A stretch of 64,000 nt of DNA from NCBI RefSeq assembly GCF_014652875.1, contig NZ_BMZQ01000003.1:1-64000 (forward strand). Direction: 5' to 3'. This document shows, in pieces, positions 1 to 64,000 of this stretch. Numbering within the stretch: the stretch's first letter is position 1; every line of letters begins with the position of its first letter. Under the pieces are notes generated by a model. It had not been told where the DNA came from. It did no database searches and worked only from the letters and a program-made list of their open reading frames with translations. Both the position numbers and the translations under genes were made by a program. The stretch is from Tianweitania populi. GTDB taxonomy: Bacteria; Pseudomonadota; Alphaproteobacteria; Rhizobiales; Rhizobiaceae.

Positions 1-2
1 AT

Positions 3-131
3 GCCTTCAAAGGAAAGCAGGAAGCATTGCGCGGGCGATTCACCGTCGTGACAACGGACCTCAACCTGCATAAGTCGATCCCGATCCCGGCCGATCTGCG
101 CCACGCCTTGCTTGAATATGCCAAATCGTGA
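3..131 (+). CDS. C-terminal end of an unidentified protein (truncated by the window edge)
   Basis: An open frame enters from before the window and gives 42 residues ending LLEYAKS before TGA at 129-131. The ATG at base 1 is in a different frame that stops at 49-51, so it is not this gene's start. No motif allows a family assignment. It points the same way as the two MarR genes that follow, 88 bases upstream of the first, so it may or may not be co-transcribed with them. The reading frame is credible; the function is unknown. Confidence 0.5.
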   Translation, partial: AFKGKQEALRGRFTVVTTDLNLHKSIPIPADLRHALLEYAKS

Positions 132-135
132 ATAG

Positions 136-148
136 GTTTGCGGCAAAC
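136..148. promoter_or_regulatory. 13-bp palindrome upstream of the MarR pair, possible operator
   Basis: GTTTGC-G-GCAAAC is a perfect inverted repeat with a one-base centre. It lies between the stop of the preceding gene and the start of the first MarR gene. MarR dimers bind such palindromes and often repress their own promoter, so autoregulation is the natural guess. No binding evidence exists in the sequence beyond symmetry and position. Confidence 0.35.
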
Positions 149-219
149 TGAGCAGTCCTTGTGCACCATAAGAGAGGGACTTGGCTGCGCTAAGGGTTCT
201 GCCAACAGACGAGGTCTCA

Positions 220-699
220 ATGCCGGATATCGAGAGCACGGATGGGGACAACGAGCGCCGCAAGTTAGAAACACGCATATGGCTGCAGATTTTGTCGGTG
301 GAGAGCACGGTATTCATGCGTCTCAACGGCGTGCTTGCTTCAGAATGCGGTCTATCGGTAGCCAAATTCGAGTTCCTGGCCCAAGTAAACCGCTTCCCCG
401 AAGGCATCAGTCTGGGGCGAATATCAGCCAATCTGAAGGTAACCAGCGGCAATGTGTCGGGTCTGGTTCGGCGTCTTGTTGCTGACGGGCTGATCACAAA
501 AACGATGTCGCAGGACGACCGCCGCTCGTTCTTCGTTCGCTTTACGCCGGAAGGTGAGGCTCTGTTCGACAAGGCCAACGCGCTGCATGCCCGGACGCTC
601 GCCGCCTGTTTTGCGTCTGCCTCATCGGACGAATTGCAGAACCAGCTTCTAGCGCTGCGGTCCTTGTCGGCCCGAGTCCAGGAAAGAACAAATGCGTAG
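220..699 (+). CDS. MarR-family transcriptional regulator
   Basis: A 159-residue winged-helix regulator. The first part is a dimerisation helix, followed by the recognition region (SLGRISANLKVTSGNVSGLV) and a wing with the DDRRSFFVRFT stretch; the D-x-R-R wing signature is typical of MarR. The ATG at 220 is preferred over an upstream TTG at 181 because GAGG sits just before it. It overlaps the next MarR gene by 8 bases, so the two are translationally coupled. MarR proteins usually sense aromatic or CoA-thioester ligands, which fits the convergent aromatic-type operon at 1215-6401. Target and ligand are inferred. Confidence 0.85.
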   Translation: MPDIESTDGDNERRKLETRIWLQILSVESTVFMRLNGVLASECGLSVAKFEFLAQVNRFPEGISLGRISANLKVTSGNVSGLVRRLVADGLITKTMSQDDRRSFFVRFTPEGEALFDKANALHARTLAACFASASSDELQNQLLALRSLSARVQERTNA

Positions 700-1192
700 T
701 CCAGCCCGTACCGCAGCAAACGAAGATGTCGATCAGCCGGCGCAGATCCCGTCAATGCCTGCCGAGCTGCACGCACACCTACCGTATCTTCTAAACCGGC
801 TGAGCAATCGCTGGAACATCGACATCAACCGCGACCTCAGCGAGCATGGCATCAACAACACTGTGCTGCGCACCCTGTCGGTTCTTTACATCTACAAGAC
901 GCTTACGGTGAACGAAATTGCCAGTTACGCGATTGTGGAACAGTCAAATGCCAGCCGCACGATCGACACGATGGTGACCGCTGGATTGGTGAAACGGCAG
1001 ATCGCGGCAAACGACCTACGCCGGCGCGAAATCGGGCTTACCGTCAAGGGCGAAGCGCTGTTGCGCCAGCTTTGGCCGATCATGGTGCGCAATCATGGAA
1101 AGCTGATCGAGGATATACCGGAAGATGACCTTAAAGTGTGCCTTAACACGCTTTTGGCGATGATCCGCAATATTGGTGAATCGCCGGTCTGA
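692..1192 (+). CDS. Second tandem MarR-family transcriptional regulator
   Basis: 166 residues, starting inside the end of the preceding MarR gene. The wHTH core is visible around residues 75-125: TVNEIASYAIVEQSNASRTI as the HTH and NDLRRREIGLT as the wing. The two tandem regulators are clearly different in sequence, so this is not a recent duplication; they may form separate dimers or a heterodimer. The stop lies 22 bases from the convergent stop of the SDR gene. Together with the MarR gene at 11211-11813 this makes three MarR proteins around one catabolic island. Confidence 0.85.
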   Translation: MRSPARTAANEDVDQPAQIPSMPAELHAHLPYLLNRLSNRWNIDINRDLSEHGINNTVLRTLSVLYIYKTLTVNEIASYAIVEQSNASRTIDTMVTAGLVKRQIAANDLRRREIGLTVKGEALLRQLWPIMVRNHGKLIEDIPEDDLKVCLNTLLAMIRNIGESPV

Positions 1193-1214
1193 GACACTCT
1201 AACCCTAGACAGGC

Positions 1215-1943
1215 TCAGGCCCGCAGGCCGCCCAGGCTTGCACCGCCGCAGACATAAAGCACCTGACCGGTGACGAAGCTCGCCTTTTCATCAAGAAAGA
1301 AGCCGATCGCATTGGCGACATCGTCGCGCGAACCGACGCGGCCTACCGGGATGTGGTCGGCCAATTTCTGCTGCTGCGGTGAATCCTTGGGCACGATGCC
1401 CCAGAAATTGTCCGTCAGGATGGGACCCGGCGCCACGACATTTACCGTGATGCCCTTACGGGCGAGTTCGAGCGCCCAGGTGCGCGCCATGCCGTGGATG
1501 CCGGCCTTGGTTGCCGCATAGGAAGAGCGGGTGGGCGCCCCCATGGACGCGCGCGAACTCACAAAGACGATCCGGCCGAAGCCGCGCTGTTCCATGCCGG
1601 GCAGTGCAGCCTGGGTCAGGATCATCGGCGCGCCGAGATGAAGCTGCGCCAGCGTCTGGATGTCTTCGGCCTTTGCTTCGGCCAAGAGGTTCGGCAGGAT
1701 CAGCCCCGCATTGTGCACGATTGCGTCGATTGGCCCGGCGGCCGCGATTTCGGCCGCAACGGCGCGCGTTTCCCCGATATCGGTGAGGTCGGCGCGAAAG
1801 GCGCTCAGCCGTTCATGCTCCCACGAGAGCAGGTCGAGGCCGAGCGACACGACGCGCTCGCCGCGCTCCAGAAGCAGCTTTGCGGTGGCTTCGCCGATAC
1901 CGGAATTGCCGCCGGTGATCAGGGTTGTTCTGGTTTGCGTCAT
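1215..1943 (-). CDS. SDR-family NAD(P)-dependent oxidoreductase
   Basis: A 242-residue classical short-chain dehydrogenase/reductase. The cofactor motif TGGNSGIG is near residue 10, NAG appears as HNAG near residue 78, the catalytic serine lies in VFVSSRAS and the YxxxK pair in SYAATKAG near residues 142-146. The C-terminal FVTGQVLYVCGG is typical. The set is complete, so an active dehydrogenase or reductase is likely. It is the last gene of the minus-strand oxygenase operon, 21 bases after the AMP ligase. A cis-dihydrodiol or hydroxyacyl-CoA oxidation step would fit, but the substrate cannot be read from sequence. Confidence 0.88.
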   Translation of the reverse strand: MTQTRTTLITGGNSGIGEATAKLLLERGERVVSLGLDLLSWEHERLSAFRADLTDIGETRAVAAEIAAAGPIDAIVHNAGLILPNLLAEAKAEDIQTLAQLHLGAPMILTQAALPGMEQRGFGRIVFVSSRASMGAPTRSSYAATKAGIHGMARTWALELARKGITVNVVAPGPILTDNFWGIVPKDSPQQQKLADHIPVGRVGSRDDVANAIGFFLDEKASFVTGQVLYVCGGASLGGLRA

Positions 1944-1964
1944 GGTGATCCCCTCGCCCCGGTC

Positions 1965-3584
1965 TCAGGTCTGGCGCTTTTTCAGAGCGCGAAGATCATG
2001 GAAGTCGCCCTGCGCCATGGTTTCGGCGACAACGGTTTTCAGCCCGGCGCGCTGGATCTTTTCGGTGGCCGTCAGCGGCAGCTTGTCCACCAAGGCGATC
2101 CAGCCCGGCACCTTGTAATAAGCCATGCGCTCCAGCGCCCAGCGCGCAATGTCTTTGGCTGCACCCGCTCCCGCCGAACTGCCGTCGGCCATGATGATCA
2201 GAGCCGCCACTTCCTCGCCGCGGATCTCGTCCGGCGTCGCCGCAACGGCTGCCTGGCGCACGAGGGGGTGGCGGTTGAGCACGGTTTCCACTTCAACCGC
2301 GGCGATGTTTTCGCCCGAACGGCGGATCACGTTCTTCTTGCGGTCGATGAAATGCAGGTCGCCATCGGCGTCACGCGAAACGATGTCGCCGGTATGAAAC
2401 CAGCCATCCGCCCAGGCTTCCGCCGTTGCCTGTGGATCCTTGAGATATTCGCGGAAAAAGCCAAAGCGCGGATTTTCGCCCGCGCGCCGCACCAGAAGCT
2501 CGCCGGGCGTATCGCCCTCCACATCCGCGCCATCATCGCCTAAGATGCGGATCGCGACAACGCCGGATGGCCGGCCGAAGCAGCTCGTGCCGATCTTGCG
2601 CGGTTCATCCGTGGCGCCGATGCAGCCGCCACTGCCGGTTTCGGTCATGGCCCAGGCTTCGATCAAGGGAAAGCCGAAACGCTCCTCAAAAGGCGCGTGC
2701 AGCTGCTTGTCTACGCCCGCGCCAAAGCCGAAGCGGACCTGATGGTTGCGGTCGCGCTCGGAAGGCGGCGCGCTCATCAGCATGGAGGGCATGACGCCGA
2801 GATAATGAAGGCAGGTCGCCCGGCTTTCGCGCACCTGGTCCCACCAAGATCGCGGATGGAAGCGGTCGAGCATGATCAGGCAGCCGCCGACACTCACCAT
2901 CGCCATCACCGACACGGCCATTGCGTTCATGTGGAAAACTGGCAGTGGGGTCAGCATGCGCTCGCCTTCGGAACGCAACGAAACAATGCCGCCCACATCG
3001 CGATACCAGTCGCCGGAATAAAGGAAATACTCGTTGGGGAGGACGCAGCCCTTTGGCCGCCCCGTCGTGCCGGACGTGTATAGCAGCGCGCATTCCGTAG
3101 CCGCATCGCCGTCCACCGCTGCGCGAGACCCGCCGAAGGGCGCGCCGAGGTCCGCGTCGGGCGTGGAAACGGAGATCGCCCGGCCGACCGTTGCAGCCGC
3201 CGCCTCGATCTCGGCAAAGCGGTCACCCAGCACGATGGCCGCCGACATTTCGGAATGGCCGATGATATATTCGAGCTCGCTTGAGCGCAGGTCCGGATTG
3301 ATCGGCACCACCGAAACGCCAAGGCTGTTCAAGGCGAACCAGGCTTCAAGGAAAGCCGGCCGGTTCTGCAGCAGCAATCCGACGCGATGGCCTTCGCCAT
3401 AGCCCGCAGCCTGCAGCTTCGCGCGGCGGGCATCCACCCGCTCGAGCATGGCGCGATAAAAAATCGCTTCCGCCGGAATGTCGTAGATCGCGGCCGTTTC
3501 GGCCAAGACCTCAAGGAACGAAGCGTCGGGACGCGCGCGGGTTTGGTCGCGAAAGCGCGAATATACCGTTTCGGTGGAGGTCAT
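1965..3584 (-). CDS. AMP-forming acyl/aryl-CoA ligase
   Basis: 539 residues, normal length for the ANL superfamily. The P-loop-like A-motif YTSGTTGRPKG lies near residue 170, AMTETGSGG near 313, and the WFHTGDIVSRDADGD and DRKKNVIRRSGENI stretches mark the hinge to the mobile C-terminal domain. KLPLTATEKIQR near the end carries the catalytic lysine. It activates a carboxylic acid through an acyl-adenylate to the CoA thioester. The gene sits 3 bases after the Rieske beta-subunit stop and before the SDR. A second, distinct ligase of this family lies at 9552-11198. Confidence 0.9.
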   Translation of the reverse strand: MTSTETVYSRFRDQTRARPDASFLEVLAETAAIYDIPAEAIFYRAMLERVDARRAKLQAAGYGEGHRVGLLLQNRPAFLEAWFALNSLGVSVVPINPDLRSSELEYIIGHSEMSAAIVLGDRFAEIEAAAATVGRAISVSTPDADLGAPFGGSRAAVDGDAATECALLYTSGTTGRPKGCVLPNEYFLYSGDWYRDVGGIVSLRSEGERMLTPLPVFHMNAMAVSVMAMVSVGGCLIMLDRFHPRSWWDQVRESRATCLHYLGVMPSMLMSAPPSERDRNHQVRFGFGAGVDKQLHAPFEERFGFPLIEAWAMTETGSGGCIGATDEPRKIGTSCFGRPSGVVAIRILGDDGADVEGDTPGELLVRRAGENPRFGFFREYLKDPQATAEAWADGWFHTGDIVSRDADGDLHFIDRKKNVIRRSGENIAAVEVETVLNRHPLVRQAAVAATPDEIRGEEVAALIIMADGSSAGAGAAKDIARWALERMAYYKVPGWIALVDKLPLTATEKIQRAGLKTVVAETMAQGDFHDLRALKKRQT

Positions 3585-3587
3585 CGA

Positions 3588-4061
3588 TCACATAAAAAGC
3601 TGAATGTTGCTGAAGGGCGCGTCGAAGTTGATCAGGTCGATCCGCTTAAGCTTGATCCTGAGGGCGCCATCCACAGTCACGAGGTCATGGCTCGCCCAGC
3701 CGGAAAAGCGCTCCAGCACGTCACCGCGCGTTTCCGTGTAGATGAAGCTGGTGCGGGTGGATGCCGTGCCGGCCGCCTCGTCCAGGGCGGTGAGCTGCGG
3801 CGCTTGCAGCAGATGATGGCAGCGGCTTTTCGGCTTTTGCGAGAAGGTGCGCTCGCCAGCCAGCCGCTCGACGCGCACCTTCAGGAGCAAAAGGTCCTCA
3901 TACATCAGCGAGGGCTGGAGAACGGGATCGGTCTGCTGCCATTCGAGCGGCATCCAGTAGCGGGCGTCCGGGTGGTAAAGTTCGATCCAGGACTGCCACT
4001 GCATCCTGTCGAGCAGGTCGGCTTCGTTATAGATGAAATCGATGACGTCCTTGCGGTTCAC
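3588..4061 (-). CDS. Rieske-type ring-hydroxylating oxygenase, beta (small) subunit
   Basis: 157 residues with the SnoaL-like/NTF2 cone fold expected of dioxygenase small subunits. The N-terminal ADLLDRMQWQSWIELYHPDA and the central ARYWMPLEW are typical. The subunit carries no cofactor and stabilises the alpha3beta3 hexamer. Its ATG overlaps the alpha-subunit stop by 4 bases, as expected for stoichiometric subunits. Identification rests on those motifs and on adjacency to alpha. Confidence 0.88.
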   Translation of the reverse strand: MNRKDVIDFIYNEADLLDRMQWQSWIELYHPDARYWMPLEWQQTDPVLQPSLMYEDLLLLKVRVERLAGERTFSQKPKSRCHHLLQAPQLTALDEAAGTASTRTSFIYTETRGDVLERFSGWASHDLVTVDGALRIKLKRIDLINFDAPFSNIQLFM

Positions 4062-5392
4062 GCTGCGGCTCCTTCCTGCATGGCGCCGGTCATGAACTTC
4101 TTCCAGGCATGGAACTGGTTGCGCATTTGACGCTCGGACGTGCCGTTGATCACGGCGGTGACGTCCGCCTCCTCGTCCTCGTCATACAGGCGCTGGAGGT
4201 TCACCCACTGGTTGCCGTCGGAGTTCAAGCCTTCCTGGGCGCGCTCATACATCTCCAAGTCGTCATGGCCGACGATCGAGGTCGGCGCATTGATGAAGCG
4301 GTTATACATCAGCGCTCGTTCGTAGAACTTGTCGGGCGCGCCCACGAGGCGGAACACCCAGCTTTCCACCAGCGTCTTGTCTACTGCGATCGGAATGAAG
4401 TTGCGGATAATCTGCACCGGCGCCTTCACCAGGAGATTGGGAAAATAGATGCTGTTGTGGCGCACGTCGCCGAGGATCTCACGCGCCCGCGTTCCGCCGT
4501 AGGCAGCGACCATGCTGTCGAAATAGCCGGGAATGTCAGAATAATCGGCATGGATGGAGTTGGCCACGCCGCTATGGCCATGGCCGTTCGCCCAAACCCG
4601 CAGACCGGCCTTCTCATAGAACTCGTAGGGGCTCATGAAGGGCGCATAAAGCTGCACCGCCATCGGGGTTTCGGTTGAACCCGCGCCCTCGCGCTCCCAA
4701 ACCTTGATCGCCGTTCCGGCAGAGCTTTCATGCGCCACCATCGGGTGGCAGGTGTCGGTCTGGTTTTCCACCAGCATCTTCCAGTTGCAGGTATGCATGT
4801 AGCGGATGGGCGTCGCCTCGATGCGCAACTGGCCTTCGGGAGAACGGTCGATCATGTTGTCGATCGTGGACAGGCTTTCGCCGAAGAAATCCTCGAAGGA
4901 CAGGCCACCCGGCTTCAGCTTGGCGAAGAGGAAATCGCGATAAACGCGGAATTCGGCGACCTTGGCCAGTCCTTCGGATGCCTGCACCTCGTTCAGGCCT
5001 GTGTTGTCGTAGCCCTTCTTCAGGGGGATCGCCAGCAGCGAGCCGTCGGTCTTGAACGACCACGCATGATAAGGACAGCGGAAGAACTTGCCGGTGTTGC
5101 CGCAGGCTTCCGACGCGATCTTCACGCCCTTGTGCGGGCAGCGATTGTGGAAGACGTGGATGGTGCCGTTGGAATGGCGCGTCGCCAGAACAGGCTGGCG
5201 TCCCACCGTCGCGGTGATGAAGTCGCCGGGGTTCGGGAGCTGGCTGGCATGGCCGATATAGATCCAGGTGCTTGGGAAAAGGTGCTCCATTTCCAGCTCG
5301 AAGATCTCGCGGTCGACATAAACGTCGCGGTGAACCTCGGTGTCGCGCACCAGCGCGCTCACTGCCTCGGCATTTCCGGTGTACTGGGCCAT
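4058..5392 (-). CDS. Rieske-type aromatic ring-hydroxylating oxygenase, alpha subunit
   Basis: 444 residues. The Rieske [2Fe-2S] ligands are CPH (in RCPHKGVKI) and CPYH (in FRCPYHAWSF), near residues 85-110. The mononuclear iron site is visible as NWKMLVENQTDTCHPMVAH, with the bridging Asp and two His of the D-x2-H-x4-H signature; the distal acidic ligand is likely in HDDLEMYER near 370. It would catalyse dioxygenation or monooxygenation of an aromatic substrate. Electrons should come from the reductase encoded just upstream at 5439-6401; no separate ferredoxin gene is present, as in type IA/II-like two-component systems. Substrate unknown. Confidence 0.92.
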   Translation of the reverse strand: MAQYTGNAEAVSALVRDTEVHRDVYVDREIFELEMEHLFPSTWIYIGHASQLPNPGDFITATVGRQPVLATRHSNGTIHVFHNRCPHKGVKIASEACGNTGKFFRCPYHAWSFKTDGSLLAIPLKKGYDNTGLNEVQASEGLAKVAEFRVYRDFLFAKLKPGGLSFEDFFGESLSTIDNMIDRSPEGQLRIEATPIRYMHTCNWKMLVENQTDTCHPMVAHESSAGTAIKVWEREGAGSTETPMAVQLYAPFMSPYEFYEKAGLRVWANGHGHSGVANSIHADYSDIPGYFDSMVAAYGGTRAREILGDVRHNSIYFPNLLVKAPVQIIRNFIPIAVDKTLVESWVFRLVGAPDKFYERALMYNRFINAPTSIVGHDDLEMYERAQEGLNSDGNQWVNLQRLYDEDEEADVTAVINGTSERQMRNQFHAWKKFMTGAMQEGAAA

Positions 5393-5438
5393 GGATACAC
5401 TCCTCCTGCGTCGCGTTGCTACGTTGGATCCGGCTGTT

Positions 5439-6401
5439 CTAGAGGTCGAGCACGAGCCGCGGCGATTTCGACCGCGACACGCAGATCTGCATCACTGTGT
5501 TGGACGCTTTCTCCTCGTCCGTCAGGATGACGTCGCGGTGATCGGGCTCGCCTGCCAGAACCGTGGTCTGGCAGATGCCGCAATCGCCGCGCTGGCAATC
5601 ATAAAGCGGGTCGAGTCCTGCGGCTTCAAGCGCCTGGATGATGGTCTGGTCGGCGGCGACCTCGATGACCTGTCCGCTTGATGCGATCTCGACCTCGAAG
5701 GGCGCGTCGGCCCCGACGGGTGCGGCCGCCTTGAACAGTTCGAAATGAATGCGCTCAGGTGGAAAACCGGCCTCGGCGGCCGCGGCCTTCACCGCGTCGA
5801 TCATGCCGGACGGGCCGCAGACATAGATATGGGCCGCAGTATCGGCGGCGCTGAGCGCGGCTTCGATGTCGAGTCGCGTTTCGTCGCTGTCGTGGTGCAC
5901 GGAAAGCCTATCGCCGCAGATTGCCTTCAACGGTTCGAGAAAGGCGAGCGCACCGGGTGCGCGGCCGGCATAATGCACGTGATAGGCCGTGCCGCGCCCG
6001 TTCAACTCGGCAGCCATGGAAACGATCGGCGTCACACCGATGCCGCCGGCAAACAGAAGCGCGGGCTCGTTGCCCTCATGTAGCGCGAAATTGTTTTCCG
6101 GCTGCGAAAGGAGCATCTCGTCGCCCGCCTTCAACGCGTGCATGAAACGCGAGCCACCGGCGCTTTTTTCTTCCAGAAGAATGCCGAGCGAGCAATGCGC
6201 GCGATCCACATGCGGCAGGGCGAGCAGCGAATAAGGACGGTCACCGCCGGCCGGCAGGATCACCCGGACATGCGCACCCGGCGTCCAGTCAAAGCCGCGA
6301 GCGTCCACGGGCGCCAGCACGACGTGCCGGATCGTCGGTGTTTCCATCGACACCGAGGCCACTCGGAACTTGGTCCGCTGCGCTTCCGTCGCTTTGCTCA
6401 T
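5439..6401 (-). CDS. PDR/VanB-type ferredoxin reductase for the Rieske oxygenase
   Basis: 320 residues from the ATG at 6401 (an upstream in-frame GTG at 6434 is less likely because GGGCGAG precedes the ATG). Flavin-binding RPYSLLALP is near residue 55, the NAD-binding GGIGVTPIVSMA near 117, and the C-terminal plant-type ferredoxin domain has C-x4-C-x2-C (CQRGDCGIC) and a distal Cys in MQICVSRSKS. One polypeptide thus carries FMN, NADH site and [2Fe-2S], as in phthalate dioxygenase reductase and VanB. It is the first gene of the oxygenase cluster, 46 bases before the alpha subunit. Confidence 0.9.
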   Translation of the reverse strand: MSKATEAQRTKFRVASVSMETPTIRHVVLAPVDARGFDWTPGAHVRVILPAGGDRPYSLLALPHVDRAHCSLGILLEEKSAGGSRFMHALKAGDEMLLSQPENNFALHEGNEPALLFAGGIGVTPIVSMAAELNGRGTAYHVHYAGRAPGALAFLEPLKAICGDRLSVHHDSDETRLDIEAALSAADTAAHIYVCGPSGMIDAVKAAAAEAGFPPERIHFELFKAAAPVGADAPFEVEIASSGQVIEVAADQTIIQALEAAGLDPLYDCQRGDCGICQTTVLAGEPDHRDVILTDEEKASNTVMQICVSRSKSPRLVLDL

Positions 6402-6421
6402 CACAGATTTCTCGCCCAAGA

Positions 6422-6439
6422 AATATGATTTCACATATT
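6422..6439. promoter_or_regulatory. Inverted repeat upstream of the oxygenase operon, possible MarR operator
   Basis: AATATG-N6-CATATT is a perfect 6-bp inverted repeat in an AT-rich gap between the reductase start and the stop of the upstream dehydrogenase gene. The position, about 20 bases 5' of the reductase ATG, suits an operator overlapping a promoter. The three MarR genes nearby make that family a reasonable candidate. Functional assignment is inference. Confidence 0.35.
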
Positions 6440-6506
6440 CTTACTATTAAGCATGTTAAGTTAATCCGGCAGGATCAAGGCACGGGGTAAGACGCCGACT
6501 TCAGCT

Positions 6507-7496
6507 TCAAACACGAGGCGCGCGCACAAGTTCGAGGTCACGCAGCCGCTCCACCATGGCCGTCATCCGTGCCTTGCGATAGGCCGCGACATCCCTGTCC
6601 TTATAATCGAGAAAGCCCTGACGCGCTTTCAGCCCCGTTCGCCCCTCCGCCATGTTGCGCTCGATGATCTCAGGCGCCTCATAGCGGCTGTTGTTGAGCG
6701 CGCCGCTCATATAGCGGCTGGTGTGATATAGAATGTCGCCGCCGCCCCAGTCGATGAATTCCAGCAGGCCGAGTACGGAAAAGCGGAAACCGAACCCGTA
6801 TTTGGCGGCCTTTTCCACATCCTCGACGCTGGCCACGCCTTCTTCCACGATGCGCGCGGCCTCGTTCATGGCGATGCCCTGGATGCGCGGCACGATGAAG
6901 CCCGGGCTTGCCGCACAGATCACCGGCACCTTGCCGACGGCTTCCAGCAGCGTTTTCAGCCGTTCGGTGACGCCGGGATCGGTGGCCTTGCCGGGCGAGA
7001 CTTCCACCAGCGGGACGATAAAGGCCGGATTCAGCCAATGCGCGTTCAGGAAGCGCTCCGGCCTTTCAACGGCCGGCGCGAGATCGTCCACGAGGATCGT
7101 TGATGTGGTGGAAGCGATGATCGCGTTCGGCAAACACAGGGCGGATGCCTCGCGCAAACCGTCGAGCTTGAGGTCGAGCACTTCCGGAAAGCCCTCGAAC
7201 ACGATGTTGGCTTTGCCGAGCACGCTTGCCGCCTCATGCTTCGGAACAACAGTCACGCGACCCGCGATCTGCCGGATCGTGTCCGCAGCGGCTTCAAACA
7301 GGCCAATCTCGCCAAGCAGGGTCAGCGTGTCAATGATTTCGGCTTCGACCTCACCGGCCAGTGCCGCAAAGGCATCGGCCGGGCGCTCCTTGAAGTCGAT
7401 GAGGGACACGGAATGCCCGGCATAGGCGAAGACGATCGCGATGCCGCGCCCCATCCGGCCAGCGCCAAGGGCTGCAATGCGCTCTGCACCGCTCAT
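6507..7496 (-). CDS. 3-hydroxyacyl-CoA dehydrogenase family protein
   Basis: 329 residues from the ATG at 7496, which overlaps the upstream gene's stop by 4 bases (ATGA). The Rossmann motif LGAGRMGRGIA is at residues 9-19, the helical-domain signatures STTSTI and AHWLNPAF lie near 130-150, and GFIVPRIQG near 190. The family oxidises 3-hydroxyacyl-CoA with NAD. The length, single Rossmann and single C-terminal region place it with monofunctional HADs rather than FadB fusions. In this context it could process the ring-cleavage or side-chain product as CoA ester; some relatives act on free hydroxy acids such as L-gulonate or carnitine. Confidence 0.85.
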   Translation of the reverse strand: MSGAERIAALGAGRMGRGIAIVFAYAGHSVSLIDFKERPADAFAALAGEVEAEIIDTLTLLGEIGLFEAAADTIRQIAGRVTVVPKHEAASVLGKANIVFEGFPEVLDLKLDGLREASALCLPNAIIASTTSTILVDDLAPAVERPERFLNAHWLNPAFIVPLVEVSPGKATDPGVTERLKTLLEAVGKVPVICAASPGFIVPRIQGIAMNEAARIVEEGVASVEDVEKAAKYGFGFRFSVLGLLEFIDWGGGDILYHTSRYMSGALNNSRYEAPEIIERNMAEGRTGLKARQGFLDYKDRDVAAYRKARMTAMVERLRDLELVRAPRV

Positions 7497-8587
7497 GCGT
7501 CGTAGCCCTTCTGGAGAAAGCTTTGCAGCGCCGCGCGGTCCATGTCGCCCAAGCCGACTTTGGCCAGTGGCCGGCCATTCGTCGCGAAATCCTCGCCGCA
7601 GATGGCGCTGCCGATCCCCAGCAAACCGCGCATGATCGGCACATCCACGCCGGCAAGCTCGGCTAGCGAAACCAGAAGCGACAGGCCGAGCCGCACGTCT
7701 TCCATCATGTAGCGATGTTCGGTGAGCACGATCTTTTCGCGCCAATCGCCGGAGTCCTTCAGGTCTCCATGGGAGCGGTGGCCATACATCCATTCCTCGC
7801 CCTCCGTGTTGTAATGGTTGGCGAGCGGGAAATGCGGTTCGCCGTAGCCCAGCGCTTCGCGAACCCGGATGCGTTCCGCATCGAGTTGGTCGGTGACCCG
7901 GCGCACGGAAGGCTGCGTGCCCTCGTTATGGATATCCCAGGCCGGGAAATGTTCGAGCGGCGAGGCATTCATGATGATCAGGGGCGGGTGAATGATCGGG
8001 CCGGCATTCATCAGCGCGCCCGACACGGCATCGCCGCAGAGCTCGATCACGCCCGGAAAGGCGCGGCTTGTGACTTCAATCGCGTGGTCGGCAAGGGTCA
8101 GCGGAAACACGCCGGTGGGCAGGCGGGTAGCGCGGGTGGTGATCAGCACTTCCGCAAAGCCATGTTTGCGCACCAGCCATGGCAGCGTGCCGGATTCGGC
8201 AAAGGCAACCCCTTCCACCGTGCCGGCTTCCTTTGCCGCGCGGGCAAAGATCATCGTGCCCAGCGTGCCCGGCGGCATGAAGATGACCTGGCCCGAGCGC
8301 AGATGCGGCGCAACCACGCGGGCGATGTCTTCATGGGCCGTGGCCGGCGCCGGGCAGAAGATCAGTTCGGAATCGGCAAGCGCCTCGTCGATGCGGCTCG
8401 TGACCCGCGTGAGTGCTGCTTCGCGCGTGCCCGACTTATCGCGCACGGTAATGGTGTTGTTGGTTTCGCGATGTCGGGCAATGTCTGCTTCACCGCGCCG
8501 CCACAAGGTGACCTCGTGTCCTGAAAGCGCGAAGTCGCCCGCAGCCGCAAGTGATCCGTTACCACCGCCAAGAACAGTGATCCGCAT
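7493..8587 (-). CDS. NAD/NADP octopine/nopaline dehydrogenase-family protein
   Basis: 364 residues from ATG 8587, chosen because GGAGGGG lies directly before it; another ATG 12 bases upstream lies before that site. The N-terminal Rossmann motif is VLGGGNGSLAAAG. The C-terminal half contains GPIIHPPLIIMNA, typical of the octopine/opine dehydrogenase C-domain with its catalytic His. Family members reduce imines formed from an amino acid and a 2-oxo acid, or oxidise the corresponding opine. It is coupled to the 3-hydroxyacyl-CoA dehydrogenase gene by a 4-base overlap. Opine chemistry would be unusual inside an aryl-CoA island, so the real substrate is open. Confidence 0.8.
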   Translation of the reverse strand: MRITVLGGGNGSLAAAGDFALSGHEVTLWRRGEADIARHRETNNTITVRDKSGTREAALTRVTSRIDEALADSELIFCPAPATAHEDIARVVAPHLRSGQVIFMPPGTLGTMIFARAAKEAGTVEGVAFAESGTLPWLVRKHGFAEVLITTRATRLPTGVFPLTLADHAIEVTSRAFPGVIELCGDAVSGALMNAGPIIHPPLIIMNASPLEHFPAWDIHNEGTQPSVRRVTDQLDAERIRVREALGYGEPHFPLANHYNTEGEEWMYGHRSHGDLKDSGDWREKIVLTEHRYMMEDVRLGLSLLVSLAELAGVDVPIMRGLLGIGSAICGEDFATNGRPLAKVGLGDMDRAALQSFLQKGYDA

Positions 8588-8644
8588 GCTCCCCTCCATT
8601 TTCCTGCCGGACGCCCCTATATCCGATTTTTTCTCAGGCAGGCG

Positions 8645-8661
8645 AAGTGTATTTTATACTT
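8645..8661. promoter_or_regulatory. Near-palindrome in the divergent promoter region
   Basis: AAGTGTA-TTT-TATACTT has one mismatch between its arms. It lies between the minus-strand gene starting at 8587 and the plus-strand hydrolase starting at 8748, directly beside a stronger palindrome. It may be a second operator half or part of promoter elements. Confidence 0.3.
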
Positions 8662-8664
8662 AGA

Positions 8665-8682
8665 ATTATGCAACCGCATAAT
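8665..8682. promoter_or_regulatory. 18-bp palindrome between divergent genes, candidate MarR operator
   Basis: ATTATGC-AACC-GCATAAT is a perfect 7-bp inverted repeat with a 4-bp spacer, placed centrally between divergent starts. The same TTATGC/GCATAA half-sites recur as a direct-abutting palindrome at 17009-17018, in the other divergent promoter region of the island. MarR operators are usually palindromes of this size. Assignment to a given regulator is inferred. Confidence 0.45.
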
Positions 8683-8747
8683 CTTTTAGCTGAAACATTC
8701 CTGCGGCGCGTGCTTAACTGCGGGCGTTGCACCTGCCGGAGGCCGCC

Positions 8748-9551
8748 TTGCCCGCCACGATCACCCGCCGCTTTGTTGAAACCAGAACGGGCCCTGTCCA
8801 CCTTGCTGAAGCAGGGGACGGCATGCCTGTTTTTCTGCTGCACCAGACGCCACGCTCCTGGGACGAATATCGCGAGGTGCTGCCGCTGGTTGGCGAGCAT
8901 TTCCGAGCCATCGCGATGGACACGCGCGGCTTCGGCGATTCCGATCCCCTTCCGAAGCCATCCATCAAGGGTTGGGCAGAAGCGGTGCTTGATCTGGCCG
9001 ACGCCTTGGGCATCGAGCGCTTTGTTGTTGCGGGCCATCACACGGGCGCGGTGATCGCGCTGGAAGTTGCGGCGCGCGCACCGAAACGCGTCACGCATCT
9101 CGTTTTGTCCGCCATGTCCTTTGTTGATGCGGAGCGGCGCGCCCGCCACGCTGGGCACCGAGTCATCGACGAGGTGGAGCCGCGAGCCGATGGCAGCCAT
9201 CTTGCTGAACTCTGGCAGCGGCGTGCGCCTCATTATCCGCAAGACAACAGGGTGGCGCTTCTGGAGAGGCTGATGCGCGATGCCCTCAAGGCCGGGCCGA
9301 TGATGAGCGAAGGCCACCGCGTGGTGAACCGTTACCATATGGAAGAGCGCATCGGCCTTGTGCGCTGTCCCACACTGGTTCTGGCGCCAACGGATGATTC
9401 GCATGCTTATCCGTCGGCGCGCCGGGTCGGTGCGGCGATCCCTGGCGCACGGGTGCAGGGCGTGCCGGGCGCAATGGTGCCCTTCCCCGACCAGATGCCG
9501 GATGTCTTTGCGCGGGCCGTCTGCGACTTCCTCCTCGAGCACCCGGCTTAG
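8748..9551 (+). CDS. Alpha/beta hydrolase-fold protein with atypical active site
   Basis: 267 residues from a TTG at 8748, chosen because GGAGG lies 5 bases before it. The fold is shown by GMPVFLLHQTPRSWDE (oxyanion region), MDTRGFGDSD and AGHHTGAVIALEVA at the nucleophile elbow. In the usual G-x-S-x-G motif the Ser is replaced by His here (GHHTG, residues 96-100), and the C-terminal catalytic-His region reads PGAMVPFP rather than GGH. The acid in APTDD is kept. It may be a non-hydrolytic member or use different chemistry. Its stop abuts the stop of the convergent ligase gene. Confidence 0.82.
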   Translation: MPATITRRFVETRTGPVHLAEAGDGMPVFLLHQTPRSWDEYREVLPLVGEHFRAIAMDTRGFGDSDPLPKPSIKGWAEAVLDLADALGIERFVVAGHHTGAVIALEVAARAPKRVTHLVLSAMSFVDAERRARHAGHRVIDEVEPRADGSHLAELWQRRAPHYPQDNRVALLERLMRDALKAGPMMSEGHRVVNRYHMEERIGLVRCPTLVLAPTDDSHAYPSARRVGAAIPGARVQGVPGAMVPFPDQMPDVFARAVCDFLLEHPA

Positions 9552-11198
9552 TCAGCGCTTGAGCTTGTAGCCTGCGGCTTCGCGATCCCACATGTCGGGG
9601 GTGATGCCCGCTTCGCGCAGCTCGATCTTCTTGATCTTGCCGTTTTCGGTGAGCGGCATGGCTGCGAGAACGAGCAGGAAGCGCGGAACCGCGAAATAAG
9701 CGAGCCGCGTTTCGCAAAAGCTGGTTACGTCAACCGGATCGAACGCCATGTCTGGCTTGAGTTCGAGTGCTGCCGCCACCTCGTCCTCGCCCATTTCGGA
9801 CGGCACGGCATAAACCGCGCAGGCGGAAATGGCGGGATGCTGCATCAGCACCTGTTCCACTTCCCAGGACGACACGTTCTCGCCCCGCCTTCGGATCGCA
9901 TCCTTCACGCGGTCGATGAAGCGGAACACTCCGCCCGGTCCGCGCAGGACGCGGTCGCCGGTATGGAACCAGTAGTTGCACCAGGCTTCCACCGTTTTTT
10001 CGGGCATATCGAGATAGCCGGTGGCAAAGGAAAAGGGTTCAACCGGTCGCAACAAAAGCTCGCCAGCCTCGCCATCGGGCACCGGTGCGTCGTCTCCATC
10101 CACGATGATCGCTTCGGCGCCCTTCATCAGGTAGCCCATGCTGCCGGGATGATCCGACGGAATCGGGCTTGCAAACACGAAATTGGTTTCCGTGGACGCA
10201 TAGCCATCCACCAGCGGCACGTTGAAGCGCTCGAGGAAACTGGCGTGGAAGCGTTCCGGCACGCCGCCGCCAAGCGCGACGCGCAGCCCGTGGTCGCGAT
10301 CGCCCTGCTCGCTTGGCCGCGAAAGAAGGATCGCTGCCATGGCCCCCAGGAGATAGGTGACATTGACCTTGTGCCGGCGCACGCTCGGCCAAAAGCCCGA
10401 GGCCGAAAACTTCGGCTCCAGCACATAGGTGCAGCCGTTGAGCAGCGCCTGGTAAAAGGCGTTTAGCGCATTGGTATGGAAGATCGGCAGCGTAGTCAGA
10501 AGCACGTCGCCTTCGCGGATGCCCAGCGCGCGGGCCGAATAGATACCCCACCAGAACAACTGCGCCTGCGGGCAGCACACACCCTTGGAAGGGCCGGTGG
10601 TGCCGGATGTGTAAAGAATGGCAACCGTATCGCCCGGTCGCACGAGGGGCGGCGAAGCGATCTCGTCGGGGGAAGCGGAAGCAGGGGCAAGCACCGCATC
10701 CGATCCGTCGGTGATGCCATCTTTGCCAACGGTCCAGACCAGCGAGGGTATGGTGGCACCCTCGTCAACACTGTCGAAAACGGCGCGGTGGATGTTTTCG
10801 ACCACCAGCAGCTTGGGTCTGGCGTTGTTCAGGACATGCGAAAGCTGCGCCCCGCGAAAGGCGATGTTGATGGGCGTGGCGATCGCGCCAAGCCAGGCGC
10901 AGCCGAGATAAACCTGAAGGAACTCCGGACGATTGCCGCAAAAAATGGCGACCCGGTCACCTGCCTGGATGCCCGCCGAAGCAAGCTGCCCTGCCCAGGC
11001 CGCGGCAACCGCGAGCGTGTCATTATAGGTCCATTCCACGCCGCCGCAGCGCAGAAGAAGCGCATCACCATAGCGCTTCGCCTGCCGCAGGAGGATCGTC
11101 GACAACACGCGCTCGCGTGGCGCGAACTGCGCGACGATCGCGTCATAGCGATCCCCTTCGGCAGGGCGGACGGGATCGACGGCGGCAGGAGCGTTCAT
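9552..11198 (-). CDS. AMP-forming acyl/aryl-CoA ligase (second copy)
   Basis: 548 residues of the ANL superfamily. The adenylation motif LYTSGTTGPSKG is near residue 195, GYASTETN near 335, WFHTGDRVLRGPGG near 410, and the C-terminal PLTENGKIKK supplies the catalytic Lys. It differs clearly from the ligase at 1965-3584, so the two probably activate different acids of one pathway or of two pathways. It is the last gene of the Liv-transporter operon, 12 bases after the MarR stop, which suggests that it activates the imported compound. Confidence 0.9.
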   Translation of the reverse strand: MNAPAAVDPVRPAEGDRYDAIVAQFAPRERVLSTILLRQAKRYGDALLLRCGGVEWTYNDTLAVAAAWAGQLASAGIQAGDRVAIFCGNRPEFLQVYLGCAWLGAIATPINIAFRGAQLSHVLNNARPKLLVVENIHRAVFDSVDEGATIPSLVWTVGKDGITDGSDAVLAPASASPDEIASPPLVRPGDTVAILYTSGTTGPSKGVCCPQAQLFWWGIYSARALGIREGDVLLTTLPIFHTNALNAFYQALLNGCTYVLEPKFSASGFWPSVRRHKVNVTYLLGAMAAILLSRPSEQGDRDHGLRVALGGGVPERFHASFLERFNVPLVDGYASTETNFVFASPIPSDHPGSMGYLMKGAEAIIVDGDDAPVPDGEAGELLLRPVEPFSFATGYLDMPEKTVEAWCNYWFHTGDRVLRGPGGVFRFIDRVKDAIRRRGENVSSWEVEQVLMQHPAISACAVYAVPSEMGEDEVAAALELKPDMAFDPVDVTSFCETRLAYFAVPRFLLVLAAMPLTENGKIKKIELREAGITPDMWDREAAGYKLKR

Positions 11199-11210
11199 GC
11201 ATCTTCCTTG

Positions 11211-11813
11211 TCAGGTTTCCACCTGGCGGCGGCGCGCCGGCTCTTCTGGTTTTTGCGTGCTGGCGGAGACCGCGGCCTTTGTTTCGCTGAGCAGCGCCGT
11301 CAGCGCTTCCACCTGGCCTGGCGTCAGGCCGCTGGAGATACCGGCGATCATTTCGCCGTTCTTCTTGGCCATGCGCCGGAACTTGCGCCGGCCTTCGATC
11401 GTCAGGCGCACGATCTGCACCCTGCGATCGATTTCCAGCGCCGTGCGCGTCACGAGCCCGTCGGCGATCAGGCGGTCGATGATCGGCGTGACATTGCCGG
11501 CCGGCACCATCAGGCGCTTCGACAATTCGCTCAGCATCATGCCGCCGGGGCGACGATCGAGCTGCGCGAGAATTTCGAAGCGCGGCAGGGTGAAATCGAA
11601 CTGCACGCGAAACTGCTTGCGCAGTTCGGATTCCACCAGCGTGGTGCAGGCCAGCATGCGCAGCCACAAGCGAATGACGGCTTGCTGATCGGCGGGATGA
11701 ACGAGATCCTCGTCCTCAACAAACGGATTGGTGATGGTGTCCAAGTTCCCCCTTGCTTCACCATTGCGCGCACCTTTCGGGACGATGGAGCCGGTCGATG
11801 CGCCTTTCGGCAA
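11211..11813 (-). CDS. MarR-family transcriptional regulator in the Liv/ligase operon
   Basis: 200 residues, somewhat longer than the usual MarR because of N- and C-terminal tails; the true start could be a little downstream. The core reads RFEILAQLDRRPGGMMLSEL, then the recognition helix with VPAGNVTPIIDRL, and the wing with ALEIDRRVQIVRLT. It lies between LivF and the CoA ligase on the same strand, 71 bases after LivF. This placement resembles regulators of aryl-CoA pathways that respond to the CoA thioester. The ligand is not known. Confidence 0.85.
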   Translation of the reverse strand: MPKGASTGSIVPKGARNGEARGNLDTITNPFVEDEDLVHPADQQAVIRLWLRMLACTTLVESELRKQFRVQFDFTLPRFEILAQLDRRPGGMMLSELSKRLMVPAGNVTPIIDRLIADGLVTRTALEIDRRVQIVRLTIEGRRKFRRMAKKNGEMIAGISSGLTPGQVEALTALLSETKAAVSASTQKPEEPARRRQVET

Positions 11814-11884
11814 CCGCCTGCCGGTTGCGCTTCCCGGACAAGAAACAGCGGTCGGATGTTTCGACTGCTGCTCCGCCCCCCTCC

Positions 11885-12594
<710 letters not shown>

Positions 12595-12598
<4 letters not shown>

Positions 12599-14367
12599 GC
12601 GGTTCCCCCGAGATAAGCTTCCTGAACGCGCGGATCTTCGCGCACGGCTTCCGGCTGGCCCTCGATGAGCTTCTCGCCGAAATCCATCACGACGAGGCGA
12701 TCCACCAGTCCCATCACGAATTCCATGTCGTGTTCAACCAGAAGGATGGTGAGCTTGTCATTGTCGCGCAGCGACTTGAGCAGGGCTGCAAGCTGCTGCT
12801 TTTCACCCCGGCGCAGACCGGCGGCCGGTTCGTCCAGCACCAGCAGAACGGGATCGGCCGCAAGCGCGCGGGCGATTTCCAGAATGCGCTGGTTGCCGAG
12901 CGGCAGGTTGCCGGCGAGCTCAAAAGGCTTGTCGCCCAGCCCGACGCGCTCGAGCTGCTGGAGCGCGTCATACCGGGCGGAGGCTTCTTCCGCCCTGTTC
13001 AAGCGGAACAGGCCGCTAAACAGGCCGGTATGCGTGCGCGGATAAGCACCGAGCATGACATTGTCGAGCAGGGTCATTTTCGGCCGCAGCTTCACGTGCT
13101 GGAAGGTTCGGGCAATACCGGCCTGGGCGATGTTGGACTGCCGCGTTCTGGTGATGTCCTTGCCGGCAAAGGTGATCGAGCCGCTGTTGGTCTGCAGCGC
13201 GCCGGTCAGAAGGTTGAACATCGTGCTTTTGCCGGCGCCGTTCGGCCCGATCAGGCCGAGGATCTCACCGGCATTGACGTCGAAGCTGACCTTGTTGACG
13301 GCAATTAGGCCGCCGAACCGGCGCTCCGCCTGGTCGACCTTGAGCAGCGGCGTGCCGGCCGCGGGCTTGTCGCGCCGTGCAAGCGGCGTGGCTTGCGAGG
13401 GACGTGGGATGGCGGTTGCGGGAAGATATTGCTGGACCCACGCCACGACGCCGCCCCGGGCATATTGCAGGAACACGATGAAGAGGCCGGCATAGGCCAC
13501 CACTTCGAGCTGACCCGTGCCGCTTGGAATGATGTAATGGAGATAATCCTGCACGAAGTTCTTGAGCAGCGTCACGATCGCCGCGCCGATCACGCCGCCG
13601 ATCGGGCTGCCCGCGCCGCCCACCATGGCCATCATCAGATATTCGATGCCCATCAGCGGCTCAAACGGGGTAGGACTGATGAAGCGGCTGAGATGGGCAT
13701 AAAGCCAGCCCGACAGGGCGGCCAGGAAAGCTGCAAAAACGAAGCAGGTGACCTTGATCCAGAACACGTTGATGCCGAGGCTTTCAACCAGCGTGTTGCC
13801 GCCACGCAGCGCGCGCATGGCGCGGCCGATGCGTGAATCCAGAAGGTTATACACCAGCAGCAGCACAACACAGACCACCGCCCAGATCAGGTAATAGATC
13901 TGCCAGCTTTCAACCAGCGACACGGAACCGATCGAGATCGGCGGGATGGACGCGATGCCGTTATGCTTGCCCAGCCCTTCCACATTGCCGAACAGGAAGC
14001 CGATGGCGAGGCCCCAGGCGATGGTGCTGAGCGACAGGTAATGGCCTTGGAGGCGCAGCGTGATCAGGCCGAGGATAAAGGCGACCGCGCAGGTGATGAC
14101 GATGCCGAGCAGGAGGCCGATCCAGGGCGAACCGCCGTTCAGCGCGGTGACCCATGCGCTGGAATAAGCGGCGAGGCCCACAAAGGCCGCCTGTCCGAAG
14201 GACACGAGACCGCCGACGCCGGTCAAAAGCGCAAGGCCGATCGCGACCAGCGCATAGATGCCGACATAGTTCATCAGGGTGATGGTGAAGGCACCCAGCA
14301 GGAACGGCGCGCCGACAAGCGCCAGAACCGCGATCAGAACGGCGAGGCGAAGGGTGAAGCGGCTCAT
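12595..14367 (-). CDS. Fused LivM permease-LivG ATPase of a branched-chain-type ABC importer
   Basis: 590 residues in one chain. Residues 1-300 are a LivM-type permease with about eight to ten membrane helices ([20 protein letters not shown] and the [17 protein letters not shown] loop). Residues 340-590 are a LivG-type ATPase: Walker [15 protein letters not shown], signature [15 protein letters not shown], Walker [14 protein letters not shown] proline-rich linker near 310-335 joins them. Such fusions are known in this transporter class but are less common than separate genes. 4-base overlaps with LivH upstream and LivF downstream indicate one tightly coupled operon. Confidence 0.92.
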
Positions 14368-15413
14368 TCCTCGTCATGCTCCTCGGTATGCACGGACACG
14401 ATCGATCGCCAGATCAGGATCGGGATCAGGAGAGAAAAGACGATCACGTCCTTGAAGGCGCTGCTTTGGAACGAGGCGAAGCTTTCCAGCACGCCCACGA
14501 ACAGGGAGCCGATGGCGGTGCCGGGATAGCTCACCAGCCCGCCGATGATCGCCCCCACAAAAGCGCGCAGCCCCAGCAGGAAGCCGGAATCATAGAACAT
14601 GGTGTTGACCGGGGCGATCAGGATGCCGGACACGCCCGCCATCAGCGAACCGACAATATAGGCGATCGTACCGGAGCGCTCGGGGCGGATGCCCATCAGC
14701 CGTGCGCCGGAGCGATTCACGGCGGTTGCGCGCAGCGACTTGCCGATCAGCGTGAAGTCGAAGAACAGGTAAAGGAGGCCGCTGAACAGAACGGCCGCAA
14801 ACATGATCAGGGCAGCCTGGCCGGTGATCATGATCGAGCCGAACTCGAAGATCGCATCCGTCATCGGCTCGGTGCGCACGCCTTCGGGCCCGAAAAACAG
14901 CAGGCCGAGACCCACAAGCGCAAAATGCAGCGCCATGGAAACGATCAGCAGCATCAGCACGGATGCATCGGCTATCGGACGATACACGATGCGGTCAAGT
15001 AGAGGCGCGATGGGCAGGATCAGGATCAGGGAAAACAGGATGCGCAGCACCATGCTCGACTGATAAAGCGGCTCGGACAGCCACACAACGCCGACGAGTG
15101 CCAGCGGCAGAGCGAGGTAGTAAAGGAGTGCGCCGGGGATTTCGTGGGCCCGTCCGTTGCGCAGAAGCGCAACCACTTCCACGAGTGTGGCCATGCCGGC
15201 TAGAACCACAACAAGGCCGGCAGTGCCGGGAAGCCTGCCCATTTCAAGCGCCGCGAGGGTCAGGGCGGTAAAGGCCGCGATGTCGCCGAAGGGAATGAAG
15301 ACCACACGGGTCACGGTGAAGATCAGCACCGTGCCGATGGCGATCAGAACATAGATCGCACCGGAAGCAAGGCCATCGATCGCAAGGATCGAAGCAATAT
15401 CGAAATCCATCAA
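14364..15413 (-). CDS. livH: Branched-chain-type ABC importer permease LivH
   Basis: 349 residues, a polytopic membrane protein. The start GLASGAIYVLIAIGTVLIF is typical of LivH, and the C-terminal AFVGAIIGGLVSYPGTAIGS is the loop that contacts the ATPase. At 349 residues it is longer than most LivH proteins (about 290-310); an extra segment around residues 60-130 supplies additional hydrophobic stretches. It pairs with the LivM half of the next gene. It lies 128 bases after the binding-protein gene with a hairpin between. Confidence 0.88.
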   Translation of the reverse strand: MMDFDIASILAIDGLASGAIYVLIAIGTVLIFTVTRVVFIPFGDIAAFTALTLAALEMGRLPGTAGLVVVLAGMATLVEVVALLRNGRAHEIPGALLYYLALPLALVGVVWLSEPLYQSSMVLRILFSLILILPIAPLLDRIVYRPIADASVLMLLIVSMALHFALVGLGLLFFGPEGVRTEPMTDAIFEFGSIMITGQAALIMFAAVLFSGLLYLFFDFTLIGKSLRATAVNRSGARLMGIRPERSGTIAYIVGSLMAGVSGILIAPVNTMFYDSGFLLGLRAFVGAIIGGLVSYPGTAIGSLFVGVLESFASFQSSAFKDVIVFSLLIPILIWRSIVSVHTEEHDEE

Positions 15414-15510
15414 GACACTCCAAACGACCGGTTGCGCTCAAATGCGCAAGGTAGCCGGCGACAGGCAGTTCAGGCTTTGGGAAAAGAGTGGCCGGGGCAG
15501 TCGGTAAGCA

Positions 15511-15528
15511 GGAGGCACGAATGCCTCC
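15511..15528 (-). terminator. Intercistronic hairpin between the binding-protein gene and livH
   Basis: GGAGGCA-CGAA-TGCCTCC is a 7-bp stem with a tetraloop just after the binding-protein stop. No long T run follows on the minus strand, so it is more likely an RNA-stabilising or attenuating hairpin than a full terminator. Such hairpins commonly keep binding-protein mRNA more abundant than the rest of an ABC operon. Confidence 0.5.
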
Positions 15529-15541
15529 CGCCCTGCAATGC

Positions 15542-16696
15542 TTACGGCTCGTAGGTCCACTTGCCGTCGACCAGCTTGACCACCACGAGCGAGCGCTCGT
15601 CGACGCCATAGCTGTTGCCTTTGCGGAAGTTGTAGACGCCATGGACGCCGGCAACCTCGTCGCCCTTGAAGATCTCTTCCTTCAGGGCTTCGCGGAAAGC
15701 GGGCGTGCCGGGTTGTTCAGCCTTCAGCGCGCGTTCGGCCGCGTCGACCAGGATCACCCAGGCGTCGAAGCTGTAGGCGGAAAAACCGTCCGTGGTGGGT
15801 TCCCCGTTGGCCTTCTGGTAGGCGTCGCGGAATTCCATGGAGATCTTCTTGGCAAAATGCTCTTCCGGCAGCTGTTCGGCCACGATGATCGGGCCGGTGC
15901 TGACCTTGACGCCTTCAACCGCCTTGCCGCCGACGCGGATGAAGTCGGCATTCACCAGCGCCGCCAGGCCGTAGAGCTCGCCCTTGTAGCCGCGCTTGGC
16001 TAGTTCCAGCGGCGGCAGGGCGCCCTGGGTTGCCGAGCCGCCGAGAAGAACCGCATCGGGCTTGGATGCCAGCACCTTCAGGATCTGGCCGGTGACGGAA
16101 GTGTCGGTGCGCGTATAGCGCTCATTAGTGAGAACCTCGATCTTGCCGGCTTCTTCGGCTGCCTTGGCGCCTTCATAAACCAGGTCGCCCCAGGCATCGG
16201 CAAAGCCGATATAGCCGATGCGCTTTTCACCGTCGCGCACCATCCGGTCGGCGATCACGCTTGCCATCAGCGCGGGCGGCTGAGGCATGGTCACGCCCCA
16301 CTGGTTGGAACCGTCGCCTTCATCCAGCTTCACCGGCGAAATGGCGATCATCGGAACCCTGAGTTCCTTGGCAACGGCCATCATGGCGATGGTGGACGGC
16401 GCGGTGGCCGTGCCGATCAGGATGTCGACCTTGTCTTCTTCCACGAGCTTGCGCGCATTGCGCGTTGCAGCCGAAGGATCGGCGCCGTCATCAAGCTCGA
16501 TCACGGTGATCTTTTCGCCGCCGACTTCGCTTTGATACTGCTGCCCGGCCTTGATCCCCTTGGAATAAGGAATGCCGATCGAAGCGCCGTTGCCACTAAG
16601 AGACGTAACGAAGCCAACCTTGATATCGGCATGAGCGAACGTGGTCGACACCACCCCGCTTAATAGAGTTGCTGCGAGTAGGAGCGATCTGCGCAT
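15542..16696 (-). CDS. Branched-chain-type ABC importer periplasmic binding protein
   Basis: 384 residues from ATG 16696; a longer frame to 16810 lacks a sensible N-terminus. The signal peptide is MRRSLLLAATLLSGVVSTTF with cleavage near AHA-D. The mature protein is a LivJ/LivK-type type I periplasmic fold (VGFVTSLSGNGASIGIP, and VEEDKVDILIGTATAPSTIA). It delivers substrate to the LivH/LivM-G/LivF complex encoded downstream. A close paralogue, with the same order of motifs, is at 21987-23141 without its own permease. The ligand is probably an aromatic or carboxylic acid, by context only. Confidence 0.9.
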   Translation of the reverse strand: MRRSLLLAATLLSGVVSTTFAHADIKVGFVTSLSGNGASIGIPYSKGIKAGQQYQSEVGGEKITVIELDDGADPSAATRNARKLVEEDKVDILIGTATAPSTIAMMAVAKELRVPMIAISPVKLDEGDGSNQWGVTMPQPPALMASVIADRMVRDGEKRIGYIGFADAWGDLVYEGAKAAEEAGKIEVLTNERYTRTDTSVTGQILKVLASKPDAVLLGGSATQGALPPLELAKRGYKGELYGLAALVNADFIRVGGKAVEGVKVSTGPIIVAEQLPEEHFAKKISMEFRDAYQKANGEPTTDGFSAYSFDAWVILVDAAERALKAEQPGTPAFREALKEEIFKGDEVAGVHGVYNFRKGNSYGVDERSLVVVKLVDGKWTYEP

Positions 16697-17143
16697 CTGT
16701 GTTCCCCACTGTTGCGACGTTGAACCAGCTGACGGCTGAAGCCGCCTTAATGCTTGTTGCCGGGGCGCTGGCCAGTCGGCTGCGCACCTTCTTTTCTTTG
16801 GTTCGTGCAAGCTGAGCGTCGATTAAGATCCCAACAAGCCAGATGATCGCCGGTGTCGAAACCCGTTTCGCTACGCTGTAGGTGGACCCGTTACCGCCCC
16901 TCAGCTTGAATATGTTCCGGAAGGCTCCAATCCTTCCTTCGGCCACATCGATCGAGAAGCCGATTTCAAAACGCTAGTACTTTAGGCTTGAAGTGTCGAG
17001 AATTTATTTTATGCATAAGACATCTTCGGACGTGACGGCTTCGATGCGTTGATAATACCCTCATCGCTGTCGTAATGCTCGGTTGGGGATGAAGGCGCCC
17101 ATGTCTGCCGATTACCGCCTGATTGTTCGGGGAAGGAAGCGTG
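16697..17143. other. Divergent intergenic region, no gene
   Basis: 447 bases between the divergent binding-protein gene and the racemase-family gene. Open frames here lack family signatures. The segment near 16970-17030 is AT-rich and holds the palindrome listed at 17009-17018, so it most likely contains both promoters and their operator. Confidence 0.6.
17009..17018. promoter_or_regulatory. TTATGCATAA palindrome in a divergent promoter region
   Basis: A perfect 10-bp palindrome in an AT-rich stretch between the Liv operon and the thiolase operon. Its TTATGC/GCATAA halves match those at 8665-8682, there with a 4-bp spacer. Shared halves suggest one regulator, possibly one of the three MarR proteins, acting on both divergent promoters; the spacing difference weakens this. 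Confidence 0.35.
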
Positions 17144-17962
17144 GTGCGCATTTTCTGGCAAAGCTTCTTGGATAAAACAATCGGCGCGGCCTATCTCCGC
17201 CGCCTCGAAGATTATCTCAATGGCATTGCTGCTGCCGGCACGCAGGTGGAGGTGTCCGGGATCTCGCCGCCTGATCGCGATTTTGGACGATTGGCCGAAT
17301 TTCGCTGCGCCATCCACGCCATTGATGCGGGCATCGGCGCTGAGGAAGCCGGCTATGATGCCGTGGTGATGGGGCATTTCCAGGATCCCGGCCTTTATGA
17401 GCTGCGCTCGGCTTTGCGCATTCCGGTTGTAGGTGCCGGTGAAGCCACGCTGCACACCGCTTCGCAACTCGGACGCCGTCTTGGCCTCGTGACGCTCGAT
17501 CGCGCCTTTGAGGTGTGGCACCATGAACAGGCCGAGCTTTATGGGCTTGGCCGACGCATCCAGGGCGTTGTAGGCATGGGTTGCCGGCCGGAAGACTTCA
17601 ACGCCTGTTTTGCCGGCGACGCCATTGCCAGGGACCAGCTGCTGCGCGATTTCACGGCATGCGCCATGCCGCTGGTGGAGGCCGGCGCCGACGTGATCGT
17701 TCCGGCCGGCGTTCTACCGGGCCTGCTGATCGGAGGTGAGCCCGGTTTTGTCGTCGGTTATGCGCCGGTGGTGAATTGTGCCGCCGTTGCTTTGAAATCA
17801 GCCGAGATGTGGGTGCAGTTGCGGGCGCTGAGCGGGCTTGAGCCCAGCCGCGGCCCTTCCTTCGCCCTCGCCAATGAACGCGCCAAGGCCGATTTCCGGC
17901 AAGCCGCCGCGCATGGCCTTCACTCCTTCAACCCCACCATCAACGGAGCGGATCAGCAATGA
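17144..17962 (+). CDS. Asp/Glu/hydantoin racemase-family protein lacking both usual cysteines
   Basis: 272 residues from GTG 17144, 6 bases after GGAAGGA; GTG 17141 and TTG 17123 are alternatives. The fold is recognisable from VVMGHFQDPGL (residue 75 on), VVGAGEATLHTA and VIVPAGVLPGLL. In hydantoin racemases the two catalytic Cys sit in the first and third of these motifs; here they read GHFQ (His) and PAGV (Ala). It therefore belongs to a divergent branch and may not be a racemase. It is the first gene of a five-gene operon and overlaps Ohr by 4 bases. Confidence 0.8.
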   Translation: MRIFWQSFLDKTIGAAYLRRLEDYLNGIAAAGTQVEVSGISPPDRDFGRLAEFRCAIHAIDAGIGAEEAGYDAVVMGHFQDPGLYELRSALRIPVVGAGEATLHTASQLGRRLGLVTLDRAFEVWHHEQAELYGLGRRIQGVVGMGCRPEDFNACFAGDAIARDQLLRDFTACAMPLVEAGADVIVPAGVLPGLLIGGEPGFVVGYAPVVNCAAVALKSAEMWVQLRALSGLEPSRGPSFALANERAKADFRQAAAHGLHSFNPTINGADQQ

Positions 17963-18387
17963 CGACCCCTGAGAAGATCATCTACTCAACGGAAGTAACC
18001 GCCACCGGCGGCCGCGACGGCAAGGCTTCCAGCAAGGACGGCAAGCTCGCCGTGTCCCTGTCCGTGCCGAAGGAGTTCGGCGGTCCGGGTGCGGACGGCA
18101 CCAATCCCGAGCAGCTGTTTGGCGCAGGCTATTCAGCCTGTTTCCTCAGCGCGATCAAGCTGATGGGCCGGCTGAACAGGGTTGCCATCCCCGACCAGTC
18201 GACCGTGACCGCCAGGATCGGCGTCGGCACGGTTGAGGTCGGCTACATGTTCACCGCCGAGCTCGTGGTGGACCTGCCGGGCGTGCCGCGCGAAACGGCT
18301 GAGGAACTGGTGGCCGGCGCGCATGAGCGCTGCCCCTTTTCGCGCGCCACGCTAGGCAATGTCGATGTCAAGCTGACTATCGCCTGA
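17959..18387 (+). CDS. Ohr/OsmC-family peroxiredoxin
   Basis: 142 residues with the Ohr order of motifs: IYSTEVTATGGRDG at the N-terminus, NPEQLFGAGYSACFLSAIK with the peroxidatic Cys, and HERCPFSRAT with the resolving Cys. Ohr proteins reduce organic hydroperoxides using lipoylated partners. It overlaps the racemase-family gene by 4 bases and precedes the thiolase by 15, so it is a true operon member. A role in removing peroxides formed by oxygenase chemistry is plausible but inferred. Confidence 0.92.
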   Translation: MTTPEKIIYSTEVTATGGRDGKASSKDGKLAVSLSVPKEFGGPGADGTNPEQLFGAGYSACFLSAIKLMGRLNRVAIPDQSTVTARIGVGTVEVGYMFTAELVVDLPGVPRETAEELVAGAHERCPFSRATLGNVDVKLTIA

Positions 18388-18402
18388 GCCGACCAGCAGA
18401 CG

Positions 18403-19578
18403 ATGAGGACATCCCGAAGAGCATCCTATGACGGCGTCGTGGTCACGACGCCCGTCACCATCCCTTACCAGCGCTATTCCGTGGAAAGCGCGCATTGGTG
18501 GATCGGCCGTGCTTTGCGCGGTCTTGTTGATGCTTCGGGAATAAGCCCGCGCGACATCGACGGCTTCTGCCTGTCGAGCTTCACCGTCGGCCCGGACACA
18601 GCCATTGGCCTGACGCAGCATTTCGGGTTGAGCGTGCGCTGGCTCGACCATATCCCGCTTGGCGGGGCGAGCGCCGTTGCCGCTTTCCGGCGGGCGGCGC
18701 GCGCGGTGCAGGCCGGCGACGCCGACATCGTGGCATGCGTGGCGGGCGACACCAACCACGTCGATTCCTTCCGCCGCACGCTGGAGAATTTTTCCCGCTT
18801 CGCCGCCGATGCCGCTTACCCCTATGGCGCGGGGGGGGCCAATGCGAGCTTCGCGCTGATCGCGCGCCATTACATGAACCGCTTCGGGATTTCCCGCGAG
18901 GATTTCGGCCGCATTGCCGTGTCGCAGCGCGACAACGCCCTGCGCAATCCCAATGCCTTAATGAAGACGCCGCTGACGCTCGAACAGTATATGGCGGCGC
19001 GGCCGATCGCCGATCCGATCCACCTGTTTGATTGCGTGATGCCCTGCGCCGGCGCGGAAGCCTTTCTTGTGATGCGCGAGGAAAAGGCCGCCGCCGCCAA
19101 ACTCAAGGGTGCGCGCGTGCTGGGCACGATCGAGCGCCACAATGCGCGCCTCGACGATGTCGTGCAGAACCATGGCGGCTGGATCGCCGACATCGACGAT
19201 CTGTGGGGCATGGCCGGCGCAGCGCCCGGCGATCTCGACTTCGTGCAGACCTATGACGATTATCCGGTGATCGTGATGATGCAGCTCGAGGATCTCGGCT
19301 TCTGCAAAAAGGGCGAAGGCGCCGAATTCGTCCGCAGCCATGACCTGACGATCGACGGCACCTTCCCCCACAACACCACCGGCGGCCAGTTGTCGGCGGG
19401 ACAGGCGGGTGCGGCCGGCGCTTATATCGGCGTCACGGAGTCGATCCGCCAGGTGCTGGGCACGGCCGGTCCGACCCAGGTCAAGGATGCGCGGCTCGGC
19501 CTCGCGTCCGGCTTTGGCATGATCAACTATGATCGCGGCCTTTCGTCCGGCGCCATGATCATTGCGGGAGAAGGCTGA
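18403..19578 (+). CDS. SCP2-type thiolase-like protein
   Basis: 391 residues of the thiolase superfamily, sterol-carrier/lipid-transfer subgroup. The region of the usual nucleophilic Cys reads IPLGGASAVAAF with no Cys. The C-terminal NTTGGQLSAGQAGAAGAYIG supplies the conserved His/Gly loop, and FDCVMPCAGAEAF is near residue 210. Members of this branch that lack the nucleophile, such as Ltp2, act as retro-aldolases together with a DUF35 partner; BbsAB is another thiolase-DUF35 pair. The next gene, overlapping by one base, encodes exactly such a DUF35 domain. Reaction assigned by family, substrate unknown. Confidence 0.87.
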   Translation: MRTSRRASYDGVVVTTPVTIPYQRYSVESAHWWIGRALRGLVDASGISPRDIDGFCLSSFTVGPDTAIGLTQHFGLSVRWLDHIPLGGASAVAAFRRAARAVQAGDADIVACVAGDTNHVDSFRRTLENFSRFAADAAYPYGAGGANASFALIARHYMNRFGISREDFGRIAVSQRDNALRNPNALMKTPLTLEQYMAARPIADPIHLFDCVMPCAGAEAFLVMREEKAAAAKLKGARVLGTIERHNARLDDVVQNHGGWIADIDDLWGMAGAAPGDLDFVQTYDDYPVIVMMQLEDLGFCKKGEGAEFVRSHDLTIDGTFPHNTTGGQLSAGQAGAAGAYIGVTESIRQVLGTAGPTQVKDARLGLASGFGMINYDRGLSSGAMIIAGEG

Positions 19579-20819
19579 TGGTTGAGCCGCTGCAAAAGCC
19601 GGGCCGCAAGAACCCGCTCGATCGCACGAGGCAGCAGGCGCTGCCACCGGCCGGCCGCAGCCGCAAGGGCCAGTTGCTCACGCTCGCTGCCGCGCAAGGG
19701 CGCTTTGCCCTGCAATGCTGCAGTGAATGCGGCCTGTTCTGTTACCCCGCGCGCGACGCCTGCCCCAACTGCCTGTCGGCCGACCTTCCGCTGACCGATG
19801 CGCCGAACGGCGGCACGATCGTTTCCGAAACAACCGTGCGCGTGCCCACCGATGTGTATTTCCGCGAGCGCGCGTCCTGGCGCATCGGCATCGTCAAGCT
19901 CGATTGCGGCCCCGAAATGGTGGCGCATCTTCATGCCGATTGTTATGACGGCGAGCGCGTGCGCATGTCCCTGCAGCTCGACAAGTCCGGCCAGGCCGTG
20001 GCCTTTGCCCGCCCGACCGAAAAGACCCCTAACCAGGCCGATGACAGGCAATGGCGTGAAATGACGGCAACACCCAAATTCCGGCGCGCTTTGGTCACCA
20101 ATGGCCGCACCGCGCTTGGCCAGGCTGTGGCGGCAGCGCTGAAGGCGGCCGGCGCGGAGGTTTATGTCGGCCTCGCCGACCCCTGGAAGCCATTTCCCGG
20201 CGAGGAAACACTGAAGCGCGACCACCATGTCGTGCCGCTCGATGTGGCCGATGAGCGTTCCGTTCAGGAACTCGCAGCCGATCTTGGCGGCAAGATCGAT
20301 ATTCTCGTCAACTCAACGGAGCATGTGCGTCCCGGCGGCTTGCTGGACCGGCGCGTCACCAACGCGGTGAAAGACGAAATGGATCAGCATCATTTCGGCT
20401 TCGTGCATCTGGCGCAGGCCTTTGGCCCTGCCATGCGCGCGCGCGGCGCCGATGGCGTCAACAGCGCCGCCGCATGGGTCAACGTATTTTCCGTTTATGC
20501 GCTGGCGAACTGGGCGCCCTTCGGCACCAACAGCGCAGCACAAGCCGCCGCCTTGTCCCTGTCGCACTGCCTGCGCGGCGAATTGCGTCTCGGCGGCGTG
20601 CGGGTGGTCAACCTGTTCACCGGCCCGCTCGATACCGAATGGTTCCAGACCGTGCCGCCGCCCAAGCTCGCACCCAAAGCGGTTGCCAGCGCCATCGTTG
20701 CCGCGCTTGAAAACGGCACCGAGGACGTGTTTGTGGGCGATGTCGCGGAAGATGTGCGCCAGCGGCTTCTTGCGAATCCGAAGGCGCTGGAACGCGACCT
20801 GAACCAGCGCATTTCCTGA
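19578..20819 (+). CDS. DUF35 (Zn-ribbon/OB-fold) protein fused to an SDR domain
   Basis: 413 residues with two parts. Residues 40-155 form the DUF35 partner domain: the zinc ribbon is CSEC (48-51) and CPNC (62-65), then an OB fold. Residues 165-413 are a Rossmann-fold SDR. The SDR half is degenerate: the cofactor motif reads TNGRTALG, NNAG is replaced by NSTE, and the usual YxxxK position reads FGTNS, so both catalytic Tyr and Lys are absent. DUF35 proteins bind SCP2-type thiolases, and the thiolase gene is adjacent. The SDR half may be a CoA-ligand or scaffold domain. Confidence 0.85.
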   Translation: MVEPLQKPGRKNPLDRTRQQALPPAGRSRKGQLLTLAAAQGRFALQCCSECGLFCYPARDACPNCLSADLPLTDAPNGGTIVSETTVRVPTDVYFRERASWRIGIVKLDCGPEMVAHLHADCYDGERVRMSLQLDKSGQAVAFARPTEKTPNQADDRQWREMTATPKFRRALVTNGRTALGQAVAAALKAAGAEVYVGLADPWKPFPGEETLKRDHHVVPLDVADERSVQELAADLGGKIDILVNSTEHVRPGGLLDRRVTNAVKDEMDQHHFGFVHLAQAFGPAMRARGADGVNSAAAWVNVFSVYALANWAPFGTNSAAQAAALSLSHCLRGELRLGGVRVVNLFTGPLDTEWFQTVPPPKLAPKAVASAIVAALENGTEDVFVGDVAEDVRQRLLANPKALERDLNQRIS

Positions 20820-20833
20820 AAGGGCGGACGATC

Positions 20834-21613
20834 ATGACCGACAACACCGCCATCGCTTTCGCGACCGCCATTGCGCAAGGGTCGCTACGCGTCGTGGACC
20901 TCACCTTCACGCTGTCGCCCGACATGCCGGTGATCGTGCTGCCGCCGGAATTCGGCCAATCATCGCCCGTGCGCATCCAGCAGATCTCGCGCTACGACGA
21001 GAACGGGCCTGGCTGGTACTGGAACAACATCACGGTTGGGGAACATACCGGCACGCATTTCGATGCACCTGTTCATTGGTATACGGGCAAGGACCTGCCC
21101 AACAACGCGGTGGATACGCTGCCGGTGGAGCACATGATCGCACCGGCCTGCGTGATTGACTGTTCGGCGCAGGCTGCTGCCGATCCCGACTTCCTGCTCA
21201 CCCGCGCGTTCGTGGAAGACTGGGAAAAATCCCACGGCCGCATTCTCGCCGGACACTGGGTTCTCCTGCGTACCGACTGGTCGAAGCTTGGGCCCCGCGA
21301 CTTCGCCAATCTGCGCGAAGACGGCGCCCATACGCCCGGCCCGGATTCAAACGTCATGGAATGGCTGGTCAACGAGCGCGACATTCTTGGCTTTGGCACT
21401 GAAACCATCGGCACCGATGCCGGTCAGGGCAGCCATTTCGCCCCCCCTCACCCCGCCCACCATTTCCTTCATGGCGCCGGCCGCTACGGGCTGCAATGCC
21501 TGCGCAATCTCGACCAACTGCCGCCCACCGGCGCGATCCTGATTACTACGCCGCTTAAGATCCTCAACGGCTCCGGCAGCCCGTTGCGGGTGCTCGGCGT
21601 CGCGCCGAGCTAG
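20834..21613 (+). CDS. Cyclase/kynurenine formamidase-family metal-dependent hydrolase
   Basis: 259 residues. The metal-binding signature HTGTHFDAPVHW lies near residues 74-85; GTDAGQGSHFAPPHPAHHFL supplies the distal His residues. VDLTFTLSPDMPV near residue 23 is the usual N-terminal start of the fold. The family hydrolyses amides, esters or cyclic products, including formylkynurenine and isatin. It is 14 bases after the DUF35-SDR gene and closes the operon. A late ring-opening or deacylation step would fit the island. Confidence 0.88.
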   Translation: MTDNTAIAFATAIAQGSLRVVDLTFTLSPDMPVIVLPPEFGQSSPVRIQQISRYDENGPGWYWNNITVGEHTGTHFDAPVHWYTGKDLPNNAVDTLPVEHMIAPACVIDCSAQAAADPDFLLTRAFVEDWEKSHGRILAGHWVLLRTDWSKLGPRDFANLREDGAHTPGPDSNVMEWLVNERDILGFGTETIGTDAGQGSHFAPPHPAHHFLHGAGRYGLQCLRNLDQLPPTGAILITTPLKILNGSGSPLRVLGVAPS

Positions 21614-21707
21614 GCGGCATAAAGCCGTATTGCGTCGCCAAGTCCGACTCCGGCACGATCTCGTTGGTGAGCACGAAATCAGGCTGCAACAGCACGGCGC
21701 GCGCTGA

Positions 21708-21884
21708 GCGCAGGTGCTGAGCCTCCTGATGGAGCTGTCAAGGGAAACAGGCCTGTCGGTCGCCTTCATCAGCCCCTGCGATGCCGTGTTCGCCGCACCG
21801 CAGGCTGCCTACACCCGCAAGCTCATCGACGCGATCCCCTTACCCGAACCCATGCCGGGCTGGCTCGACCGCACGGTCGCCTGA
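21708..21884 (+). pseudogene. Relic of an oligopeptide-type ABC ATPase C-terminus
   Basis: The frame reads AQVLSLLMELSRETGLSVAF, which matches the region just after Walker B in DppF-like ATPases (VQAQVL...LSVAFISHDL). It then jumps directly to CDAVFAAPQAAYTRKLIDAI, the extreme C-terminus, so about 40 residues are deleted in between. There is no Walker A or signature motif and no start codon context. The same C-terminal tail is seen in the intact ATPase at 54384-55994 (FTAPQAAYTRELINAI). Confidence 0.6.
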
Positions 21885-21940
21885 CGGCTTCAAACGCCGT
21901 GCCCGCCTCACCGCGTTCTTGTGAATCCCGGCAAGAAGAA

Positions 21941-21965
21941 AGGCGCGGCCGCCAACGCCGCGCCT
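21941..21965 (-). terminator. Rho-independent terminator of the solitary binding-protein gene
   Basis: AGGCGCGGC-N7-GCCGCGCCT forms a perfect 9-bp GC-rich stem, 22 bases after the binding-protein stop. On the minus strand it is followed by TTTCTTCTTG, a T-rich tail. Confidence 0.75.
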
Positions 21966-21986
21966 CCATCGTCGTCTGCTCAGCCC

Positions 21987-23141
21987 TTAATTCACCAGCT
22001 TGTATTCGCCGTTGTCGATCCTCACCAAGACGCGCGAGCGCTCATCGACGCCTAGGCTGCTTTCGGGTGTGTAGTTATAGACTGCATGGGTGCCGACCAC
22101 TTCCTTCGTGGTGAACAGCGCTTCGCGCAAGGCGCTCTTGAACTCCGGCGTTCCAGGCTTGGCGCCTGTTTCCAGCGCGCGCGTTGCGGCATCCGCGAAC
22201 ACCAGCCAACCGTCGAATGCGTAAGGAGCAAAGGCATCCTGCACGGCTTCGCCGTTAGCCTTCTGGTAAGCGTCGCGGAAAGCCAGTGCGACCTTCTTGA
22301 TGGGGTTGTCGTCTGAGAGTTGCTCAGCCACAACAACCGGGCCGGTCGGGCAGATGATGCCGTTTGCTTGCTCGCCGGCCACGCGCAGGAAGTCGGCCGA
22401 GATCAGGCCGTGATTGCCATAGATCTTACCGTTATAGCGACGGTCGGCCAACGCCAACGCAGGCAGCGCACCTGGCGTAGCGGTGCCGCCGATCATGACC
22501 GCATCCGGCTTGCGGGCCACGGCCTTCAATGCCTGTGCGGCCACACTCGTATCGGTGCGGGCATAGCGCTCGTCCGTTACGATCTCGATGCCGGCCTTTT
22601 CTGCGCTCGCCTTCAGCGATGCGCTGAGCAGATCGCCGAAGGCATCGGCAAAGCCGATGAAGGCGACAGTTTTCACGCCGTTGGCCTGCATGTGATCCAC
22701 GACGCCCTGCACCAGCAGTGGCATAGGTTGCGGCGTTTGCACGACCCACGGCCCGCCCTCGCCTTCCGGTGGCGGAGCAATCGGCGAGATGGCAACCATC
22801 GGCACCTTCAATTCGGCGGCAGCCGTTGCCATTGCGAGCGTTTGCGGCGCGCCGGCCGTGCCAATGATGATGTCGACATTTTCCTGTTCCACAAATTTGC
22901 GGGCGTTGCGCGCCGCGGTGGATGGGTCGGAGCCGTCATCGAGAACAACCATGCGGATCGGCTCCCCGTTGATCTCGCCCTTGTATTCGAAGCCGGCTTT
23001 GATGCCCTTGTGGTTGGGAATGCCGATCGAGGCTACGGCGCCGCTTAGCGCAGTTCCAACGCCAACGACGATCTCGGCTTGGGCGGCTTGCGAAGCCGCG
23101 CCGATAGACAGCGCTGTGACAGCAACGAGAGCAAACTTCAT
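21987..23141 (-). CDS. Solitary branched-chain-type ABC periplasmic binding protein
   Basis: 384 residues with a signal peptide (MKFALVAVTALSIGAASQAA, cleavage near AQA-E). The mature protein has the LivJ-like fold (VGVGTALSGAVASIGIP, VEQENVDIIIGTAGAPQTLA). It follows the paralogue at 15542-16696 motif for motif, and both carry FRDAYQKANGE. No permease or ATPase gene adjoins it: relics lie downstream and an exonuclease remnant upstream. It may dock on the Liv complex at 11885-15413 and widen its substrate range. RBS GGAGAGG precedes the ATG, and a terminator follows the stop. Confidence 0.9.
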   Translation of the reverse strand: MKFALVAVTALSIGAASQAAQAEIVVGVGTALSGAVASIGIPNHKGIKAGFEYKGEINGEPIRMVVLDDGSDPSTAARNARKFVEQENVDIIIGTAGAPQTLAMATAAAELKVPMVAISPIAPPPEGEGGPWVVQTPQPMPLLVQGVVDHMQANGVKTVAFIGFADAFGDLLSASLKASAEKAGIEIVTDERYARTDTSVAAQALKAVARKPDAVMIGGTATPGALPALALADRRYNGKIYGNHGLISADFLRVAGEQANGIICPTGPVVVAEQLSDDNPIKKVALAFRDAYQKANGEAVQDAFAPYAFDGWLVFADAATRALETGAKPGTPEFKSALREALFTTKEVVGTHAVYNYTPESSLGVDERSRVLVRIDNGEYKLVN

Positions 23142-23702
23142 GAGAACCTCTCCATGGAAAGAAACCGCTGCGCGCTCGGAGCCAGACGCCTTCTTGCTGG
23201 CAGCGCAACAAGCGTATTCGGAGCAAAGCAGCGGGAAGGTCGCGTCGTCAAGTCGCCATAGCGGCAGGATCGGCCATTAAGCTTATTTTCAAGGCTCGCT
23301 TTGTATATCGGCTTTGCAGTAGTGGCCCTCGCTCCGAATACGGCAGCCGCTGCATTTGTCCAAGAGGTCGAATGTCAGAGTCCAATGCAACAATATATTC
23401 GTCATGCCCTCCAATCTGATCGTCTATTGCCAGTGAGGTAGATAATTTTGACTTCACCGTGGTCGGCTGCGAAAGCCTACCCGAGCTTTGAGTGCGATAC
23501 CCACAGTCGGAACTGCCGCCAGAGGCACGAACTGCTACCTAGGCGCGCCGTTTTCTACAGGAATTCCCAAGGCTCGACGAATCCGTCTTTCCATATTCAG
23601 CTGTGCTTGTTCGCGCCCAAAACTACCGCGTCAAATTGTGATCTAACTAAGCAAGTGCTGCCGTGCTGGCGCTCTCGCTTCAGAAGACTCTTGAGGGTGC
23701 AG
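23142..23702. other. Intergenic region without a recognisable gene
   Basis: 561 bases upstream of the solitary binding protein. Apart from its promoter/RBS end near 23142-23160, I see no coding signature. Base composition becomes less GC-rich than in the flanking island. It separates the catabolic island from the recombinase/exonuclease scar. Confidence 0.5.
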
Positions 23703-24696
23703 TCAGAGACGGAACCTATTCTCAGCGGTGAGGCGGATCGTCAACGGCTCGGCCTCATCCCACCGGTAGATCTCCGTACGTAGATAGTGGAGCTCGTCGT
23801 CGTAAAGATCCTCATCCACCTCGATCCACCACGCTTTAGGTCTGCCGTCACTGCCGTCCGACCACCGATATCCCCTCGCTTTTAGATGATCCTTCATGTC
23901 GAACGGTGAGTTCTCGGCGAAGATGCGGATCCTGCAGCGTGTACTGGATCGAAGCAGCTCGGCAAAAGGAGATTGCCCGCCCTCCTCTACAGCCCTTGCC
24001 AGCACCTCAGGCAGCGCATGACAATCATCAGTCGCGCGATGCCCCTCATGGAAGAGACCTGACTGGCCAACGAGATAGCCGAGCTTGTTGCCTTCGAAAC
24101 CGAGATCAGCCCACTTGATCTCCGATACCGAGCAGGCCCAGGCTTTCGGCACAAACGACGGCGAAAGCTTCTCGCAGAAGGGCCGATAAAAGGCTGCGTT
24201 ATGCGCGATTATCAAATTGGCCGGCTCGATCAAAGCATCCAGTGTGGCGATGTCGAACTCCTGTCCGGCAACCATATCGTCTGTGATGCCAGTAAGGCGG
24301 GTGATCTCTGGAGGGATAGGCGAAGAGGGCTGACGTAGTCCGCTATAGATGCTGACCACGTCGCCGACGATGCCTTCATTATTGTACGTGCAGGCCACAG
24401 CGCCGATCTCGATCACCTCGTCCCTTGCGTGCTGCAGACCGGTTGTTTCAGCATCAACCAACACAGCTAGGTTCGGGTATGCGCTTTGGCGGCGTGGAAC
24501 TACCTGCCTGGGAACCAGCTTGCGCGGCACTCTGTAGTGGCCGCTTTGTTCTAGCCGTTGAGCTGCCACTTCCGCGTTCGAGGTCTCCAGAGTTGCAGCG
24601 AAAGCCTCTTTCCGCTTCTTACGCAGTGGTCGCGGTGATTGCCGATAGCCCGGAGCCTCGTCAAAAAAGGTCGAACTGAGAAGTTGCTGTCTTCAT
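23703..24696 (-). pseudogene. DnaQ-like 3'-5' exonuclease, apparently decayed
   Basis: A DEDDh-type exonuclease. VDAETTGL carries the first acidic pair and GHRATDDCHAL the His/Asp pair. The second exo motif reads HNAAFYRPF, where the family has HNAxFD, so a catalytic Asp is Tyr (codon TAT where GAT is expected). A plausible original start is ATG 24696 (MKTATSQFDLF) after a GGGCGGGGG site, but its frame stops in a T6 run; removing one T joins it to the open frame ahead of the GTG at 24569. If GTG 24569 is the real start the gene is intact in frame but still lacks the Asp. Confidence 0.6.
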
Positions 24697-24749
24697 GCCC
24701 CCGCCCTCGCCTTCTTCGACGGCGCGGATTTGCCAGCGGATGGTCCTGA

Positions 24750-25313
24750 TCATCCGATACGGGCGAGCGTGTCGATCAGAGTAGAACGCGCAACGCTGAA
24801 GGTACGGCATACCGCAGACTTGCTGACGCCGGCCTCGAGGGCTTCAATGATCTGGTCGATCTTTTCCTGATCAAGCGCCTGTGGCTGCCCTGCCCGCTTG
24901 CCTCTTCGTTTAGCAGCCGCCAATCCCGCAATGACCCGCTCACGAGTGAGCGCCTGTTCATACTGGGCAAGCGCACCGAAGATCGAGAACAGCAGTTCGC
25001 CGTGAGGCGTGCTCGTGTCCATCTGTTCGGTCAGCGAGCGAAACGCAACACCCCTCCCCTTCAGGTCGGCGATGATGGACAGGAGGTGCGGCAGAGATCA
25101 GCCAAGACGATCAGGCTTCCAGACCACAAGGCAGTCACCACTGCGCAAGTCTTCCATGCAGGCATTTAGTCCGGGGCGATCGTCCCGTGTTCCCGAAGCT
25201 TTATCCTGGTCTAGATGACGCTCATCAACACCAGCGGTGATCAGCGCATCACGCTGCAGATCGACTGACTGACGATCATCAGCGGACGAAACACGCATGT
25301 AGCCAACTAGCAT
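24750..25313 (-). pseudogene. Serine recombinase (resolvase/invertase) with one nonsense codon
   Basis: The frame encodes 187 residues in total, the normal size for a Tn3-type resolvase or Hin-type invertase. The catalytic Ser is in GYMRVSSADD at residue 9-10, and the C-terminal HTH ends in SKSAVCRTFSVARSTLIDTL. TGA at 25098-25100 interrupts it after KPDRLG; the family has Arg there, and CGA to TGA explains it. Upstream and downstream are in the same frame. ALTRERVIAGLAAAKRRGKR is the long linker helix region. No transposase gene accompanies it, so it is a leftover of a mobile element. Confidence 0.85.
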
Positions 25314-25347
25314 GTGCGGGAAACCCTAAATCGTATGTTCCCGCACA
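25313..25347. repeat. Inverted repeat at the recombinase 5' end, possible res-like site
   Basis: TGTGCGGGAA and TTCCCGCACA form a perfect 10-bp inverted repeat separated by 15 bases, starting at the recombinase start codon. Resolvase binding sites and element ends lie in this position in Tn3-type units. It could also be a simple operator. Confidence 0.5.
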
Positions 25348-25707
25348 CTACACGATTTCGAAAGTAATTTTCGTACAAACCTGGACTACTCACAGGTTCG
25401 TTCTAGCGGCACTTAGGTCATTGATCGAAAATCATGTATTTTCCGACACATCGTATTTCGGCAAGCTTCAGCCTGTTGCAAATTTCCTAACGGAGCTGCC
25501 GCTCAGACATTTTACTCGGAGGGTATGGCTTACGGTTACTTTGATCTAAAGCCTGCCGCCTGTTTAACATATAATGCACGACAAGAAGATGTATTAGCAT
25601 GATATTTTCTGCGCGGCAGCTGACGGATAGGTTTGGTCTTGTGAATGATATAGCCGACGTTCGTTTCAGGCGATCTATAAGCACTGAATTACTGCTGCAC
25701 AGCTGAA
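25348..25707. other. AT-richer intergenic region without a recognisable gene
   Basis: 360 bases between the recombinase and the end of the DMFase-like gene. Composition is clearly more AT-rich than the flanking genes, in keeping with foreign or decayed DNA. No ORF with family signatures, tRNA or terminator of note was seen. Confidence 0.5.
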
Positions 25708-27372
25708 CTAATAACTAGAGAAGCGGTCCAGTGCGTTGCGGGTGATCGCTTCTGTGAACGGATCACTGCGGGTTAGTCCCATGATCCATTCGCAAGATCC
25801 CGCGGTAATGACTTCACCTTTGCCGCGCTTCATGCCGACCACCATGCCAGACCCGTACTGGAACTTGCGTCGGGCAACCGGAGTGTCTTCAGCGGCCAGT
25901 TCGGCCAGACCGTTGAGGTCGCTATCTCGAACGTAGTAGCGCACACCCTCGCCTTCATGCTCATGTTCCAGCAGGACGGCCGGGCTCATCGCCAAGATGT
26001 CGATCGCGTCGGGTACGCCTTCCGCGGCAACGGGATAAGGCAAGCCCTGGCGGAACGTGTAGTCGAGGCCGTCGACCTCGTAGCCGAAGATCCCGGCTTC
26101 CGCGCCGAAGATGTCGGCGTAGCGCAGGTCGGTGCCTTTGAAGGCCCAATGATCCGGGCGATAAACGGTAAAGCCGCGTGAGCCGCGTGGGGCAAAACCA
26201 CCCCAGCTCGCATACATGCCGTGGCAGCCGTTCACGCCAACCGTTGAGGCGCCGGGCCAGTTCACTCCGCCGCTTTCCCACGATGCGGTCAGCAGATGCT
26301 TGCGCTCCGGATCGTCGCGCACGGGATCCATGGTTGGCGCCTTAAACTTCCAGCAGTGTTGCTGGCTGCCATTGTCTTCTAGCCGGATCTGCCAGAGAAA
26401 GTTGCCACCGAAGCGGGAGAAACCACCGCCACGCTCAACAAAGGCCTCGACCGTCTTGCGCATGTCCCACGACCAGTATTCGTCATGTCCCACGGTGACG
26501 AGGCAACTGTAATCGTCGAGGATTTCAGGACGGAAATGAAGGTCGGTTTGCGTGATGATGTCGAAGTCGTAGCCTTCGCGCTCGGCCCATACAGCGAAAT
26601 GGCGATCGAACTGAGCCCAGCCAGCGGCCGCGTAGTACTGTCCCCAGCCGCCTGAGTAGCCCCATTCCTTGGAAGGGAAGCGCGGTGCGTCATTCATGTC
26701 CGGCAAAGGCGTTGTCATGATACGCGCCGCCCCTTTAGGCAGCCAGACCATTCCGCGTGTCCATGGCCGCTTGAGGCTGAGGATAGGAGAACCTTCGTTC
26801 TTGTTCGGCCCCCACGTGCCGAAGTAATGGTTGGCGCCGCCCCAGTCGTTGTAGGCAGTCCAGGTGCCGGTCGCCAGCATGAAGAGAATGCGGCCGCGAC
26901 GGGTTGCTGAGGTAGGACGCACCACAACGAAATGATGCTGAACGAAACGTTCGCCGCCAGCGCGTAAACAGGTCGACACAACGCGGTAGAAGCCCGATCG
27001 CAGGTCTTGCGGAATGGTCCAGCGATGCAGCACCGGCCAGTCGCATCCATCCGAATAGGCCGTTTCCGAGGTCTTGGTGAAGCTGCCCGGCAATCCGAAG
27101 CTTTCATGCACCATCTCCGGCTTGAAGCCGTCCCGATAGATCTGGATCGACCATTCCTGCGAGGTTGTTGATCCATGGAATTCAACCGTCTCGCCGGGAT
27201 CAAAGGACATCCGCTCGGTGTAAACAAAAACCTCCGGCAGATCGGGATCTTCGCGCGGGAACTGAAAGCGATAATCGGCTAGGAAATGCTCGTCCGCGTA
27301 GCCCCTCCGGACTGTACGCGGCAAAATGGCATGAGGGCCCATCTCGGGAAACTGGAACGGTTCCTTGGTCAT
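25708..27372 (-). CDS. N,N-dimethylformamidase large-subunit-like protein
   Basis: 554 residues resembling the C-terminal two-thirds of DMFase large subunits: GTWTAYNDWGGANHYFG, VTVGHDEYWSWDMRKTV and FGGNFLWQIRLED lie in the expected order, with a beta-rich N-terminal part (FVYTERMSFDPGETVEFHGS). The characterised DmfA2 is around 760 residues, so this is shorter and lacks the N-terminal lectin-like part. The small subunit gene is not present nearby. Members hydrolyse N-alkylamides using mononuclear iron. It diverges from a polyamine-type importer operon, suggesting that the importer brings in its amide or amine substrate. Confidence 0.75.
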   Translation of the reverse strand: MTKEPFQFPEMGPHAILPRTVRRGYADEHFLADYRFQFPREDPDLPEVFVYTERMSFDPGETVEFHGSTTSQEWSIQIYRDGFKPEMVHESFGLPGSFTKTSETAYSDGCDWPVLHRWTIPQDLRSGFYRVVSTCLRAGGERFVQHHFVVVRPTSATRRGRILFMLATGTWTAYNDWGGANHYFGTWGPNKNEGSPILSLKRPWTRGMVWLPKGAARIMTTPLPDMNDAPRFPSKEWGYSGGWGQYYAAAGWAQFDRHFAVWAEREGYDFDIITQTDLHFRPEILDDYSCLVTVGHDEYWSWDMRKTVEAFVERGGGFSRFGGNFLWQIRLEDNGSQQHCWKFKAPTMDPVRDDPERKHLLTASWESGGVNWPGASTVGVNGCHGMYASWGGFAPRGSRGFTVYRPDHWAFKGTDLRYADIFGAEAGIFGYEVDGLDYTFRQGLPYPVAAEGVPDAIDILAMSPAVLLEHEHEGEGVRYYVRDSDLNGLAELAAEDTPVARRKFQYGSGMVVGMKRGKGEVITAGSCEWIMGLTRSDPFTEAITRNALDRFSSY

Positions 27373-27779
27373 GATCGCCTAAATTCCTCGTTGGAACGAC
27401 CGATCGATCTGGGTCTGACCCAAACCTTTCGAAAAGAGCATCAAACAAGATGCTCAAGCGACATGGCAGCAAAAGCTGGCTGCCGGAGTGCAGAGGAAAG
27501 CCAACGCAGTGACCTGTCAAGCGCGAGGCTGAACTTAATGATAATTTATTCGGCCATGCCATGCCGAGGCGGTCGGAATCTTTCTATCAAGACGCACAAA
27601 AAGACTTCAATGCGAGCCGCATTTTTATGCTGGTTAGGTTGTCTAGCAGCCGTCGCCTTTAGAGCGAGAATGACAACAGAAGCCAAAAGACGCCGAACGA
27701 TAATCAAAATACTTGAGGTTAAGGATATATCGTGTAGCGTCTAACTTTCTACGAATGTGTCCAGGACCCGGGAGCTCCC
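27373..27779. other. Divergent promoter region between the DMFase-like gene and the importer operon
   Basis: 407 bases with no credible gene. It holds the palindrome at 27410-27422 near the minus-strand start and an AT-rich stretch around 27530-27745 before the plus-strand operon. Promoters for both directions should lie here. Confidence 0.55.
27410..27422. promoter_or_regulatory. 13-bp palindrome upstream of the DMFase-like gene
   Basis: TGGGTC-T-GACCCA is a perfect inverted repeat 38 bases before the minus-strand ATG. Symmetry and place suggest an operator. No regulator gene is adjacent; the nearest are the TetR gene at 34104 and more distant genes. Confidence 0.35.
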
Positions 27780-28877
27780 ATGTCGCAAACCGTCTCGTCG
27801 AACAACAAAGGCGCGTCTATCGAAATCGATCGTCTCGCCAAGACGTTCGGAAGCGTGAGGGCGGTTGACGACGTTTCGCTCACCATCGAACCCGGCGAGT
27901 TCGTCGCACTGTTGGGACCGAGTGGATCCGGCAAGTCGACTGTGCTGATGAGTGTTGCAGGCTTTGAGCGTCCCTCCGCTGGACGGATCATGATCGGTGG
28001 CAAGGATTGCACGAGGCTTCCACCAAACAAGCGCGACATCGGCATGGTGTTTCAGCATTACACGCTGTTTCCCCATCTAAGCGTCGGCGACAACGTCGCT
28101 TTTCCCCTGAAGATGCGCGGCGTGGCAAAGGCAGAACGGCGCAGGCAGGCTGAAGCCGCACTCGAGATCGTTCGTTTGGGTGGCTATGGCGACAGGATGC
28201 CGAAGCAGTTGTCTGGCGGACAACAGCAGCGCGTCGCGCTTGCCCGCGCCATCGTCTACAATCCGCAGGTGCTCTTGATGGACGAGCCCTTATCCGCGCT
28301 CGACAAGAACCTGCGCGAGGAGATGCAGATCGAGATCAAGCGGCTTCATGCCGAACTCGGCTTCACGGTCGTGTTCGTGACGCATGATCAGGGTGAAGCG
28401 CTGACAATGGCGGATCGCATCGCCATCCTCAAAGCTGGACGTTTGCAGCAGGTTTCGCCGGCGCGCGAGCTTTATGAGCGGCCATCGAACCTCTTCGCCG
28501 CGAGCTTCATCGGCGAAATGAACATGCTGCCGGTCCAATGGGATGGCGCAAACGCCACATTCTCAGAACGTGAGCACATCCGGCTGCCCGATAGCGCATC
28601 CATCGAAACGGTCCCATCCGGCCGGGCCGTTCTTGCCGTTCGGCCGGAACGGCTTTCTGTCACGTCTCCGGGTGAAACGGGCAGCTGGCGCGCGACGGTC
28701 AGCGATGTGGTTTATGCTGGCGCAGGCAGTCTGCTGATCACGCATCTTCATGATGGTAGCGAGGTTCGTCTGCGCGTGGCGAGTGCCGGGCAAGCCCCGG
28801 TCCGGCCGGGACAGGCCATCGGAATAAAAGTGCCGCCGGAAGCCGCCCTTCTTTATCCCGCGGACGCGGCTCGATGA
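27780..28877 (+). CDS. Polyamine/opine-type ABC importer ATPase (PotA-like)
   Basis: 365 residues. Walker A GPSGSGKST near residue 48, signature LSGGQQQRVALARAI near 143, Walker B VLLMDEPLSALD near 165, and the H-loop VTHDQGEALT. A C-terminal TOBE domain (residues 240-365) is typical of PotA/FbpC-class ATPases. RBS GGGAG precedes the ATG. It overlaps the next permease gene by 4 bases. Substrate could be a polyamine, amine or related cation; the divergent DMFase-like enzyme hints at an amide or amine. Confidence 0.92.
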   Translation: MSQTVSSNNKGASIEIDRLAKTFGSVRAVDDVSLTIEPGEFVALLGPSGSGKSTVLMSVAGFERPSAGRIMIGGKDCTRLPPNKRDIGMVFQHYTLFPHLSVGDNVAFPLKMRGVAKAERRRQAEAALEIVRLGGYGDRMPKQLSGGQQQRVALARAIVYNPQVLLMDEPLSALDKNLREEMQIEIKRLHAELGFTVVFVTHDQGEALTMADRIAILKAGRLQQVSPARELYERPSNLFAASFIGEMNMLPVQWDGANATFSEREHIRLPDSASIETVPSGRAVLAVRPERLSVTSPGETGSWRATVSDVVYAGAGSLLITHLHDGSEVRLRVASAGQAPVRPGQAIGIKVPPEAALLYPADAAR

Positions 28878-29740
28878 AGGCTGGGTTCTTCGAAGCCAAT
28901 GGTCGTCAGATGTCGCGGGGCGCCATTCTGCTCCTGATGGCACCTTTCTTCGCATTGGTGATCTTTGCCTTCCTGTATCCTCTGGGCAGCCTGCTTTCGC
29001 TGTCGGTGCTGGAGCCCTCGCCCACTCTGACCAACTACGAACGTGTGTTCGATAATCCCATCTACGCGACGGTTCTTTATAGAACGCTGAGGATGGCGCT
29101 GCTGGTCAGCTTGCTTTCTCTCGCTCTATCCCTGCCAGTCGCTATCTTGATGGCCAATTCTAGAGGACCGAAGGCCGTCTTTTTGACGGCTTGTGTGTTG
29201 TTGCCTTTCTGGTCTTCTGTTCTCGTGCGCACTGCAGCCTGGTCGATTTTGCTACAACGCAACGGTCTCGTGAACGAGTTCCTGCAAGGCATCGGTATCA
29301 CCTCCGAGCCACTGCGCCTCCTTTACACACAGGGCGCGGTTGTGATCGCCATGACCCATGTGTTGATGCCGTTCATGGTGCTGCCGATCTATGGCGCCTT
29401 GCGCAACATTCCCTTCGATTACAACCGGGCCGCCGCCATTTGTGGAGCCGGGCCGCTACGGAGTTTCTGGGAGGTCACGCTGCCGCTTGCGATGCCGGGC
29501 ATCCTCGGCGGCTTCATCCTCGTTTTCCTGACCGCACTGGGCTATTTCATCACGCCCTCCCTGCTGGGGTCCCCGCAGGAGATGATGATCGCAACGCTGA
29601 TCTCGCAACAAATCCGCGAAAATCTGGACTGGCCCTTCGCGGCAGCCCTCGTCGGCGTGCTTACGCTTCTGGTGACGATCATCACCCTCGTCTTCAGCAA
29701 GGTGTTTCGCTTTGAACGCATGCTGGGAGCCCGCGCATGA
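28874..29740 (+). CDS. Polyamine-type ABC importer permease (PotB-like)
   Basis: 288 residues with six predicted membrane helices. The EAA-loop region reads YNRAAAICGAGPLRSFWEVT, with the conserved G and following LPLAMPGI. The long periplasmic loop after the first helix (LEPSPTLTNYERVFDNPIY) is typical of PotB/PotH. It overlaps neighbours by 4 bases on each side. Confidence 0.9.
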   Translation: MKAGFFEANGRQMSRGAILLLMAPFFALVIFAFLYPLGSLLSLSVLEPSPTLTNYERVFDNPIYATVLYRTLRMALLVSLLSLALSLPVAILMANSRGPKAVFLTACVLLPFWSSVLVRTAAWSILLQRNGLVNEFLQGIGITSEPLRLLYTQGAVVIAMTHVLMPFMVLPIYGALRNIPFDYNRAAAICGAGPLRSFWEVTLPLAMPGILGGFILVFLTALGYFITPSLLGSPQEMMIATLISQQIRENLDWPFAAALVGVLTLLVTIITLVFSKVFRFERMLGARA

Positions 29741-30540
29741 ATCCGCGATCGCTTCTCCTCAACGCCTATGTCTATGCAGTTCTGGCGTTCATTCTGCTAC
29801 CGATCTTCATCATCCTTCCGATGGCATTCAGCGAGACGACCTACCTGACTTTCCCGCCGCAGGGCGTGACGCTGCGTTGGTTTGAAGAATTCTTCGGTGA
29901 CTCACGCTGGATGGCTGCAACCTGGTTTAGCGCCAAGATTGCGGCGCTGACGGCCATTACGACAGCCGTGGTCGGGACCATGGCAACCTATGCGCTCGTG
30001 CGTGGCGCGCGGACGATGGGAACGATCTTCCAGGCTTTTCTCATCGGCCCTATCGTGGTTCCGCATATCGCCCTGGCTGTGGCGCTCTACCTGTTCTTCC
30101 AGAATACCGGTCTGTCGGGAACGGTGTTCGGCTATGTCGCAGCGCATTCGATCATCGCGATGCCTTTCACGGTCTTTACGGTCGCAGCCGCCCTTTCGAG
30201 CGTCGATCCGGCCTTGGAGGATGCAGCCATGAGCTGCGGCGCCAACCGCTTCAACGCGTTCCGGCTCATCACTCTGCCGATCATTCTGCCCAATGTAATT
30301 TCAGGCGGGCTCTTTGCGTTCATCATCTCCTTTGACGAGCCGGTGATCGCGTTCTTTCTTGCCGGCATCCGCGACAAGACCCTGCCGCGCATGATGTTCG
30401 ATGACATCGAGCAGAACCTGACGCCGATTATCCCGGCCATTGCCGTGCTTTTGACGGTGCTCTCGATCGTCGTGCTGTTGGCCGCTGCTCTGCTCAAATA
30501 CCTCGCAGACCGCAATTCCACGGCGCGTGAAGAAACCTGA
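29737..30540 (+). CDS. Polyamine-type ABC importer permease (PotC-like)
   Basis: 267 residues, six membrane helices. LEDAAMSCGANRFNAFRLIT is the EAA loop, followed by LPIILPNVISGGLFAF. The N-terminal LTFPPQGVTLRWFEEFF is the typical PotC/PotI periplasmic segment. It forms the heterodimeric channel with the preceding permease and shares the same operon. Confidence 0.9.
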   Translation: MNPRSLLLNAYVYAVLAFILLPIFIILPMAFSETTYLTFPPQGVTLRWFEEFFGDSRWMAATWFSAKIAALTAITTAVVGTMATYALVRGARTMGTIFQAFLIGPIVVPHIALAVALYLFFQNTGLSGTVFGYVAAHSIIAMPFTVFTVAAALSSVDPALEDAAMSCGANRFNAFRLITLPIILPNVISGGLFAFIISFDEPVIAFFLAGIRDKTLPRMMFDDIEQNLTPIIPAIAVLLTVLSIVVLLAAALLKYLADRNSTAREET

Positions 30541-30573
30541 CAACAAGAAGGGAACTCAGCAAAGGAGGCTGAC

Positions 30574-31620
30574 ATGACAACCAGGAAATTGCTTACAGGA
30601 TTGCTTGGCGCGACACTTCTCGCTGCAACGATGCCGGCGCTGGCCGACGAAATCGTCGTTGCGACAACCGGTGGATTGATGCGCAACACGCTTGAAGAGC
30701 AGATGTATCTGCCCTTCCAGGAAGCCTCGGGAACGGAAGTCATTCCATTCGACATCGAGGTTCCAGATCAGTGGGCCCGTGCGGAAGGCATGGTGCGTAG
30801 CGGCAATGTCGAGTTCGACATCGTCACGGCGACTGGCCCGGACCTCGTCGACAAGGCGGACCTCCTGATGGATATTCCCTGCGACACACTGGAAAACGTG
30901 AAGAAGTTCGGACTTGAAGGGGCGTGCACCGCAAAAGGCGTGGCCCGCACCACCGGTGGCATGGTTCTGACCTACAACACCGAAGCCTTTGGTGAGAAGA
31001 CGCCGAAAAACTGGGCCGACTTCTGGAACGTCACCGATTTCCCGGGACCGCGCGGCCTGCCCGACACCGGCGATCGCGACTGGTGGGTGCCTGCCGCGGC
31101 ACTCCTGGCCGACGGGGTTGATCGAAAGGATCTGTTTCCGCTCGATCTCGACCGCGCCTACAAGAAGCTCGACGAGATCAGGCCGCACATCGCCGTTTGG
31201 TGGAAGACCGGCAACCAGGTACAGCAGATCCTGCGCGACAAGGAAGTCGTGATGGCGATGTCCTACTCCGGCCGATCGCTCGCAACCATCAAGGACGGCG
31301 CGCCCCTTGCCATGGCATGGGACGGGGCGATGCGCGACACGGGCTACATGTCGATCCTGAAGGATGCGCCGAACCCCCAAGGCGCTTTGAAGTACATCGA
31401 CTTTTTCTACGGCAATTCGGATGGACATCCCGGCTTCATGCAGAAGGTCGGCTATGCCACGGCTTCATCGGCCGGGTTGGCCAAGCTGCCGGAGGAAGAG
31501 CAGAAGCTGTTTGCAACCTACCCCGCGAACTATGAGGTTCTGGTTGACCCGGACTTCAAGTGGATCGGTGAAAACCGGGCGACGCTACGGGATCGGTGGA
31601 CCGCCTGGCTCGCTCAGTAA
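30574..31620 (+). CDS. Polyamine-type ABC importer periplasmic binding protein
   Basis: 348 residues with a signal peptide (MTTRKLLTGLLGATLLAATM, cleavage after PALA) and a strong AAGGAGG Shine-Dalgarno. The mature protein is a type II (PotD/FbpA-like) binding protein: FDIVTATGPDLVDKADL, GGMVLTYNTEAF and YMSILKDAPNPQGALKYIDF. It is the last gene of the importer operon, 33 bases after the permease, and a terminator follows. The ligand is not determinable from sequence. Confidence 0.9.
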   Translation: MTTRKLLTGLLGATLLAATMPALADEIVVATTGGLMRNTLEEQMYLPFQEASGTEVIPFDIEVPDQWARAEGMVRSGNVEFDIVTATGPDLVDKADLLMDIPCDTLENVKKFGLEGACTAKGVARTTGGMVLTYNTEAFGEKTPKNWADFWNVTDFPGPRGLPDTGDRDWWVPAAALLADGVDRKDLFPLDLDRAYKKLDEIRPHIAVWWKTGNQVQQILRDKEVVMAMSYSGRSLATIKDGAPLAMAWDGAMRDTGYMSILKDAPNPQGALKYIDFFYGNSDGHPGFMQKVGYATASSAGLAKLPEEEQKLFATYPANYEVLVDPDFKWIGENRATLRDRWTAWLAQ

Positions 31621-31636
31621 GTCTACTATACAAGCG

Positions 31637-31660
31637 AAGGCCGGCCTAAGCGCCGGCCTT
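31637..31660 (+). terminator. Rho-independent terminator of the polyamine-type importer operon
   Basis: AAGGCCGGC-CTAAGC-GCCGGCCTT is a perfect 9-bp stem closed by a 6-base loop, ending in TTT, 16 bases after the binding-protein stop. Confidence 0.8.
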
Positions 31661-31738
31661 TCAGCAACATGGCGGCGTAGAATGGTCACGTTGCAGCACT
31701 GAATGGCCGGGAAATTGGGCAACGAGATGCGGTTGTGG

Positions 31739-32025
31739 CTACATCATCGCCAGTCCCGGGATCACCTTCGCCCCTCGCCGAACAGCCTCTTCGAGAAGCG
31801 GCGTGTCGACGGTTTCTTGATGACTTCGGCAACAGCGGTTCCGGTTGTGATGTGGTTAGGGGAGACCGGAAGCGGGTCGCGTTCATGCATGCCAAGCGAC
31901 ATCGCGTTGAAGATAAGATCACAGCGTCGGGCAGATCGGCTTCGCGGGGGCGGACGAAAATCTTTGCTTGCGGGTAGTTGAACAGGATCGTGGCACATGA
32001 TCCTGGTCTTGCCGGTGATCCGCAT
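31739..32025 (-). pseudogene. Shikimate-dehydrogenase-like relic
   Basis: The start MRITGKTRIM matches the N-terminus of a shikimate/quinate dehydrogenase subgroup. After a large internal deletion the frame resumes as CDLIFNAMSLGMHERDPLPV, the conserved NATSLGM region. A frame change then leads through AVAEVI to TPLLEEAVRRGAKVIPGLAM, followed by TAG. Thus fragments from three parts of the enzyme are present in shifted frames. It directly follows the OtnC gene on the same strand, so an intact copy may once have belonged to that operon. Confidence 0.7.
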
Positions 32026-32034
32026 CGCTTGTCC

Positions 32035-32706
32035 TCACTCCGGCATCGCCGCGGTGCCATAAGTGCCGTAACGGCGGTGCACTTCCGCCATCTCGGCTTG
32101 GCCGAGCATAACCGGATCACCCGCCTGACAGGCAAGGATGTATTGGCGCGCCAATGTTTCGAGCTTGACCGTGAGGTCGAGCGCATGCTGCAGGCTTCGA
32201 CCGGTGACGATCATACCATGATTGGCGAGGAGGCAGGCATAATGACCTTCGATCGCCTCGACGGCCGCCTCGGCTAGGGCCTTCGAGCCGAAAGGCTCGT
32301 AGCGCGAACAAGGCACGGTGATGCCACCGAAGCTCGCGATCATGTAGTGGAAAGCCGGAATGGGCTTGCGCAAACAGCTCAAGGCCACGCAGCTGTCGGC
32401 ATGAGTGTGGACGACGGCATGGGCATCGGACCGCCGCGACAGGATACCTGTATGAAAGCGCCATTCGCTGGACGGTATCCCTTCGCCCTGCACCGATCCA
32501 TCGAGCGACAGCTGGACAATGTCTTTTGGGCGCATCGTCGTGCCGCGACCGCCGGTTGGGGTGATAAGCAGATGGTCGGCGTAGCGAAGGCTGACATTGC
32601 CGGCACTGCCGTGGTTCAAACCCTTTTCTTCCAAGAAGCGCACGGCTTCGACGATCGAGTGACGCGCTTGATATTCGTCCAAGGCTGCCTCCTTTGCCAA
32701 GGGCAT
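32035..32706 (-). CDS. otnC: Class II aldolase/adducin-family protein, OtnC-like
   Basis: 223 residues. Zinc ligands are visible in VVHTHADS and LLANHGMI, and the acidic residue of class II aldolases in SSEWRFHTGIL. LNHGSAGNVSLR is the phosphate-binding N-terminal motif. OtnC (3-oxo-tetronate 4-phosphate decarboxylase) is the best fit because a divergent OtnK-like kinase starts 119 bases away. Together they would phosphorylate a 3-oxo-tetronate and decarboxylate it to dihydroxyacetone phosphate. Fuculose-phosphate aldolase-type activity is an alternative. Confidence 0.82.
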   Translation of the reverse strand: MPLAKEAALDEYQARHSIVEAVRFLEEKGLNHGSAGNVSLRYADHLLITPTGGRGTTMRPKDIVQLSLDGSVQGEGIPSSEWRFHTGILSRRSDAHAVVHTHADSCVALSCLRKPIPAFHYMIASFGGITVPCSRYEPFGSKALAEAAVEAIEGHYACLLANHGMIVTGRSLQHALDLTVKLETLARQYILACQAGDPVMLGQAEMAEVHRRYGTYGTAAMPE

Positions 32707-32717
32707 AGCCGATCATA

Positions 32718-32747
32718 GATAGCTAATCGGAATTCGAGAAAGCTATC
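32718..32747. promoter_or_regulatory. Inverted repeat between otnC and otnK
   Basis: GATAGCT and AGCTATC are separated by 16 bases in the divergent promoter region, directly upstream of the otnC-like start. Either arm pair could bind a dimeric regulator. Confidence 0.3.
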
Positions 32748-32800
32748 GTAGTTTTCGCGAGACTTCCATGATGAACCGCGTCATTGTGTTGAGAATATCG

Positions 32801-32815
32801 AAATGATTATCATTT
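32801..32815. promoter_or_regulatory. 15-bp perfect palindrome just upstream of otnK
   Basis: AAATGAT-T-ATCATTT is a 7-1-7 palindrome that ends just before the GGAGG of the otnK-like gene. Bound protein here would block initiation. The layout resembles Fur/Zur-family boxes as much as TetR operators; the co-directional TetR gene at 34104 is the nearest regulator. Confidence 0.45.
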
Positions 32816-32825
32816 TGGAGGCGCG

Positions 32826-34076
32826 ATGCTCGGGATCATTGCGGATGATTTCACCGGCGGCTTGATGGTCGCCGGGTATATAGAGGGTGCCGGTATCGCC
32901 TGCCCTGTTTTGTTCGACAGGGATGCGATCGCATCGCTCGATCCTTGTGATGTCGCGGTGGTGGGCACGCGCACGCGGCTGGCGCCGGCCGATGAAGCCG
33001 TTGCCGATGTAAAAGCCATCGCAAACCGCTTCGACGCAGCCGGCTTCGATAAGGTCGCCTATAAAGTCTGCGCCAGTTTCGATTCCACGGATGACGGAAA
33101 TATCGGACCAGTGGCCGACCTGTTGTCGGCGCGCTACGGGCAAAAACCGCTTCTGCTCAGCGCAGGCTTTCCACGTTTCGGCACAACCGTGCATCAGGGC
33201 TACCTGTTCTACCGCGCTCGATTAGTCTCGGAGTCGATCAAGCGCTTCGATCCGCTCACTCCGATGAGCGATCCTGACATGGTTCGTACCCTTGCGCGGC
33301 AAACGAACGGCAAGGTCGGCCTTTTGTCCCATGCAGCGCTTCACACCGGCGTCGATGGAGCCCGCGCGCGGCTTGATCAGCTGCGATCGGAGGACCACGA
33401 CTACATTTTGGTGGACTGCTCCGACGATACAGATGCCGATGTCGGTGCGGCTTTGGCCGGCAGCCACCGAACTACGATCGGTAGCGACGCGCATATCATT
33501 GCCTTCGCCAAGGTCTGCGCGGGTTCTGGCACAGACAAGCGTCTGCCCGCTCCGCACCATGCGGAAGGTCCCGCAGCCGTTCTTGTTGGCAGTGTCGGCC
33601 CGATTGCAACCGCTCAGTTGGCGGCGTTTGGGCAGCAGCATCCGGTCTTGGTGATCGATATCCTCGATGAACGGTCTGAAGACGCGATCGTCGCTGACGC
33701 ATTGGAATGGGCTGAACATCGGATAGGCGCCGAGCCGATCGCCTTGACCACGGCTGCGGATCAAGAGGCTGTCAAGAAAGCGCAACGCGCCCATGGATCG
33801 CTTCAAGCGGCGCGCAAAGCGGAGCGACTGCTTGCCGCCGTGGGCAAGGGACTGGTGGAACGCGGCGTGCGGCGACTGGCAGTTGCCGGCGGCGAAACGT
33901 CAGGGTCGATCGTCGAAAGTCTGGGTATTCGTCAGGTTCGCGCCTTTGCTGATACAGGCCTCGGCACAGGCTTCTGCGTTGCGGAAGCGCCGCTGCATCT
34001 ATCGCTCTATCTCAAACCCGGTAAACTTGGCGCCGACGATATTTTGCTGCGCGCCGTGGAGGCCATGCGCAACTGA
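32826..34076 (+). CDS. otnK: Four-carbon acid sugar kinase family, OtnK-like
   Basis: 416 residues of the DUF1537 kinase family. The N-terminal motif IIADDFTGG carries the substrate-binding Asp pair (IADDxTGA in the family), and the C-terminal nucleotide-binding part has AVAGGETSGSIVESLG and FADTGLGTGF. TTTGGAGGCGCG gives a strong RBS before ATG 32826. OtnK phosphorylates 3-oxo-tetronate at O4. The divergent OtnC-like gene and the downstream TetR gene make a compact catabolic unit, although the dehydrogenase (OtnD/LtnD) and isomerase (OtnI) that normally precede this step are absent. Confidence 0.88.
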   Translation: MLGIIADDFTGGLMVAGYIEGAGIACPVLFDRDAIASLDPCDVAVVGTRTRLAPADEAVADVKAIANRFDAAGFDKVAYKVCASFDSTDDGNIGPVADLLSARYGQKPLLLSAGFPRFGTTVHQGYLFYRARLVSESIKRFDPLTPMSDPDMVRTLARQTNGKVGLLSHAALHTGVDGARARLDQLRSEDHDYILVDCSDDTDADVGAALAGSHRTTIGSDAHIIAFAKVCAGSGTDKRLPAPHHAEGPAAVLVGSVGPIATAQLAAFGQQHPVLVIDILDERSEDAIVADALEWAEHRIGAEPIALTTAADQEAVKKAQRAHGSLQAARKAERLLAAVGKGLVERGVRRLAVAGGETSGSIVESLGIRQVRAFADTGLGTGFCVAEAPLHLSLYLKPGKLGADDILLRAVEAMRN

Positions 34077-34103
34077 GCTAACGATACAAGGAGCCGGCCG
34101 ATC

Positions 34104-34835
34104 TTGGTGGAAGCCAATCCAACGCGAACCGATGGCGTTCCATCCCGCCAGATGCGCAAGCGCGGTGTCGAGCGATATAACACTCTGCTCAATGCAACGG
34201 AGACATTGCTGACGGTCCATAATGACGAGGATGTCAGCCTCGCGCAGATCGCGGAAGGGGCTCAGGTCCCGCTGGCCTCGGTCTACCACTTCTTTCCCAA
34301 CCGCAATGCGGCCTTCGTGGCACTCGCACTTCGGTTCAACGAGGAAATCTATCAGCTTTCCATCCAGCCGCTCACCGATCCCGAACCGCAGACATGGCAA
34401 GAAATGCTGCATATGAAGCATGCACGCGCAGCTGCTTTCCAGAACAGCCGTCCGGCCGCGCTAAGGCTGTTTCTGGGTGCCGGTGTCAGCGTCGCCGTGC
34501 GCAACGCGGATCTGACGGGAAATGCACGGCTTGCGCGCAGTCGCGAGCGGCTTTTCGAAGCCTATTTCCATATGCCCTTCATTCCCGATCTCGCAGACCG
34601 ACTGGAAATTGCGGGGGCAAGCATGGACGGCATTTGGGCGCTGTCTTACGGCCGGCATGGAAGGATCACAGAGGACTTCCGGCTTGAGGCAAGTGCGGCC
34701 GCGATCGACTATTTACGCCGCTTCCTTCCCGAATATCTGCCTCGTAAGCCGCTCACGCAAAAGGCGATCGACCGGATCTATATTCCGATCGAGCAGATGG
34801 CAGCCAATCCGTTTGCGGAAGAAAGCGGTCGCTGA
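34104..34835 (+). CDS. TetR/AcrR-family transcriptional regulator
   Basis: 243 residues. The N-terminal HTH reads VSLAQIAEGAQVPLASVYHF followed by FPNRNAAFVALA, the classic TetR region. The C-terminal half is a helical ligand domain. The start is TTG 34104 or GTG 34107 after AAGGAG. It follows the OtnK-like gene by 27 bases, so it is probably in the same transcript and may regulate the OtnC/OtnK promoter region. Its stop converges with the Dpp operon end. Confidence 0.85.
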   Translation: MVEANPTRTDGVPSRQMRKRGVERYNTLLNATETLLTVHNDEDVSLAQIAEGAQVPLASVYHFFPNRNAAFVALALRFNEEIYQLSIQPLTDPEPQTWQEMLHMKHARAAAFQNSRPAALRLFLGAGVSVAVRNADLTGNARLARSRERLFEAYFHMPFIPDLADRLEIAGASMDGIWALSYGRHGRITEDFRLEASAAAIDYLRRFLPEYLPRKPLTQKAIDRIYIPIEQMAANPFAEESGR

Positions 34836-34847
34836 CTGTTCTCGCCG

Positions 34848-35843
34848 TTAAGCCGTCAGCGGAAAATGGCAGGCGGCGTTCGTACCACCGGCCTTGCGCT
34901 CCAGTACCGGTTCCTGTTGGGCACAAATGCCCTGCGCACGAGAACAGCGGGTTCGGAAGCGACAACCCGATGGCGGGTTGCTCGGACTTGGCGCGTCGCC
35001 CTGTAGAACAAGGCGGCGACGGGTACGCTCCTTTGCCGGATCGGCAAGTGGCACGGCCGACAGGAGGGCTTGCGTATAAGGATGGCTGGGCGATCGATAA
35101 AGCCGGTCGCGATCGCCGATCTCCACGATCTTGCCGAGATACATCACGGCAATCCGGTCGCACAGATGATGCACCACGGACAGATCATGGGCGATGAACA
35201 GGTAGGACAATTGGAACCTGTCCTGCAGATCCTTCAGAAGATTGAGAACGCCAGCCTGGATCGAAACATCGAGCGCGGAAACCGGCTCATCCAGAATGAT
35301 GAGTTCAGGTTGCAAGGCCAGCGCGCGGGCAATCCCGATGCGCTGGCGCTGACCGCCGGAGAACTCGTGCGGATAGCGGTCGGCATGGGCAGGATCGAGT
35401 TTGACCAGTTCAAGAAGTTCGGCAATGCGCCCGCGCTTTGAAGAAGCCGTCCCGTCTTCCAGTCGCAAGGGTTCGGCGATGATGTCGCGCGTGCGCATGC
35501 GTGGGTGGAGTGACGCGTGCGGATCCTGAAACACGAACTGGATGCGCTTGCGAAACGGACGCATTTCCGCATGCGTCAATTGTGTCAAATCGATCCCATC
35601 AAAGATGACACTGCCATCGGTGGGTCGCAGAAGCCGTGCAACGCACCGCGCCAATGTAGACTTTCCGCAGCCGGACTCGCCGACCAGGCCAAGCGTTTCA
35701 CCACCGGCAATATCGAAACTGACGTCCGATAGGGCACGAACCGATGCGCCCGAGCGTCCAAACCACCCGCCTGAAATGGTAAACTCCTTGACCAGGCCAT
35801 CCACCGCAAGAAGTGGCTTCGTAACGGTAGTTGTATCAAGCAT
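34848..35843 (-). CDS. Dipeptide/oligopeptide-type ABC importer ATPase (DppF-like)
   Basis: 331 residues from ATG 35843, which overlaps the DppD stop by 8 bases; the longer frame to 35954 is read-through in the upstream gene. Walker [14 protein letters not shown], signature [15 protein letters not shown], Walker [14 protein letters not shown]. The C-terminal [16 protein letters not shown] is the oligopeptide-ATPase Cys-rich tail. It forms the ATPase pair with the next gene. Confidence 0.92.
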
Positions 35844-36834
35844 TCTGTAAAGCCCCGCTATCAGCAGCCACGACTTCGGCGCGATGACACGCGACGTCGA
35901 TCGGCCCGACCTTGCGCAGAACCGGACGCTCGCTGTGGCAGAGCTCGATGACATAAGGGCAACGCGGGTGAAAAGGGCAGCCTGCAGGGCGCGCGCTGAT
36001 CGGCGGCGGCGCGCCGGCGATGGCCCTGAGCCGCTGGACCCTCTGATCCATTTGCGGCAAGCTCTCTAGCAGTCCCTTCGTGTAGGGATGATGCGGAGCG
36101 GCGAAAACATCATCTACCAGACCGCGCTCGACCACACGCCCAGCATACATAATCGACAGGCTTTTCGCGACGCCCGCCACCACGCCAAGATCATGCGTCA
36201 CCAGAACGATGCCGATGCCCTTTTCGCGGCGCAGCTGATCCAATAGCTCCATGATCTGCGCCTGGATCGTGACGTCGAGTGCGGTTGTCGGTTCGTCGGC
36301 AATCAGCAGGTCCGGTTCATTGGCCATGGCCATTGCGATCACGGCGCGCTGGCGCATGCCGCCGGAGAACTCATGGGGGTATTGGTCGGCCCGTTTTTCA
36401 GGATTGGGAATGGCCACCAGCCGCAACAATTCAACTGCCCGCTCGGACGCCTGCCAGCGGCTGACATCGGAGCGGTGGATCCGCACCGCTTCAGCAATCT
36501 GTTCCCCGACAGTCAGCAGCGGATTGAGCGCCGTCATCGGATCCTGGAAGATGTAGCCGATGCGCACGCCACGGATCTTGCGCATCTGACGATCCGAAAG
36601 CCCGGTGAGTTCCTGTCCGCCGAGCTTTATGGAACCATCGATGGTGGCGCTCTGCGACAGGAGCTGCATGACGGCCAGCATCGTTACGCTCTTGCCCGAA
36701 CCGGATTCACCGACGACCCCATGGACCTCACCGGACTGAACTGTGAGATCGACGCCACTGACCGCCTGAAAGGCTTTGCCGCGAGCCGCGAAGGAGACGG
36801 TCAGATCGGTGATTTCAAGAAGCGGCACGCTCAT
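35836..36834 (-). CDS. Dipeptide/oligopeptide-type ABC importer ATPase (DppD-like)
   Basis: 332 residues from ATG 36834, overlapping the DppC stop by 4 bases. Walker [15 protein letters not shown], signature [15 protein letters not shown], Walker [14 protein letters not shown], and the C-terminal [17 protein letters not shown] Cys motif. All are as expected for DppD/OppD. Part of the operon 34848-40327. Confidence 0.92.
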
Positions 36835-37679
36835 GCTGCCCTCGGGTCGAGATAATCGCGCAAGCCGTCGCCAAGGAAGTTGGATGCCAGTACAATGGAC
36901 AGGATTGCAACGCCGGGTCCAAGTGCAATCCACCAGCGATAAAACTGAACTGCACCTTCGGAGATCATCTGGCCCCATTCTGGTGTGGGAGGCACTGCGC
37001 CAAGGCCGATAAAGGAGAGGCTGGCCGCGAGAAGCACGACCTGGCCGAAATCCATCGTGGCGTTGACGATGATCGGGCTCCAGCAGAGCGGCAGGATATG
37101 CTTGATCAAGACACGCGAGCGCGTGGCACCTGAAGCAACGGCTGCCTCAACATGCTCGCGCTGGCGAACCGAAAGAACTTGCGCACGCATCAGGCGCGCA
37201 TAGATCGGCCACCACACGATCACCATGGCGATGGCGGCGTTGCCAAGGCCCGGCCCAAGCGAGGCCGTGACGGCCATGGCAAGCAGGATCGGCGGAAACG
37301 ACAGGGTGATGTCGACAAAGCGCATGATGACACCGTCGAGCCAGCCGCCGACATAACCGGCAATTGCGCCCAGGGTGCAGCCGATCACCACCGCACAGCC
37401 GATCACAAAAACTGCGATGGGGAAGGAATGGCGCACTCCGTAAAGCGTGCGGGACAAGACATCGCGACCGAGCGAATCCGTGCCAAGCCAGTGCTCCATG
37501 CTTGGCGCCTGGAAGCGCATGCCGGCCAGTTTCACCGGGTCAAAGGGCGCCCATGACGTGACGGTCAAGCCGACGATTACCCAGGCGAAGATAACAAGGC
37601 CACCGCCAACCAACGGCAGCGTCGCCCATTCCGGCCAAACAAAGCGCGAAGAAGCAGATTGGTTCGCTAGGAGGCTCAT
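36831..37679 (-). CDS. Dipeptide/oligopeptide-type ABC importer permease (DppC-like)
   Basis: 282 residues. The DppC/OppC N-terminal signature MEHWLGTDSLGRDVLSRTLY is present, and the EAA loop reads VEAAVASGATRSRVLIKHIL. About six membrane helices. Overlaps DppB and DppD genes by 4 bases each. Confidence 0.92.
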   Translation of the reverse strand: MSLLANQSASSRFVWPEWATLPLVGGGLVIFAWVIVGLTVTSWAPFDPVKLAGMRFQAPSMEHWLGTDSLGRDVLSRTLYGVRHSFPIAVFVIGCAVVIGCTLGAIAGYVGGWLDGVIMRFVDITLSFPPILLAMAVTASLGPGLGNAAIAMVIVWWPIYARLMRAQVLSVRQREHVEAAVASGATRSRVLIKHILPLCWSPIIVNATMDFGQVVLLAASLSFIGLGAVPPTPEWGQMISEGAVQFYRWWIALGPGVAILSIVLASNFLGDGLRDYLDPRAA

Positions 37680-38704
37680 GCGCCCACCTTGGCGCCAAGC
37701 TTCACACGCGGATCAACCACGGCATAGGCGATGTCGGTCAGCAGATTGGAAACAAGAAACGCCGCGCCGCCGACGATCGTCACGCCTACAATGGCCGGAT
37801 GATCGAGGCCCCGCGCGGCCGACACGGCATAGGAGCCGATGCCGGGCCAGGCGAAGATGGTTTCGGTCAAAACCGCGCCGGTAATCAGATAGGCGAAAGA
37901 GAAGCCTATGATGGTCAGGGTAGGCAACATGGCATTGCGTAAGGCGTGATGAAGCAGGACCCGCACCGGGCTTGCGCCCTTCGCGCGCGCGGCAAGGATG
38001 TATTCCTGCGAAAGAACGTCGAGCATGGATGCGCGCACCATACGCGACACGATGCCAGTCACCGTCCAGCCGAGTACGGAAGCCGGCAGCAGGAGATGCA
38101 GAAGCGCGCTGCGAAACCCAGCCCAGTCGCCAGCCAGCAGCGAGTCGATCGTGAAGAAGCCGGTTACGAATGGCGGCGCGACCGCGCGGGCGTCGATACG
38201 GCCCGGCCCAGGCAGCCAGCCAAGCTGAACGGAAAACACGAACAGAACGAGCAGACCGGACCAGAAAACAGGCGCGGAGGCGCCGACCAAGGCGAAAAGC
38301 CGCGCCAGATTGTCGATCACGCCGCCACGGGAACGGGCGGCAAACACACCAAGCGTGATGCCGAAGACTGTTCCAAGGATCATCGCTGAGATGACCAACT
38401 CAAGCGTGGCGGGCAGACGCACGATGAGATCCTGCGCGACCGGCTGGCGCGTGCGGAAGGACGTGCCGAAATCGCCCGTCACGAGGTTTCCGAGATAGAC
38501 CAGATACTGTTCCGGCAGAGAGCGATCGAGCCCCCAGCGCTGCCGGGCGGCTTCCACCACGTCCGGATTGTTCATCTGCCGTTCGCCAATGATCGAGGTC
38601 AGCGGGTCGGCGGCGGTGAAATGCGTCAGAAGGAATGCGACGGTAATGACACCCAGCAGCAGAAAGGGCATCGCGACAATTCGTTTGGCGACATAGGCGA
38701 ACAT
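37676..38704 (-). CDS. Dipeptide/oligopeptide-type ABC importer permease (DppB-like)
   Basis: 342 residues. The N-terminal MFAYVAKRIVAMPFLLLGVI and the loop GLDRSLPEQYLVYLGNLVTG are typical of DppB/OppB, and the EAA loop is YILAARAKGASPVRVLLHHA. Membrane helices agree with the family. Lies 24 bases after the binding-protein gene. Confidence 0.92.
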   Translation of the reverse strand: MFAYVAKRIVAMPFLLLGVITVAFLLTHFTAADPLTSIIGERQMNNPDVVEAARQRWGLDRSLPEQYLVYLGNLVTGDFGTSFRTRQPVAQDLIVRLPATLELVISAMILGTVFGITLGVFAARSRGGVIDNLARLFALVGASAPVFWSGLLVLFVFSVQLGWLPGPGRIDARAVAPPFVTGFFTIDSLLAGDWAGFRSALLHLLLPASVLGWTVTGIVSRMVRASMLDVLSQEYILAARAKGASPVRVLLHHALRNAMLPTLTIIGFSFAYLITGAVLTETIFAWPGIGSYAVSAARGLDHPAIVGVTIVGGAAFLVSNLLTDIAYAVVDPRVKLGAKVGA

Positions 38705-38728
38705 CGGGATGCCCTCGGCGTCGAGCCG

Positions 38729-40327
38729 CTATTTCATGCTGAGTTCGGCAAGCGGAAGGTTGCAGCAGGCGCTGTAGCGAACGCCGGCAACCTCGTTGCG
38801 ATAGGCCAGAATGAGGTTCGGGCTGACAACCGGCACGATGATCCGATCGTTGATCATCTCAAGCGCGATCTCGCGGTAAAGACGGGCAACGTCATCGCCC
38901 GAAGCAGCCAGCGCCTGCTGAAGCAGATCGACTTCCTTCTGATTCACAAGGTCGACCTTGCCCTGGCCGCTTGCATTGCGCTCCCACCAGGAACCCGGAA
39001 CCATGCCGAAGAACTGCACATACTGAGCCGAGCCGTAATAGTCCGGGGCATAGAAGCGTGCGCTGAAGGGGATGCCGGGGTTGACGATCTGCTGACGCCA
39101 AACGGCGGAAGCAACCGGCTGGATGTTCAAGGTGACGTTGATGCGGGCGAGATCCTGCTGAAGCTTTTGCATCAGCAAAGCGAGATCAACGCCGTAGACG
39201 TTGATGGAAGCAACAGTGGCATCAACCGTGAAGCCGTCCTGAAGTCCCTTCGCGGCCAGGAGCTCCTTGGCCTTTTCGAGGTTTTCTTCCGGCATCGGCA
39301 GATCGTCGGTGCCAGGGAAGCCATTCGGAATAGGTGAAGCCTGCAGCGCACCCTTGCCGCCCACGGTAAAGTCAATCGCGCCCTGATAATCGACGGCATA
39401 GGCCAGCGCCTGCCGAACCTCTCGGTCGAGCGGCGTCTGGTTGCCGGCGGCACCCGGCGAGAAGGATACGTAGATGTAGTTATAGGACGGTACAGTCTCG
39501 ATCGTCAGATCAGGCGAGGCGACCGTTTCGGCCGTATCGGGATCGACCTGCATTGCGATGTCGGCTGCACCGCTTTGCAGCATCTGCGCCTGCGAAACGG
39601 CATCGGCCGACTGGTCGATCACGATCTCCTTGACAGCTGGAGCCGCACCCCAGAACTTGTCATTAGCGCGAAAGCGCAATTCATCATCCGGGCGATAGGT
39701 GTCGAGAACATAAGGGCCGCTACCGGCGGAGTTGGCCAGGAACCATGTTTCGCCCTTGTCGGCCGTTGCAGCATCAGCACCTGCCGAAGCGCCGTTCGAG
39801 GATGCAACCTCACTGTTGATGATGCCCGCATAGGGTGCTGCGAGAATGCCGATGAACTCGGAGTTCGGGCTTTCCATCTTCACCACAACGGTCTTGTCAT
39901 CAGGCGTTTCGATGGCAGTGACACCCTTCATCATGAAGGAAGGGTCGGCCTGCAGATTTTTCAGCCGCTCGAACGTCCACTTCACGTCCTTGGCTTCCAC
40001 CGGACTGCCATCAGAGAAGACGGCTTTCGGATCGAGCTTGAAGGTGAACTCGGTCTGGTTGTCGTTGGCTTTCCACTCGGTCGCCAGCGATGGCTCGATG
40101 GAGCGGTCATCGGCCGCGAGCTTCACCAGCCCCTGATAGGTTGCGCTTAGATAGATCTGGCACGTGTCGCAAAAGGCGCGATGCGGGTCGAGGGAGTTGA
40201 TCTCGAGGTTGCGCGCGATCACTAGCGGACGCTCCTGCGCCCAGGCCGGTAAAGTCACGCTTAATGCGCCCAGAGTTGCACAAGCGGCAGCGGCTCGCGC
40301 GGCGTTTCTTAAGATGCCTTCCATCAC
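38729..40327 (-). CDS. Family 5 (Dpp/Opp-type) periplasmic binding protein
   Basis: 532 residues with a signal peptide ending in LPAWA-QE. EINSLDPHRAFCDTCQIYLS and GLVKLAADDRSIEPSLATEW are the family-5 N-terminal motifs, and DGSPVEAKDVKWTFERL follows. It delivers ligand to the DppBC/DF complex. Transketolase-like and aminotransferase genes precede it on the same strand, so the ligand may be a glycoconjugate, amino sugar or peptide-like compound rather than a simple dipeptide. Two adjacent ATGs (40327, 40324) could both serve as start. Confidence 0.9.
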   Translation of the reverse strand: MMEGILRNAARAAAACATLGALSVTLPAWAQERPLVIARNLEINSLDPHRAFCDTCQIYLSATYQGLVKLAADDRSIEPSLATEWKANDNQTEFTFKLDPKAVFSDGSPVEAKDVKWTFERLKNLQADPSFMMKGVTAIETPDDKTVVVKMESPNSEFIGILAAPYAGIINSEVASSNGASAGADAATADKGETWFLANSAGSGPYVLDTYRPDDELRFRANDKFWGAAPAVKEIVIDQSADAVSQAQMLQSGAADIAMQVDPDTAETVASPDLTIETVPSYNYIYVSFSPGAAGNQTPLDREVRQALAYAVDYQGAIDFTVGGKGALQASPIPNGFPGTDDLPMPEENLEKAKELLAAKGLQDGFTVDATVASINVYGVDLALLMQKLQQDLARINVTLNIQPVASAVWRQQIVNPGIPFSARFYAPDYYGSAQYVQFFGMVPGSWWERNASGQGKVDLVNQKEVDLLQQALAASGDDVARLYREIALEMINDRIIVPVVSPNLILAYRNEVAGVRYSACCNLPLAELSMK

Positions 40328-40359
40328 GATCTCCCATGGTCAGACTTGGTGGAACAGGA

Positions 40360-40392
40360 CCTCCGCTTCCCCTTGAAGCTTTTATGCGGAGG
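40360..40392 (-). other. Intercistronic inverted repeat between transketolase and binding-protein genes
   Basis: CCTCCGC and GCGGAGG are separated by 19 bases, within the 77-base gap. In RNA this gives a 7-bp stem. It could modulate relative expression in the operon. There is no T tail, so it is not an ordinary terminator. Confidence 0.35.
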
Positions 40393-40404
40393 GCCTTTCC
40401 CGGC

Positions 40405-41433
40405 TCAGTTGATCTGTAAAAGTTCTCGGGCAACAGCCGTTACGCCGTCAGCGTCCAATCGGTAATGCGCGTATAAAGCCGCTGGCGGACCGATCAGCGA
40501 GAACTCGTCCTGAATCCCGTGACGACGGAATGGCAGGCGGTCTTCGTCAACCAGCACTTCAGCCACGGCAGATCCGAGACCCCCGACCACGTTGTGTTCC
40601 TCGACCGTCAGGATGGCCTTGGTTTCGCGTGCCGCGGCGCGAACGGCAGACTCATCGAGCGGCTTGATCGTGTGCATGTCAATTACTCGAACGGAAGCAC
40701 CAGTTTCCGCCAGCCGATCGGCAGCCGTGATGGCCGCGTGAACCTGCGAGCCCGTCGCGATAATGGTCAGATCCTTGCCCTCGCGCAGTGTCGTTGCCTT
40801 GCCGAAAGCGAAGTCCGCAGGCACCTGCGCGTAAACCTCCGCATCACGTCCACGGCCAAGACGGATATACATCGCGCCTGGATGATCCACCGAAGCCCGC
40901 AGGATCGCACGCAACTGGTTGGCGTCGGCGGCACAAACCACGGTCAGATCGGCGATCGTGCGCATCATGCCGAGATCCTCGGTCGCGTGGTGGCTCGTGC
41001 CATAGAAGCCCATCGAGATACCTGAATGATGCGCAATGATGCGCACCGGCATGCGTGGGTAGGCGCAGTCCGTCTTGATTGCTTCGGCTGCGAGAATACC
41101 AGCAAAGGACGCAAAGGTCGCGACATAAGGAACAAGACCGCATGAGGCCATGCCGGCCGCAGCCGTAATCATGTTCCGCTCGGCAATGCCGAAATCGATG
41201 AAACGATCGGGATGGCGATTTGCGAAGTCGCGGGTGCGACTGGAGTTGGCGAGATCGGCGGTCGCAACCACGATGCGCGGGTCGGTCTCGGCAAGATCCG
41301 CCAGTTCCTCACCCAGAATAAAGGCCGGCATTGCTTTGGCTGGCGTTCCGCGCACGGATTTTGCATCCTTGAGGCGCAGTTCACCTTCATCGCCGCGAAA
41401 CAGCGTGCTCTGGTCTTGTCCTGCAGCGCTCAT
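40405..41433 (-). CDS. Transketolase-like protein, C-terminal subunit
   Basis: 342 residues corresponding to the PYR and C-terminal domains of transketolase. DFGIAERNMITAAAGMASCG carries the conserved Glu that activates thiamine diphosphate, and THHATEDLGMMRTI plus EEHNVVGGLGSAVAEVL are typical of the split form. The ATG overlaps the partner's stop by one base. Split transketolases with this architecture are common in carbohydrate and amino-sugar catabolic operons and need not act in the pentose phosphate pathway. Confidence 0.9.
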   Translation of the reverse strand: MSAAGQDQSTLFRGDEGELRLKDAKSVRGTPAKAMPAFILGEELADLAETDPRIVVATADLANSSRTRDFANRHPDRFIDFGIAERNMITAAAGMASCGLVPYVATFASFAGILAAEAIKTDCAYPRMPVRIIAHHSGISMGFYGTSHHATEDLGMMRTIADLTVVCAADANQLRAILRASVDHPGAMYIRLGRGRDAEVYAQVPADFAFGKATTLREGKDLTIIATGSQVHAAITAADRLAETGASVRVIDMHTIKPLDESAVRAAARETKAILTVEEHNVVGGLGSAVAEVLVDEDRLPFRRHGIQDEFSLIGPPAALYAHYRLDADGVTAVARELLQIN

Positions 41434-42314
41434 CAGGCATCTTCCTTTTCGAACGGCTGCAGCCCGGCTTCGATTTCCGCCCAGGCATCGTCGTAGTCGT
41501 CGCCAACCAGATTGCCGACATGCCAGTCGAGCGAAAGCTCCATATATTTGACGCCCCGCCCCTTCACCGTATCCGCAATGATCATCTGCGGTCGGCCGGT
41601 GCCGGCAGGCTTCAGCGCTGACAGGGTCGCCATGATGGCTGACAGGTCGTGGCCGTCGATCCGCTTCACATCCCAGCCGAACGAGGTGAATCGATCCGCC
41701 AACGGCTCGACGGACATCACTTTTTCCGTCGGACCGTCGATGGAAAGCTGATTGCGATCGACGATCCCGACTAGGCCCTGCAACTTGAAGTGCCCGGCCG
41801 CCATCGCTGCCTCCCAGATCTGTCCCTCGTTAAGTTCACCGTCCCCCAGCATACAGTAGCTACGGTAGGTACGTCCCGTGAGACGGCCAGCCAACGCCAT
41901 GCCTAAGGCAATGGAAAGACCGTGCCCGAGCGATCCCGACGAGAAATCAATGCCGGGGATCTTTTTCATGTCGGGGTGATCGCCAAACGCGCTGCCCAAT
42001 CGGGTAAAGTCGTCAAGCTTGGAGAGCGGGTAGAAGCCAAGATCCGCAAGCACCGGATAAAGACCGATCGCGGCATGCCCCTTGCTCAGCACGAAGCGAT
42101 CACGATCCTCCCATTTGGGGTTCTTAGGGTCTAGTCGCAGATGGCCATAATAGAGCGCGGCAAACAGTTCGGCTGCCGAAAAGGTGCTGGAATAATGCCC
42201 GGCGCCTGCGATGCGCGTCAGACGCATGGTTTCCAGACGGATAAATTTCGCGCGCTCAATCAGATAGGCTTCGGACAGGTTGCGCCGGTCAGCTGGTTCA
42301 CCTTCGCTCATCAA
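41433..42314 (-). CDS. Transketolase-like protein, N-terminal (ThDP-binding) subunit
   Basis: 293 residues. The ThDP/Mg motif GDGELNEGQIWEAAMAAGHF runs to the conserved Asn in VDRNQLS. FVLSKGHAAIGLYPVLADLG and SGSLGHGLSIALGMAL are the other conserved N-terminal motifs. It should form a heterotetramer with the C-terminal subunit encoded next. It lies 50 bases after the aminotransferase gene in the same direction. Confidence 0.92.
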   Translation of the reverse strand: MMSEGEPADRRNLSEAYLIERAKFIRLETMRLTRIAGAGHYSSTFSAAELFAALYYGHLRLDPKNPKWEDRDRFVLSKGHAAIGLYPVLADLGFYPLSKLDDFTRLGSAFGDHPDMKKIPGIDFSSGSLGHGLSIALGMALAGRLTGRTYRSYCMLGDGELNEGQIWEAAMAAGHFKLQGLVGIVDRNQLSIDGPTEKVMSVEPLADRFTSFGWDVKRIDGHDLSAIMATLSALKPAGTGRPQMIIADTVKGRGVKYMELSLDWHVGNLVGDDYDDAWAEIEAGLQPFEKEDA

Positions 42315-42364
42315 TGTTCTGTCCTCCCCATGATCATCGTTCTCGCTTGAAGCGGCATCCGTAC

Positions 42365-43594
42365 TCAGGCGATGGCCTTGAACACCTCGTTGGTGACCTG
42401 CAGCGTCTCGTCGATCACCGCGTCTGTGTGCGCGACCGACAGGAACATCGTGTGGGTCGGATGGAAGTAAACGCCACGAGCCAAGGCTTCGAGGCAGAAG
42501 CGATTACCCAGCTCGCGATCTCCATCGCCTTCAAACAGGAAGACTGGCATCTGAACCGGCCCGCTTTGCCTAAGCGGCAGACCATATCTGTCAGCCTGTG
42601 CTTGCAGCCCATCGCGCAGCCGTTGCCCGGCGGATTTCATCCGGCCAATACCGTCGCAGTCCCGCAGCTTGGTAATCGTGGCGATCGAGGCGGCCATTGC
42701 TACGCCAGCTGTCCAGAACGATCCCGTCGTGTAGATCTTGGTGGCGGCTTCGCGGAAGCGATCATTGCCGGTCATCATTCCGAGCGCGCGGCCATTGGCG
42801 ATCGCCTTGCTCCAGGCCGAGAGATCCGGCTTGACGTCAACCAAGTCCCAGCTCCCGCCGAGATCAAGCCGCAGCCCTGCGCGGACGTCATCCACGATCA
42901 GCGCCGCATCGGCTTCGTCGGCGAGCCGCCGAGCAGCCTGCGCGAACTCGCGGGTCGGAAGGATGTGCTCCTTGCCGAGATCATGCTTGAAAGCGGTTGC
43001 GATTATCGCGGCGAGATCGCCCTTGACCAATGCAACGGCTTCTTCAAGGCTCGCAACATCATTGTAGTCGTATTGGACGAGGTGAGCGCGGTCTTCTTCC
43101 GTGACACCTGCCACGGAAGGCGTGCACCACGGAATGGCGCCATGGTAGGCGCCGCGCGCAACGAGAACCTTGCGTCGTCCTGTTCCAGCACGCGCTGTGG
43201 TTACACAGGCGGTCGTCGCGTCTGTACCATTCTTCGAGAACATCGCCCAATCGGCATGACTTACCGTGTCCACGACAAGTTCAGCTAACTCAACCAGCCT
43301 CGGCGTTGGACCGTTAAAACCATCGCCCTCAGCCCGCTGGCGGGCTGCGGCAGCTTCAACATCCGGATCGGAATAGCCCAGGATCATGGGGCCCCAGGCG
43401 CACATATAGTCGATGTAGGAGCGTCCGTTCGCGTCCCAGGTGCGGCAACCCTCGCCGCGCGTAAAATACTGCGGATAGCCGGCCGGAAGGCGTGCGCTGT
43501 TTTGATGACCCCACATCCCGCCAGGGATGACCTTGGCTGCACGCTCTCTTAGAGCGGCATCGGTGTCGAAGGCTTGGAGATCCATCTTTTCCAC
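42365..43594 (-). CDS. Class III PLP aminotransferase (GSA-aminomutase-like)
   Basis: 409 residues. FSKNGTDATTACVTTAR lies at the phosphate-binding site, and LIVDDVRAGLRLD holds the Asp that contacts the pyridine nitrogen. The Schiff-base Lys is in LSAWSKAIANG near residue 255. The sequence is closest in style to glutamate-1-semialdehyde 2,1-aminomutase, but GSA aminomutase is a chromosomal haem gene and this copy sits in a catabolic operon, so an omega-aminotransferase role is more likely. It is the first gene of the transketolase/Dpp operon and diverges from the GntR gene. Confidence 0.88.
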   Translation of the reverse strand: MEKMDLQAFDTDAALRERAAKVIPGGMWGHQNSARLPAGYPQYFTRGEGCRTWDANGRSYIDYMCAWGPMILGYSDPDVEAAAARQRAEGDGFNGPTPRLVELAELVVDTVSHADWAMFSKNGTDATTACVTTARAGTGRRKVLVARGAYHGAIPWCTPSVAGVTEEDRAHLVQYDYNDVASLEEAVALVKGDLAAIIATAFKHDLGKEHILPTREFAQAARRLADEADAALIVDDVRAGLRLDLGGSWDLVDVKPDLSAWSKAIANGRALGMMTGNDRFREAATKIYTTGSFWTAGVAMAASIATITKLRDCDGIGRMKSAGQRLRDGLQAQADRYGLPLRQSGPVQMPVFLFEGDGDRELGNRFCLEALARGVYFHPTHTMFLSVAHTDAVIDETLQVTNEVFKAIA

Positions 43595-43617
43595 CCCAAT
43601 GAACTCAGTTGCAATTT

Positions 43618-43627
43618 TGATATATCA
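43618..43627. promoter_or_regulatory. TGATATATCA palindrome, possible GntR operator
   Basis: A perfect 10-bp palindrome 24 bases before the aminotransferase start, in the AT-rich gap facing the GntR gene. FCD-type GntR proteins bind short palindromes in this position. Assignment rests on place and symmetry. Confidence 0.4.
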
Positions 43628-43749
43628 TGTATCTCTGACCATCAAGTTCTTTATGGTGGCCAAGCATGTGAGAAACTGCTGCAAGGCAAAACAAGCATTC
43701 GCCGCTTGCGGCTGCGCAGGCAGGTGAAGAATGGACAGGCATTAGGGAC

Positions 43750-44439
43750 ATGCAGGCTTTCACGGATATTCAGCCGAAGAGCTTGTCCGGGCAGATCTAC
43801 GGCCAGCTTCGCCACCAGTTAATGGCAGCCCGTTTGCAGCCAGGCGCGCGCTTGAAGATCCGCGAGCTGGCCCGAAATCTGGGAACCAGCGAAACACCAG
43901 TGCGCGAAGCCTTGCTGCAACTCGTCCGCGACGGCGCGCTGGAAATGAAGCCCGGCTACTATATTCGCGTACGTCGGCTCACCCTTCGAGAATATGTCGA
44001 GCTTCGCGAGATCCGCCTCATGCTCGAGCCGCATGCAGCGGTAAAGGCGTTACCCAACATTGACGAAGCCTTCATCGACCATTTGGAAACGGTTCACGAG
44101 ACGCTCATTCGCGCGGAGCTGGAGAAAGACTATCCAGCAGCCCTGCTCGCAAATTACGAGTTCCATTTTTCAGTCTATAGACGCTCGGAGATGCCGCAGC
44201 TCATCGAAATCCTTGAGCGTCTCTGGATCCAAATCGGACCGCTGCTGAACTTCCTCTACCCCTTCGGCCATCCAAGCTATGACGGGCCGCATCAGCATCT
44301 GCATGTCTTGGCCGCGCTACGCGCGCAGGATGCGGAAGCGCTGGCCTCAGCCTTCCGTGCCGATTTGACAGAAGGCGGTCGATCTTTCCTAAGCTATCTT
44401 CAGGAAATAGACGCTCGCGAAGGGCTGCGGGGTGCATGA
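43750..44439 (+). CDS. GntR-family (FCD subgroup) transcriptional regulator
   Basis: 229 residues. The N-terminal wHTH reads LKIRELARNLGTSETPVREA, followed by the FCD ligand domain with MLEPHAAVKAL and H residues in FHFSVYRRSEM and YDGPHQHLHVLAAL, which usually bind a metal and a carboxylate ligand. It diverges from the aminotransferase operon with 155 bases between, so it probably regulates 34848-43594. Confidence 0.9.
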   Translation: MQAFTDIQPKSLSGQIYGQLRHQLMAARLQPGARLKIRELARNLGTSETPVREALLQLVRDGALEMKPGYYIRVRRLTLREYVELREIRLMLEPHAAVKALPNIDEAFIDHLETVHETLIRAELEKDYPAALLANYEFHFSVYRRSEMPQLIEILERLWIQIGPLLNFLYPFGHPSYDGPHQHLHVLAALRAQDAEALASAFRADLTEGGRSFLSYLQEIDAREGLRGA

Positions 44440-44912
44440 TGGCAATACCCTATTGCTGCTTGGCGAGGCTTTAACTCCCTTAGCTCGTGAACAGTGCTCG
44501 AAGCTTGAACTATCGTTCTTCATGACGGAGCGAGTCGGAGAATGATACATGGCTGATTTTCAGCCTTGCCGTTTGGATGCTGATCTACGGCTTCCCCAAT
44601 ACTGCCGGCGATTGGCGTACAGACAGAGGTCATCATTTTGTTTGGGCGCTTGGAGTGGATGGTCGTGCTCCTAACGCCCTGTCGGAAAACGAGTGGTTTT
44701 TTAGGTTACGGCTTCGGCGTGAGTTGCCTTACCGCAGCTCTAGGCCCTATCTTAGTCATTTGAGCCGCCGCGCACTTTACCAAAGGCGAACGTTCACCCT
44801 TAGCAGTGCCAGAACTACTCGGTTCGCGCCTAAACCGCCACGGTTCGAGCAATACTGCGTTCTGTAGCTCGCCCAACGTCAAGGCTGGCAGATCACATCC
44901 CTGACTGACACC
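44440..44912. other. Intergenic region without a convincing gene
   Basis: 473 bases. One open frame at 44577-44867 begins MLIYGFPNTAGDW and shows no family motif, no good RBS and a disordered arginine-rich tail, so I do not call it. This gap marks the edge of the toxin/IS scar. Confidence 0.5.
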
Positions 44913-45215
44913 TCAAGCCGCTCGGGGCACAATTTCCTGATAATGCCCGGAGCGCCGGGCCTCCATCAGGTCATAGGCGTTCTGCAGGCGGAGCCAGAAA
45001 CCCTCGGACGTGCCGAAGTAGCGAGACAGGCGCAGGTCGGTATCGGCAGTGACCGCACGGCGCCCGCGGATCAGCTCCCCGATACGTGTCGCCGGCTCAC
45101 CGATAGCGGTGGCCAGCGCGTTCTTCGTCAACCCCATAGGCTGCAGATAGTCCTCAAGCAGGATCTCGCCCGGGTGAACGTTGGGCAGCCAGTCTTGGGG
45201 GATCTGTTCGCTCAT
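44913..45215 (-). CDS. higA: HigA/VapI-type antitoxin (XRE-family HTH)
   Basis: 100 residues from ATG 45215. The N-terminal PNVHPGEILLEDYLQPMGLT is characteristic of HigA antitoxins, followed by the HTH NALATAIGEPATRIGELIRG and a C-terminal FWLRLQNAYDL. It lies 16 bases after the HigB-like toxin remnant on the same strand, the higBA order. The toxin has lost its N-terminus, so this antitoxin is probably an orphan; it could still repress its promoter if any remains. Confidence 0.9.
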   Translation of the reverse strand: MSEQIPQDWLPNVHPGEILLEDYLQPMGLTKNALATAIGEPATRIGELIRGRRAVTADTDLRLSRYFGTSEGFWLRLQNAYDLMEARRSGHYQEIVPRAA

Positions 45216-45231
45216 GCCTGCCTCCTCAAAG

Positions 45232-45485
45232 TCAGTGGTAGTCGATGATCTCGACATCGCAGGCGTTGCCGGCGTCCGATCGAAAGCAGATGCGCGGCTG
45301 GTCGTTAATACGAATGCTGTGCTGGCCGGCACGGTTGCCCGGCAGCGCCTCCAGACGGTTGCCAAGAGGAATGCGCAGGTCGTCCAGTGCAGCGGCCAGA
45401 TCTAGCTGCCGCAGCTTCTTCAGCGCCGGGCGTTGGATGTCGCCGGGTAGCTTGCGAGCAAGCCGACCGCTCACGCAACGGGTAG
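45232..45485 (-). pseudogene. higB: HigB-like toxin lacking its N-terminus
   Basis: The last 75 or so residues are HigB/RelE-fold: GRLARKLPGDIQRPALKKLR, then LRIPLGNRLEALPGNRAG, SIRINDQPRICFR and the terminal CDVEIIDYH. Upstream of GRLARKL the family N-terminus (IRSFRxKxTER-like) is missing and replaced by unrelated sequence that, on the other strand, belongs to an ArsR fragment. Loss of the N-terminal helix should abolish toxicity. The right-hand boundary is approximate. Confidence 0.75.
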
Positions 45486-45618
45486 CGGAAGGATCGGGCG
45501 TCTCGCAGCCTGCCATTACCAAACATCTCATGGTGCTGGATCGGGCGCGATTGGTGGTGATCCGGCGCGAGGGGCGCAATACTCATTGTTTTGCGCGGCC
45601 TGAAGGCATTGGGCCTAT
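45479..45618 (+). pseudogene. ArsR-family regulator fragment
   Basis: The frame reads VAEGSGVSQPAITKHLMVLD followed by RREGRNTHCFARPEGI, which is the recognition helix and wing of ArsR proteins of the YczG/SdpR type. The N-terminal part is cut off at the HigB junction, and the C-terminal part is interrupted by the IS3-type left end at 45619. It is a fragment of about 45 residues. Confidence 0.65.
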
Positions 45619-45669
45619 TGAACCGCCCCGGGTTTACCGGAGGCTCCAACTTCCAAATAGGATGGAGCC

Positions 45670-45999
45670 ATGACGAGCAAAACGACGAACTAGTTTTCCC
45701 CTGAGGTGCGCGAACGCGCGGTTCGGTCGGTGTTGGATCATGAGGCTGACCATTCCTCCCGCTGGACCACCTGCCAGTCGATAGCGGCGAAGTTCGGCTG
45801 CTCGGCGCACACGCTACTGGATTGGGTGAAGAAGGCGGAAGTCGATGCCGGCAAAAGGGCTGGTTTGCCGGCGGACACTGCCGAGAAGATGAAGGCTCTG
45901 GAGCGGGAGAACCGGGAGCTTCGTCAGGCCAACGAGATTCTGCGCTAGGCGAGCGCTTATTTTGCCCAGGCGGAGCTCGACTGCCCATTCAAACGATGA
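45670..45999 (+). pseudogene. IS3-family transposase OrfA with two amber codons
   Basis: The frame starts MTSKTTN then TAG at 45691-45693, and continues [20 protein letters not shown] with the HTH region [21 protein letters not shown] second TAG at 45946-45948 follows RQANEILR, where the family has Lys (LRKASAYF). Both stops are explained by AAG to TAG changes. The leucine-zipper-like [16 protein letters not shown] is intact. The stop at 45997-45999 overlaps the orfB start. Confidence 0.8.
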
Positions 46000-46529
46000 T
46001 CGCGTTCATTGACGATCACCGCGAGGCGCATGGGGTCGAGCCGATCTGCAAGGTGCTGCCGATCGCCCCGTCGACCTACCACGATCATGTCGCCAAGCGC
46101 GCCGATCCTGAGAAGCTGTCGGCGCGGGCGAAGCGGGACCTGAAGCTCAAGCCAGAGATTAAACGTGTCTTCGCCGAGAACTTCGAGGTCTACGGCGCAA
46201 GGAAGGTCTGGCGTCAGATGCTGCGCGAGGGCTTCGCCGTCGCACGCTGCACGGTCGAACGCCTGATGGCCGAACTCGGCCTTCACGGGGTCATTCGAGG
46301 CAAGCCGATCCGCACTACGGTGCAGGACAAGGCCGCGCCATGTCCACGCGACCATGTGAACCGGGTGTTCCATGCCCCGGCGCCGAACAGGCTCTGGCTA
46401 TCGGACTTTACCTACGTCAGCACCTGGTCGGGCTTCGTTTACGTGGCCTTCGTCATCGACGCCTACGCCCGTCGCATTGTCGGCTCACGAGTGAGCAGGA
46501 CCGCCCATGCGAGCTTTGTCCTGGGCTAA
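45996..46529 (+). pseudogene. IS3-family transposase OrfB, C-terminally truncated
   Basis: From ATG 45996 the frame gives 177 residues: the HTH_21 region (FEVYGARKVWRQMLREGFAV), then the integrase core with the first Asp in LWLSDFTYVSTW and the second in VAFVIDAYARRIVG. It stops at TAA shortly after, before the catalytic Glu region. Without the third acidic residue it is inactive. Confidence 0.8.
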
Positions 46530-46714
46530 TCATTAGCTAAACAAAAGCCCGCTTTCTGTTGGTTGCTGCACCACCGCCGCGCAACATAATTCAGCAAAGC
46601 TCCAGTAATGTACGAAAAACATGTGATTGGCGGTGGAAATGATAAACCACTGCCCAACGCGTTTTTTACTTAGCCGTCAGCCGGCTCAAGATAGAAGCTT
46701 CGAGCTTCGCTTCG

Positions 46715-47620
46715 TTAGTCTATTCTGCTGCGCGAGCTGCGTTCCCGCAGAACGAGATCACGAAAGGCGATGCTGACCTGGTTTGGCAGGCGCTCGGGAG
46801 TGATCATCGAGATGTCTCGCCACAGCGACGGCTCCTTCAAATGCAGTATCTCCAATCCATCCAGGCAGAGCATCTCCAATGCAGAGCGTGGCAAGATGGT
46901 GAATCCTGCGCCGGATCGGGCGAAGGCAACGGCAGTGGCCATTGAGGCGACCTCAAGAGCCATGCGCGGCCTTGTGCCAGCTACTTCAAACCCTGCGTCA
47001 GAAAGCTTTCGGAGGCTGGATGTGTCCTTGATGGCAATGAAGTCAAGGTCGGCTAGGTCTCTCCATCGGATCGGTCCAGCACCAACCAGGTTGTGCCCCA
47101 TGGGTACGGCTGCCACGATTTCATCGCGCCACAACGTTTCTTGGCGAAGATGACGTGCTCTGGCAAAGGCGGTGCCAAGAGCGATCGACAAAGCGCCTTC
47201 GCTGACCATCGAGAACAGTGTCCCTGCATGACCTTCGACAAGCTCGACTTCGACAAAAGGATGATCCGAGCGGAAGCTCGTTAAAAGCCGCGGCAGCATT
47301 TGCGCAGAGAGGGATGGAAGTGCACCAAGCCGCAGGATGCCCCGTGCGCCGGTGCGGTACTCGTGAAATTCCTGGTCGAGGGTCTCCGCTTCGCCCAGCA
47401 CGCGTTCCGCCAGTGCGTGAAACACCATCCCGGCCGGCGTGATATCGATTCTTCTTGTCGTACGCTCGAAAAGGGCCTCACCAGCGTCGATCTCCAACTC
47501 ACGCAGCATCGCTGACAGACCCGATTGGGTCAGTCCAAGTTCCTGCGCGGCATGCGTGATGTTGCGATGGGCCGCGATGCATCGGAACGCCCGCAGTTGT
47601 CGAAGAGTGTAATTCATCAT
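46715..47620 (-). CDS. LysR-family transcriptional regulator
   Basis: 301 residues. The N-terminal wHTH reads LRQLRAFRCIAAHRNITHAA, then QELGLTQSGLSAMLRELE and FERTTRRIDITPAG, the standard LysR signature. The C-terminal effector domain carries the usual two-lobe pattern (LRLGALPSLSAQMLPRLLTS). It diverges from the AtuA/amidase/importer operon, with a LysR-type box between them. Two consecutive ATGs (47620, 47617) are possible starts. Confidence 0.93.
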   Translation of the reverse strand: MMNYTLRQLRAFRCIAAHRNITHAAQELGLTQSGLSAMLRELEIDAGEALFERTTRRIDITPAGMVFHALAERVLGEAETLDQEFHEYRTGARGILRLGALPSLSAQMLPRLLTSFRSDHPFVEVELVEGHAGTLFSMVSEGALSIALGTAFARARHLRQETLWRDEIVAAVPMGHNLVGAGPIRWRDLADLDFIAIKDTSSLRKLSDAGFEVAGTRPRMALEVASMATAVAFARSGAGFTILPRSALEMLCLDGLEILHLKEPSLWRDISMITPERLPNQVSIAFRDLVLRERSSRSRID

Positions 47621-47626
47621 GCCAAG

Positions 47627-47643
47627 TTCTGAATATAGCAGAA
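47627..47643. promoter_or_regulatory. LysR-type operator (T-N11-A box)
   Basis: TTCTG-AATATAG-CAGAA is a perfect 5-bp inverted repeat with a 7-base centre and fits the T-N11-A consensus. It lies 7 bases from the LysR start and about 70 bases before the start of the divergent AtuA-like gene, the usual activation/autoregulation site. Confidence 0.6.
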
Positions 47644-47714
47644 TTTGATGTTAGCTGGTTGTGAAATGCGCTGTCTATAACATTCGCGAGACTGGTGGAT
47701 GGGGCTGTGGCAGC

Positions 47715-49064
47715 GTGCGACAAGACCGAGTTTTTATTGGTTGTGGGGCTGGATTTGCCGGAGATCGCACCGATGCAGGCCGTGCGGTAGCGCAAGAGCT
47801 GTCCAAGTGCGACGGCCCTCGCTTTATGATCTACGAAACCCTTGCGGAGCGGACGCTTGCTCAGGCTCAGCTGCGCCTGATGAATGGCGGTCCTGGTTAC
47901 TTGCCCCGCACGGAAGCCTTCTTGAAGCCTGTTCTGGAGATCTGCCTCTCGCATGGCATCCGCATCATCGGCAATTTCGGCGCGGCCGATCCCGCCGCTG
48001 CCTGCAGCCGCATCGCTCAACTCTGTAACGAACTCGGTTTGAGAAAGCCGAAGCTAGCTTATGTTGCGGGTGACAACGTCATGGACGGACCGGCGCGCAA
48101 CGCACTGGATAAAGCGCGCATGGATCAGCGAGAGCTGGTTGCTGCCAACGCCTATATCGGCGCGGCTTCCATTTGCGAGGCGCTCGATGATGGTGCCGAA
48201 ATCGTTGTCACCGGTCGGGTCTCGGATCCATCCCTCGCCCTTGGCCCGCTGATGCACGTTTTCAAATGGGGCTGGGAGGATTGGGATCGTCTTGCCGCCG
48301 GCACGCTTTGCGGTCATGTGCTCGAATGTGCCGCCCAGGTAACAGGCGGCTATTTTGCAGATCCCGGCATCAAGGACGTTCCGGATCTTGCCAATATCGG
48401 CTTCCCCGTAGCCGAAATTTCCCGCGATGGCGTCATCACCATCAGCAAGCCCTCCGGAACGGGAGGATGTGTGACCGTCTCTACGGTTCGCGAGCAGGTT
48501 CTCTACGAGATCGATGATCCGGCAAGCTACATCACGCCTGATGTCGTGCTCGACCTGACCAATGTCCGCATCGCCGAAGCCGGCCCGGACCGCGTGACGC
48601 TTTCCGGCGCTAAGGGGCGCGAAAAGCCCCGATCACTACGCGCCATGGCCTGCTACAAAGGCGGGTGGTTCGGCGAGGCTGAGATTTCCTATACCGGTCC
48701 GAACGCCGTGAAGCGGGGCCGACTGGCGGCCGACATTCTTGATAGCAGACTGCGCAAGTTGGACATCCCGCAGAACCGCGTCGACCTGATCGGGGTCGAT
48801 GCCATCTCGGGGTCATGCAATGCAGATCCTGTTTCGCTGGCACAGGTGCCCGAAATCCGTGTCCGACTGGCGGTGGAAACGTCCACGCGTGAGCGTGCGC
48901 AGATCGCGCTTGATGAGGTCGAGAGCCTTTATCTCTGCGGTCCGGCCGGTGGTGGTGGCGTGCGAAACCATCTTGTCGAGCGCCTCAGTTCCGAACCGGT
49001 TCTGATCCCGCGCGAGCTTGTGACGAGCCATGCGGTCAAGTTCGACGAGGCATCTCATGGCTGA
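47715..49064 (+). CDS. AtuA-family (DUF1446) protein
   Basis: 449 residues from GTG 47715. A start at GTG 47661 is open but would leave no room for a promoter after the LysR box, and the family normally begins just before the GCGAGFAGDR motif, here residue 7 on. Other conserved stretches are LGLRKPKLAYVAGDNVMDGP and VVTGRVSDPSLALGPLMH. AtuA was found in acyclic terpene utilisation; its biochemical role is not settled, and most homologues lie in unrelated catabolic operons. It overlaps the small partner gene by 8 bases. Confidence 0.85.
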   Translation: MRQDRVFIGCGAGFAGDRTDAGRAVAQELSKCDGPRFMIYETLAERTLAQAQLRLMNGGPGYLPRTEAFLKPVLEICLSHGIRIIGNFGAADPAAACSRIAQLCNELGLRKPKLAYVAGDNVMDGPARNALDKARMDQRELVAANAYIGAASICEALDDGAEIVVTGRVSDPSLALGPLMHVFKWGWEDWDRLAAGTLCGHVLECAAQVTGGYFADPGIKDVPDLANIGFPVAEISRDGVITISKPSGTGGCVTVSTVREQVLYEIDDPASYITPDVVLDLTNVRIAEAGPDRVTLSGAKGREKPRSLRAMACYKGGWFGEAEISYTGPNAVKRGRLAADILDSRLRKLDIPQNRVDLIGVDAISGSCNADPVSLAQVPEIRVRLAVETSTRERAQIALDEVESLYLCGPAGGGGVRNHLVERLSSEPVLIPRELVTSHAVKFDEASHG

Positions 49065-49395
49065 GCTCAGTGTCCCTTTGCACAAAATTGCCCATGCCCG
49101 CGCCGGCGATAAGGACAACCGCCTGAACATCAGCCTGTTTCCGTACGATCCCGCCCATTGGCATATGCTGGCGAAGCAGGTCACGCCGGAGCGCATTCGG
49201 GAGCATTTTTCCAGGCGCAAACCGACCAGCATCACGCGGCATGATCTACCGGTATTAGGCGGCTTCAACATCGTTCTCGAGAATGCCCTCGGCGGTGGCG
49301 TGAATTCGAGCCTGTATCTCGATGCACACGGAAAGTGCCTCTCCTTCCATCTTCTTTCGATGCCGATCCTTCTTTCGGAGAACTGCAATGTCTAA
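49057..49395 (+). CDS. AtuA-like C-terminal-domain partner protein
   Basis: 112 residues. LHKIAHARAGDKDNRLNISL at the N-terminus and FNIVLENALGGGVNSSLYLD near the C-terminus match the short domain that is fused to the end of some AtuA proteins and separate in others. It overlaps both the AtuA-like gene and the amidase gene by 8 bases, so the three are tightly coupled. Confidence 0.85.
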   Translation: MAELSVPLHKIAHARAGDKDNRLNISLFPYDPAHWHMLAKQVTPERIREHFSRRKPTSITRHDLPVLGGFNIVLENALGGGVNSSLYLDAHGKCLSFHLLSMPILLSENCNV

Positions 49396-50854
49396 CGCCG
49401 CACTGCTCAACTTGACGGCTGTGGAGGCGGTGGAACGGCTGAAGTCGCGCGACATCTCTTCGCTGGAGCTTGTTGAAGCATCCATCAGGCGCATCGAGGC
49501 CGTGGAACCGAAGGTCAACGCTCTTCCCATAACCTGTTTCGAGCGTGCGCGGACACAGGCGCGGCACTTCGACGATGCCAAAGGGTCCGCATCGATTCTG
49601 ACAGGCTTGCCGATTTCGGTGAAGGACCTGGATGAGGTGGCCGGCGTTCGGCACACCAATGGCGGGTCGGTGATCTTCGAAGAATACGTCGCGACGAAAT
49701 CCTCTCCGATGGTGGAAACGCTGGAGACCAACGGCGCAATCACGATGGGCAAGTCGAATTCCCCGGAATTCGGCTTCAATGCCAACACGATCAACGACCT
49801 GTTCGGTCCGACCCGCAACCCCTACGACACGTCGCGAACCGCAGCGGGCTCGTCCGGCGGTGCAGCCGTTTCTGTGGCCACCGGCGAGGTTTGGCTTGCT
49901 ACGGGGTCGGATCTCGGCTCGTCCATCCGCCTTCCAGCCGCCTACAATTCCGTTGTGGGCCTTCGTCCCTCGCCGGGTCGTGTGCCGCGCGCACGCAAGG
50001 GGATGCCGTTCAACACGCTTGCGGTTCTGGGTCCGATAGCTCGAACCGTCGGTGACACGGCGCTTATGCTGGACGCCATGGTGGCGGAACACTGGGCCGA
50101 TCCGCTGACCATCCCCGTCACAGAAGGCCAGTTCTTGCATGCAGCAAGCAACCGCAAGGCTCCTCGCCGCATCGGCTTCTCGCCGGACCTTGGCGTTACG
50201 CCGGTTGATCCAGAGATCGCAGCCATTGTCGAAGCCGCTGCAAAGCGCTTCACTGAGGCCGGGATCCCAGTCGAGCACGATGCGCCGGACCTATCAAACG
50301 GCGTCGAAGTCTTCCACGCAATCCGCGGGGTGAACCATCTGGCCAATATGGGTCCGCTCTGCGAGGCGCATGGCGACCGGATGATCCCCGAGATCCACTA
50401 TTCAGTCAAACGCGCTGCTGAACTGCCGATCACCCGTTATGCCTGGGGCGAGCGCGAACGCGCTCAGATGTTCCTGCGCACCATGGCGTTCTTCGACGAC
50501 TACGATCTGCTTGTTTGCCCGACCGGCATCATGGAGCCCTTTCCTTGCGATTGGCGCCGGGTGGACAAGCTCCATGACCATGAGTTCGATGCCTACATCG
50601 ACTGGATTGCAATAACCTACACGATCTCGCTTCTTGGCTGTCCGTCGATCTCGGTTCCCTGCGGCTTCACCAAATCAGGCATGCCTGTCGGCCTCCAGCT
50701 GGTGGGGCGACCGCGCGGAGAAGCAGATCTACTCGCAGCCGCGCAGATCTTCGAAGACATCGTCGGCGCCTTGGGCCGGACACCGGTCGATCCGAGAGCA
50801 CCGCGCGGACCCTATGCAGGTAGCGCACAATGCCGGACGCCCGCGAACGGGTGA
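49388..50854 (+). CDS. Amidase-signature-family hydrolase
   Basis: 488 residues from ATG 49388. The Ser-cisSer-Lys triad can be placed: Lys in GLPISVKDLDEV, cis-Ser in AAGSSGGAAVSV and the nucleophilic Ser in ATGSDLGSSIRLPA. The family hydrolyses carboxylic amides to acid and ammonia. In this operon it probably deamidates the compound imported by the Dpp-type transporter encoded next. The exact substrate is open. Confidence 0.92.
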   Translation: MSNAALLNLTAVEAVERLKSRDISSLELVEASIRRIEAVEPKVNALPITCFERARTQARHFDDAKGSASILTGLPISVKDLDEVAGVRHTNGGSVIFEEYVATKSSPMVETLETNGAITMGKSNSPEFGFNANTINDLFGPTRNPYDTSRTAAGSSGGAAVSVATGEVWLATGSDLGSSIRLPAAYNSVVGLRPSPGRVPRARKGMPFNTLAVLGPIARTVGDTALMLDAMVAEHWADPLTIPVTEGQFLHAASNRKAPRRIGFSPDLGVTPVDPEIAAIVEAAAKRFTEAGIPVEHDAPDLSNGVEVFHAIRGVNHLANMGPLCEAHGDRMIPEIHYSVKRAAELPITRYAWGERERAQMFLRTMAFFDDYDLLVCPTGIMEPFPCDWRRVDKLHDHEFDAYIDWIAITYTISLLGCPSISVPCGFTKSGMPVGLQLVGRPRGEADLLAAAQIFEDIVGALGRTPVDPRAPRGPYAGSAQCRTPANG

Positions 50855-50947
50855 TCCCCGGCCACATGCCGGGATCGGCCAAGCCCGCTTCCGGCGTGTG
50901 TCAGCTTGGATGACCAGGAATAACAAGAAAGAAGAGGAGAACGTTAA

Positions 50948-52519
50948 ATGAAATATGCTTCACTAAAAACGCTGGCATTGGCTGCGACGATCCTCGCTAC
51001 GCCTTTGGCCGCTTCTGCTCAGGAAACGGTGCTCAAGATGGTGCCAAACGCGACGTTGCGTTTGCTCGATCCGCTGAACACCACTGCTTATGTCACTCGC
51101 AATCACGGCTACATGGTTTTCGACACGCTGTTCAGCGTCGACGAGAACAGCAAGCCTCAGCCCCAGATGGTCGACACGTGGTCGATCAGCGACGATCGGC
51201 TTGTCTACAACTTCACGCTACGCGACGGTTTGAAGTTCCATGATGATGCGGCTGTCACGACAGATGATGTCGTCGCCTCGCTCCAGCGCTGGATGAAGAA
51301 GGATGCTACGGGTCAGCAGATCGCACTCATCCTGGCCAGCGTCGAAGCTGTTGATGCAAAGACCTTCACGATCAAGCTGAAAGAACCGTTCGGTCCTCTC
51401 ATCGACACGCTGGCAAAGCCGTCTTCGTTTCCCGCCTTCATCATGCCCAAACGCATCGTCGAGACCGCTGGCGAGCAGGGCATCCAGGAAATCGTCGGCT
51501 CCGGACCTTACCGCTTTCTCGCTGAGGAATTTCGTCCTGGCGTTTCGGCGGCTTATGCACGGTTCGATGGCTACGTCCCGCGTTCGGAACCTGCAAATTC
51601 GCTGTCCGGCGGAAAGGTTGCGAAGGTGGATCGTGTCGAGTGGCTGACGTTCCCCGACCTGCAAACAACCGTCAACGCCCTGACGAGTGGCGAGATCGAT
51701 CTTATCGAGACGATGAGCGCCGATCTCCTGCCGAACATCCAAGATGCTCCCGGCGTCAAATACGGCATGCGTGCAGGCACTTTTACACCCGTTCTGCGTA
51801 TCAATTGGCTCCAGAAACCCTTTGATAACGTTAAGATGCGTCAGGCGGTTGCGGCCATGATCTCGCAAGAGGAGTTCATGGCCGCAACGATCGGCGACCC
51901 GGAGACCTACAAGCTCTGTCCCTCGCTCTATGGCTGCGAGTCTCCGCTGACGACCGACGTCAATCCTTTGGGCATGCAGGCGCCCGATTTGGAAAAGGCG
52001 AAAGCCTTGATGGCCGAAGCCGGCTACAATGGCGAGGAGGTTGTAATCCTCGATGCGTCCGACGTGCCCTCCTTCGCGGGCTTGGCTACGATCACGGCTC
52101 AATATCTGCGCCAATCCGGAATGAACGTAAAAGTCCAGACGATGGACTTCTCGACCTATCTGGCACAGCGGACCAGCAAGGCTCCTGTGGCTGAAGGCGG
52201 CTGGAGTATCGCGTTCGGTGGCTGGTATGGGTCCGACCTGTCGTCTCCCCTTTCGAACCTCAATCTCGATACGAAGGGTAATGACGGTTACGTGGGGTGG
52301 TCTTCCGACGAGGAAATTTCCAAGCTCAAGGTGGACTTCGCCCGCGCCGCGACATTGGAAGAGCAGAAGGTCGTAGCGGCCAAGATCCAGGAGCGCGCCA
52401 ACGAGTTGATCTTCTTCGTGCCGCTGGGGACCTACTATCAGTACACGGCCTATCGCGACAACGTAACCCCGCCAATCTCCTCCGCGATCCCGGTGGTCTG
52501 GGGTATCGAGAAGAAATAA
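50948..52519 (+). CDS. Family 5 (Dpp/Opp-type) periplasmic binding protein
   Basis: 523 residues with a signal peptide (MKYASLKTLALAATILATPL, cleavage near ASA-QE). NATLRLLDPLNTTAYVTRNH and DGLKFHDDAAVTTDDVVASL are family-5 motifs. It follows the amidase after 93 bases and is preceded by an AAGAAAGAAGAGGAG purine-rich RBS. It would present the ligand to the following permease pair and double ATPase. Confidence 0.92.
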   Translation: MKYASLKTLALAATILATPLAASAQETVLKMVPNATLRLLDPLNTTAYVTRNHGYMVFDTLFSVDENSKPQPQMVDTWSISDDRLVYNFTLRDGLKFHDDAAVTTDDVVASLQRWMKKDATGQQIALILASVEAVDAKTFTIKLKEPFGPLIDTLAKPSSFPAFIMPKRIVETAGEQGIQEIVGSGPYRFLAEEFRPGVSAAYARFDGYVPRSEPANSLSGGKVAKVDRVEWLTFPDLQTTVNALTSGEIDLIETMSADLLPNIQDAPGVKYGMRAGTFTPVLRINWLQKPFDNVKMRQAVAAMISQEEFMAATIGDPETYKLCPSLYGCESPLTTDVNPLGMQAPDLEKAKALMAEAGYNGEEVVILDASDVPSFAGLATITAQYLRQSGMNVKVQTMDFSTYLAQRTSKAPVAEGGWSIAFGGWYGSDLSSPLSNLNLDTKGNDGYVGWSSDEEISKLKVDFARAATLEEQKVVAAKIQERANELIFFVPLGTYYQYTAYRDNVTPPISSAIPVVWGIEKK

Positions 52520-52540
52520 CTCACTGAGAGGGGGCGATCC

Positions 52541-53482
52541 ATGGCGCGACTCATCTTCACGCGACTGCTGGCGGCAATCCCCGTCATGCTCGTGGTCGCG
52601 ACCTTTGTCTTCCTCCTCCTACGCCTGAGCCCTGGCGATCCAGCTATCGTGATCGCCGGGGAGCATGCCTCACAGCAGCAGATCGAAAGCGTTCGAATGG
52701 CGCTCGGCCTCGACCAGTCGCTGGTAGTCCAATACGTGCTGTGGATGTCGCAAATGGCCAGCGGGGATTTCGGCAACTCCGTGCTTTCCCGACAGCCGGT
52801 CCTGAGCCTTATTGCGGACCGCCTGGAGCCGACCCTAGTCCTTGCCACCGTGACAATCATCCTCACTGTACTGCTTGCGGTTCCGATGGGAGCGATCGCC
52901 GCCTGGAACCGGGACGGTTGGCGTGATCGTGTTGTCATGACCTTCGCAGTGATCGGCTTTTCTGTGCCGAGCTTTGTTATCGGCTACACGCTCGTCCTTT
53001 TGCTTGCGATCAACGCCAAACTTCTTCCGGTCCAGGGATATGTCAGCCCCTTCGCAGATCCGTGGGGAAGCCTGCGCCATGTGATCCTGCCGGCGATCAC
53101 CTTGTCCATCGTCTTCATGGCGCTGATCTCCCGCGTAACACGTGCCAGCATACTGGAAATTCTGGGCGAAGATTTCATTCGCACCGCGCGGGCAAAAGGG
53201 GGGCACGAGAAGCGCATCCTCTGGAAGCATGCCCTGCCCAACGCAGCTGTATCGATCGTGACGGTCATCGGTCTCGGCATCGCCACCCTGATTTCAGGCG
53301 TCGTCGTGACGGAAAGCGTTTTCAACATTCCGGGATTGGGTCGTCTAACCATCGATGCGATCCAGGGACGCGACTACCCGGTCGTGCAGGGGCTGATCCT
53401 CGTCTTCTCCTTCGTCTACGTCCTCATCAACCTGACGATCGACATCATCTATCTGATTGTCGATCCGCGCATCCGGTATTGA
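52541..53482 (+). CDS. Dipeptide/oligopeptide-type ABC importer permease (DppB-like)
   Basis: 313 residues. VATFVFLLLRLSPGDPAIVI near the N-terminus, the EAA loop FIRTARAKGGHEKRILWKHA, and ITVIGLGIATLISGV-like hydrophobic helices identify DppB/OppB. Six membrane spans are expected. 11-base gap to the next permease gene. Confidence 0.92.
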   Translation: MARLIFTRLLAAIPVMLVVATFVFLLLRLSPGDPAIVIAGEHASQQQIESVRMALGLDQSLVVQYVLWMSQMASGDFGNSVLSRQPVLSLIADRLEPTLVLATVTIILTVLLAVPMGAIAAWNRDGWRDRVVMTFAVIGFSVPSFVIGYTLVLLLAINAKLLPVQGYVSPFADPWGSLRHVILPAITLSIVFMALISRVTRASILEILGEDFIRTARAKGGHEKRILWKHALPNAAVSIVTVIGLGIATLISGVVVTESVFNIPGLGRLTIDAIQGRDYPVVQGLILVFSFVYVLINLTIDIIYLIVDPRIRY

Positions 53483-53493
53483 TGGGGTAGGCG

Positions 53494-54369
53494 ATGTCCA
53501 ATACTTCCACGCTCCATCGTTCAACCCCGCCAAGCGGCATCCTAGGACTCGTAGCCCGTGAGCCATTCGTGATGATGGCTCTGGTCATGCTCGGCCTCGT
53601 CATTGGATCGGCAATCTTGGCCAGCTGGATTTCCAGCGCCGATCCTTTGAGCATCAGTCCTCGTTTTCGCTATCGGCTGCCGTCGAGCGAATTTCTATTC
53701 GGCTCGGATCAGTTCGGCCGCGATATCTTCTCCCGTGTTCTGCATGGCGGCCAGATATCCTTGATGGTCGGCTTTCTGTCAGCTGTGCTCGCCGCCTTTT
53801 TCGGCACGCTGGCGGGATTGCTGGCTGGATCGTTCCGGCTGATCGACCAGATCCTCATGCGGGTCATGGATGGCCTGATGGCTATTCCAAACGTGCTGCT
53901 TGCGGTCGCAATCGTCTCGTTGGTAGGGCCCAGCCTCGTGTCGATCGTGGTTGCGATCTGCATTCCGGAGATACCGCGTGTGGCTCGATTGATACGGGCA
54001 ATGGTGCTGACCCTGCGCGAAGAGCCTTATGTCTTCGCGGCCGTCAGCATGTCCATACCGCGCTGGAAGATCCTCCTCAGGCACGTCCTGCCTGGCTGCG
54101 TGGCGCCGCTTGTCGTCCAGTTCTCCTACATGTTCGCCTCCGCCATTCTGTCAGAGGCCGTTCTCGGGTTTCTTGGCGTCGGCTTCCCATCGGAGATACC
54201 AAGCTGGGGCAACGTGATTGCGGAAGGACGCACCGCATTCCAACGCGCACCCTGGTGTATCCTTTTTCCCGGTATCTTCCTGTCCATCACTGTCCTCACC
54301 GTGAATATCCTCGGCGATCGTCTGCGCGATCTGCTCGATCCGCGGATATCAGCAAGCCGCGCCCGTTAG
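53494..54369 (+). CDS. Dipeptide/oligopeptide-type ABC importer permease (DppC-like)
   Basis: 291 residues. SSEFLFGSDQFGRDIFSRVL is the DppC/OppC N-terminal signature, and VFAAVSMSIPRWKILLRHVL is the coupling loop. The C-terminus ends GDRLRDLLDPRIS, usual for DppC. Pairs with the preceding permease. Confidence 0.92.
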   Translation: MSNTSTLHRSTPPSGILGLVAREPFVMMALVMLGLVIGSAILASWISSADPLSISPRFRYRLPSSEFLFGSDQFGRDIFSRVLHGGQISLMVGFLSAVLAAFFGTLAGLLAGSFRLIDQILMRVMDGLMAIPNVLLAVAIVSLVGPSLVSIVVAICIPEIPRVARLIRAMVLTLREEPYVFAAVSMSIPRWKILLRHVLPGCVAPLVVQFSYMFASAILSEAVLGFLGVGFPSEIPSWGNVIAEGRTAFQRAPWCILFPGIFLSITVLTVNILGDRLRDLLDPRISASRAR

Positions 54370-54383
54370 ACTGGATCAGCCCG

Positions 54384-55994
54384 ATGGACGAACCCATTCT
54401 TGAAATCTGCAATCTGTCGATCGGATTGAATGCTCCTGCCGGAAAGGAGGTGGTCGATGACGTCAGCCTTACGGTATGGCGGCGCAAGATCACCTGCCTC
54501 ATAGGAGAATCCGGCTCCGGAAAGTCGGTGACCTCGTCGGCGGTCATGAAGCTTCTCCCCGGAGGGTTGCGCCTGGTGGGGGGACAGATCCTGCTCGACG
54601 GTCACGAGATGACCGGCGCCAACGCAGAACAACTCGCGGATCTGCGAGGGCGTGTTGTTTCAATGGTCTTTCAGGAGCCTTTGACGGCTCTCAATCCCGT
54701 TATGCGGGTCGGCGACCAGATCGGCGAACTCCTCAAGATCCATCGTCCTAAAATGGGCAGCCAGGAAAGAAAACGTCGCATTCTTGAACTCCTTGGCGAC
54801 GTACACCTTCCCGATCCTCCCGCAACGCTGATGGCATTCCCGCATCAATTGTCCGGCGGACAGCGACAGCGCGTGGTCATCGCGATGGCTCTTGCGCTGG
54901 AGCCCGCCCTCATCATCGCAGACGAGCCGACAACGGCGCTCGATGTCACGACGCAGGCTCAAATCCTGAAGCTGTTTCGCGAATTGATGACGCGCCATGA
55001 AAGCGGAATTCTCCTGATAACGCACGATTTCGGCGTCGTCACGGAAGTCGCCGACACCGTCTATGTCATGCAGAATGGACAGGTCGTCGAGCATGGTTCT
55101 GCCGCGGACATCCTCAAGGCGCCGCAGCACCCTTACACGCGCAGCCTGATTGCAGCGGTTCCGAAATATCGGTTTCGTTCTCCCCTGCCGCCGTCCGATA
55201 CGCCGCTTGTTAGCGCCCATGACCTGGAACTGACTTACACGACACGCGGCTTCACTGGTCGCACGCGCCAGGTAAAGGCACTCGACAAAGTCAGTTTCAA
55301 CATCGATCCGGGCGAAGTTCTGGGCGTCGTCGGCGAGTCCGGATCAGGCAAATCGACGCTTGCACGAACGCTGATGCTGTTCGAAACGCCCGATAACGGC
55401 CAGTTGCAGGTGTTCGGCGAAGACGCGACCAAGCTTCGTGGACAAGCCTTGCGCCGCTATCGGGCCGACGTGCAAATGGTCTTCCAGGACCCATTCAAGT
55501 CCTTGAACCCCCGCCGAAAAGTCGGTCTGTCTCTGACGGAGGGCCCTATCGAAAACGGGGTCAGCAAGGCCGAGGCTGTTGGGCGAGCTCATGAGCTTCT
55601 CGATCGTGTCTCCTTGCCGCGCGATGCGATGAACCGCTTTCCGCATGAATTTTCGGGTGGGCAAAGACAACGAATCTGCATCGCCAGAGCATTGGCCATG
55701 CGGCCGCGTCTCGTAATCGCCGACGAGGCTGTTTCAGCACTCGACGTTTCCGTTCAAGCGCAGGTGCTGGCCCTCTTTGAAGGCCTCAAGAATGACTTTG
55801 GGTTCGCGATGCTCTTTATCACCCATGATCTGAGGGTCGCCTCGAACATCTGCGATCGTGTTCTGGTCATGCATCGTGGCCGGGTGGTGGAAGTCGGACC
55901 GACCCAGACCATCTTCACGGCGCCCCAGGCCGCTTACACACGCGAGTTGATCAATGCCATCCCGGGAGAATGGGACCTGACGCCGGCCGCTTGA
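54384..55994 (+). CDS. Double ATPase of a Dpp/Opp-type ABC importer (DppD-DppF fusion)
   Basis: 536 residues from ATG 54384 with two complete nucleotide-binding domains. First: [41 protein letters not shown]. Second: [41 protein letters not shown]. The halves correspond to DppD and DppF of other systems (compare the separate genes at 34848-36834). The second Walker B has Ala for the usual Pro after DE (DEAVSALD), which is common in this class. Confidence 0.92.
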   Translation: MDEPILEICNLSIGLNAPAGKEVVDDVSLTVWRRKITCLIGESGSGKSVTSSAVMKLLPGGLRLVGGQILLDGHEMTGANAEQLADLRGRVVSMVFQEPLTALNPVMRVGDQIGELLKIHRPKMGSQERKRRILELLGDVHLPDPPATLMAFPHQLSGGQRQRVVIAMALALEPALIIADEPTTALDVTTQAQILKLFRELMTRHESGILLITHDFGVVTEVADTVYVMQNGQVVEHGSAADILKAPQHPYTRSLIAAVPKYRFRSPLPPSDTPLVSAHDLELTYTTRGFTGRTRQVKALDKVSFNIDPGEVLGVVGESGSGKSTLARTLMLFETPDNGQLQVFGEDATKLRGQALRRYRADVQMVFQDPFKSLNPRRKVGLSLTEGPIENGVSKAEAVGRAHELLDRVSLPRDAMNRFPHEFSGGQRQRICIARALAMRPRLVIADEAVSALDVSVQAQVLALFEGLKNDFGFAMLFITHDLRVASNICDRVLVMHRGRVVEVGPTQTIFTAPQAAYTRELINAIPGEWDLTPAA

Positions 55995-56111
55995 CGGCTG
56001 TGGGATGCAAAGGACGGATGGTGGCGTTCGTTGCCGCATATTTCCAAAGTCCCCAGGCCGGCTAGCCGTAGCCGCTGATGTCAATTTTGGGCGCAGGGCA
56101 GAAGCAGTTCG

Positions 56112-58115
56112 ATGAAACAGACCATGGACGACCAGGCGCGCACTTTCATCGAAAGATCCACCCTGCTCTTCATTGCATCGCGCAACATCGACGGCGCAAT
56201 GGATGTTTCGCCGCGCGGAGGCCAGCCCTCGGTTCTGCGCTTGCGCGAAGACGGCGCATTGCTCTTGCCCGACTATGTCGGCAACAAGCGGCTCGACACG
56301 ATCGGCAACGTGTTGAGCAACCCTGAAGTAGCTCTGCTCCTCCTCAACCGTGCCTCAAACGCCTATCTCCGCATCTTCGCTCGCGCCACCATTTCTCAGC
56401 AGGACGACGACATCGCTGCCTTCCCGGCCGATGAGAGCAGTCCGCTGACGGTTATCATCCTGCACCCAACCCGGATGGAACTCGTAGCGAGCGAGGCTTT
56501 CGAGGCGAGCGGCTTCTGGGTCGACCAGTCCGGGCTGAAGGCAACGCATGACGTGCTTGCCATCTATGCACGCGACATCCAGTGGCAGACAGACCGCCGC
56601 CGCGACCCGGTACTCTACGATACGGCTTCCGAAAGCCGCCTTCAGCAGTCCGGATTGCGTGAGTTCTACGGTACGCCAAGCCCTGCCGTGCAGAAGAAGG
56701 TCTATGACACGGCCGGACCCGGCTTCATGAATTTCATCGACGAGGCACGTTTCATCGTCTTCGCGCATGAGAGCACGACTGGAGAAATTTCAATTGACCT
56801 GGCTGGCGGTCCGCCATTGCGCCGGGATCCCACAACCAACGCCCAGTCGCTGTTGCTTGACCTCAAACACGAGGGGTCAGGCATCGACGATGCCATGCCG
56901 CACGCCGCTCCATTCGCCATCATTGCAGTCGAGCCAGGCCGCTGCGACAACATTCGCCTGAATGGCGTTTACCGCGAAGTTTCAGCCTCGGCTGAAGGCC
57001 GGCGACAACTCAGCCTTCAGTCGAACGAAATCTTCTTTCACTGCTCGGCGGCGCTGACCAGGTCACGCATCTGGATGGACACACGCCCCGTCGCCTGGAG
57101 CGGCAAGCGCGCCTTTACCTGCGTGGAGCGCCGGCAGGAAAGCCCGGAGGTCGTTTCCTTCACCTTCAGCCCACGCGATCGTGCTCCGATCGGCGCGGCC
57201 GCACCCGGGCAGTTTGTCACCCTTTCCTTGCCTGACGACGCCAAGTCGGCGCGCCAGCGCTGTTATTCGATTTCTTCGGTGCCAAGCGATCAAGCGTTGC
57301 GCATCTCCGTTCGCCGCGTCGGCGATGCAGGCGTCTCGGCTTTGCTGCACGACACCGTGAGGCCCGGAGACATGGTCTTCCTGGGCCCTCCAGGCGGACA
57401 CTTCGTTCTGGACAGCGAACCGATGAAGCCGGTCGTTTTGATCAGCGCCGGTGTTGGTGTCACGCCCCTACTGCCCATGGCCGAGTATCTTGCGAAGGAA
57501 GAGCCCGGGAGAAACGTCTGGTTCGTCCATGCCGCCAAAAATTCCCGGCACCATTTCTTTGCACCGGAGGTTCTGCGCCTCGCCGAGCAAAATCCCGGCA
57601 TTCGCATTCTGACTGCCTATTCGCGCCCCGAAGCCGGTGATAGCGGCCACCACGAAGGCCGGCTTGATGCCGCAGCGGTTGCGCGGCACGTACCGGTCGC
57701 GGAAGCCGACTTCTACATCTGCGGCCCCGAAGCATTCATGTCCTCGTTAAGCGAGGGCCTGATCGAACTGGGCGCATCGCCGTCATCCATTCGCATGGAG
57801 GCTTTCGAGCAGAGCAGTGGCGGCGGCTTCGCGCTGTCTGAGACACAGATGAAACTGCCACCCCGGGAGGTTGTGTTTGCACGCTCCAATAGGCAGGCGA
57901 CGTGGACACCGGAATGCGGCTCGCTGCTCGACTTAGCGCTTGCAAACGACATTGAGGTCCAATTTTCTTGCCGCTCAGGCGAATGCCAGTCCTGCAGCCA
58001 GAAGATGGTCAGCGGTGGTGTGATCTACCCATCTGGAGAAGTCCCGCTGATTGCGCGTGGCCAAGTCCTCCTGTGTCAGTCGATCCCCAAAGGCGACATC
58101 GAGCTAGATTGCTAG
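56112..58115 (+). CDS. PPOX-type flavin-binding protein fused to a ferredoxin reductase and [2Fe-2S] ferredoxin
   Basis: 667 residues. Residues 1-145 are a pyridoxamine-5'-phosphate-oxidase-like split barrel (LLFIASRNIDGAMDVSPRGG). Residues 205-330 look like a second, degenerate split barrel (FIDEARFIVFAHESTTGEIS). Residues 335-565 are an FNR module with FAD motif RCYSISSVPS and NAD site ISAGVGVTPLLPMAEYL. Residues 585-667 are a plant-type ferredoxin with CRSGECQSC and a distal Cys in VLLCQS. It resembles a self-contained flavin redox enzyme. It follows the double ATPase by 117 bases; membership in the same operon is plausible but not certain. Confidence 0.88.
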   Translation: MKQTMDDQARTFIERSTLLFIASRNIDGAMDVSPRGGQPSVLRLREDGALLLPDYVGNKRLDTIGNVLSNPEVALLLLNRASNAYLRIFARATISQQDDDIAAFPADESSPLTVIILHPTRMELVASEAFEASGFWVDQSGLKATHDVLAIYARDIQWQTDRRRDPVLYDTASESRLQQSGLREFYGTPSPAVQKKVYDTAGPGFMNFIDEARFIVFAHESTTGEISIDLAGGPPLRRDPTTNAQSLLLDLKHEGSGIDDAMPHAAPFAIIAVEPGRCDNIRLNGVYREVSASAEGRRQLSLQSNEIFFHCSAALTRSRIWMDTRPVAWSGKRAFTCVERRQESPEVVSFTFSPRDRAPIGAAAPGQFVTLSLPDDAKSARQRCYSISSVPSDQALRISVRRVGDAGVSALLHDTVRPGDMVFLGPPGGHFVLDSEPMKPVVLISAGVGVTPLLPMAEYLAKEEPGRNVWFVHAAKNSRHHFFAPEVLRLAEQNPGIRILTAYSRPEAGDSGHHEGRLDAAAVARHVPVAEADFYICGPEAFMSSLSEGLIELGASPSSIRMEAFEQSSGGGFALSETQMKLPPREVVFARSNRQATWTPECGSLLDLALANDIEVQFSCRSGECQSCSQKMVSGGVIYPSGEVPLIARGQVLLCQSIPKGDIELDC

Positions 58116-58652
58116 AGAGCGGTTCACTGATGATAGTGGCGTTTGGTTTATCACTGTCACCATAGCAGCTGTAAGCTTATGTAAGCTGCCGAGATAGACT
58201 GTTGTTAAGCCTGCACTTAGCGCGTGTTTCCCACAGGGGATGTTCTAAAATTCGTCGGAAAACATATGTTTTTCGCCGCATTAGCGTTCGGCTCCTTTCG
58301 ACCCCGTTGCAGCCATACCTTGTATTCCTAGCGGGTCCAGAAGCGGACATTCGTAGACAGTAGCGTTACCGTTAACTTGAACAAAGCGGGCAGGATGGCT
58401 CATCCAGCGCAACCTCACCACCACTGAGTCATACTAGCCGACCTGTCCAGTGACATGAGGAGTGCTTCAGTGCCAGCCTAGACTGTAAGCCTGAGCTAAT
58501 GATCCATTGGCCCCGTCATGCCTTTGACATGTACAGCGGCTTTCATCAGTCTTGATCCGTACCGACAACAACTACGCGCTGGATCTAGCGGTTGAAGTCT
58601 CGCCGATCGCGAAGCAGGCAGGAACTTCTACAACATGCGTCTTCAGCTTGAT
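58116..58652. other. Intergenic region, no gene
   Basis: 537 bases after the flavoprotein fusion and before the end of the thioesterase gene. No open frame has family motifs. It holds one notable palindrome (58259-58272) and an 8-bp direct repeat TGTAAGCT near 58170-58187. No clear terminator was found. Confidence 0.5.
58259..58272. repeat. 14-bp palindrome AAAACATATGTTTT
   Basis: A perfect palindrome in the middle of a gene-free region. It is not next to a gene start, so an operator role is not supported; it could be an old protein-binding site or part of a decayed element. Confidence 0.4.
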
Positions 58653-59129
58653 CTATTCGGTTTCGGCGCGTGGCGGTTCTACAGGCGGGAGCGAAAACAC
58701 GAGCAGCGTTGAAGTCGCGGTAGCGCATAAACGTCCCGCACCATCGACCAATGCCGCTTCAGCAAACACAACTCGGCGTCCTCTTGACACCACACGCCCT
58801 TCGGCTCTGACGCGACCACTCTTGTCCGACAGCCCGCGAAGGTAGCTGACTTTAAGCTCAAGCGTTGTGTAGCCTTCGTCAGCTGCAAGCTGGCTGTGAG
58901 CCGCGATGCCGCACGCGCTGTCGAGCAGCGTGGCCGCATAGCCGCCATGGACCGAGCCGATGGGGTTGTAGACGCGCCTGTCAGGCTGGCCTTCGAAGAC
59001 GGCCCGGCCGGCGTCTACCTCGACCAGCGAAAAGCCGAGCGTTTCGCCGATTGAGGCAGGCACGCCTGCGCCCAACATGGCCCAAAGCTGAGCAAGCCCA
59101 TCAAGGCGCTTTGTCTCTCTTGCGCTCAT
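58653..59129 (-). CDS. PaaI-family hotdog thioesterase
   Basis: 158 residues. NPIGSVHGGYAATLLDSACG is the PaaI/YdiI hotdog signature near residues 55-74, with LELKVSYLRGL following. These enzymes hydrolyse aryl- or acyl-CoA thioesters. The ATG overlaps the stop of the small upstream gene by 4 bases. A second, related thioesterase gene lies at 60222-60665 on the other side of the TetR gene. Confidence 0.9.
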   Translation of the reverse strand: MSARETKRLDGLAQLWAMLGAGVPASIGETLGFSLVEVDAGRAVFEGQPDRRVYNPIGSVHGGYAATLLDSACGIAAHSQLAADEGYTTLELKVSYLRGLSDKSGRVRAEGRVVSRGRRVVFAEAALVDGAGRLCATATSTLLVFSLPPVEPPRAETE

Positions 59130-59386
59130 GAACGCTGATCCAGCGTTTCCGTAGAGCGGACCTTGGCCGCACCCCGAAGCTTGGCCCGCAGATGATGGAC
59201 GCTGGCATGAACGGGATCGAGCTGGATGCGGACGTCCGCGCTTTGTGCGATCTTGGTCAAGTTTTTCCGCGCTTCAGACGCTGCTAACGGGAACGCAGTG
59301 TCGTGTTCCATCATCGTATGGCGCGACTGTGCGAGACCTTGTTCGTACGCTTCGAATGTCTTCTTGCCTGTCGCGGCTGCAGCCAT
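59126..59386 (-). CDS. Small protein of unknown function
   Basis: 86 residues from ATG 59386, with AAGGGGAGAG directly ahead; the longer frame to 59473 has no such site. The protein is mostly helical and charged (TFEAYEQGLAQSRHTMMEHD) without a recognised domain. It is the first gene of a two-gene operon with the thioesterase and faces the TetR gene across a divergent promoter region. Function unknown. Confidence 0.7.
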   Translation of the reverse strand: MAAAATGKKTFEAYEQGLAQSRHTMMEHDTAFPLAASEARKNLTKIAQSADVRIQLDPVHASVHHLRAKLRGAAKVRSTETLDQRS

Positions 59387-59404
59387 GCCATCTCTCCCCT
59401 TGCA

Positions 59405-59417
59405 ATCATTGGATGAT
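59405..59417. promoter_or_regulatory. Inverted repeat in the TetR/thioesterase divergent promoter
   Basis: ATCAT-TGG-ATGAT is a perfect short inverted repeat just upstream of the small-protein gene. With a TetR gene divergent from it, a TetR operator is plausible. The arms share the ATGAT string with 60191-60206. Confidence 0.35.
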
Positions 59418-59547
59418 GGCTGTAATATATGACTTTCGTTTAGCAAGTGAATCCTCCAGGCGAGCGCGGCCACTCCTAATTCCTACAGCGAATGCGACGC
59501 GTCTGCCTGCCATCTACCCTGCCGTGGGCGATCAAAGAGGCGAGGTT

Positions 59548-60138
59548 ATGAGGTATGATACCGCACACAAGGCGGAGACTCGCGAACGCATCCTGAGGGA
59601 AGCGGCGGCTGCCATCCGTGCCGATGGCGCGGAGCGCGTGGGGATCGCCGCAGTGATGAGCCGTGCCGGACTTACGCATGGTGGATTCTATGCGCACTTC
59701 AAGTCGAAGAACGATCTTCTCGCTCATGCCGTCGACCAGATGTTCGCCGATGCCCAGCCTCATTTGCTGCCCAAGGGTGACGAGGCTGGAGACGGAGAAA
59801 TCCTAGCGACTTTTGTAGACCGTTACCTGTCGATGGCACACCGGGACGCCCGCGAACGCGGGTGTCCGATCCCGATCTTAGCAGGCGAGCTGCACCGGAT
59901 GCCGGCAGCCGCTAGATCCCGTTTCGCGGCCGCGTCATTACGGATGCGCGCTCGGTTGTCGCGGCTTGTGGAGGGCAACGGCATCACCGATTCCCAGGCA
60001 CGTGCCGACGTGGCACTGGCCGAAATGGTTGGTGCTATCAGTCTCGCGCGCATCGCCGATCGCCAGGACGCCGAAAAGCTGCTTGCAAAGACGCGCATCT
60101 CCGTGCGGACCACGTTGGGCCTTCATAGCGAGAGCTAA
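59548..60138 (+). CDS. TetR/AcrR-family transcriptional regulator
   Basis: 196 residues from ATG 59548. The N-terminal HTH is IAAVMSRAGLTHGGFYAHFK, of the subgroup with THGGFYxHF found in many catabolic regulators. KNDLLAHAVDQMF follows, and the C-terminal ligand domain is helical. It lies between two hotdog thioesterase units, each with a short inverted repeat ahead of it, and probably controls both. Confidence 0.92.
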   Translation: MRYDTAHKAETRERILREAAAAIRADGAERVGIAAVMSRAGLTHGGFYAHFKSKNDLLAHAVDQMFADAQPHLLPKGDEAGDGEILATFVDRYLSMAHRDARERGCPIPILAGELHRMPAAARSRFAAASLRMRARLSRLVEGNGITDSQARADVALAEMVGAISLARIADRQDAEKLLAKTRISVRTTLGLHSES

Positions 60139-60190
60139 GATCATCAAGAGTGAAGGGCAACACGCGCCGTGCTTTCCGTCTGCCGTTTAG

Positions 60191-60206
60191 TATGATCGTT
60201 GTCATA
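60191..60206. promoter_or_regulatory. Inverted repeat upstream of the second thioesterase
   Basis: TATGA-TCGTTG-TCATA has perfect 5-bp arms and lies 16 bases before the thioesterase ATG. It is a candidate site for the adjacent TetR protein. Confidence 0.35.
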
Positions 60207-60221
60207 TCATAGGAACCCGAC

Positions 60222-60665
60222 ATGCTTGTTGATGGTCTTTCCACCGCACCCCATGGCCTGAGCCTTCTACAGGCGATCCGAACAGGACGGTCTGCTCGGC
60301 CGCCCGTTGCGGAAACGTTCGATTTCGCGATCGTCGAGCTGGAACCGGGAAGGATCGTTATCGAAACGACGCCACCTGCAACCATGCTCAATCCCGATGG
60401 CGCGATCACTGGCGGATATCCCGCAACTATGCTCGACAGCGCCTGCGGCCTCGCGCTGCAATCGTCACTTGCAGCAGGCCAGAGCTATAAGACACTTGAG
60501 CTGAAGGTTGCCTTCCACCGTGGTCTCTCCGTCGAGAGCGGGCCACTCCGCACCACAGGCGAAACCGTATCCCACGGTCGCCGCGTAGCTTTCACGCGCG
60601 GCGAATTGCACGACCGCAACGGTCGGCTGTGTGCGTCGGCAACGTCGACGCTCCTCGTCCTGTAA
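60222..60665 (+). CDS. PaaI-family hotdog thioesterase (second copy)
   Basis: 147 residues. NPDGAITGGYPATMLDSACG matches the hotdog signature of the copy at 58653-59129, and LELKVAFHRGLSVESG and SATSTLLVL follow in the same places. The two are clearly paralogous. In the signature this copy has ITGGYP where the other has VHGGYA, so the conserved His is replaced by Thr, which may alter or reduce activity. Confidence 0.88.
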   Translation: MLVDGLSTAPHGLSLLQAIRTGRSARPPVAETFDFAIVELEPGRIVIETTPPATMLNPDGAITGGYPATMLDSACGLALQSSLAAGQSYKTLELKVAFHRGLSVESGPLRTTGETVSHGRRVAFTRGELHDRNGRLCASATSTLLVL

Positions 60666-60684
60666 CGTCATCGAAGGCGATGCC

Positions 60685-61246
60685 ATGACCGATCTTCTCG
60701 CCCAGACCTTGGCAGCGCATGGCGGCCTTGACCGCTGGCGCAAGCTGATAAGCTTCACTGCCCATCTCAAGGGCGGAGGTGCGCTGTTCTCCCGCAAAGG
60801 TTTTCCTGACGCGTTCAAAGATGTCCAGGTGCAAGGCCGCTGCCACGAGCAGGAAGCTCGCCATTTTCCGTTCCTGGGGCCAGAGCAGCGTACCGTCGTT
60901 CGACTAGGCTATGCCGCGATCAAGAGTGAGGACGGTAAGGTGCTGCAAGAGCGCCGAAACCCTGCCGATGCTATGCGCACTGACCGACATGCTCAGGGGC
61001 ATGGCTACGGCAAGGAAGCGTTGCGCCTTGTGGCGCAATGGATCGAGCGAACCGACCTTCCGTTACGCATGTCATGGCAAGCGTCAATGTGAAAAATGTT
61101 TGGCCATGCGCTTCAATCTCGGCCGCGGCTTCGCGCCGACGGGAGCCATTGTGGAGGGCCGCTTCGGACCCCGAAACATTCTCATTGCCTCTGTAGAACA
61201 TCTTGCCACCGATCAGCGTAATGGGACATCGACGAGGAGCTTGTAA
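60685..61246 (+). pseudogene. Chimeric remnant: N-terminal hypothetical gene joined to a GNAT fragment
   Basis: From ATG 60685 the frame reads MTDLLAQTLAAHGGLDRWRK and continues about 95 residues like a common rhizobial hypothetical family. From about 60976 it becomes HGYGKEALRLVAQWIE, the acetyl-CoA-binding loop of a GNAT acetyltransferase. The GNAT part then breaks frame at TGA 61090-61092 and continues in another frame as LAMRFNLGRGFAPTG, its C-terminal region. Both parent genes are incomplete, so this is a fusion of two broken genes. Confidence 0.6.
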
Positions 61247-61332
61247 AGGCAGTCCCCAGGCACAGTCAGTGAAACAGCTCGCCTGCATGCTACCAAGCCC
61301 TCTTGTCTGAACGTCACCTCCTCAGGCCGCCG

Positions 61333-62224
61333 CTATGGTTGGTCGATGGCATGAATGAAACCGGCAAGCTGACCATCTTGGACTGTGGCACCCAGATCCG
61401 CTGCGGGTTCAAACATCCCGTTGCTCATCATGTAGACAAAGGCGCCACGACCACGCACTTGCATGAAGCGGGTTTGCTGTGCCGGCATTGTTCTGGCGCC
61501 TGAAACGATCTGATACTCTCGAAGAACCCGCCAAAGGCCTTCTTCAGCGATCTCCATTCCCTCTTTTGACAGAGTCGCGTGTCCTCCAAGTTCGGCCGTG
61601 AGAGCCGGCAGGCCAAGGCTCTGTGCCGTCGCAGACAGGTCGCCCCACCGCCACCCGAGCCGTCGCTGATCGACGTGATCGGCGCGCCGAACCGTCGGGC
61701 GAGTTCACCTCTTTTTCTGTTTCATCACCGCCCTCTCTTATGAGAGCGCAGGGCAGATAGTAGCTCGATCGACCTCCTGCATGAAGATCCACGACGACAT
61801 CCGCCAGCCTTAAGAGCACCGAGGAGACGTAGTGAGCAATCATCGCTGTCGAGCCACCTTTCGGATCGCCGGGAAACGACCGGTTCATGTTCCCGTCATC
61901 GAGCGGTGACACCCGCCGTCCAGCGGCTACCGCCGGCAGGTTCAGGGATGGCAAGATGATGATGCGCCCACTGACATCCTTCGGATCGATCTCCCTGCCG
62001 AGCCGAGCCAATGCCACCTAACCTTCGTACTCGTCGCCGTGGCTGCCTCCGACGAACAGCGCAGTCGGGCCTTCGCCGTTCTTGATACATACGATCGGGA
62101 TGGGAATGACGCCGTACCCTGACAGGTCCGTCGAGTGGGGAACTCGGAGCCAGTCGCCCTGCTTGCCGTCTGCTTCGAAATCAATGGCCGTCCAGACCTG
62201 TGTATAGCCAGTCACGAATGGCAT
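61333..62224 (-). pseudogene. DoeB/EutE-like N-acetyl-diaminobutyrate deacetylase, decayed
   Basis: An aspartoacylase/succinylglutamate-desuccinylase-family gene in pieces. FVTGYTQVWTAIDFEADGKQ and FVGGSHGDEYEG (metal motif GxHGDExxG) are in the first frame, which stops at TAG 62018-62020 where the family has Gln. LNLPAVAAGRRVSPLDDGNM and VVDLHAGGRSSY are in the same frame downstream. Further frame changes lead through ISDGSGGGAT to SLGLPALTAELGGHATLSKE and the C-terminal barrel ending AGFIHAIDQP. At least one nonsense and two frameshift changes are needed. The Ehu-like importer upstream supports an ectoine-type assignment. Confidence 0.78.
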
Positions 62225-62226
62225 CC

Positions 62227-63004
62227 TCAATGCTTCAAGATCGTTTCGAGGAAGGTGCGTGAGCGTGGATGCCCTTCCCCTTTGAAAAAACTGTCAGACG
62301 ACCCGCGATACAGAATCTGACCGGCGTCCATGAACACGACCTGATCGGCGACCTCCCGCGCAAAGCCCATCTCGTGTGTCACGCAGATCATCGTCATGCC
62401 GTCATTCGCAAGGCCGCGCATGACGTCGAGCACTTCCTTGATCATCTCGGGATCGAGAGCGGATGTTGGTTCGTCAAACAGCATCACCCGCGGGTTGAGG
62501 CAGAGTGCCCGCGCGATGGCGACGCGCTGCTGCTGGCCGCCGGAAAGCTGACCCGTATAGGATCTGGCCTTCTCCGGTATTTGAACTTTTTCGAGGTACG
62601 CCATCGCTATGGCGTCGGCCTCGCTTCGGTTTTTGCCCGCGACACGACGCAACGCCAATGTGCAGTTGGCAGGGACCATGAGATGAGGAAAGAGATTGAA
62701 ACTCTGGAAGACCATCCCGGTCTGGCGGCGTGCTGCGGCACTTGCCTTGGGGTCTTGGCCAACGATTACCCCCGCCAGACGCAGCTGCCCGGATTGGTAG
62801 GTTTCAAGCCCTTTTTACGCAGCGTATCAGGGTCGATTTTCCCGAACCAGACGGGCCGCAGACGACAATTCGTGCACCAGTGGGTAGCTCAAAGTCGATG
62901 TCCTTGAGTACATGAAGCGCTCCAAACCACTTGTTCAGGCCGATGATCTCCACGACCGGTTGCTTGGCTGCCGTCATTGTTGAGTTCCGGATTGCGATGT
63001 TCAT
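62227..63004 (-). pseudogene. Polar amino acid/ectoine-type ABC ATPase (EhuA-like), frameshifted
   Basis: From ATG 63004, which overlaps the permease stop by 4 bases. Walker A CGPSGSGKSTLIRC is followed after 4 residues by TGA at 62804-62806. Skipping one base near 62809 restores the frame (LETYQSGQLRLAGV) into MVFQSFNLFPHL, signature LSGGQQQRVAIARAL, Walker B VMLFDEPTSALD and the H-loop VTHEMGFAREVAD. One extra G is thus the only lesion. Without it the protein would be about 258 residues, normal for this class. Confidence 0.85.
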
Positions 63005-63660
63005 CGCGTACCGCTCCAAAGAAGCTGATTTTCCAGGCGCTTGACGCCGGCTGAGACGAGCAGTGCGAGCACGAGGAAAATCAGCCCAGCTGCAGCCAGC
63101 GGTTCCGCGTAGCGATAGATCTCAGAGGCGATGTCGAAGGCGCGTCCAAGCATCTCGGGGACGGCTAGAACGGCAAGGTAAGGCGTCGCCTTCAGGATCG
63201 ACACGAAGTAGTTGCCAAGTGGTGGGGCGATGTTGCGCAGCATCTGAGGCGCAATGACGTGAACGATCGTGTCGCGGCGGCTGAGCGATAAGGCCTTTGC
63301 AGCCTCCGACTGGCCACGCGGAATGGCATCTATGCCAGCTTTGAAGACCTCCGCCAGGTAGCCGCTGTAGTAGAGGCTCAGGGCGATTATGCCTGTGCCT
63401 ATCGCGTTGATGCGGATGCCGTAGAAAGGCAGCACATAGTAGAGGAAGTAAAGCCAAGCGAGCACTGGCGTCGAGCGAATGAAGTCGATGATGAAGCGTG
63501 TGGTCGCGCCCCCAAGCCCGCCTGCGCGCCGGATCAGTTCGAAGGCGAAGCCGATGATCGCTGCACCTATGCAGCTTGCCAACGCTACAGCCAGGGTTGT
63601 GCCGAGCGCGCTGAGGATGATGGGCACACTCGAAACTGCGAAATCTGGATCAAATCCCAC
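63001..63660 (-). CDS. Polar amino acid/ectoine-type ABC permease (EhuD-like)
   Basis: 219 residues from GTG 63660, after GGGAGGGCG; the frame is open to 63696. FIIDFIRSTPVLAWLYFLYY is the conserved FxRxxPxL-type loop, and GQSEAAKALSLSRRDTIVHV is the EAA loop followed by IAPQMLRNIAPPLGNYFVSI. Normal length for HisM/GlnP-type permeases. It overlaps the preceding permease gene by 11 bases. It appears intact although its ATPase partner is broken. Confidence 0.85.
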   Translation of the reverse strand: MGFDPDFAVSSVPIILSALGTTLAVALASCIGAAIIGFAFELIRRAGGLGGATTRFIIDFIRSTPVLAWLYFLYYVLPFYGIRINAIGTGIIALSLYYSGYLAEVFKAGIDAIPRGQSEAAKALSLSRRDTIVHVIAPQMLRNIAPPLGNYFVSILKATPYLAVLAVPEMLGRAFDIASEIYRYAEPLAAAGLIFLVLALLVSAGVKRLENQLLWSGTR

Positions 63661-64000
63661 CGAAACGCCCTCCCGATTTGCCGATGCGCGCCTCAAGCCA
63701 GCGTCCCATCAAGGCAATGGGATAACAGACGACAAAGAAGGCCATGAGCAGCGCGCTATAAATGGCGATAGGATTATATTCGATCTGGGCGATTTCCTTG
63801 GCCCTGAACGTCATGTCCGTCAGTGTGACCAAGGAGACCAGTGCTGTTCCCTTCACAAGCTGAATGAGGGTGTTCACGAAAGTCGGGCTCATCGCAACCA
63901 AGGCCTGAGGAAGCTCAATCAGCAACAGTGTGGTGGCGCGCGACAGTCCGAGCGCCTTCCCTGCCTCCCTTTGACCGGCTGGCAGGGCTTGCAGCCCCGC
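63650..64000 (-). CDS. Polar amino acid/ectoine-type ABC permease (EhuC-like), truncated by the window edge
   Basis: The C-terminal 116 residues or so; the frame stays open to the window edge, so the true start lies beyond base 64000 (an internal ATG at 63925 is not the start). GLQALPAGQREAGKALGLSR is the EAA loop of this permease class, followed by LPQALVAMSPTFVNTLIQLV and ending RIGKSGGRFGGI. It forms the channel with the next gene. Confidence 0.85.
   Translation of the reverse strand, partial: AGLQALPAGQREAGKALGLSRATTLLLIELPQALVAMSPTFVNTLIQLVKGTALVSLVTLTDMTFRAKEIAQIEYNPIAIYSALLMAFFVVCYPIALMGRWLEARIGKSGGRFGGI

Follow-up and report, generated by a model that had tools for sequence, protein, structure and literature searches.

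The window, a stretch of 64,000 nucleotides of the Tianweitania populi contig NZ_BMZQ01000003.1, carries by homology and gene order a locus for the aerobic degradation of indole-3-acetic acid (iad). Because iadC-D-E-F-G-H-I-J is contiguous in Ruegeria pomeroyi DSS-3, Roseibium aggregatum, Paracoccus saliphilus and survey loci L107 and L108, with a contiguous D-E-F-G-H-I-J plus part of C in Sulfitobacter W027, we identified two overlapping plus-strand genes of the window as iadG and iadH. Here the set falls into a minus-strand block (iadC, D, E, F and J) and a plus-strand block (iadG, H and I), among the following features:

181..699, plus strand: MarR-family regulator; best match 3boq, with a weak match (8e-4) to B. 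japonicum 7kym; these matches gave no link to the IAA-binding regulator IadR
1215..1943, minus strand: iadJ, SDR; TGxxxGIG and YxxxK both intact
1965..3584, minus strand: iadF, AMP-forming acyl-CoA ligase; 64% identical to the ligase encoded at the iadF position in R. pomeroyi
3588..4061, minus strand: iadE, small subunit of the oxygenase, taken to begin at a GTG; shares 73% identity with the beta subunit of R. pomeroyi
4058..5392, minus strand: iadD, large subunit of the Rieske oxygenase; matches 7yls/8h2t (E 2.8e-165) and 9o71 (E 3.0e-164)
5439..6434, minus strand: iadC, Fer2/NAD reductase; 56% identical to the PDR/VanB reductase of R. pomeroyi
9552..11198, minus strand: second AMP-forming ligase
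11885..15413, minus strand: branched-chain-amino-acid-type ABC transporter (ATPase, permease-ATPase fusion, permease)
15542..16810, minus strand: second solute-binding protein, upstream of the ABC genes, of the same family as the protein of 21987..23141 and clustering with it
17123..17962, plus strand: Asp/Glu racemase-family gene; in 72 of 80 survey loci
17959..18387, plus strand: Ohr-family peroxiredoxin gene; in 60 of 80 survey loci
18403..19578, plus strand: iadG, 391 aa; thiolase-fold protein without the nucleophilic Cys (Gly88), with YDDY at 284-287 and Gln329/Gln334; proposed retro-aldolase subunit
19578..20819, plus strand: iadH, 413 aa; DUF35 (zinc ribbon Cys48/51/62/65 plus OB fold) fused with a degenerate SDR domain that spans roughly residues 165-410
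20834..21613, plus strand: iadI, cyclase family; matches isatin hydrolase A (5nnb) at E 9.6e-108, 60% identity over 247 residues
21987..23141, minus strand: solute-binding protein, iadK2-like; E 2.6e-132 to 7ylt, which we take to be IadK2

iadG and iadH share one base within TGATG, the TGA occupying 19576-19578 and the ATG 19578-19580. The two genes are annotated as a thiolase and a dehydrogenase; the PDB record of 7ylt is titled "Putative ABC transporter, substrate-binding protein". The motif HxGTHxDAPxH of IadI, presumably metal-binding, was kept in 96 of 96 aligned rows, and by this motif and its sequence match IadI is a predicted isatin hydrolase. The structure 9O71 is named Variovorax IadDE in a 2025 preprint (PMC12633357). 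The gene pair is no stand-alone novelty; it belongs to a known auxin-degradation gene set.

Residues and fold of IadG

IadG matched the Pfam family Thiolase_C_1 (E 1.6e-33), and alignment placed Gly88, the second Gly of GGASA, at the column where thiolases carry their nucleophile (C-x-S-G). All 97 aligned IadG rows, representing 92 distinct sequences, have Gly in this column, so Gly88 is not a sequencing accident. The GHP histidine was also missing from IadG, and YDDY (Tyr284, Asp286) and Gln334 were present in 97 of 97 rows. The other two Thiolase_C_1 proteins of the same genome keep the Cys (NACSTGS and NACASGS), along with HDCF and GHPxGATG. An ordinary thiolase was ruled out for IadG by the Cys, His and YDxx columns.

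The best match of IadG was CtSal, the Sal protein of a Comamonas testosteroni bile-acid aldolase, both by profile (224 bits, the next at 174) and by fold (Z 44.0, rmsd 3.1, 369 aligned); the fold of Ltp2 (6ok1) aligned over 358 residues with rmsd 2.6. Overall similarity alone cannot tell aldolases from thiolases, since 7yvy, a Cys-bearing Pyrococcus thiolase, scored level with Ltp2 as a match of IadG (168 vs. 169 bits; Z 41.5 vs. 42.0). In our tree, a branch with 100/98 support split IadG, CtSal, Ltp2 and 4u4e from the Cys thiolases, and IadG formed a clade of its own (100/100); long branches meet in this tree, so an artefact may contribute to IadG grouping with Sal and Ltp2. Neither known general acid is kept, the column of Sal Cys304 being occupied by Asp286 (97/97) and Gln334 of a GQ motif standing for Ltp2 Tyr344 (97/97), and we therefore place IadG as a separate clade, neither Sal nor Ltp2.

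The residues of IadG argue against both a thiolase and a ketothiolase, and a CoA-thioester retro-aldolase is probably the best description of it. A first-pass annotation of the window had raised that activity as a possibility; with CtSal as the closest solved relative by profile and fold, it now appears the most likely one.

The DUF35-SDR fusion and its conservation

The Pfam matches of IadH were, in order, zf-ChsH2, OB_ChsH2_C and adh_short. Cys48, Cys51, Cys62 and Cys65 of the zinc ribbon were present in 99 of 100 rows, the exception (L074) being an incomplete sequence, and the IadH profile matched 6ok1_B at 7.8e-10; the DUF35 call is based on Pfam and 6ok1_B, as the whole-model fold search barely probed that part. 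All chains that this search returned were SDRs, with alignments beginning near residue 131 or beyond; among them was the NADP-bound SDR 5u4s (Z 28.4, rmsd 2.6, 234 aligned).

The Tyr and Lys of YxxxK occurred together in none of the 100 IadH rows, and in IadJ, the separate SDR of iad loci, both were kept in 15 of 15. With IadJ as the same-locus control, this loss ruled out IadH as an active SDR. One might still suppose that the domain retains NAD(P)H binding and, via an unusual active site, reduces a carbonyl compound such as isatin, given that the fold is kept and that, taken singly, the Tyr is found in 66 rows and Ser305 in 94. We regard this as very improbable: Lys322 is lost in 98 of 100 rows, the Tyr is missing from the two rows that have Lys (one gene, in L094 and L107), the IadH of the window has Asn318 and Gln322, and the glycine motif is of the T[ND]GR type in most rows. 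The SDR part of IadH is probably a pseudoenzyme that has kept its fold and lost its catalytic residues.

These results bear out the first-pass description of two frames overlapping by one base, with GGASA replacing the nucleophilic Cys motif in the first and a zinc-ribbon DUF35 domain fused to an SDR-like domain, not a hydratase, in the second. The accompanying idea of a new complex joining C-C cleavage to a Rossmann domain stood in part. An SDR-fold domain is present, but it should not be taken as a redox partner, because no row has the Tyr-Lys pair, and the system is that of a described auxin-degradation locus. Both the catalytic degeneracy of the SDR part and the membership of the pair in the iad locus had been missed.

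Relatives of the fusion, which the annotation had proposed to seek in other genomes, were encoded in 94 of 107 pattern-matched stretches, and the best 80 of these 94, with flanks of at most 8 kb, formed our locus survey. iadG lay immediately 5' of iadH in 77 of the 80 loci, the remaining three beginning at a contig end within or beside iadH, and iadI was found in 79. The fusion, with at least 80% of the query covered, also occurred in 34 plasmid records (72,556 records searched). A chance or local fusion was ruled out by its retention in the survey loci and plasmid records. Within the flanks, F was present in 35 of 80 loci, J in four and D in three; of 30 selected genomes with IadH, 15 lacked an IadD match at E<=1e-100. 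Elsewhere, therefore, the substrate may differ or have another route.

iadF-G-H without a detectable nearby cyclase was found in Novosphingobium and Paroceanicella (L113, L115, L117). Together with the genomes in which IadD was not found, such sets could mean that IadG-IadH is a Sal/Ltp2-type retro-aldolase or lyase for another beta-hydroxyacyl-CoA, recruited by iad loci, with the cyclase-less sets showing the older substrate. We consider this unlikely in view of the near-constant presence of iadI, and of YDDY, the GG pair and Gln334 of IadG, which are identical in loci with and without the cyclase.

Side-chain removal in the iad pathway

The genes for auxin side-chain removal in the iad pathway are known, but the enzyme chemistry is not settled. 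The printed assignment that we found (PMC12633357), in which IadG is a ketothiolase and IadH is an alcohol dehydrogenase, conflicts with the residues. As reported there, deletion of Variovorax iadF, G, H or I causes C10H9NO4, assigned as dioxindole-3-acetic acid, to accumulate and anthranilate to fall, and C8H7NO3 (the isatinate formula), not N-formylanthranilate, is a likely intermediate. C8H7NO2 (the dioxindole formula) builds up in the iadI deletion and in a strain expressing iadCDEFGH_JK2, from which the authors inferred a reductive removal involving IadH. In Variovorax cultures grown on IAA, each of isatin, isatinic acid and dioxindole was detected (PMC9613470). Among the matches listed, mostly from outside the subscription literature, titles and the beginnings of abstracts yielded no aldolase reading of IadG/IadH and no mention of DUF35 with auxin.

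In the reductive scheme, a ketothiolase IadG and an alcohol dehydrogenase IadH would, with IadF, remove the acetyl side chain to give C8H7NO2. The accumulation of that compound favors it, as does an older B. japonicum scheme in which dioxindole precedes isatin (as told in PMC8383072). We nevertheless give it only a small chance, since IadG lacks both the nucleophilic Cys and the GHP histidine, IadH lacks the Tyr-Lys pair, the neighboring gene is an isatin hydrolase homologue, and dioxindole-3-acetyl-CoA would, on chemical grounds, offer no 3-keto group for thiolysis.

We think it likely that IadG-IadH is instead the iad retro-aldolase, for which a specific substrate, dioxindole-3-acetyl-CoA, can be proposed; cleavage would yield isatin and acetyl-CoA, the IadH SDR being a pseudoenzyme. 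IadF would make dioxindole-3-acetyl-CoA (3-hydroxy-2-oxindole-3-acetyl-CoA), a tertiary beta-hydroxyacyl-CoA, and IadG would cleave it by retro-aldol while bound to the DUF35 portion of IadH. Tyr284 of YDDY would take the ring-hydroxyl proton, the C3-CH2 bond would break and ring C3 would become the ketone of isatin; the acetyl-CoA enolate would then be protonated, most likely by Asp286 in place of CtSal Cys304. IadI would hydrolyze the isatin, giving isatinate. The SDR domain of IadH would perform no redox chemistry and may act as a scaffold, a substrate clamp or a dock for IadJ.

In the YDCY motif of CtSal, Tyr302 and Cys304 are catalytic, Gln347 and Gln352 may stabilize Cys304, and Gly replaces the thiolase Cys (PMC12329534). 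The CtSal variants C304A, C304S and C304H are dead (same source); since IadG has Asp286 at this position, its acid step must take another form. Sal keeps its activity when only the DUF35 part of Shy is supplied (PMC11321319). Because C8H7NO2 builds up without iadI, the retro-aldolase reading requires that other enzymes of the cell reduce isatin.

If IadG-IadH is a retro-aldolase, no reductant would be needed: dioxindole-3-acetate, CoA and ATP would give isatin and acetyl-CoA, followed by isatinate and finally anthranilate. The pair would represent a third, non-steroid lineage of DUF35 retro-aldolases, and those who engineer root bacteria to degrade auxin would know which genes have to be transferred as a set. 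More tentatively, IadH may be a DUF35 adaptor whose pseudo-SDR half joins IadJ in mixed SDR oligomers or clamps the oxindole ring, uniting in one complex the steps that form dioxindole-3-acetate, carry out the retro-aldol cleavage and hydrolyze isatin. This third lineage would have Asp for the Cys/His of YDxx and a dead dehydrogenase in place of the hydratase found in the steroid systems.

Comparison with known systems

BbsABCD of anaerobic toluene degradation resembles iadGH in that a thiolase (BbsAB, of which BbsA carries DUF35) and an SDR (BbsCD) are encoded together. BbsB, however, keeps its Cys and is a thiolase, in contrast to IadG with Gly88, and DUF35 and SDR reside on different proteins there, whereas IadH has them fused. 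According to the title of a reference cited in PMC10818641, BbsCD contains inactive pseudoenzyme subunits; it was absent among the best 60 of 251 IadH profile matches, the remainder of which could still include it. IadG/IadH of Variovorax paradoxus CL014 (PMC12633357 and PMC10374108) are the same genes as judged by gene order and quoted annotations, and differ from our reading in their functional assignment.

The steroid aldolase Ltp2-ChsH2(DUF35), which acts on a ring-carbon (C17) hydroxyl (PMC12329534), shares with IadG-IadH the fold, GG at the nucleophile site, the Tyr of YDHF/YDDY and the DUF35 partner. IadG is 30% identical to Ltp2 over 332 columns; the His of YDHF corresponds to Asp286, and the Ltp2 Tyr344 stretch aligns to the Gln334 region. 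The Sal-Shy(DUF35) bile-acid aldolase (9myr; PMC12329534) likewise has a thiolase fold, Gly for Cys, Y-D-x-Y, both supporting Gln and an adjacent DUF35 gene, and IadG is 34% identical to CtSal over 337 columns. The two systems differ in the third residue of Y-D-x-Y (Asp in IadG, Cys in CtSal), in the DUF35 fusion partner (a degenerate SDR in IadH, a working MaoC hydratase in Shy) and in the substrate, a proposed oxindole for IadG-IadH and a steroid for Sal-Shy.

The iad locus

The first-pass annotation had described two open reading frames overlapping by one base, the first encoding a thiolase-like protein with a GGASA motif and the second a fusion of DUF35 with an SDR part, and all of these features were recovered from the window sequence. 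The relevant column of the motif is its second Gly, Gly88, which aligns with the Cys of the C-x-S-G motif of Cys thiolases. The window carries iad genes, a locus for degradation of the auxin indole-3-acetic acid (IAA), with the following components:

within 1215-6434, - strand, reductase, small subunit, AMP ligase and SDR (the remaining iad parts)
4058-5392, - strand, Rieske subunit; matches 7yls/8h2t (2.8e-165) and 9o71 (3.0e-164)
18403-19578, + strand, iadG, 391 aa
19578-20819, + strand, iadH, 413 aa
20834-21613, + strand, isatin hydrolase A homologue (9.6e-108; 60% identity, 247 residues)
21987-23141, - strand, match to 7ylt (2.6e-132), a chain that we take to be IadK2

The HxGTHxDAPxH motif was present in 96/96 aligned relatives of the hydrolase homologue. 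R. pomeroyi DSS-3 carries, in a row, genes for a reductase, Rieske protein, beta subunit, AMP ligase, thiolase, DUF35-SDR protein, cyclase and SDR. The same eight-gene row occurs in R. aggregatum and P. saliphilus, Sulfitobacter W027 has it from the Rieske gene onward, and a genome from another class of the same phylum (G379, locus L107) has the same gene order. Because this row has the C-D-E-F-G-H-I-J order and annotations described for Variovorax in PMC12633357, which also names 9O71 as Variovorax IadDE, the pair is iadG-iadH, equated with the Variovorax CL014 genes by order and annotations. R. pomeroyi is among the IAA-degrading strains used in PMC9613470.

Adjoining iadC, genes for a 3-hydroxyacyl-CoA dehydrogenase and an octopine/nopaline dehydrogenase-like protein were seen at 6507-8599, and the same two kinds follow iadJ in Paracoccus saliphilus (L111). 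Just past the iad block lie an exonuclease gene and a 90-residue resolvase piece (23703-25022), with a G+C dip (0.566) at 24001-28000, marking a possible edge of a mobile segment. Elsewhere in the window are an N,N-dimethylformamidase beta-subunit-like protein (25708-27372; DMFA2_C, E 3.4e-69) and a gene whose product combines PNPOx_N, NAD_binding_1 and Fer2 domains in one chain (56112-58115). A FAD_binding_3 + Oxidored_FMN fusion lies close to iad genes in Bradyrhizobium (L055:13714-16068), and a 72% identical copy is present in the window's own genome outside the iad region (G000:C4:173721-176051). This is presumably the architecture of 2-aminobenzoyl-CoA monooxygenase/reductase, and the protein could perform an onward step of the pathway from anthranilate.

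Distribution of the module

In a sample of 398 genomes from the phylum, a search for the same fusion, as the first-pass annotation had proposed, found IadH in 8 (E<=1e-30). IadD was likewise found in 8 (E<=1e-100), and the two occurred together in 6, the window's own included and three sharing one genus, where independence would predict 0.16 (8x8/398). At these thresholds G265 and G392 had IadH without IadD, and G237 and G324 the reverse; the IadH match in G392 (L093) was reported with one internal TGA. Among 30 IadH genomes chosen from the 80 loci (the best 80 of 94 stretches with IadH relatives), 15 had IadD at E<=1e-100, 11 of them labelled Bradyrhizobium; at that threshold none was found in the tested Rhizobium, Neorhizobium and near relatives.

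Within the 80 loci, iadG directly preceded iadH in 77 and iadI was present in 79, versus 35 with iadF, 4 with iadJ and 3 with iadD in flanks of up to 8 kb. G-H-I is therefore the constant module, with the oxygenase often distant or, at E<=1e-100, not found. Racemase and Ohr genes were present in 72 and 60 loci, respectively.

Loci L070, L071, L073, L076, L077, L079, L080 and L082-L088 have G-H, mostly with I, alongside an AMP ligase. No IadD was found at E<=1e-100 in the 10 genomes tested (those of L070, L071, L073, L076, L079, L080, L082, L083, L085 and L087). Such loci may rely on a different oxygenase or salvage dioxindole-3-acetate that plants have made. Close to the L070 genes lie a luciferase-like monooxygenase and an HpcH/HpaI aldolase, and ORFs like these were seen again elsewhere among the loci.

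IadH and the proposed chemistry

The zinc Cys of IadH were conserved in 99/100 rows, the lone exception being a truncated protein. Their spacing, C-x2-C-x10-C-x2-C, is the canonical C4 form (PMC12329534). IadH was the sole OB_ChsH2_C protein found in a search of the window's genome. In its predicted model (pLDDT 78.4) the SDR part matched SDR folds (5u4s, Z 28.4, rmsd 2.6, 234 aligned). Column 318 is Tyr in 66/100 rows and column 322 Lys in 2/100, which are one gene seen twice and have Phe at 318; Tyr318 and Lys322 thus occur together in none of the 100 rows. A T[ND]GR-type sequence replaces the TGxxxGxG of SDRs in most rows. IadJ, the independent SDR of such loci, kept Tyr and Lys in 15/15 rows (two genes counted twice). 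Because other positions stay invariant in a 33-row alignment (e.g., Arg169-Arg170, Asn302, Gly349-Pro350 and Trp355), selection apparently maintains the SDR part of IadH for a purpose other than standard catalysis. For IadH of Agrobacterium pusense (L112:7001-8254), similarity and open frame extend back from the annotated start at 7376 to 7001, and that annotation probably drops the DUF35 part.

The steroid aldolase Ltp2 cleaves at a C17 carbinol. It acts on the C17 hydroxyl (PMC12329534). In PMC12633357, normal anthranilate levels depend on each of iadF, G, H and I, and deletion of any one leaves C10H9NO4, named dioxindole-3-acetic acid. The CoA ester of this acid is a tertiary beta-hydroxyacyl-CoA whose hydroxyl sits on a ring carbon, so that its bonds are arranged in the manner of the carbinol that Ltp2 cleaves. 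Retro-aldol cleavage would yield isatin and acetyl-CoA, and the isatin hydrolase homologue encoded by the next gene would convert isatin to isatinate. The formula of isatinate, C8H7NO3, matches a compound detected in PMC12633357 and shown there to be distinct from N-formylanthranilate. Such a route would require neither thiolysis nor a reductant, which fits the loss of the nucleophilic Cys and the degenerate state of the SDR part. Awkward for the retro-aldol reading is C8H7NO2, the formula of dioxindole, reported for the iadI deletion strain in the same preprint; we read it as the product of a putative reduction of isatin by other enzymes. Dioxindole, isatin and isatinic acid were detected together (PMC9613470). 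Labelled downstream intermediates retain four ring deuteriums (PMC12633357), which fits both the retro-aldol and the reductive readings. The iad genes and the requirement for them are already known; the aldolase reading of IadG and the DUF35 and pseudo-SDR of IadH were not found in the literature searched, whose coverage mostly excludes subscription papers.

IadG among aldolases and thiolases

The nucleophile column of IadG was Gly in 97/97 aligned rows (one row from the window, 77 from the set of 80 loci and 19 from additional loci; 92 of the sequences are distinct, and two genes are represented twice). L045, L066 and L074 gave no row because their contigs begin inside or beside iadH. The Paracoccus protein (L111) has a Cys at column 90, two residues past the nucleophile position. 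YDDY and Gln334 were each present in 97/97 rows and Gln329 in 78/78.

A profile search of the PDB placed the Comamonas testosteroni Sal aldolase CtSal (9myr) first at 224 bits, followed by 4u4e (174), Ltp2 (6ok1; 169), 7yvy (168) and the toluene-pathway subunit BbsB (116); 7yvy and BbsB are thiolases with the nucleophilic Cys. The predicted IadG model (pLDDT 80.5; residues 119-144 and 202-210 poor) matched CtSal (Z 44.0, rmsd 3.1, 369 aligned), Ltp2 (Z 42.0, rmsd 2.6, 358 aligned) and 7yvy (Z 41.5, rmsd 2.5, 352 aligned). Since Z differences within 1 count as a tie, fold does not separate Ltp2 from 7yvy; the catalytic columns do part the two groups. The columns read C-x-S-G or C-S-A-G, HD[AC]F and GHP in 7yvy, BbsB and the two further Thiolase_C_1 proteins of the window's genome, which keep both the nucleophilic Cys and GHPxGATG, whereas IadG, CtSal, Ltp2 and 4u4e have GG at the nucleophile site and YDxx. 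These four also split from the Cys thiolases in a 21-row tree (support 100/98, with a long-branch warning), in which the IadG sequences form one clade (100/100).

In CtSal (PMC12329534), Gly stands in place of the thiolase Cys. Catalysis there relies on Tyr302 and Cys304 of the YDCY motif; the latter may be stabilised by Gln347 and Gln352, and its replacement by Ala, Ser or His is not tolerated. At these positions IadG is like CtSal except for the third YDxx residue, which is Asp in IadG. Because of this difference, at a position where CtSal accepts none of those substitutions, we call IadG, judging by its residues, aldolase-like and a separate lineage, neither a Sal nor an Ltp2.
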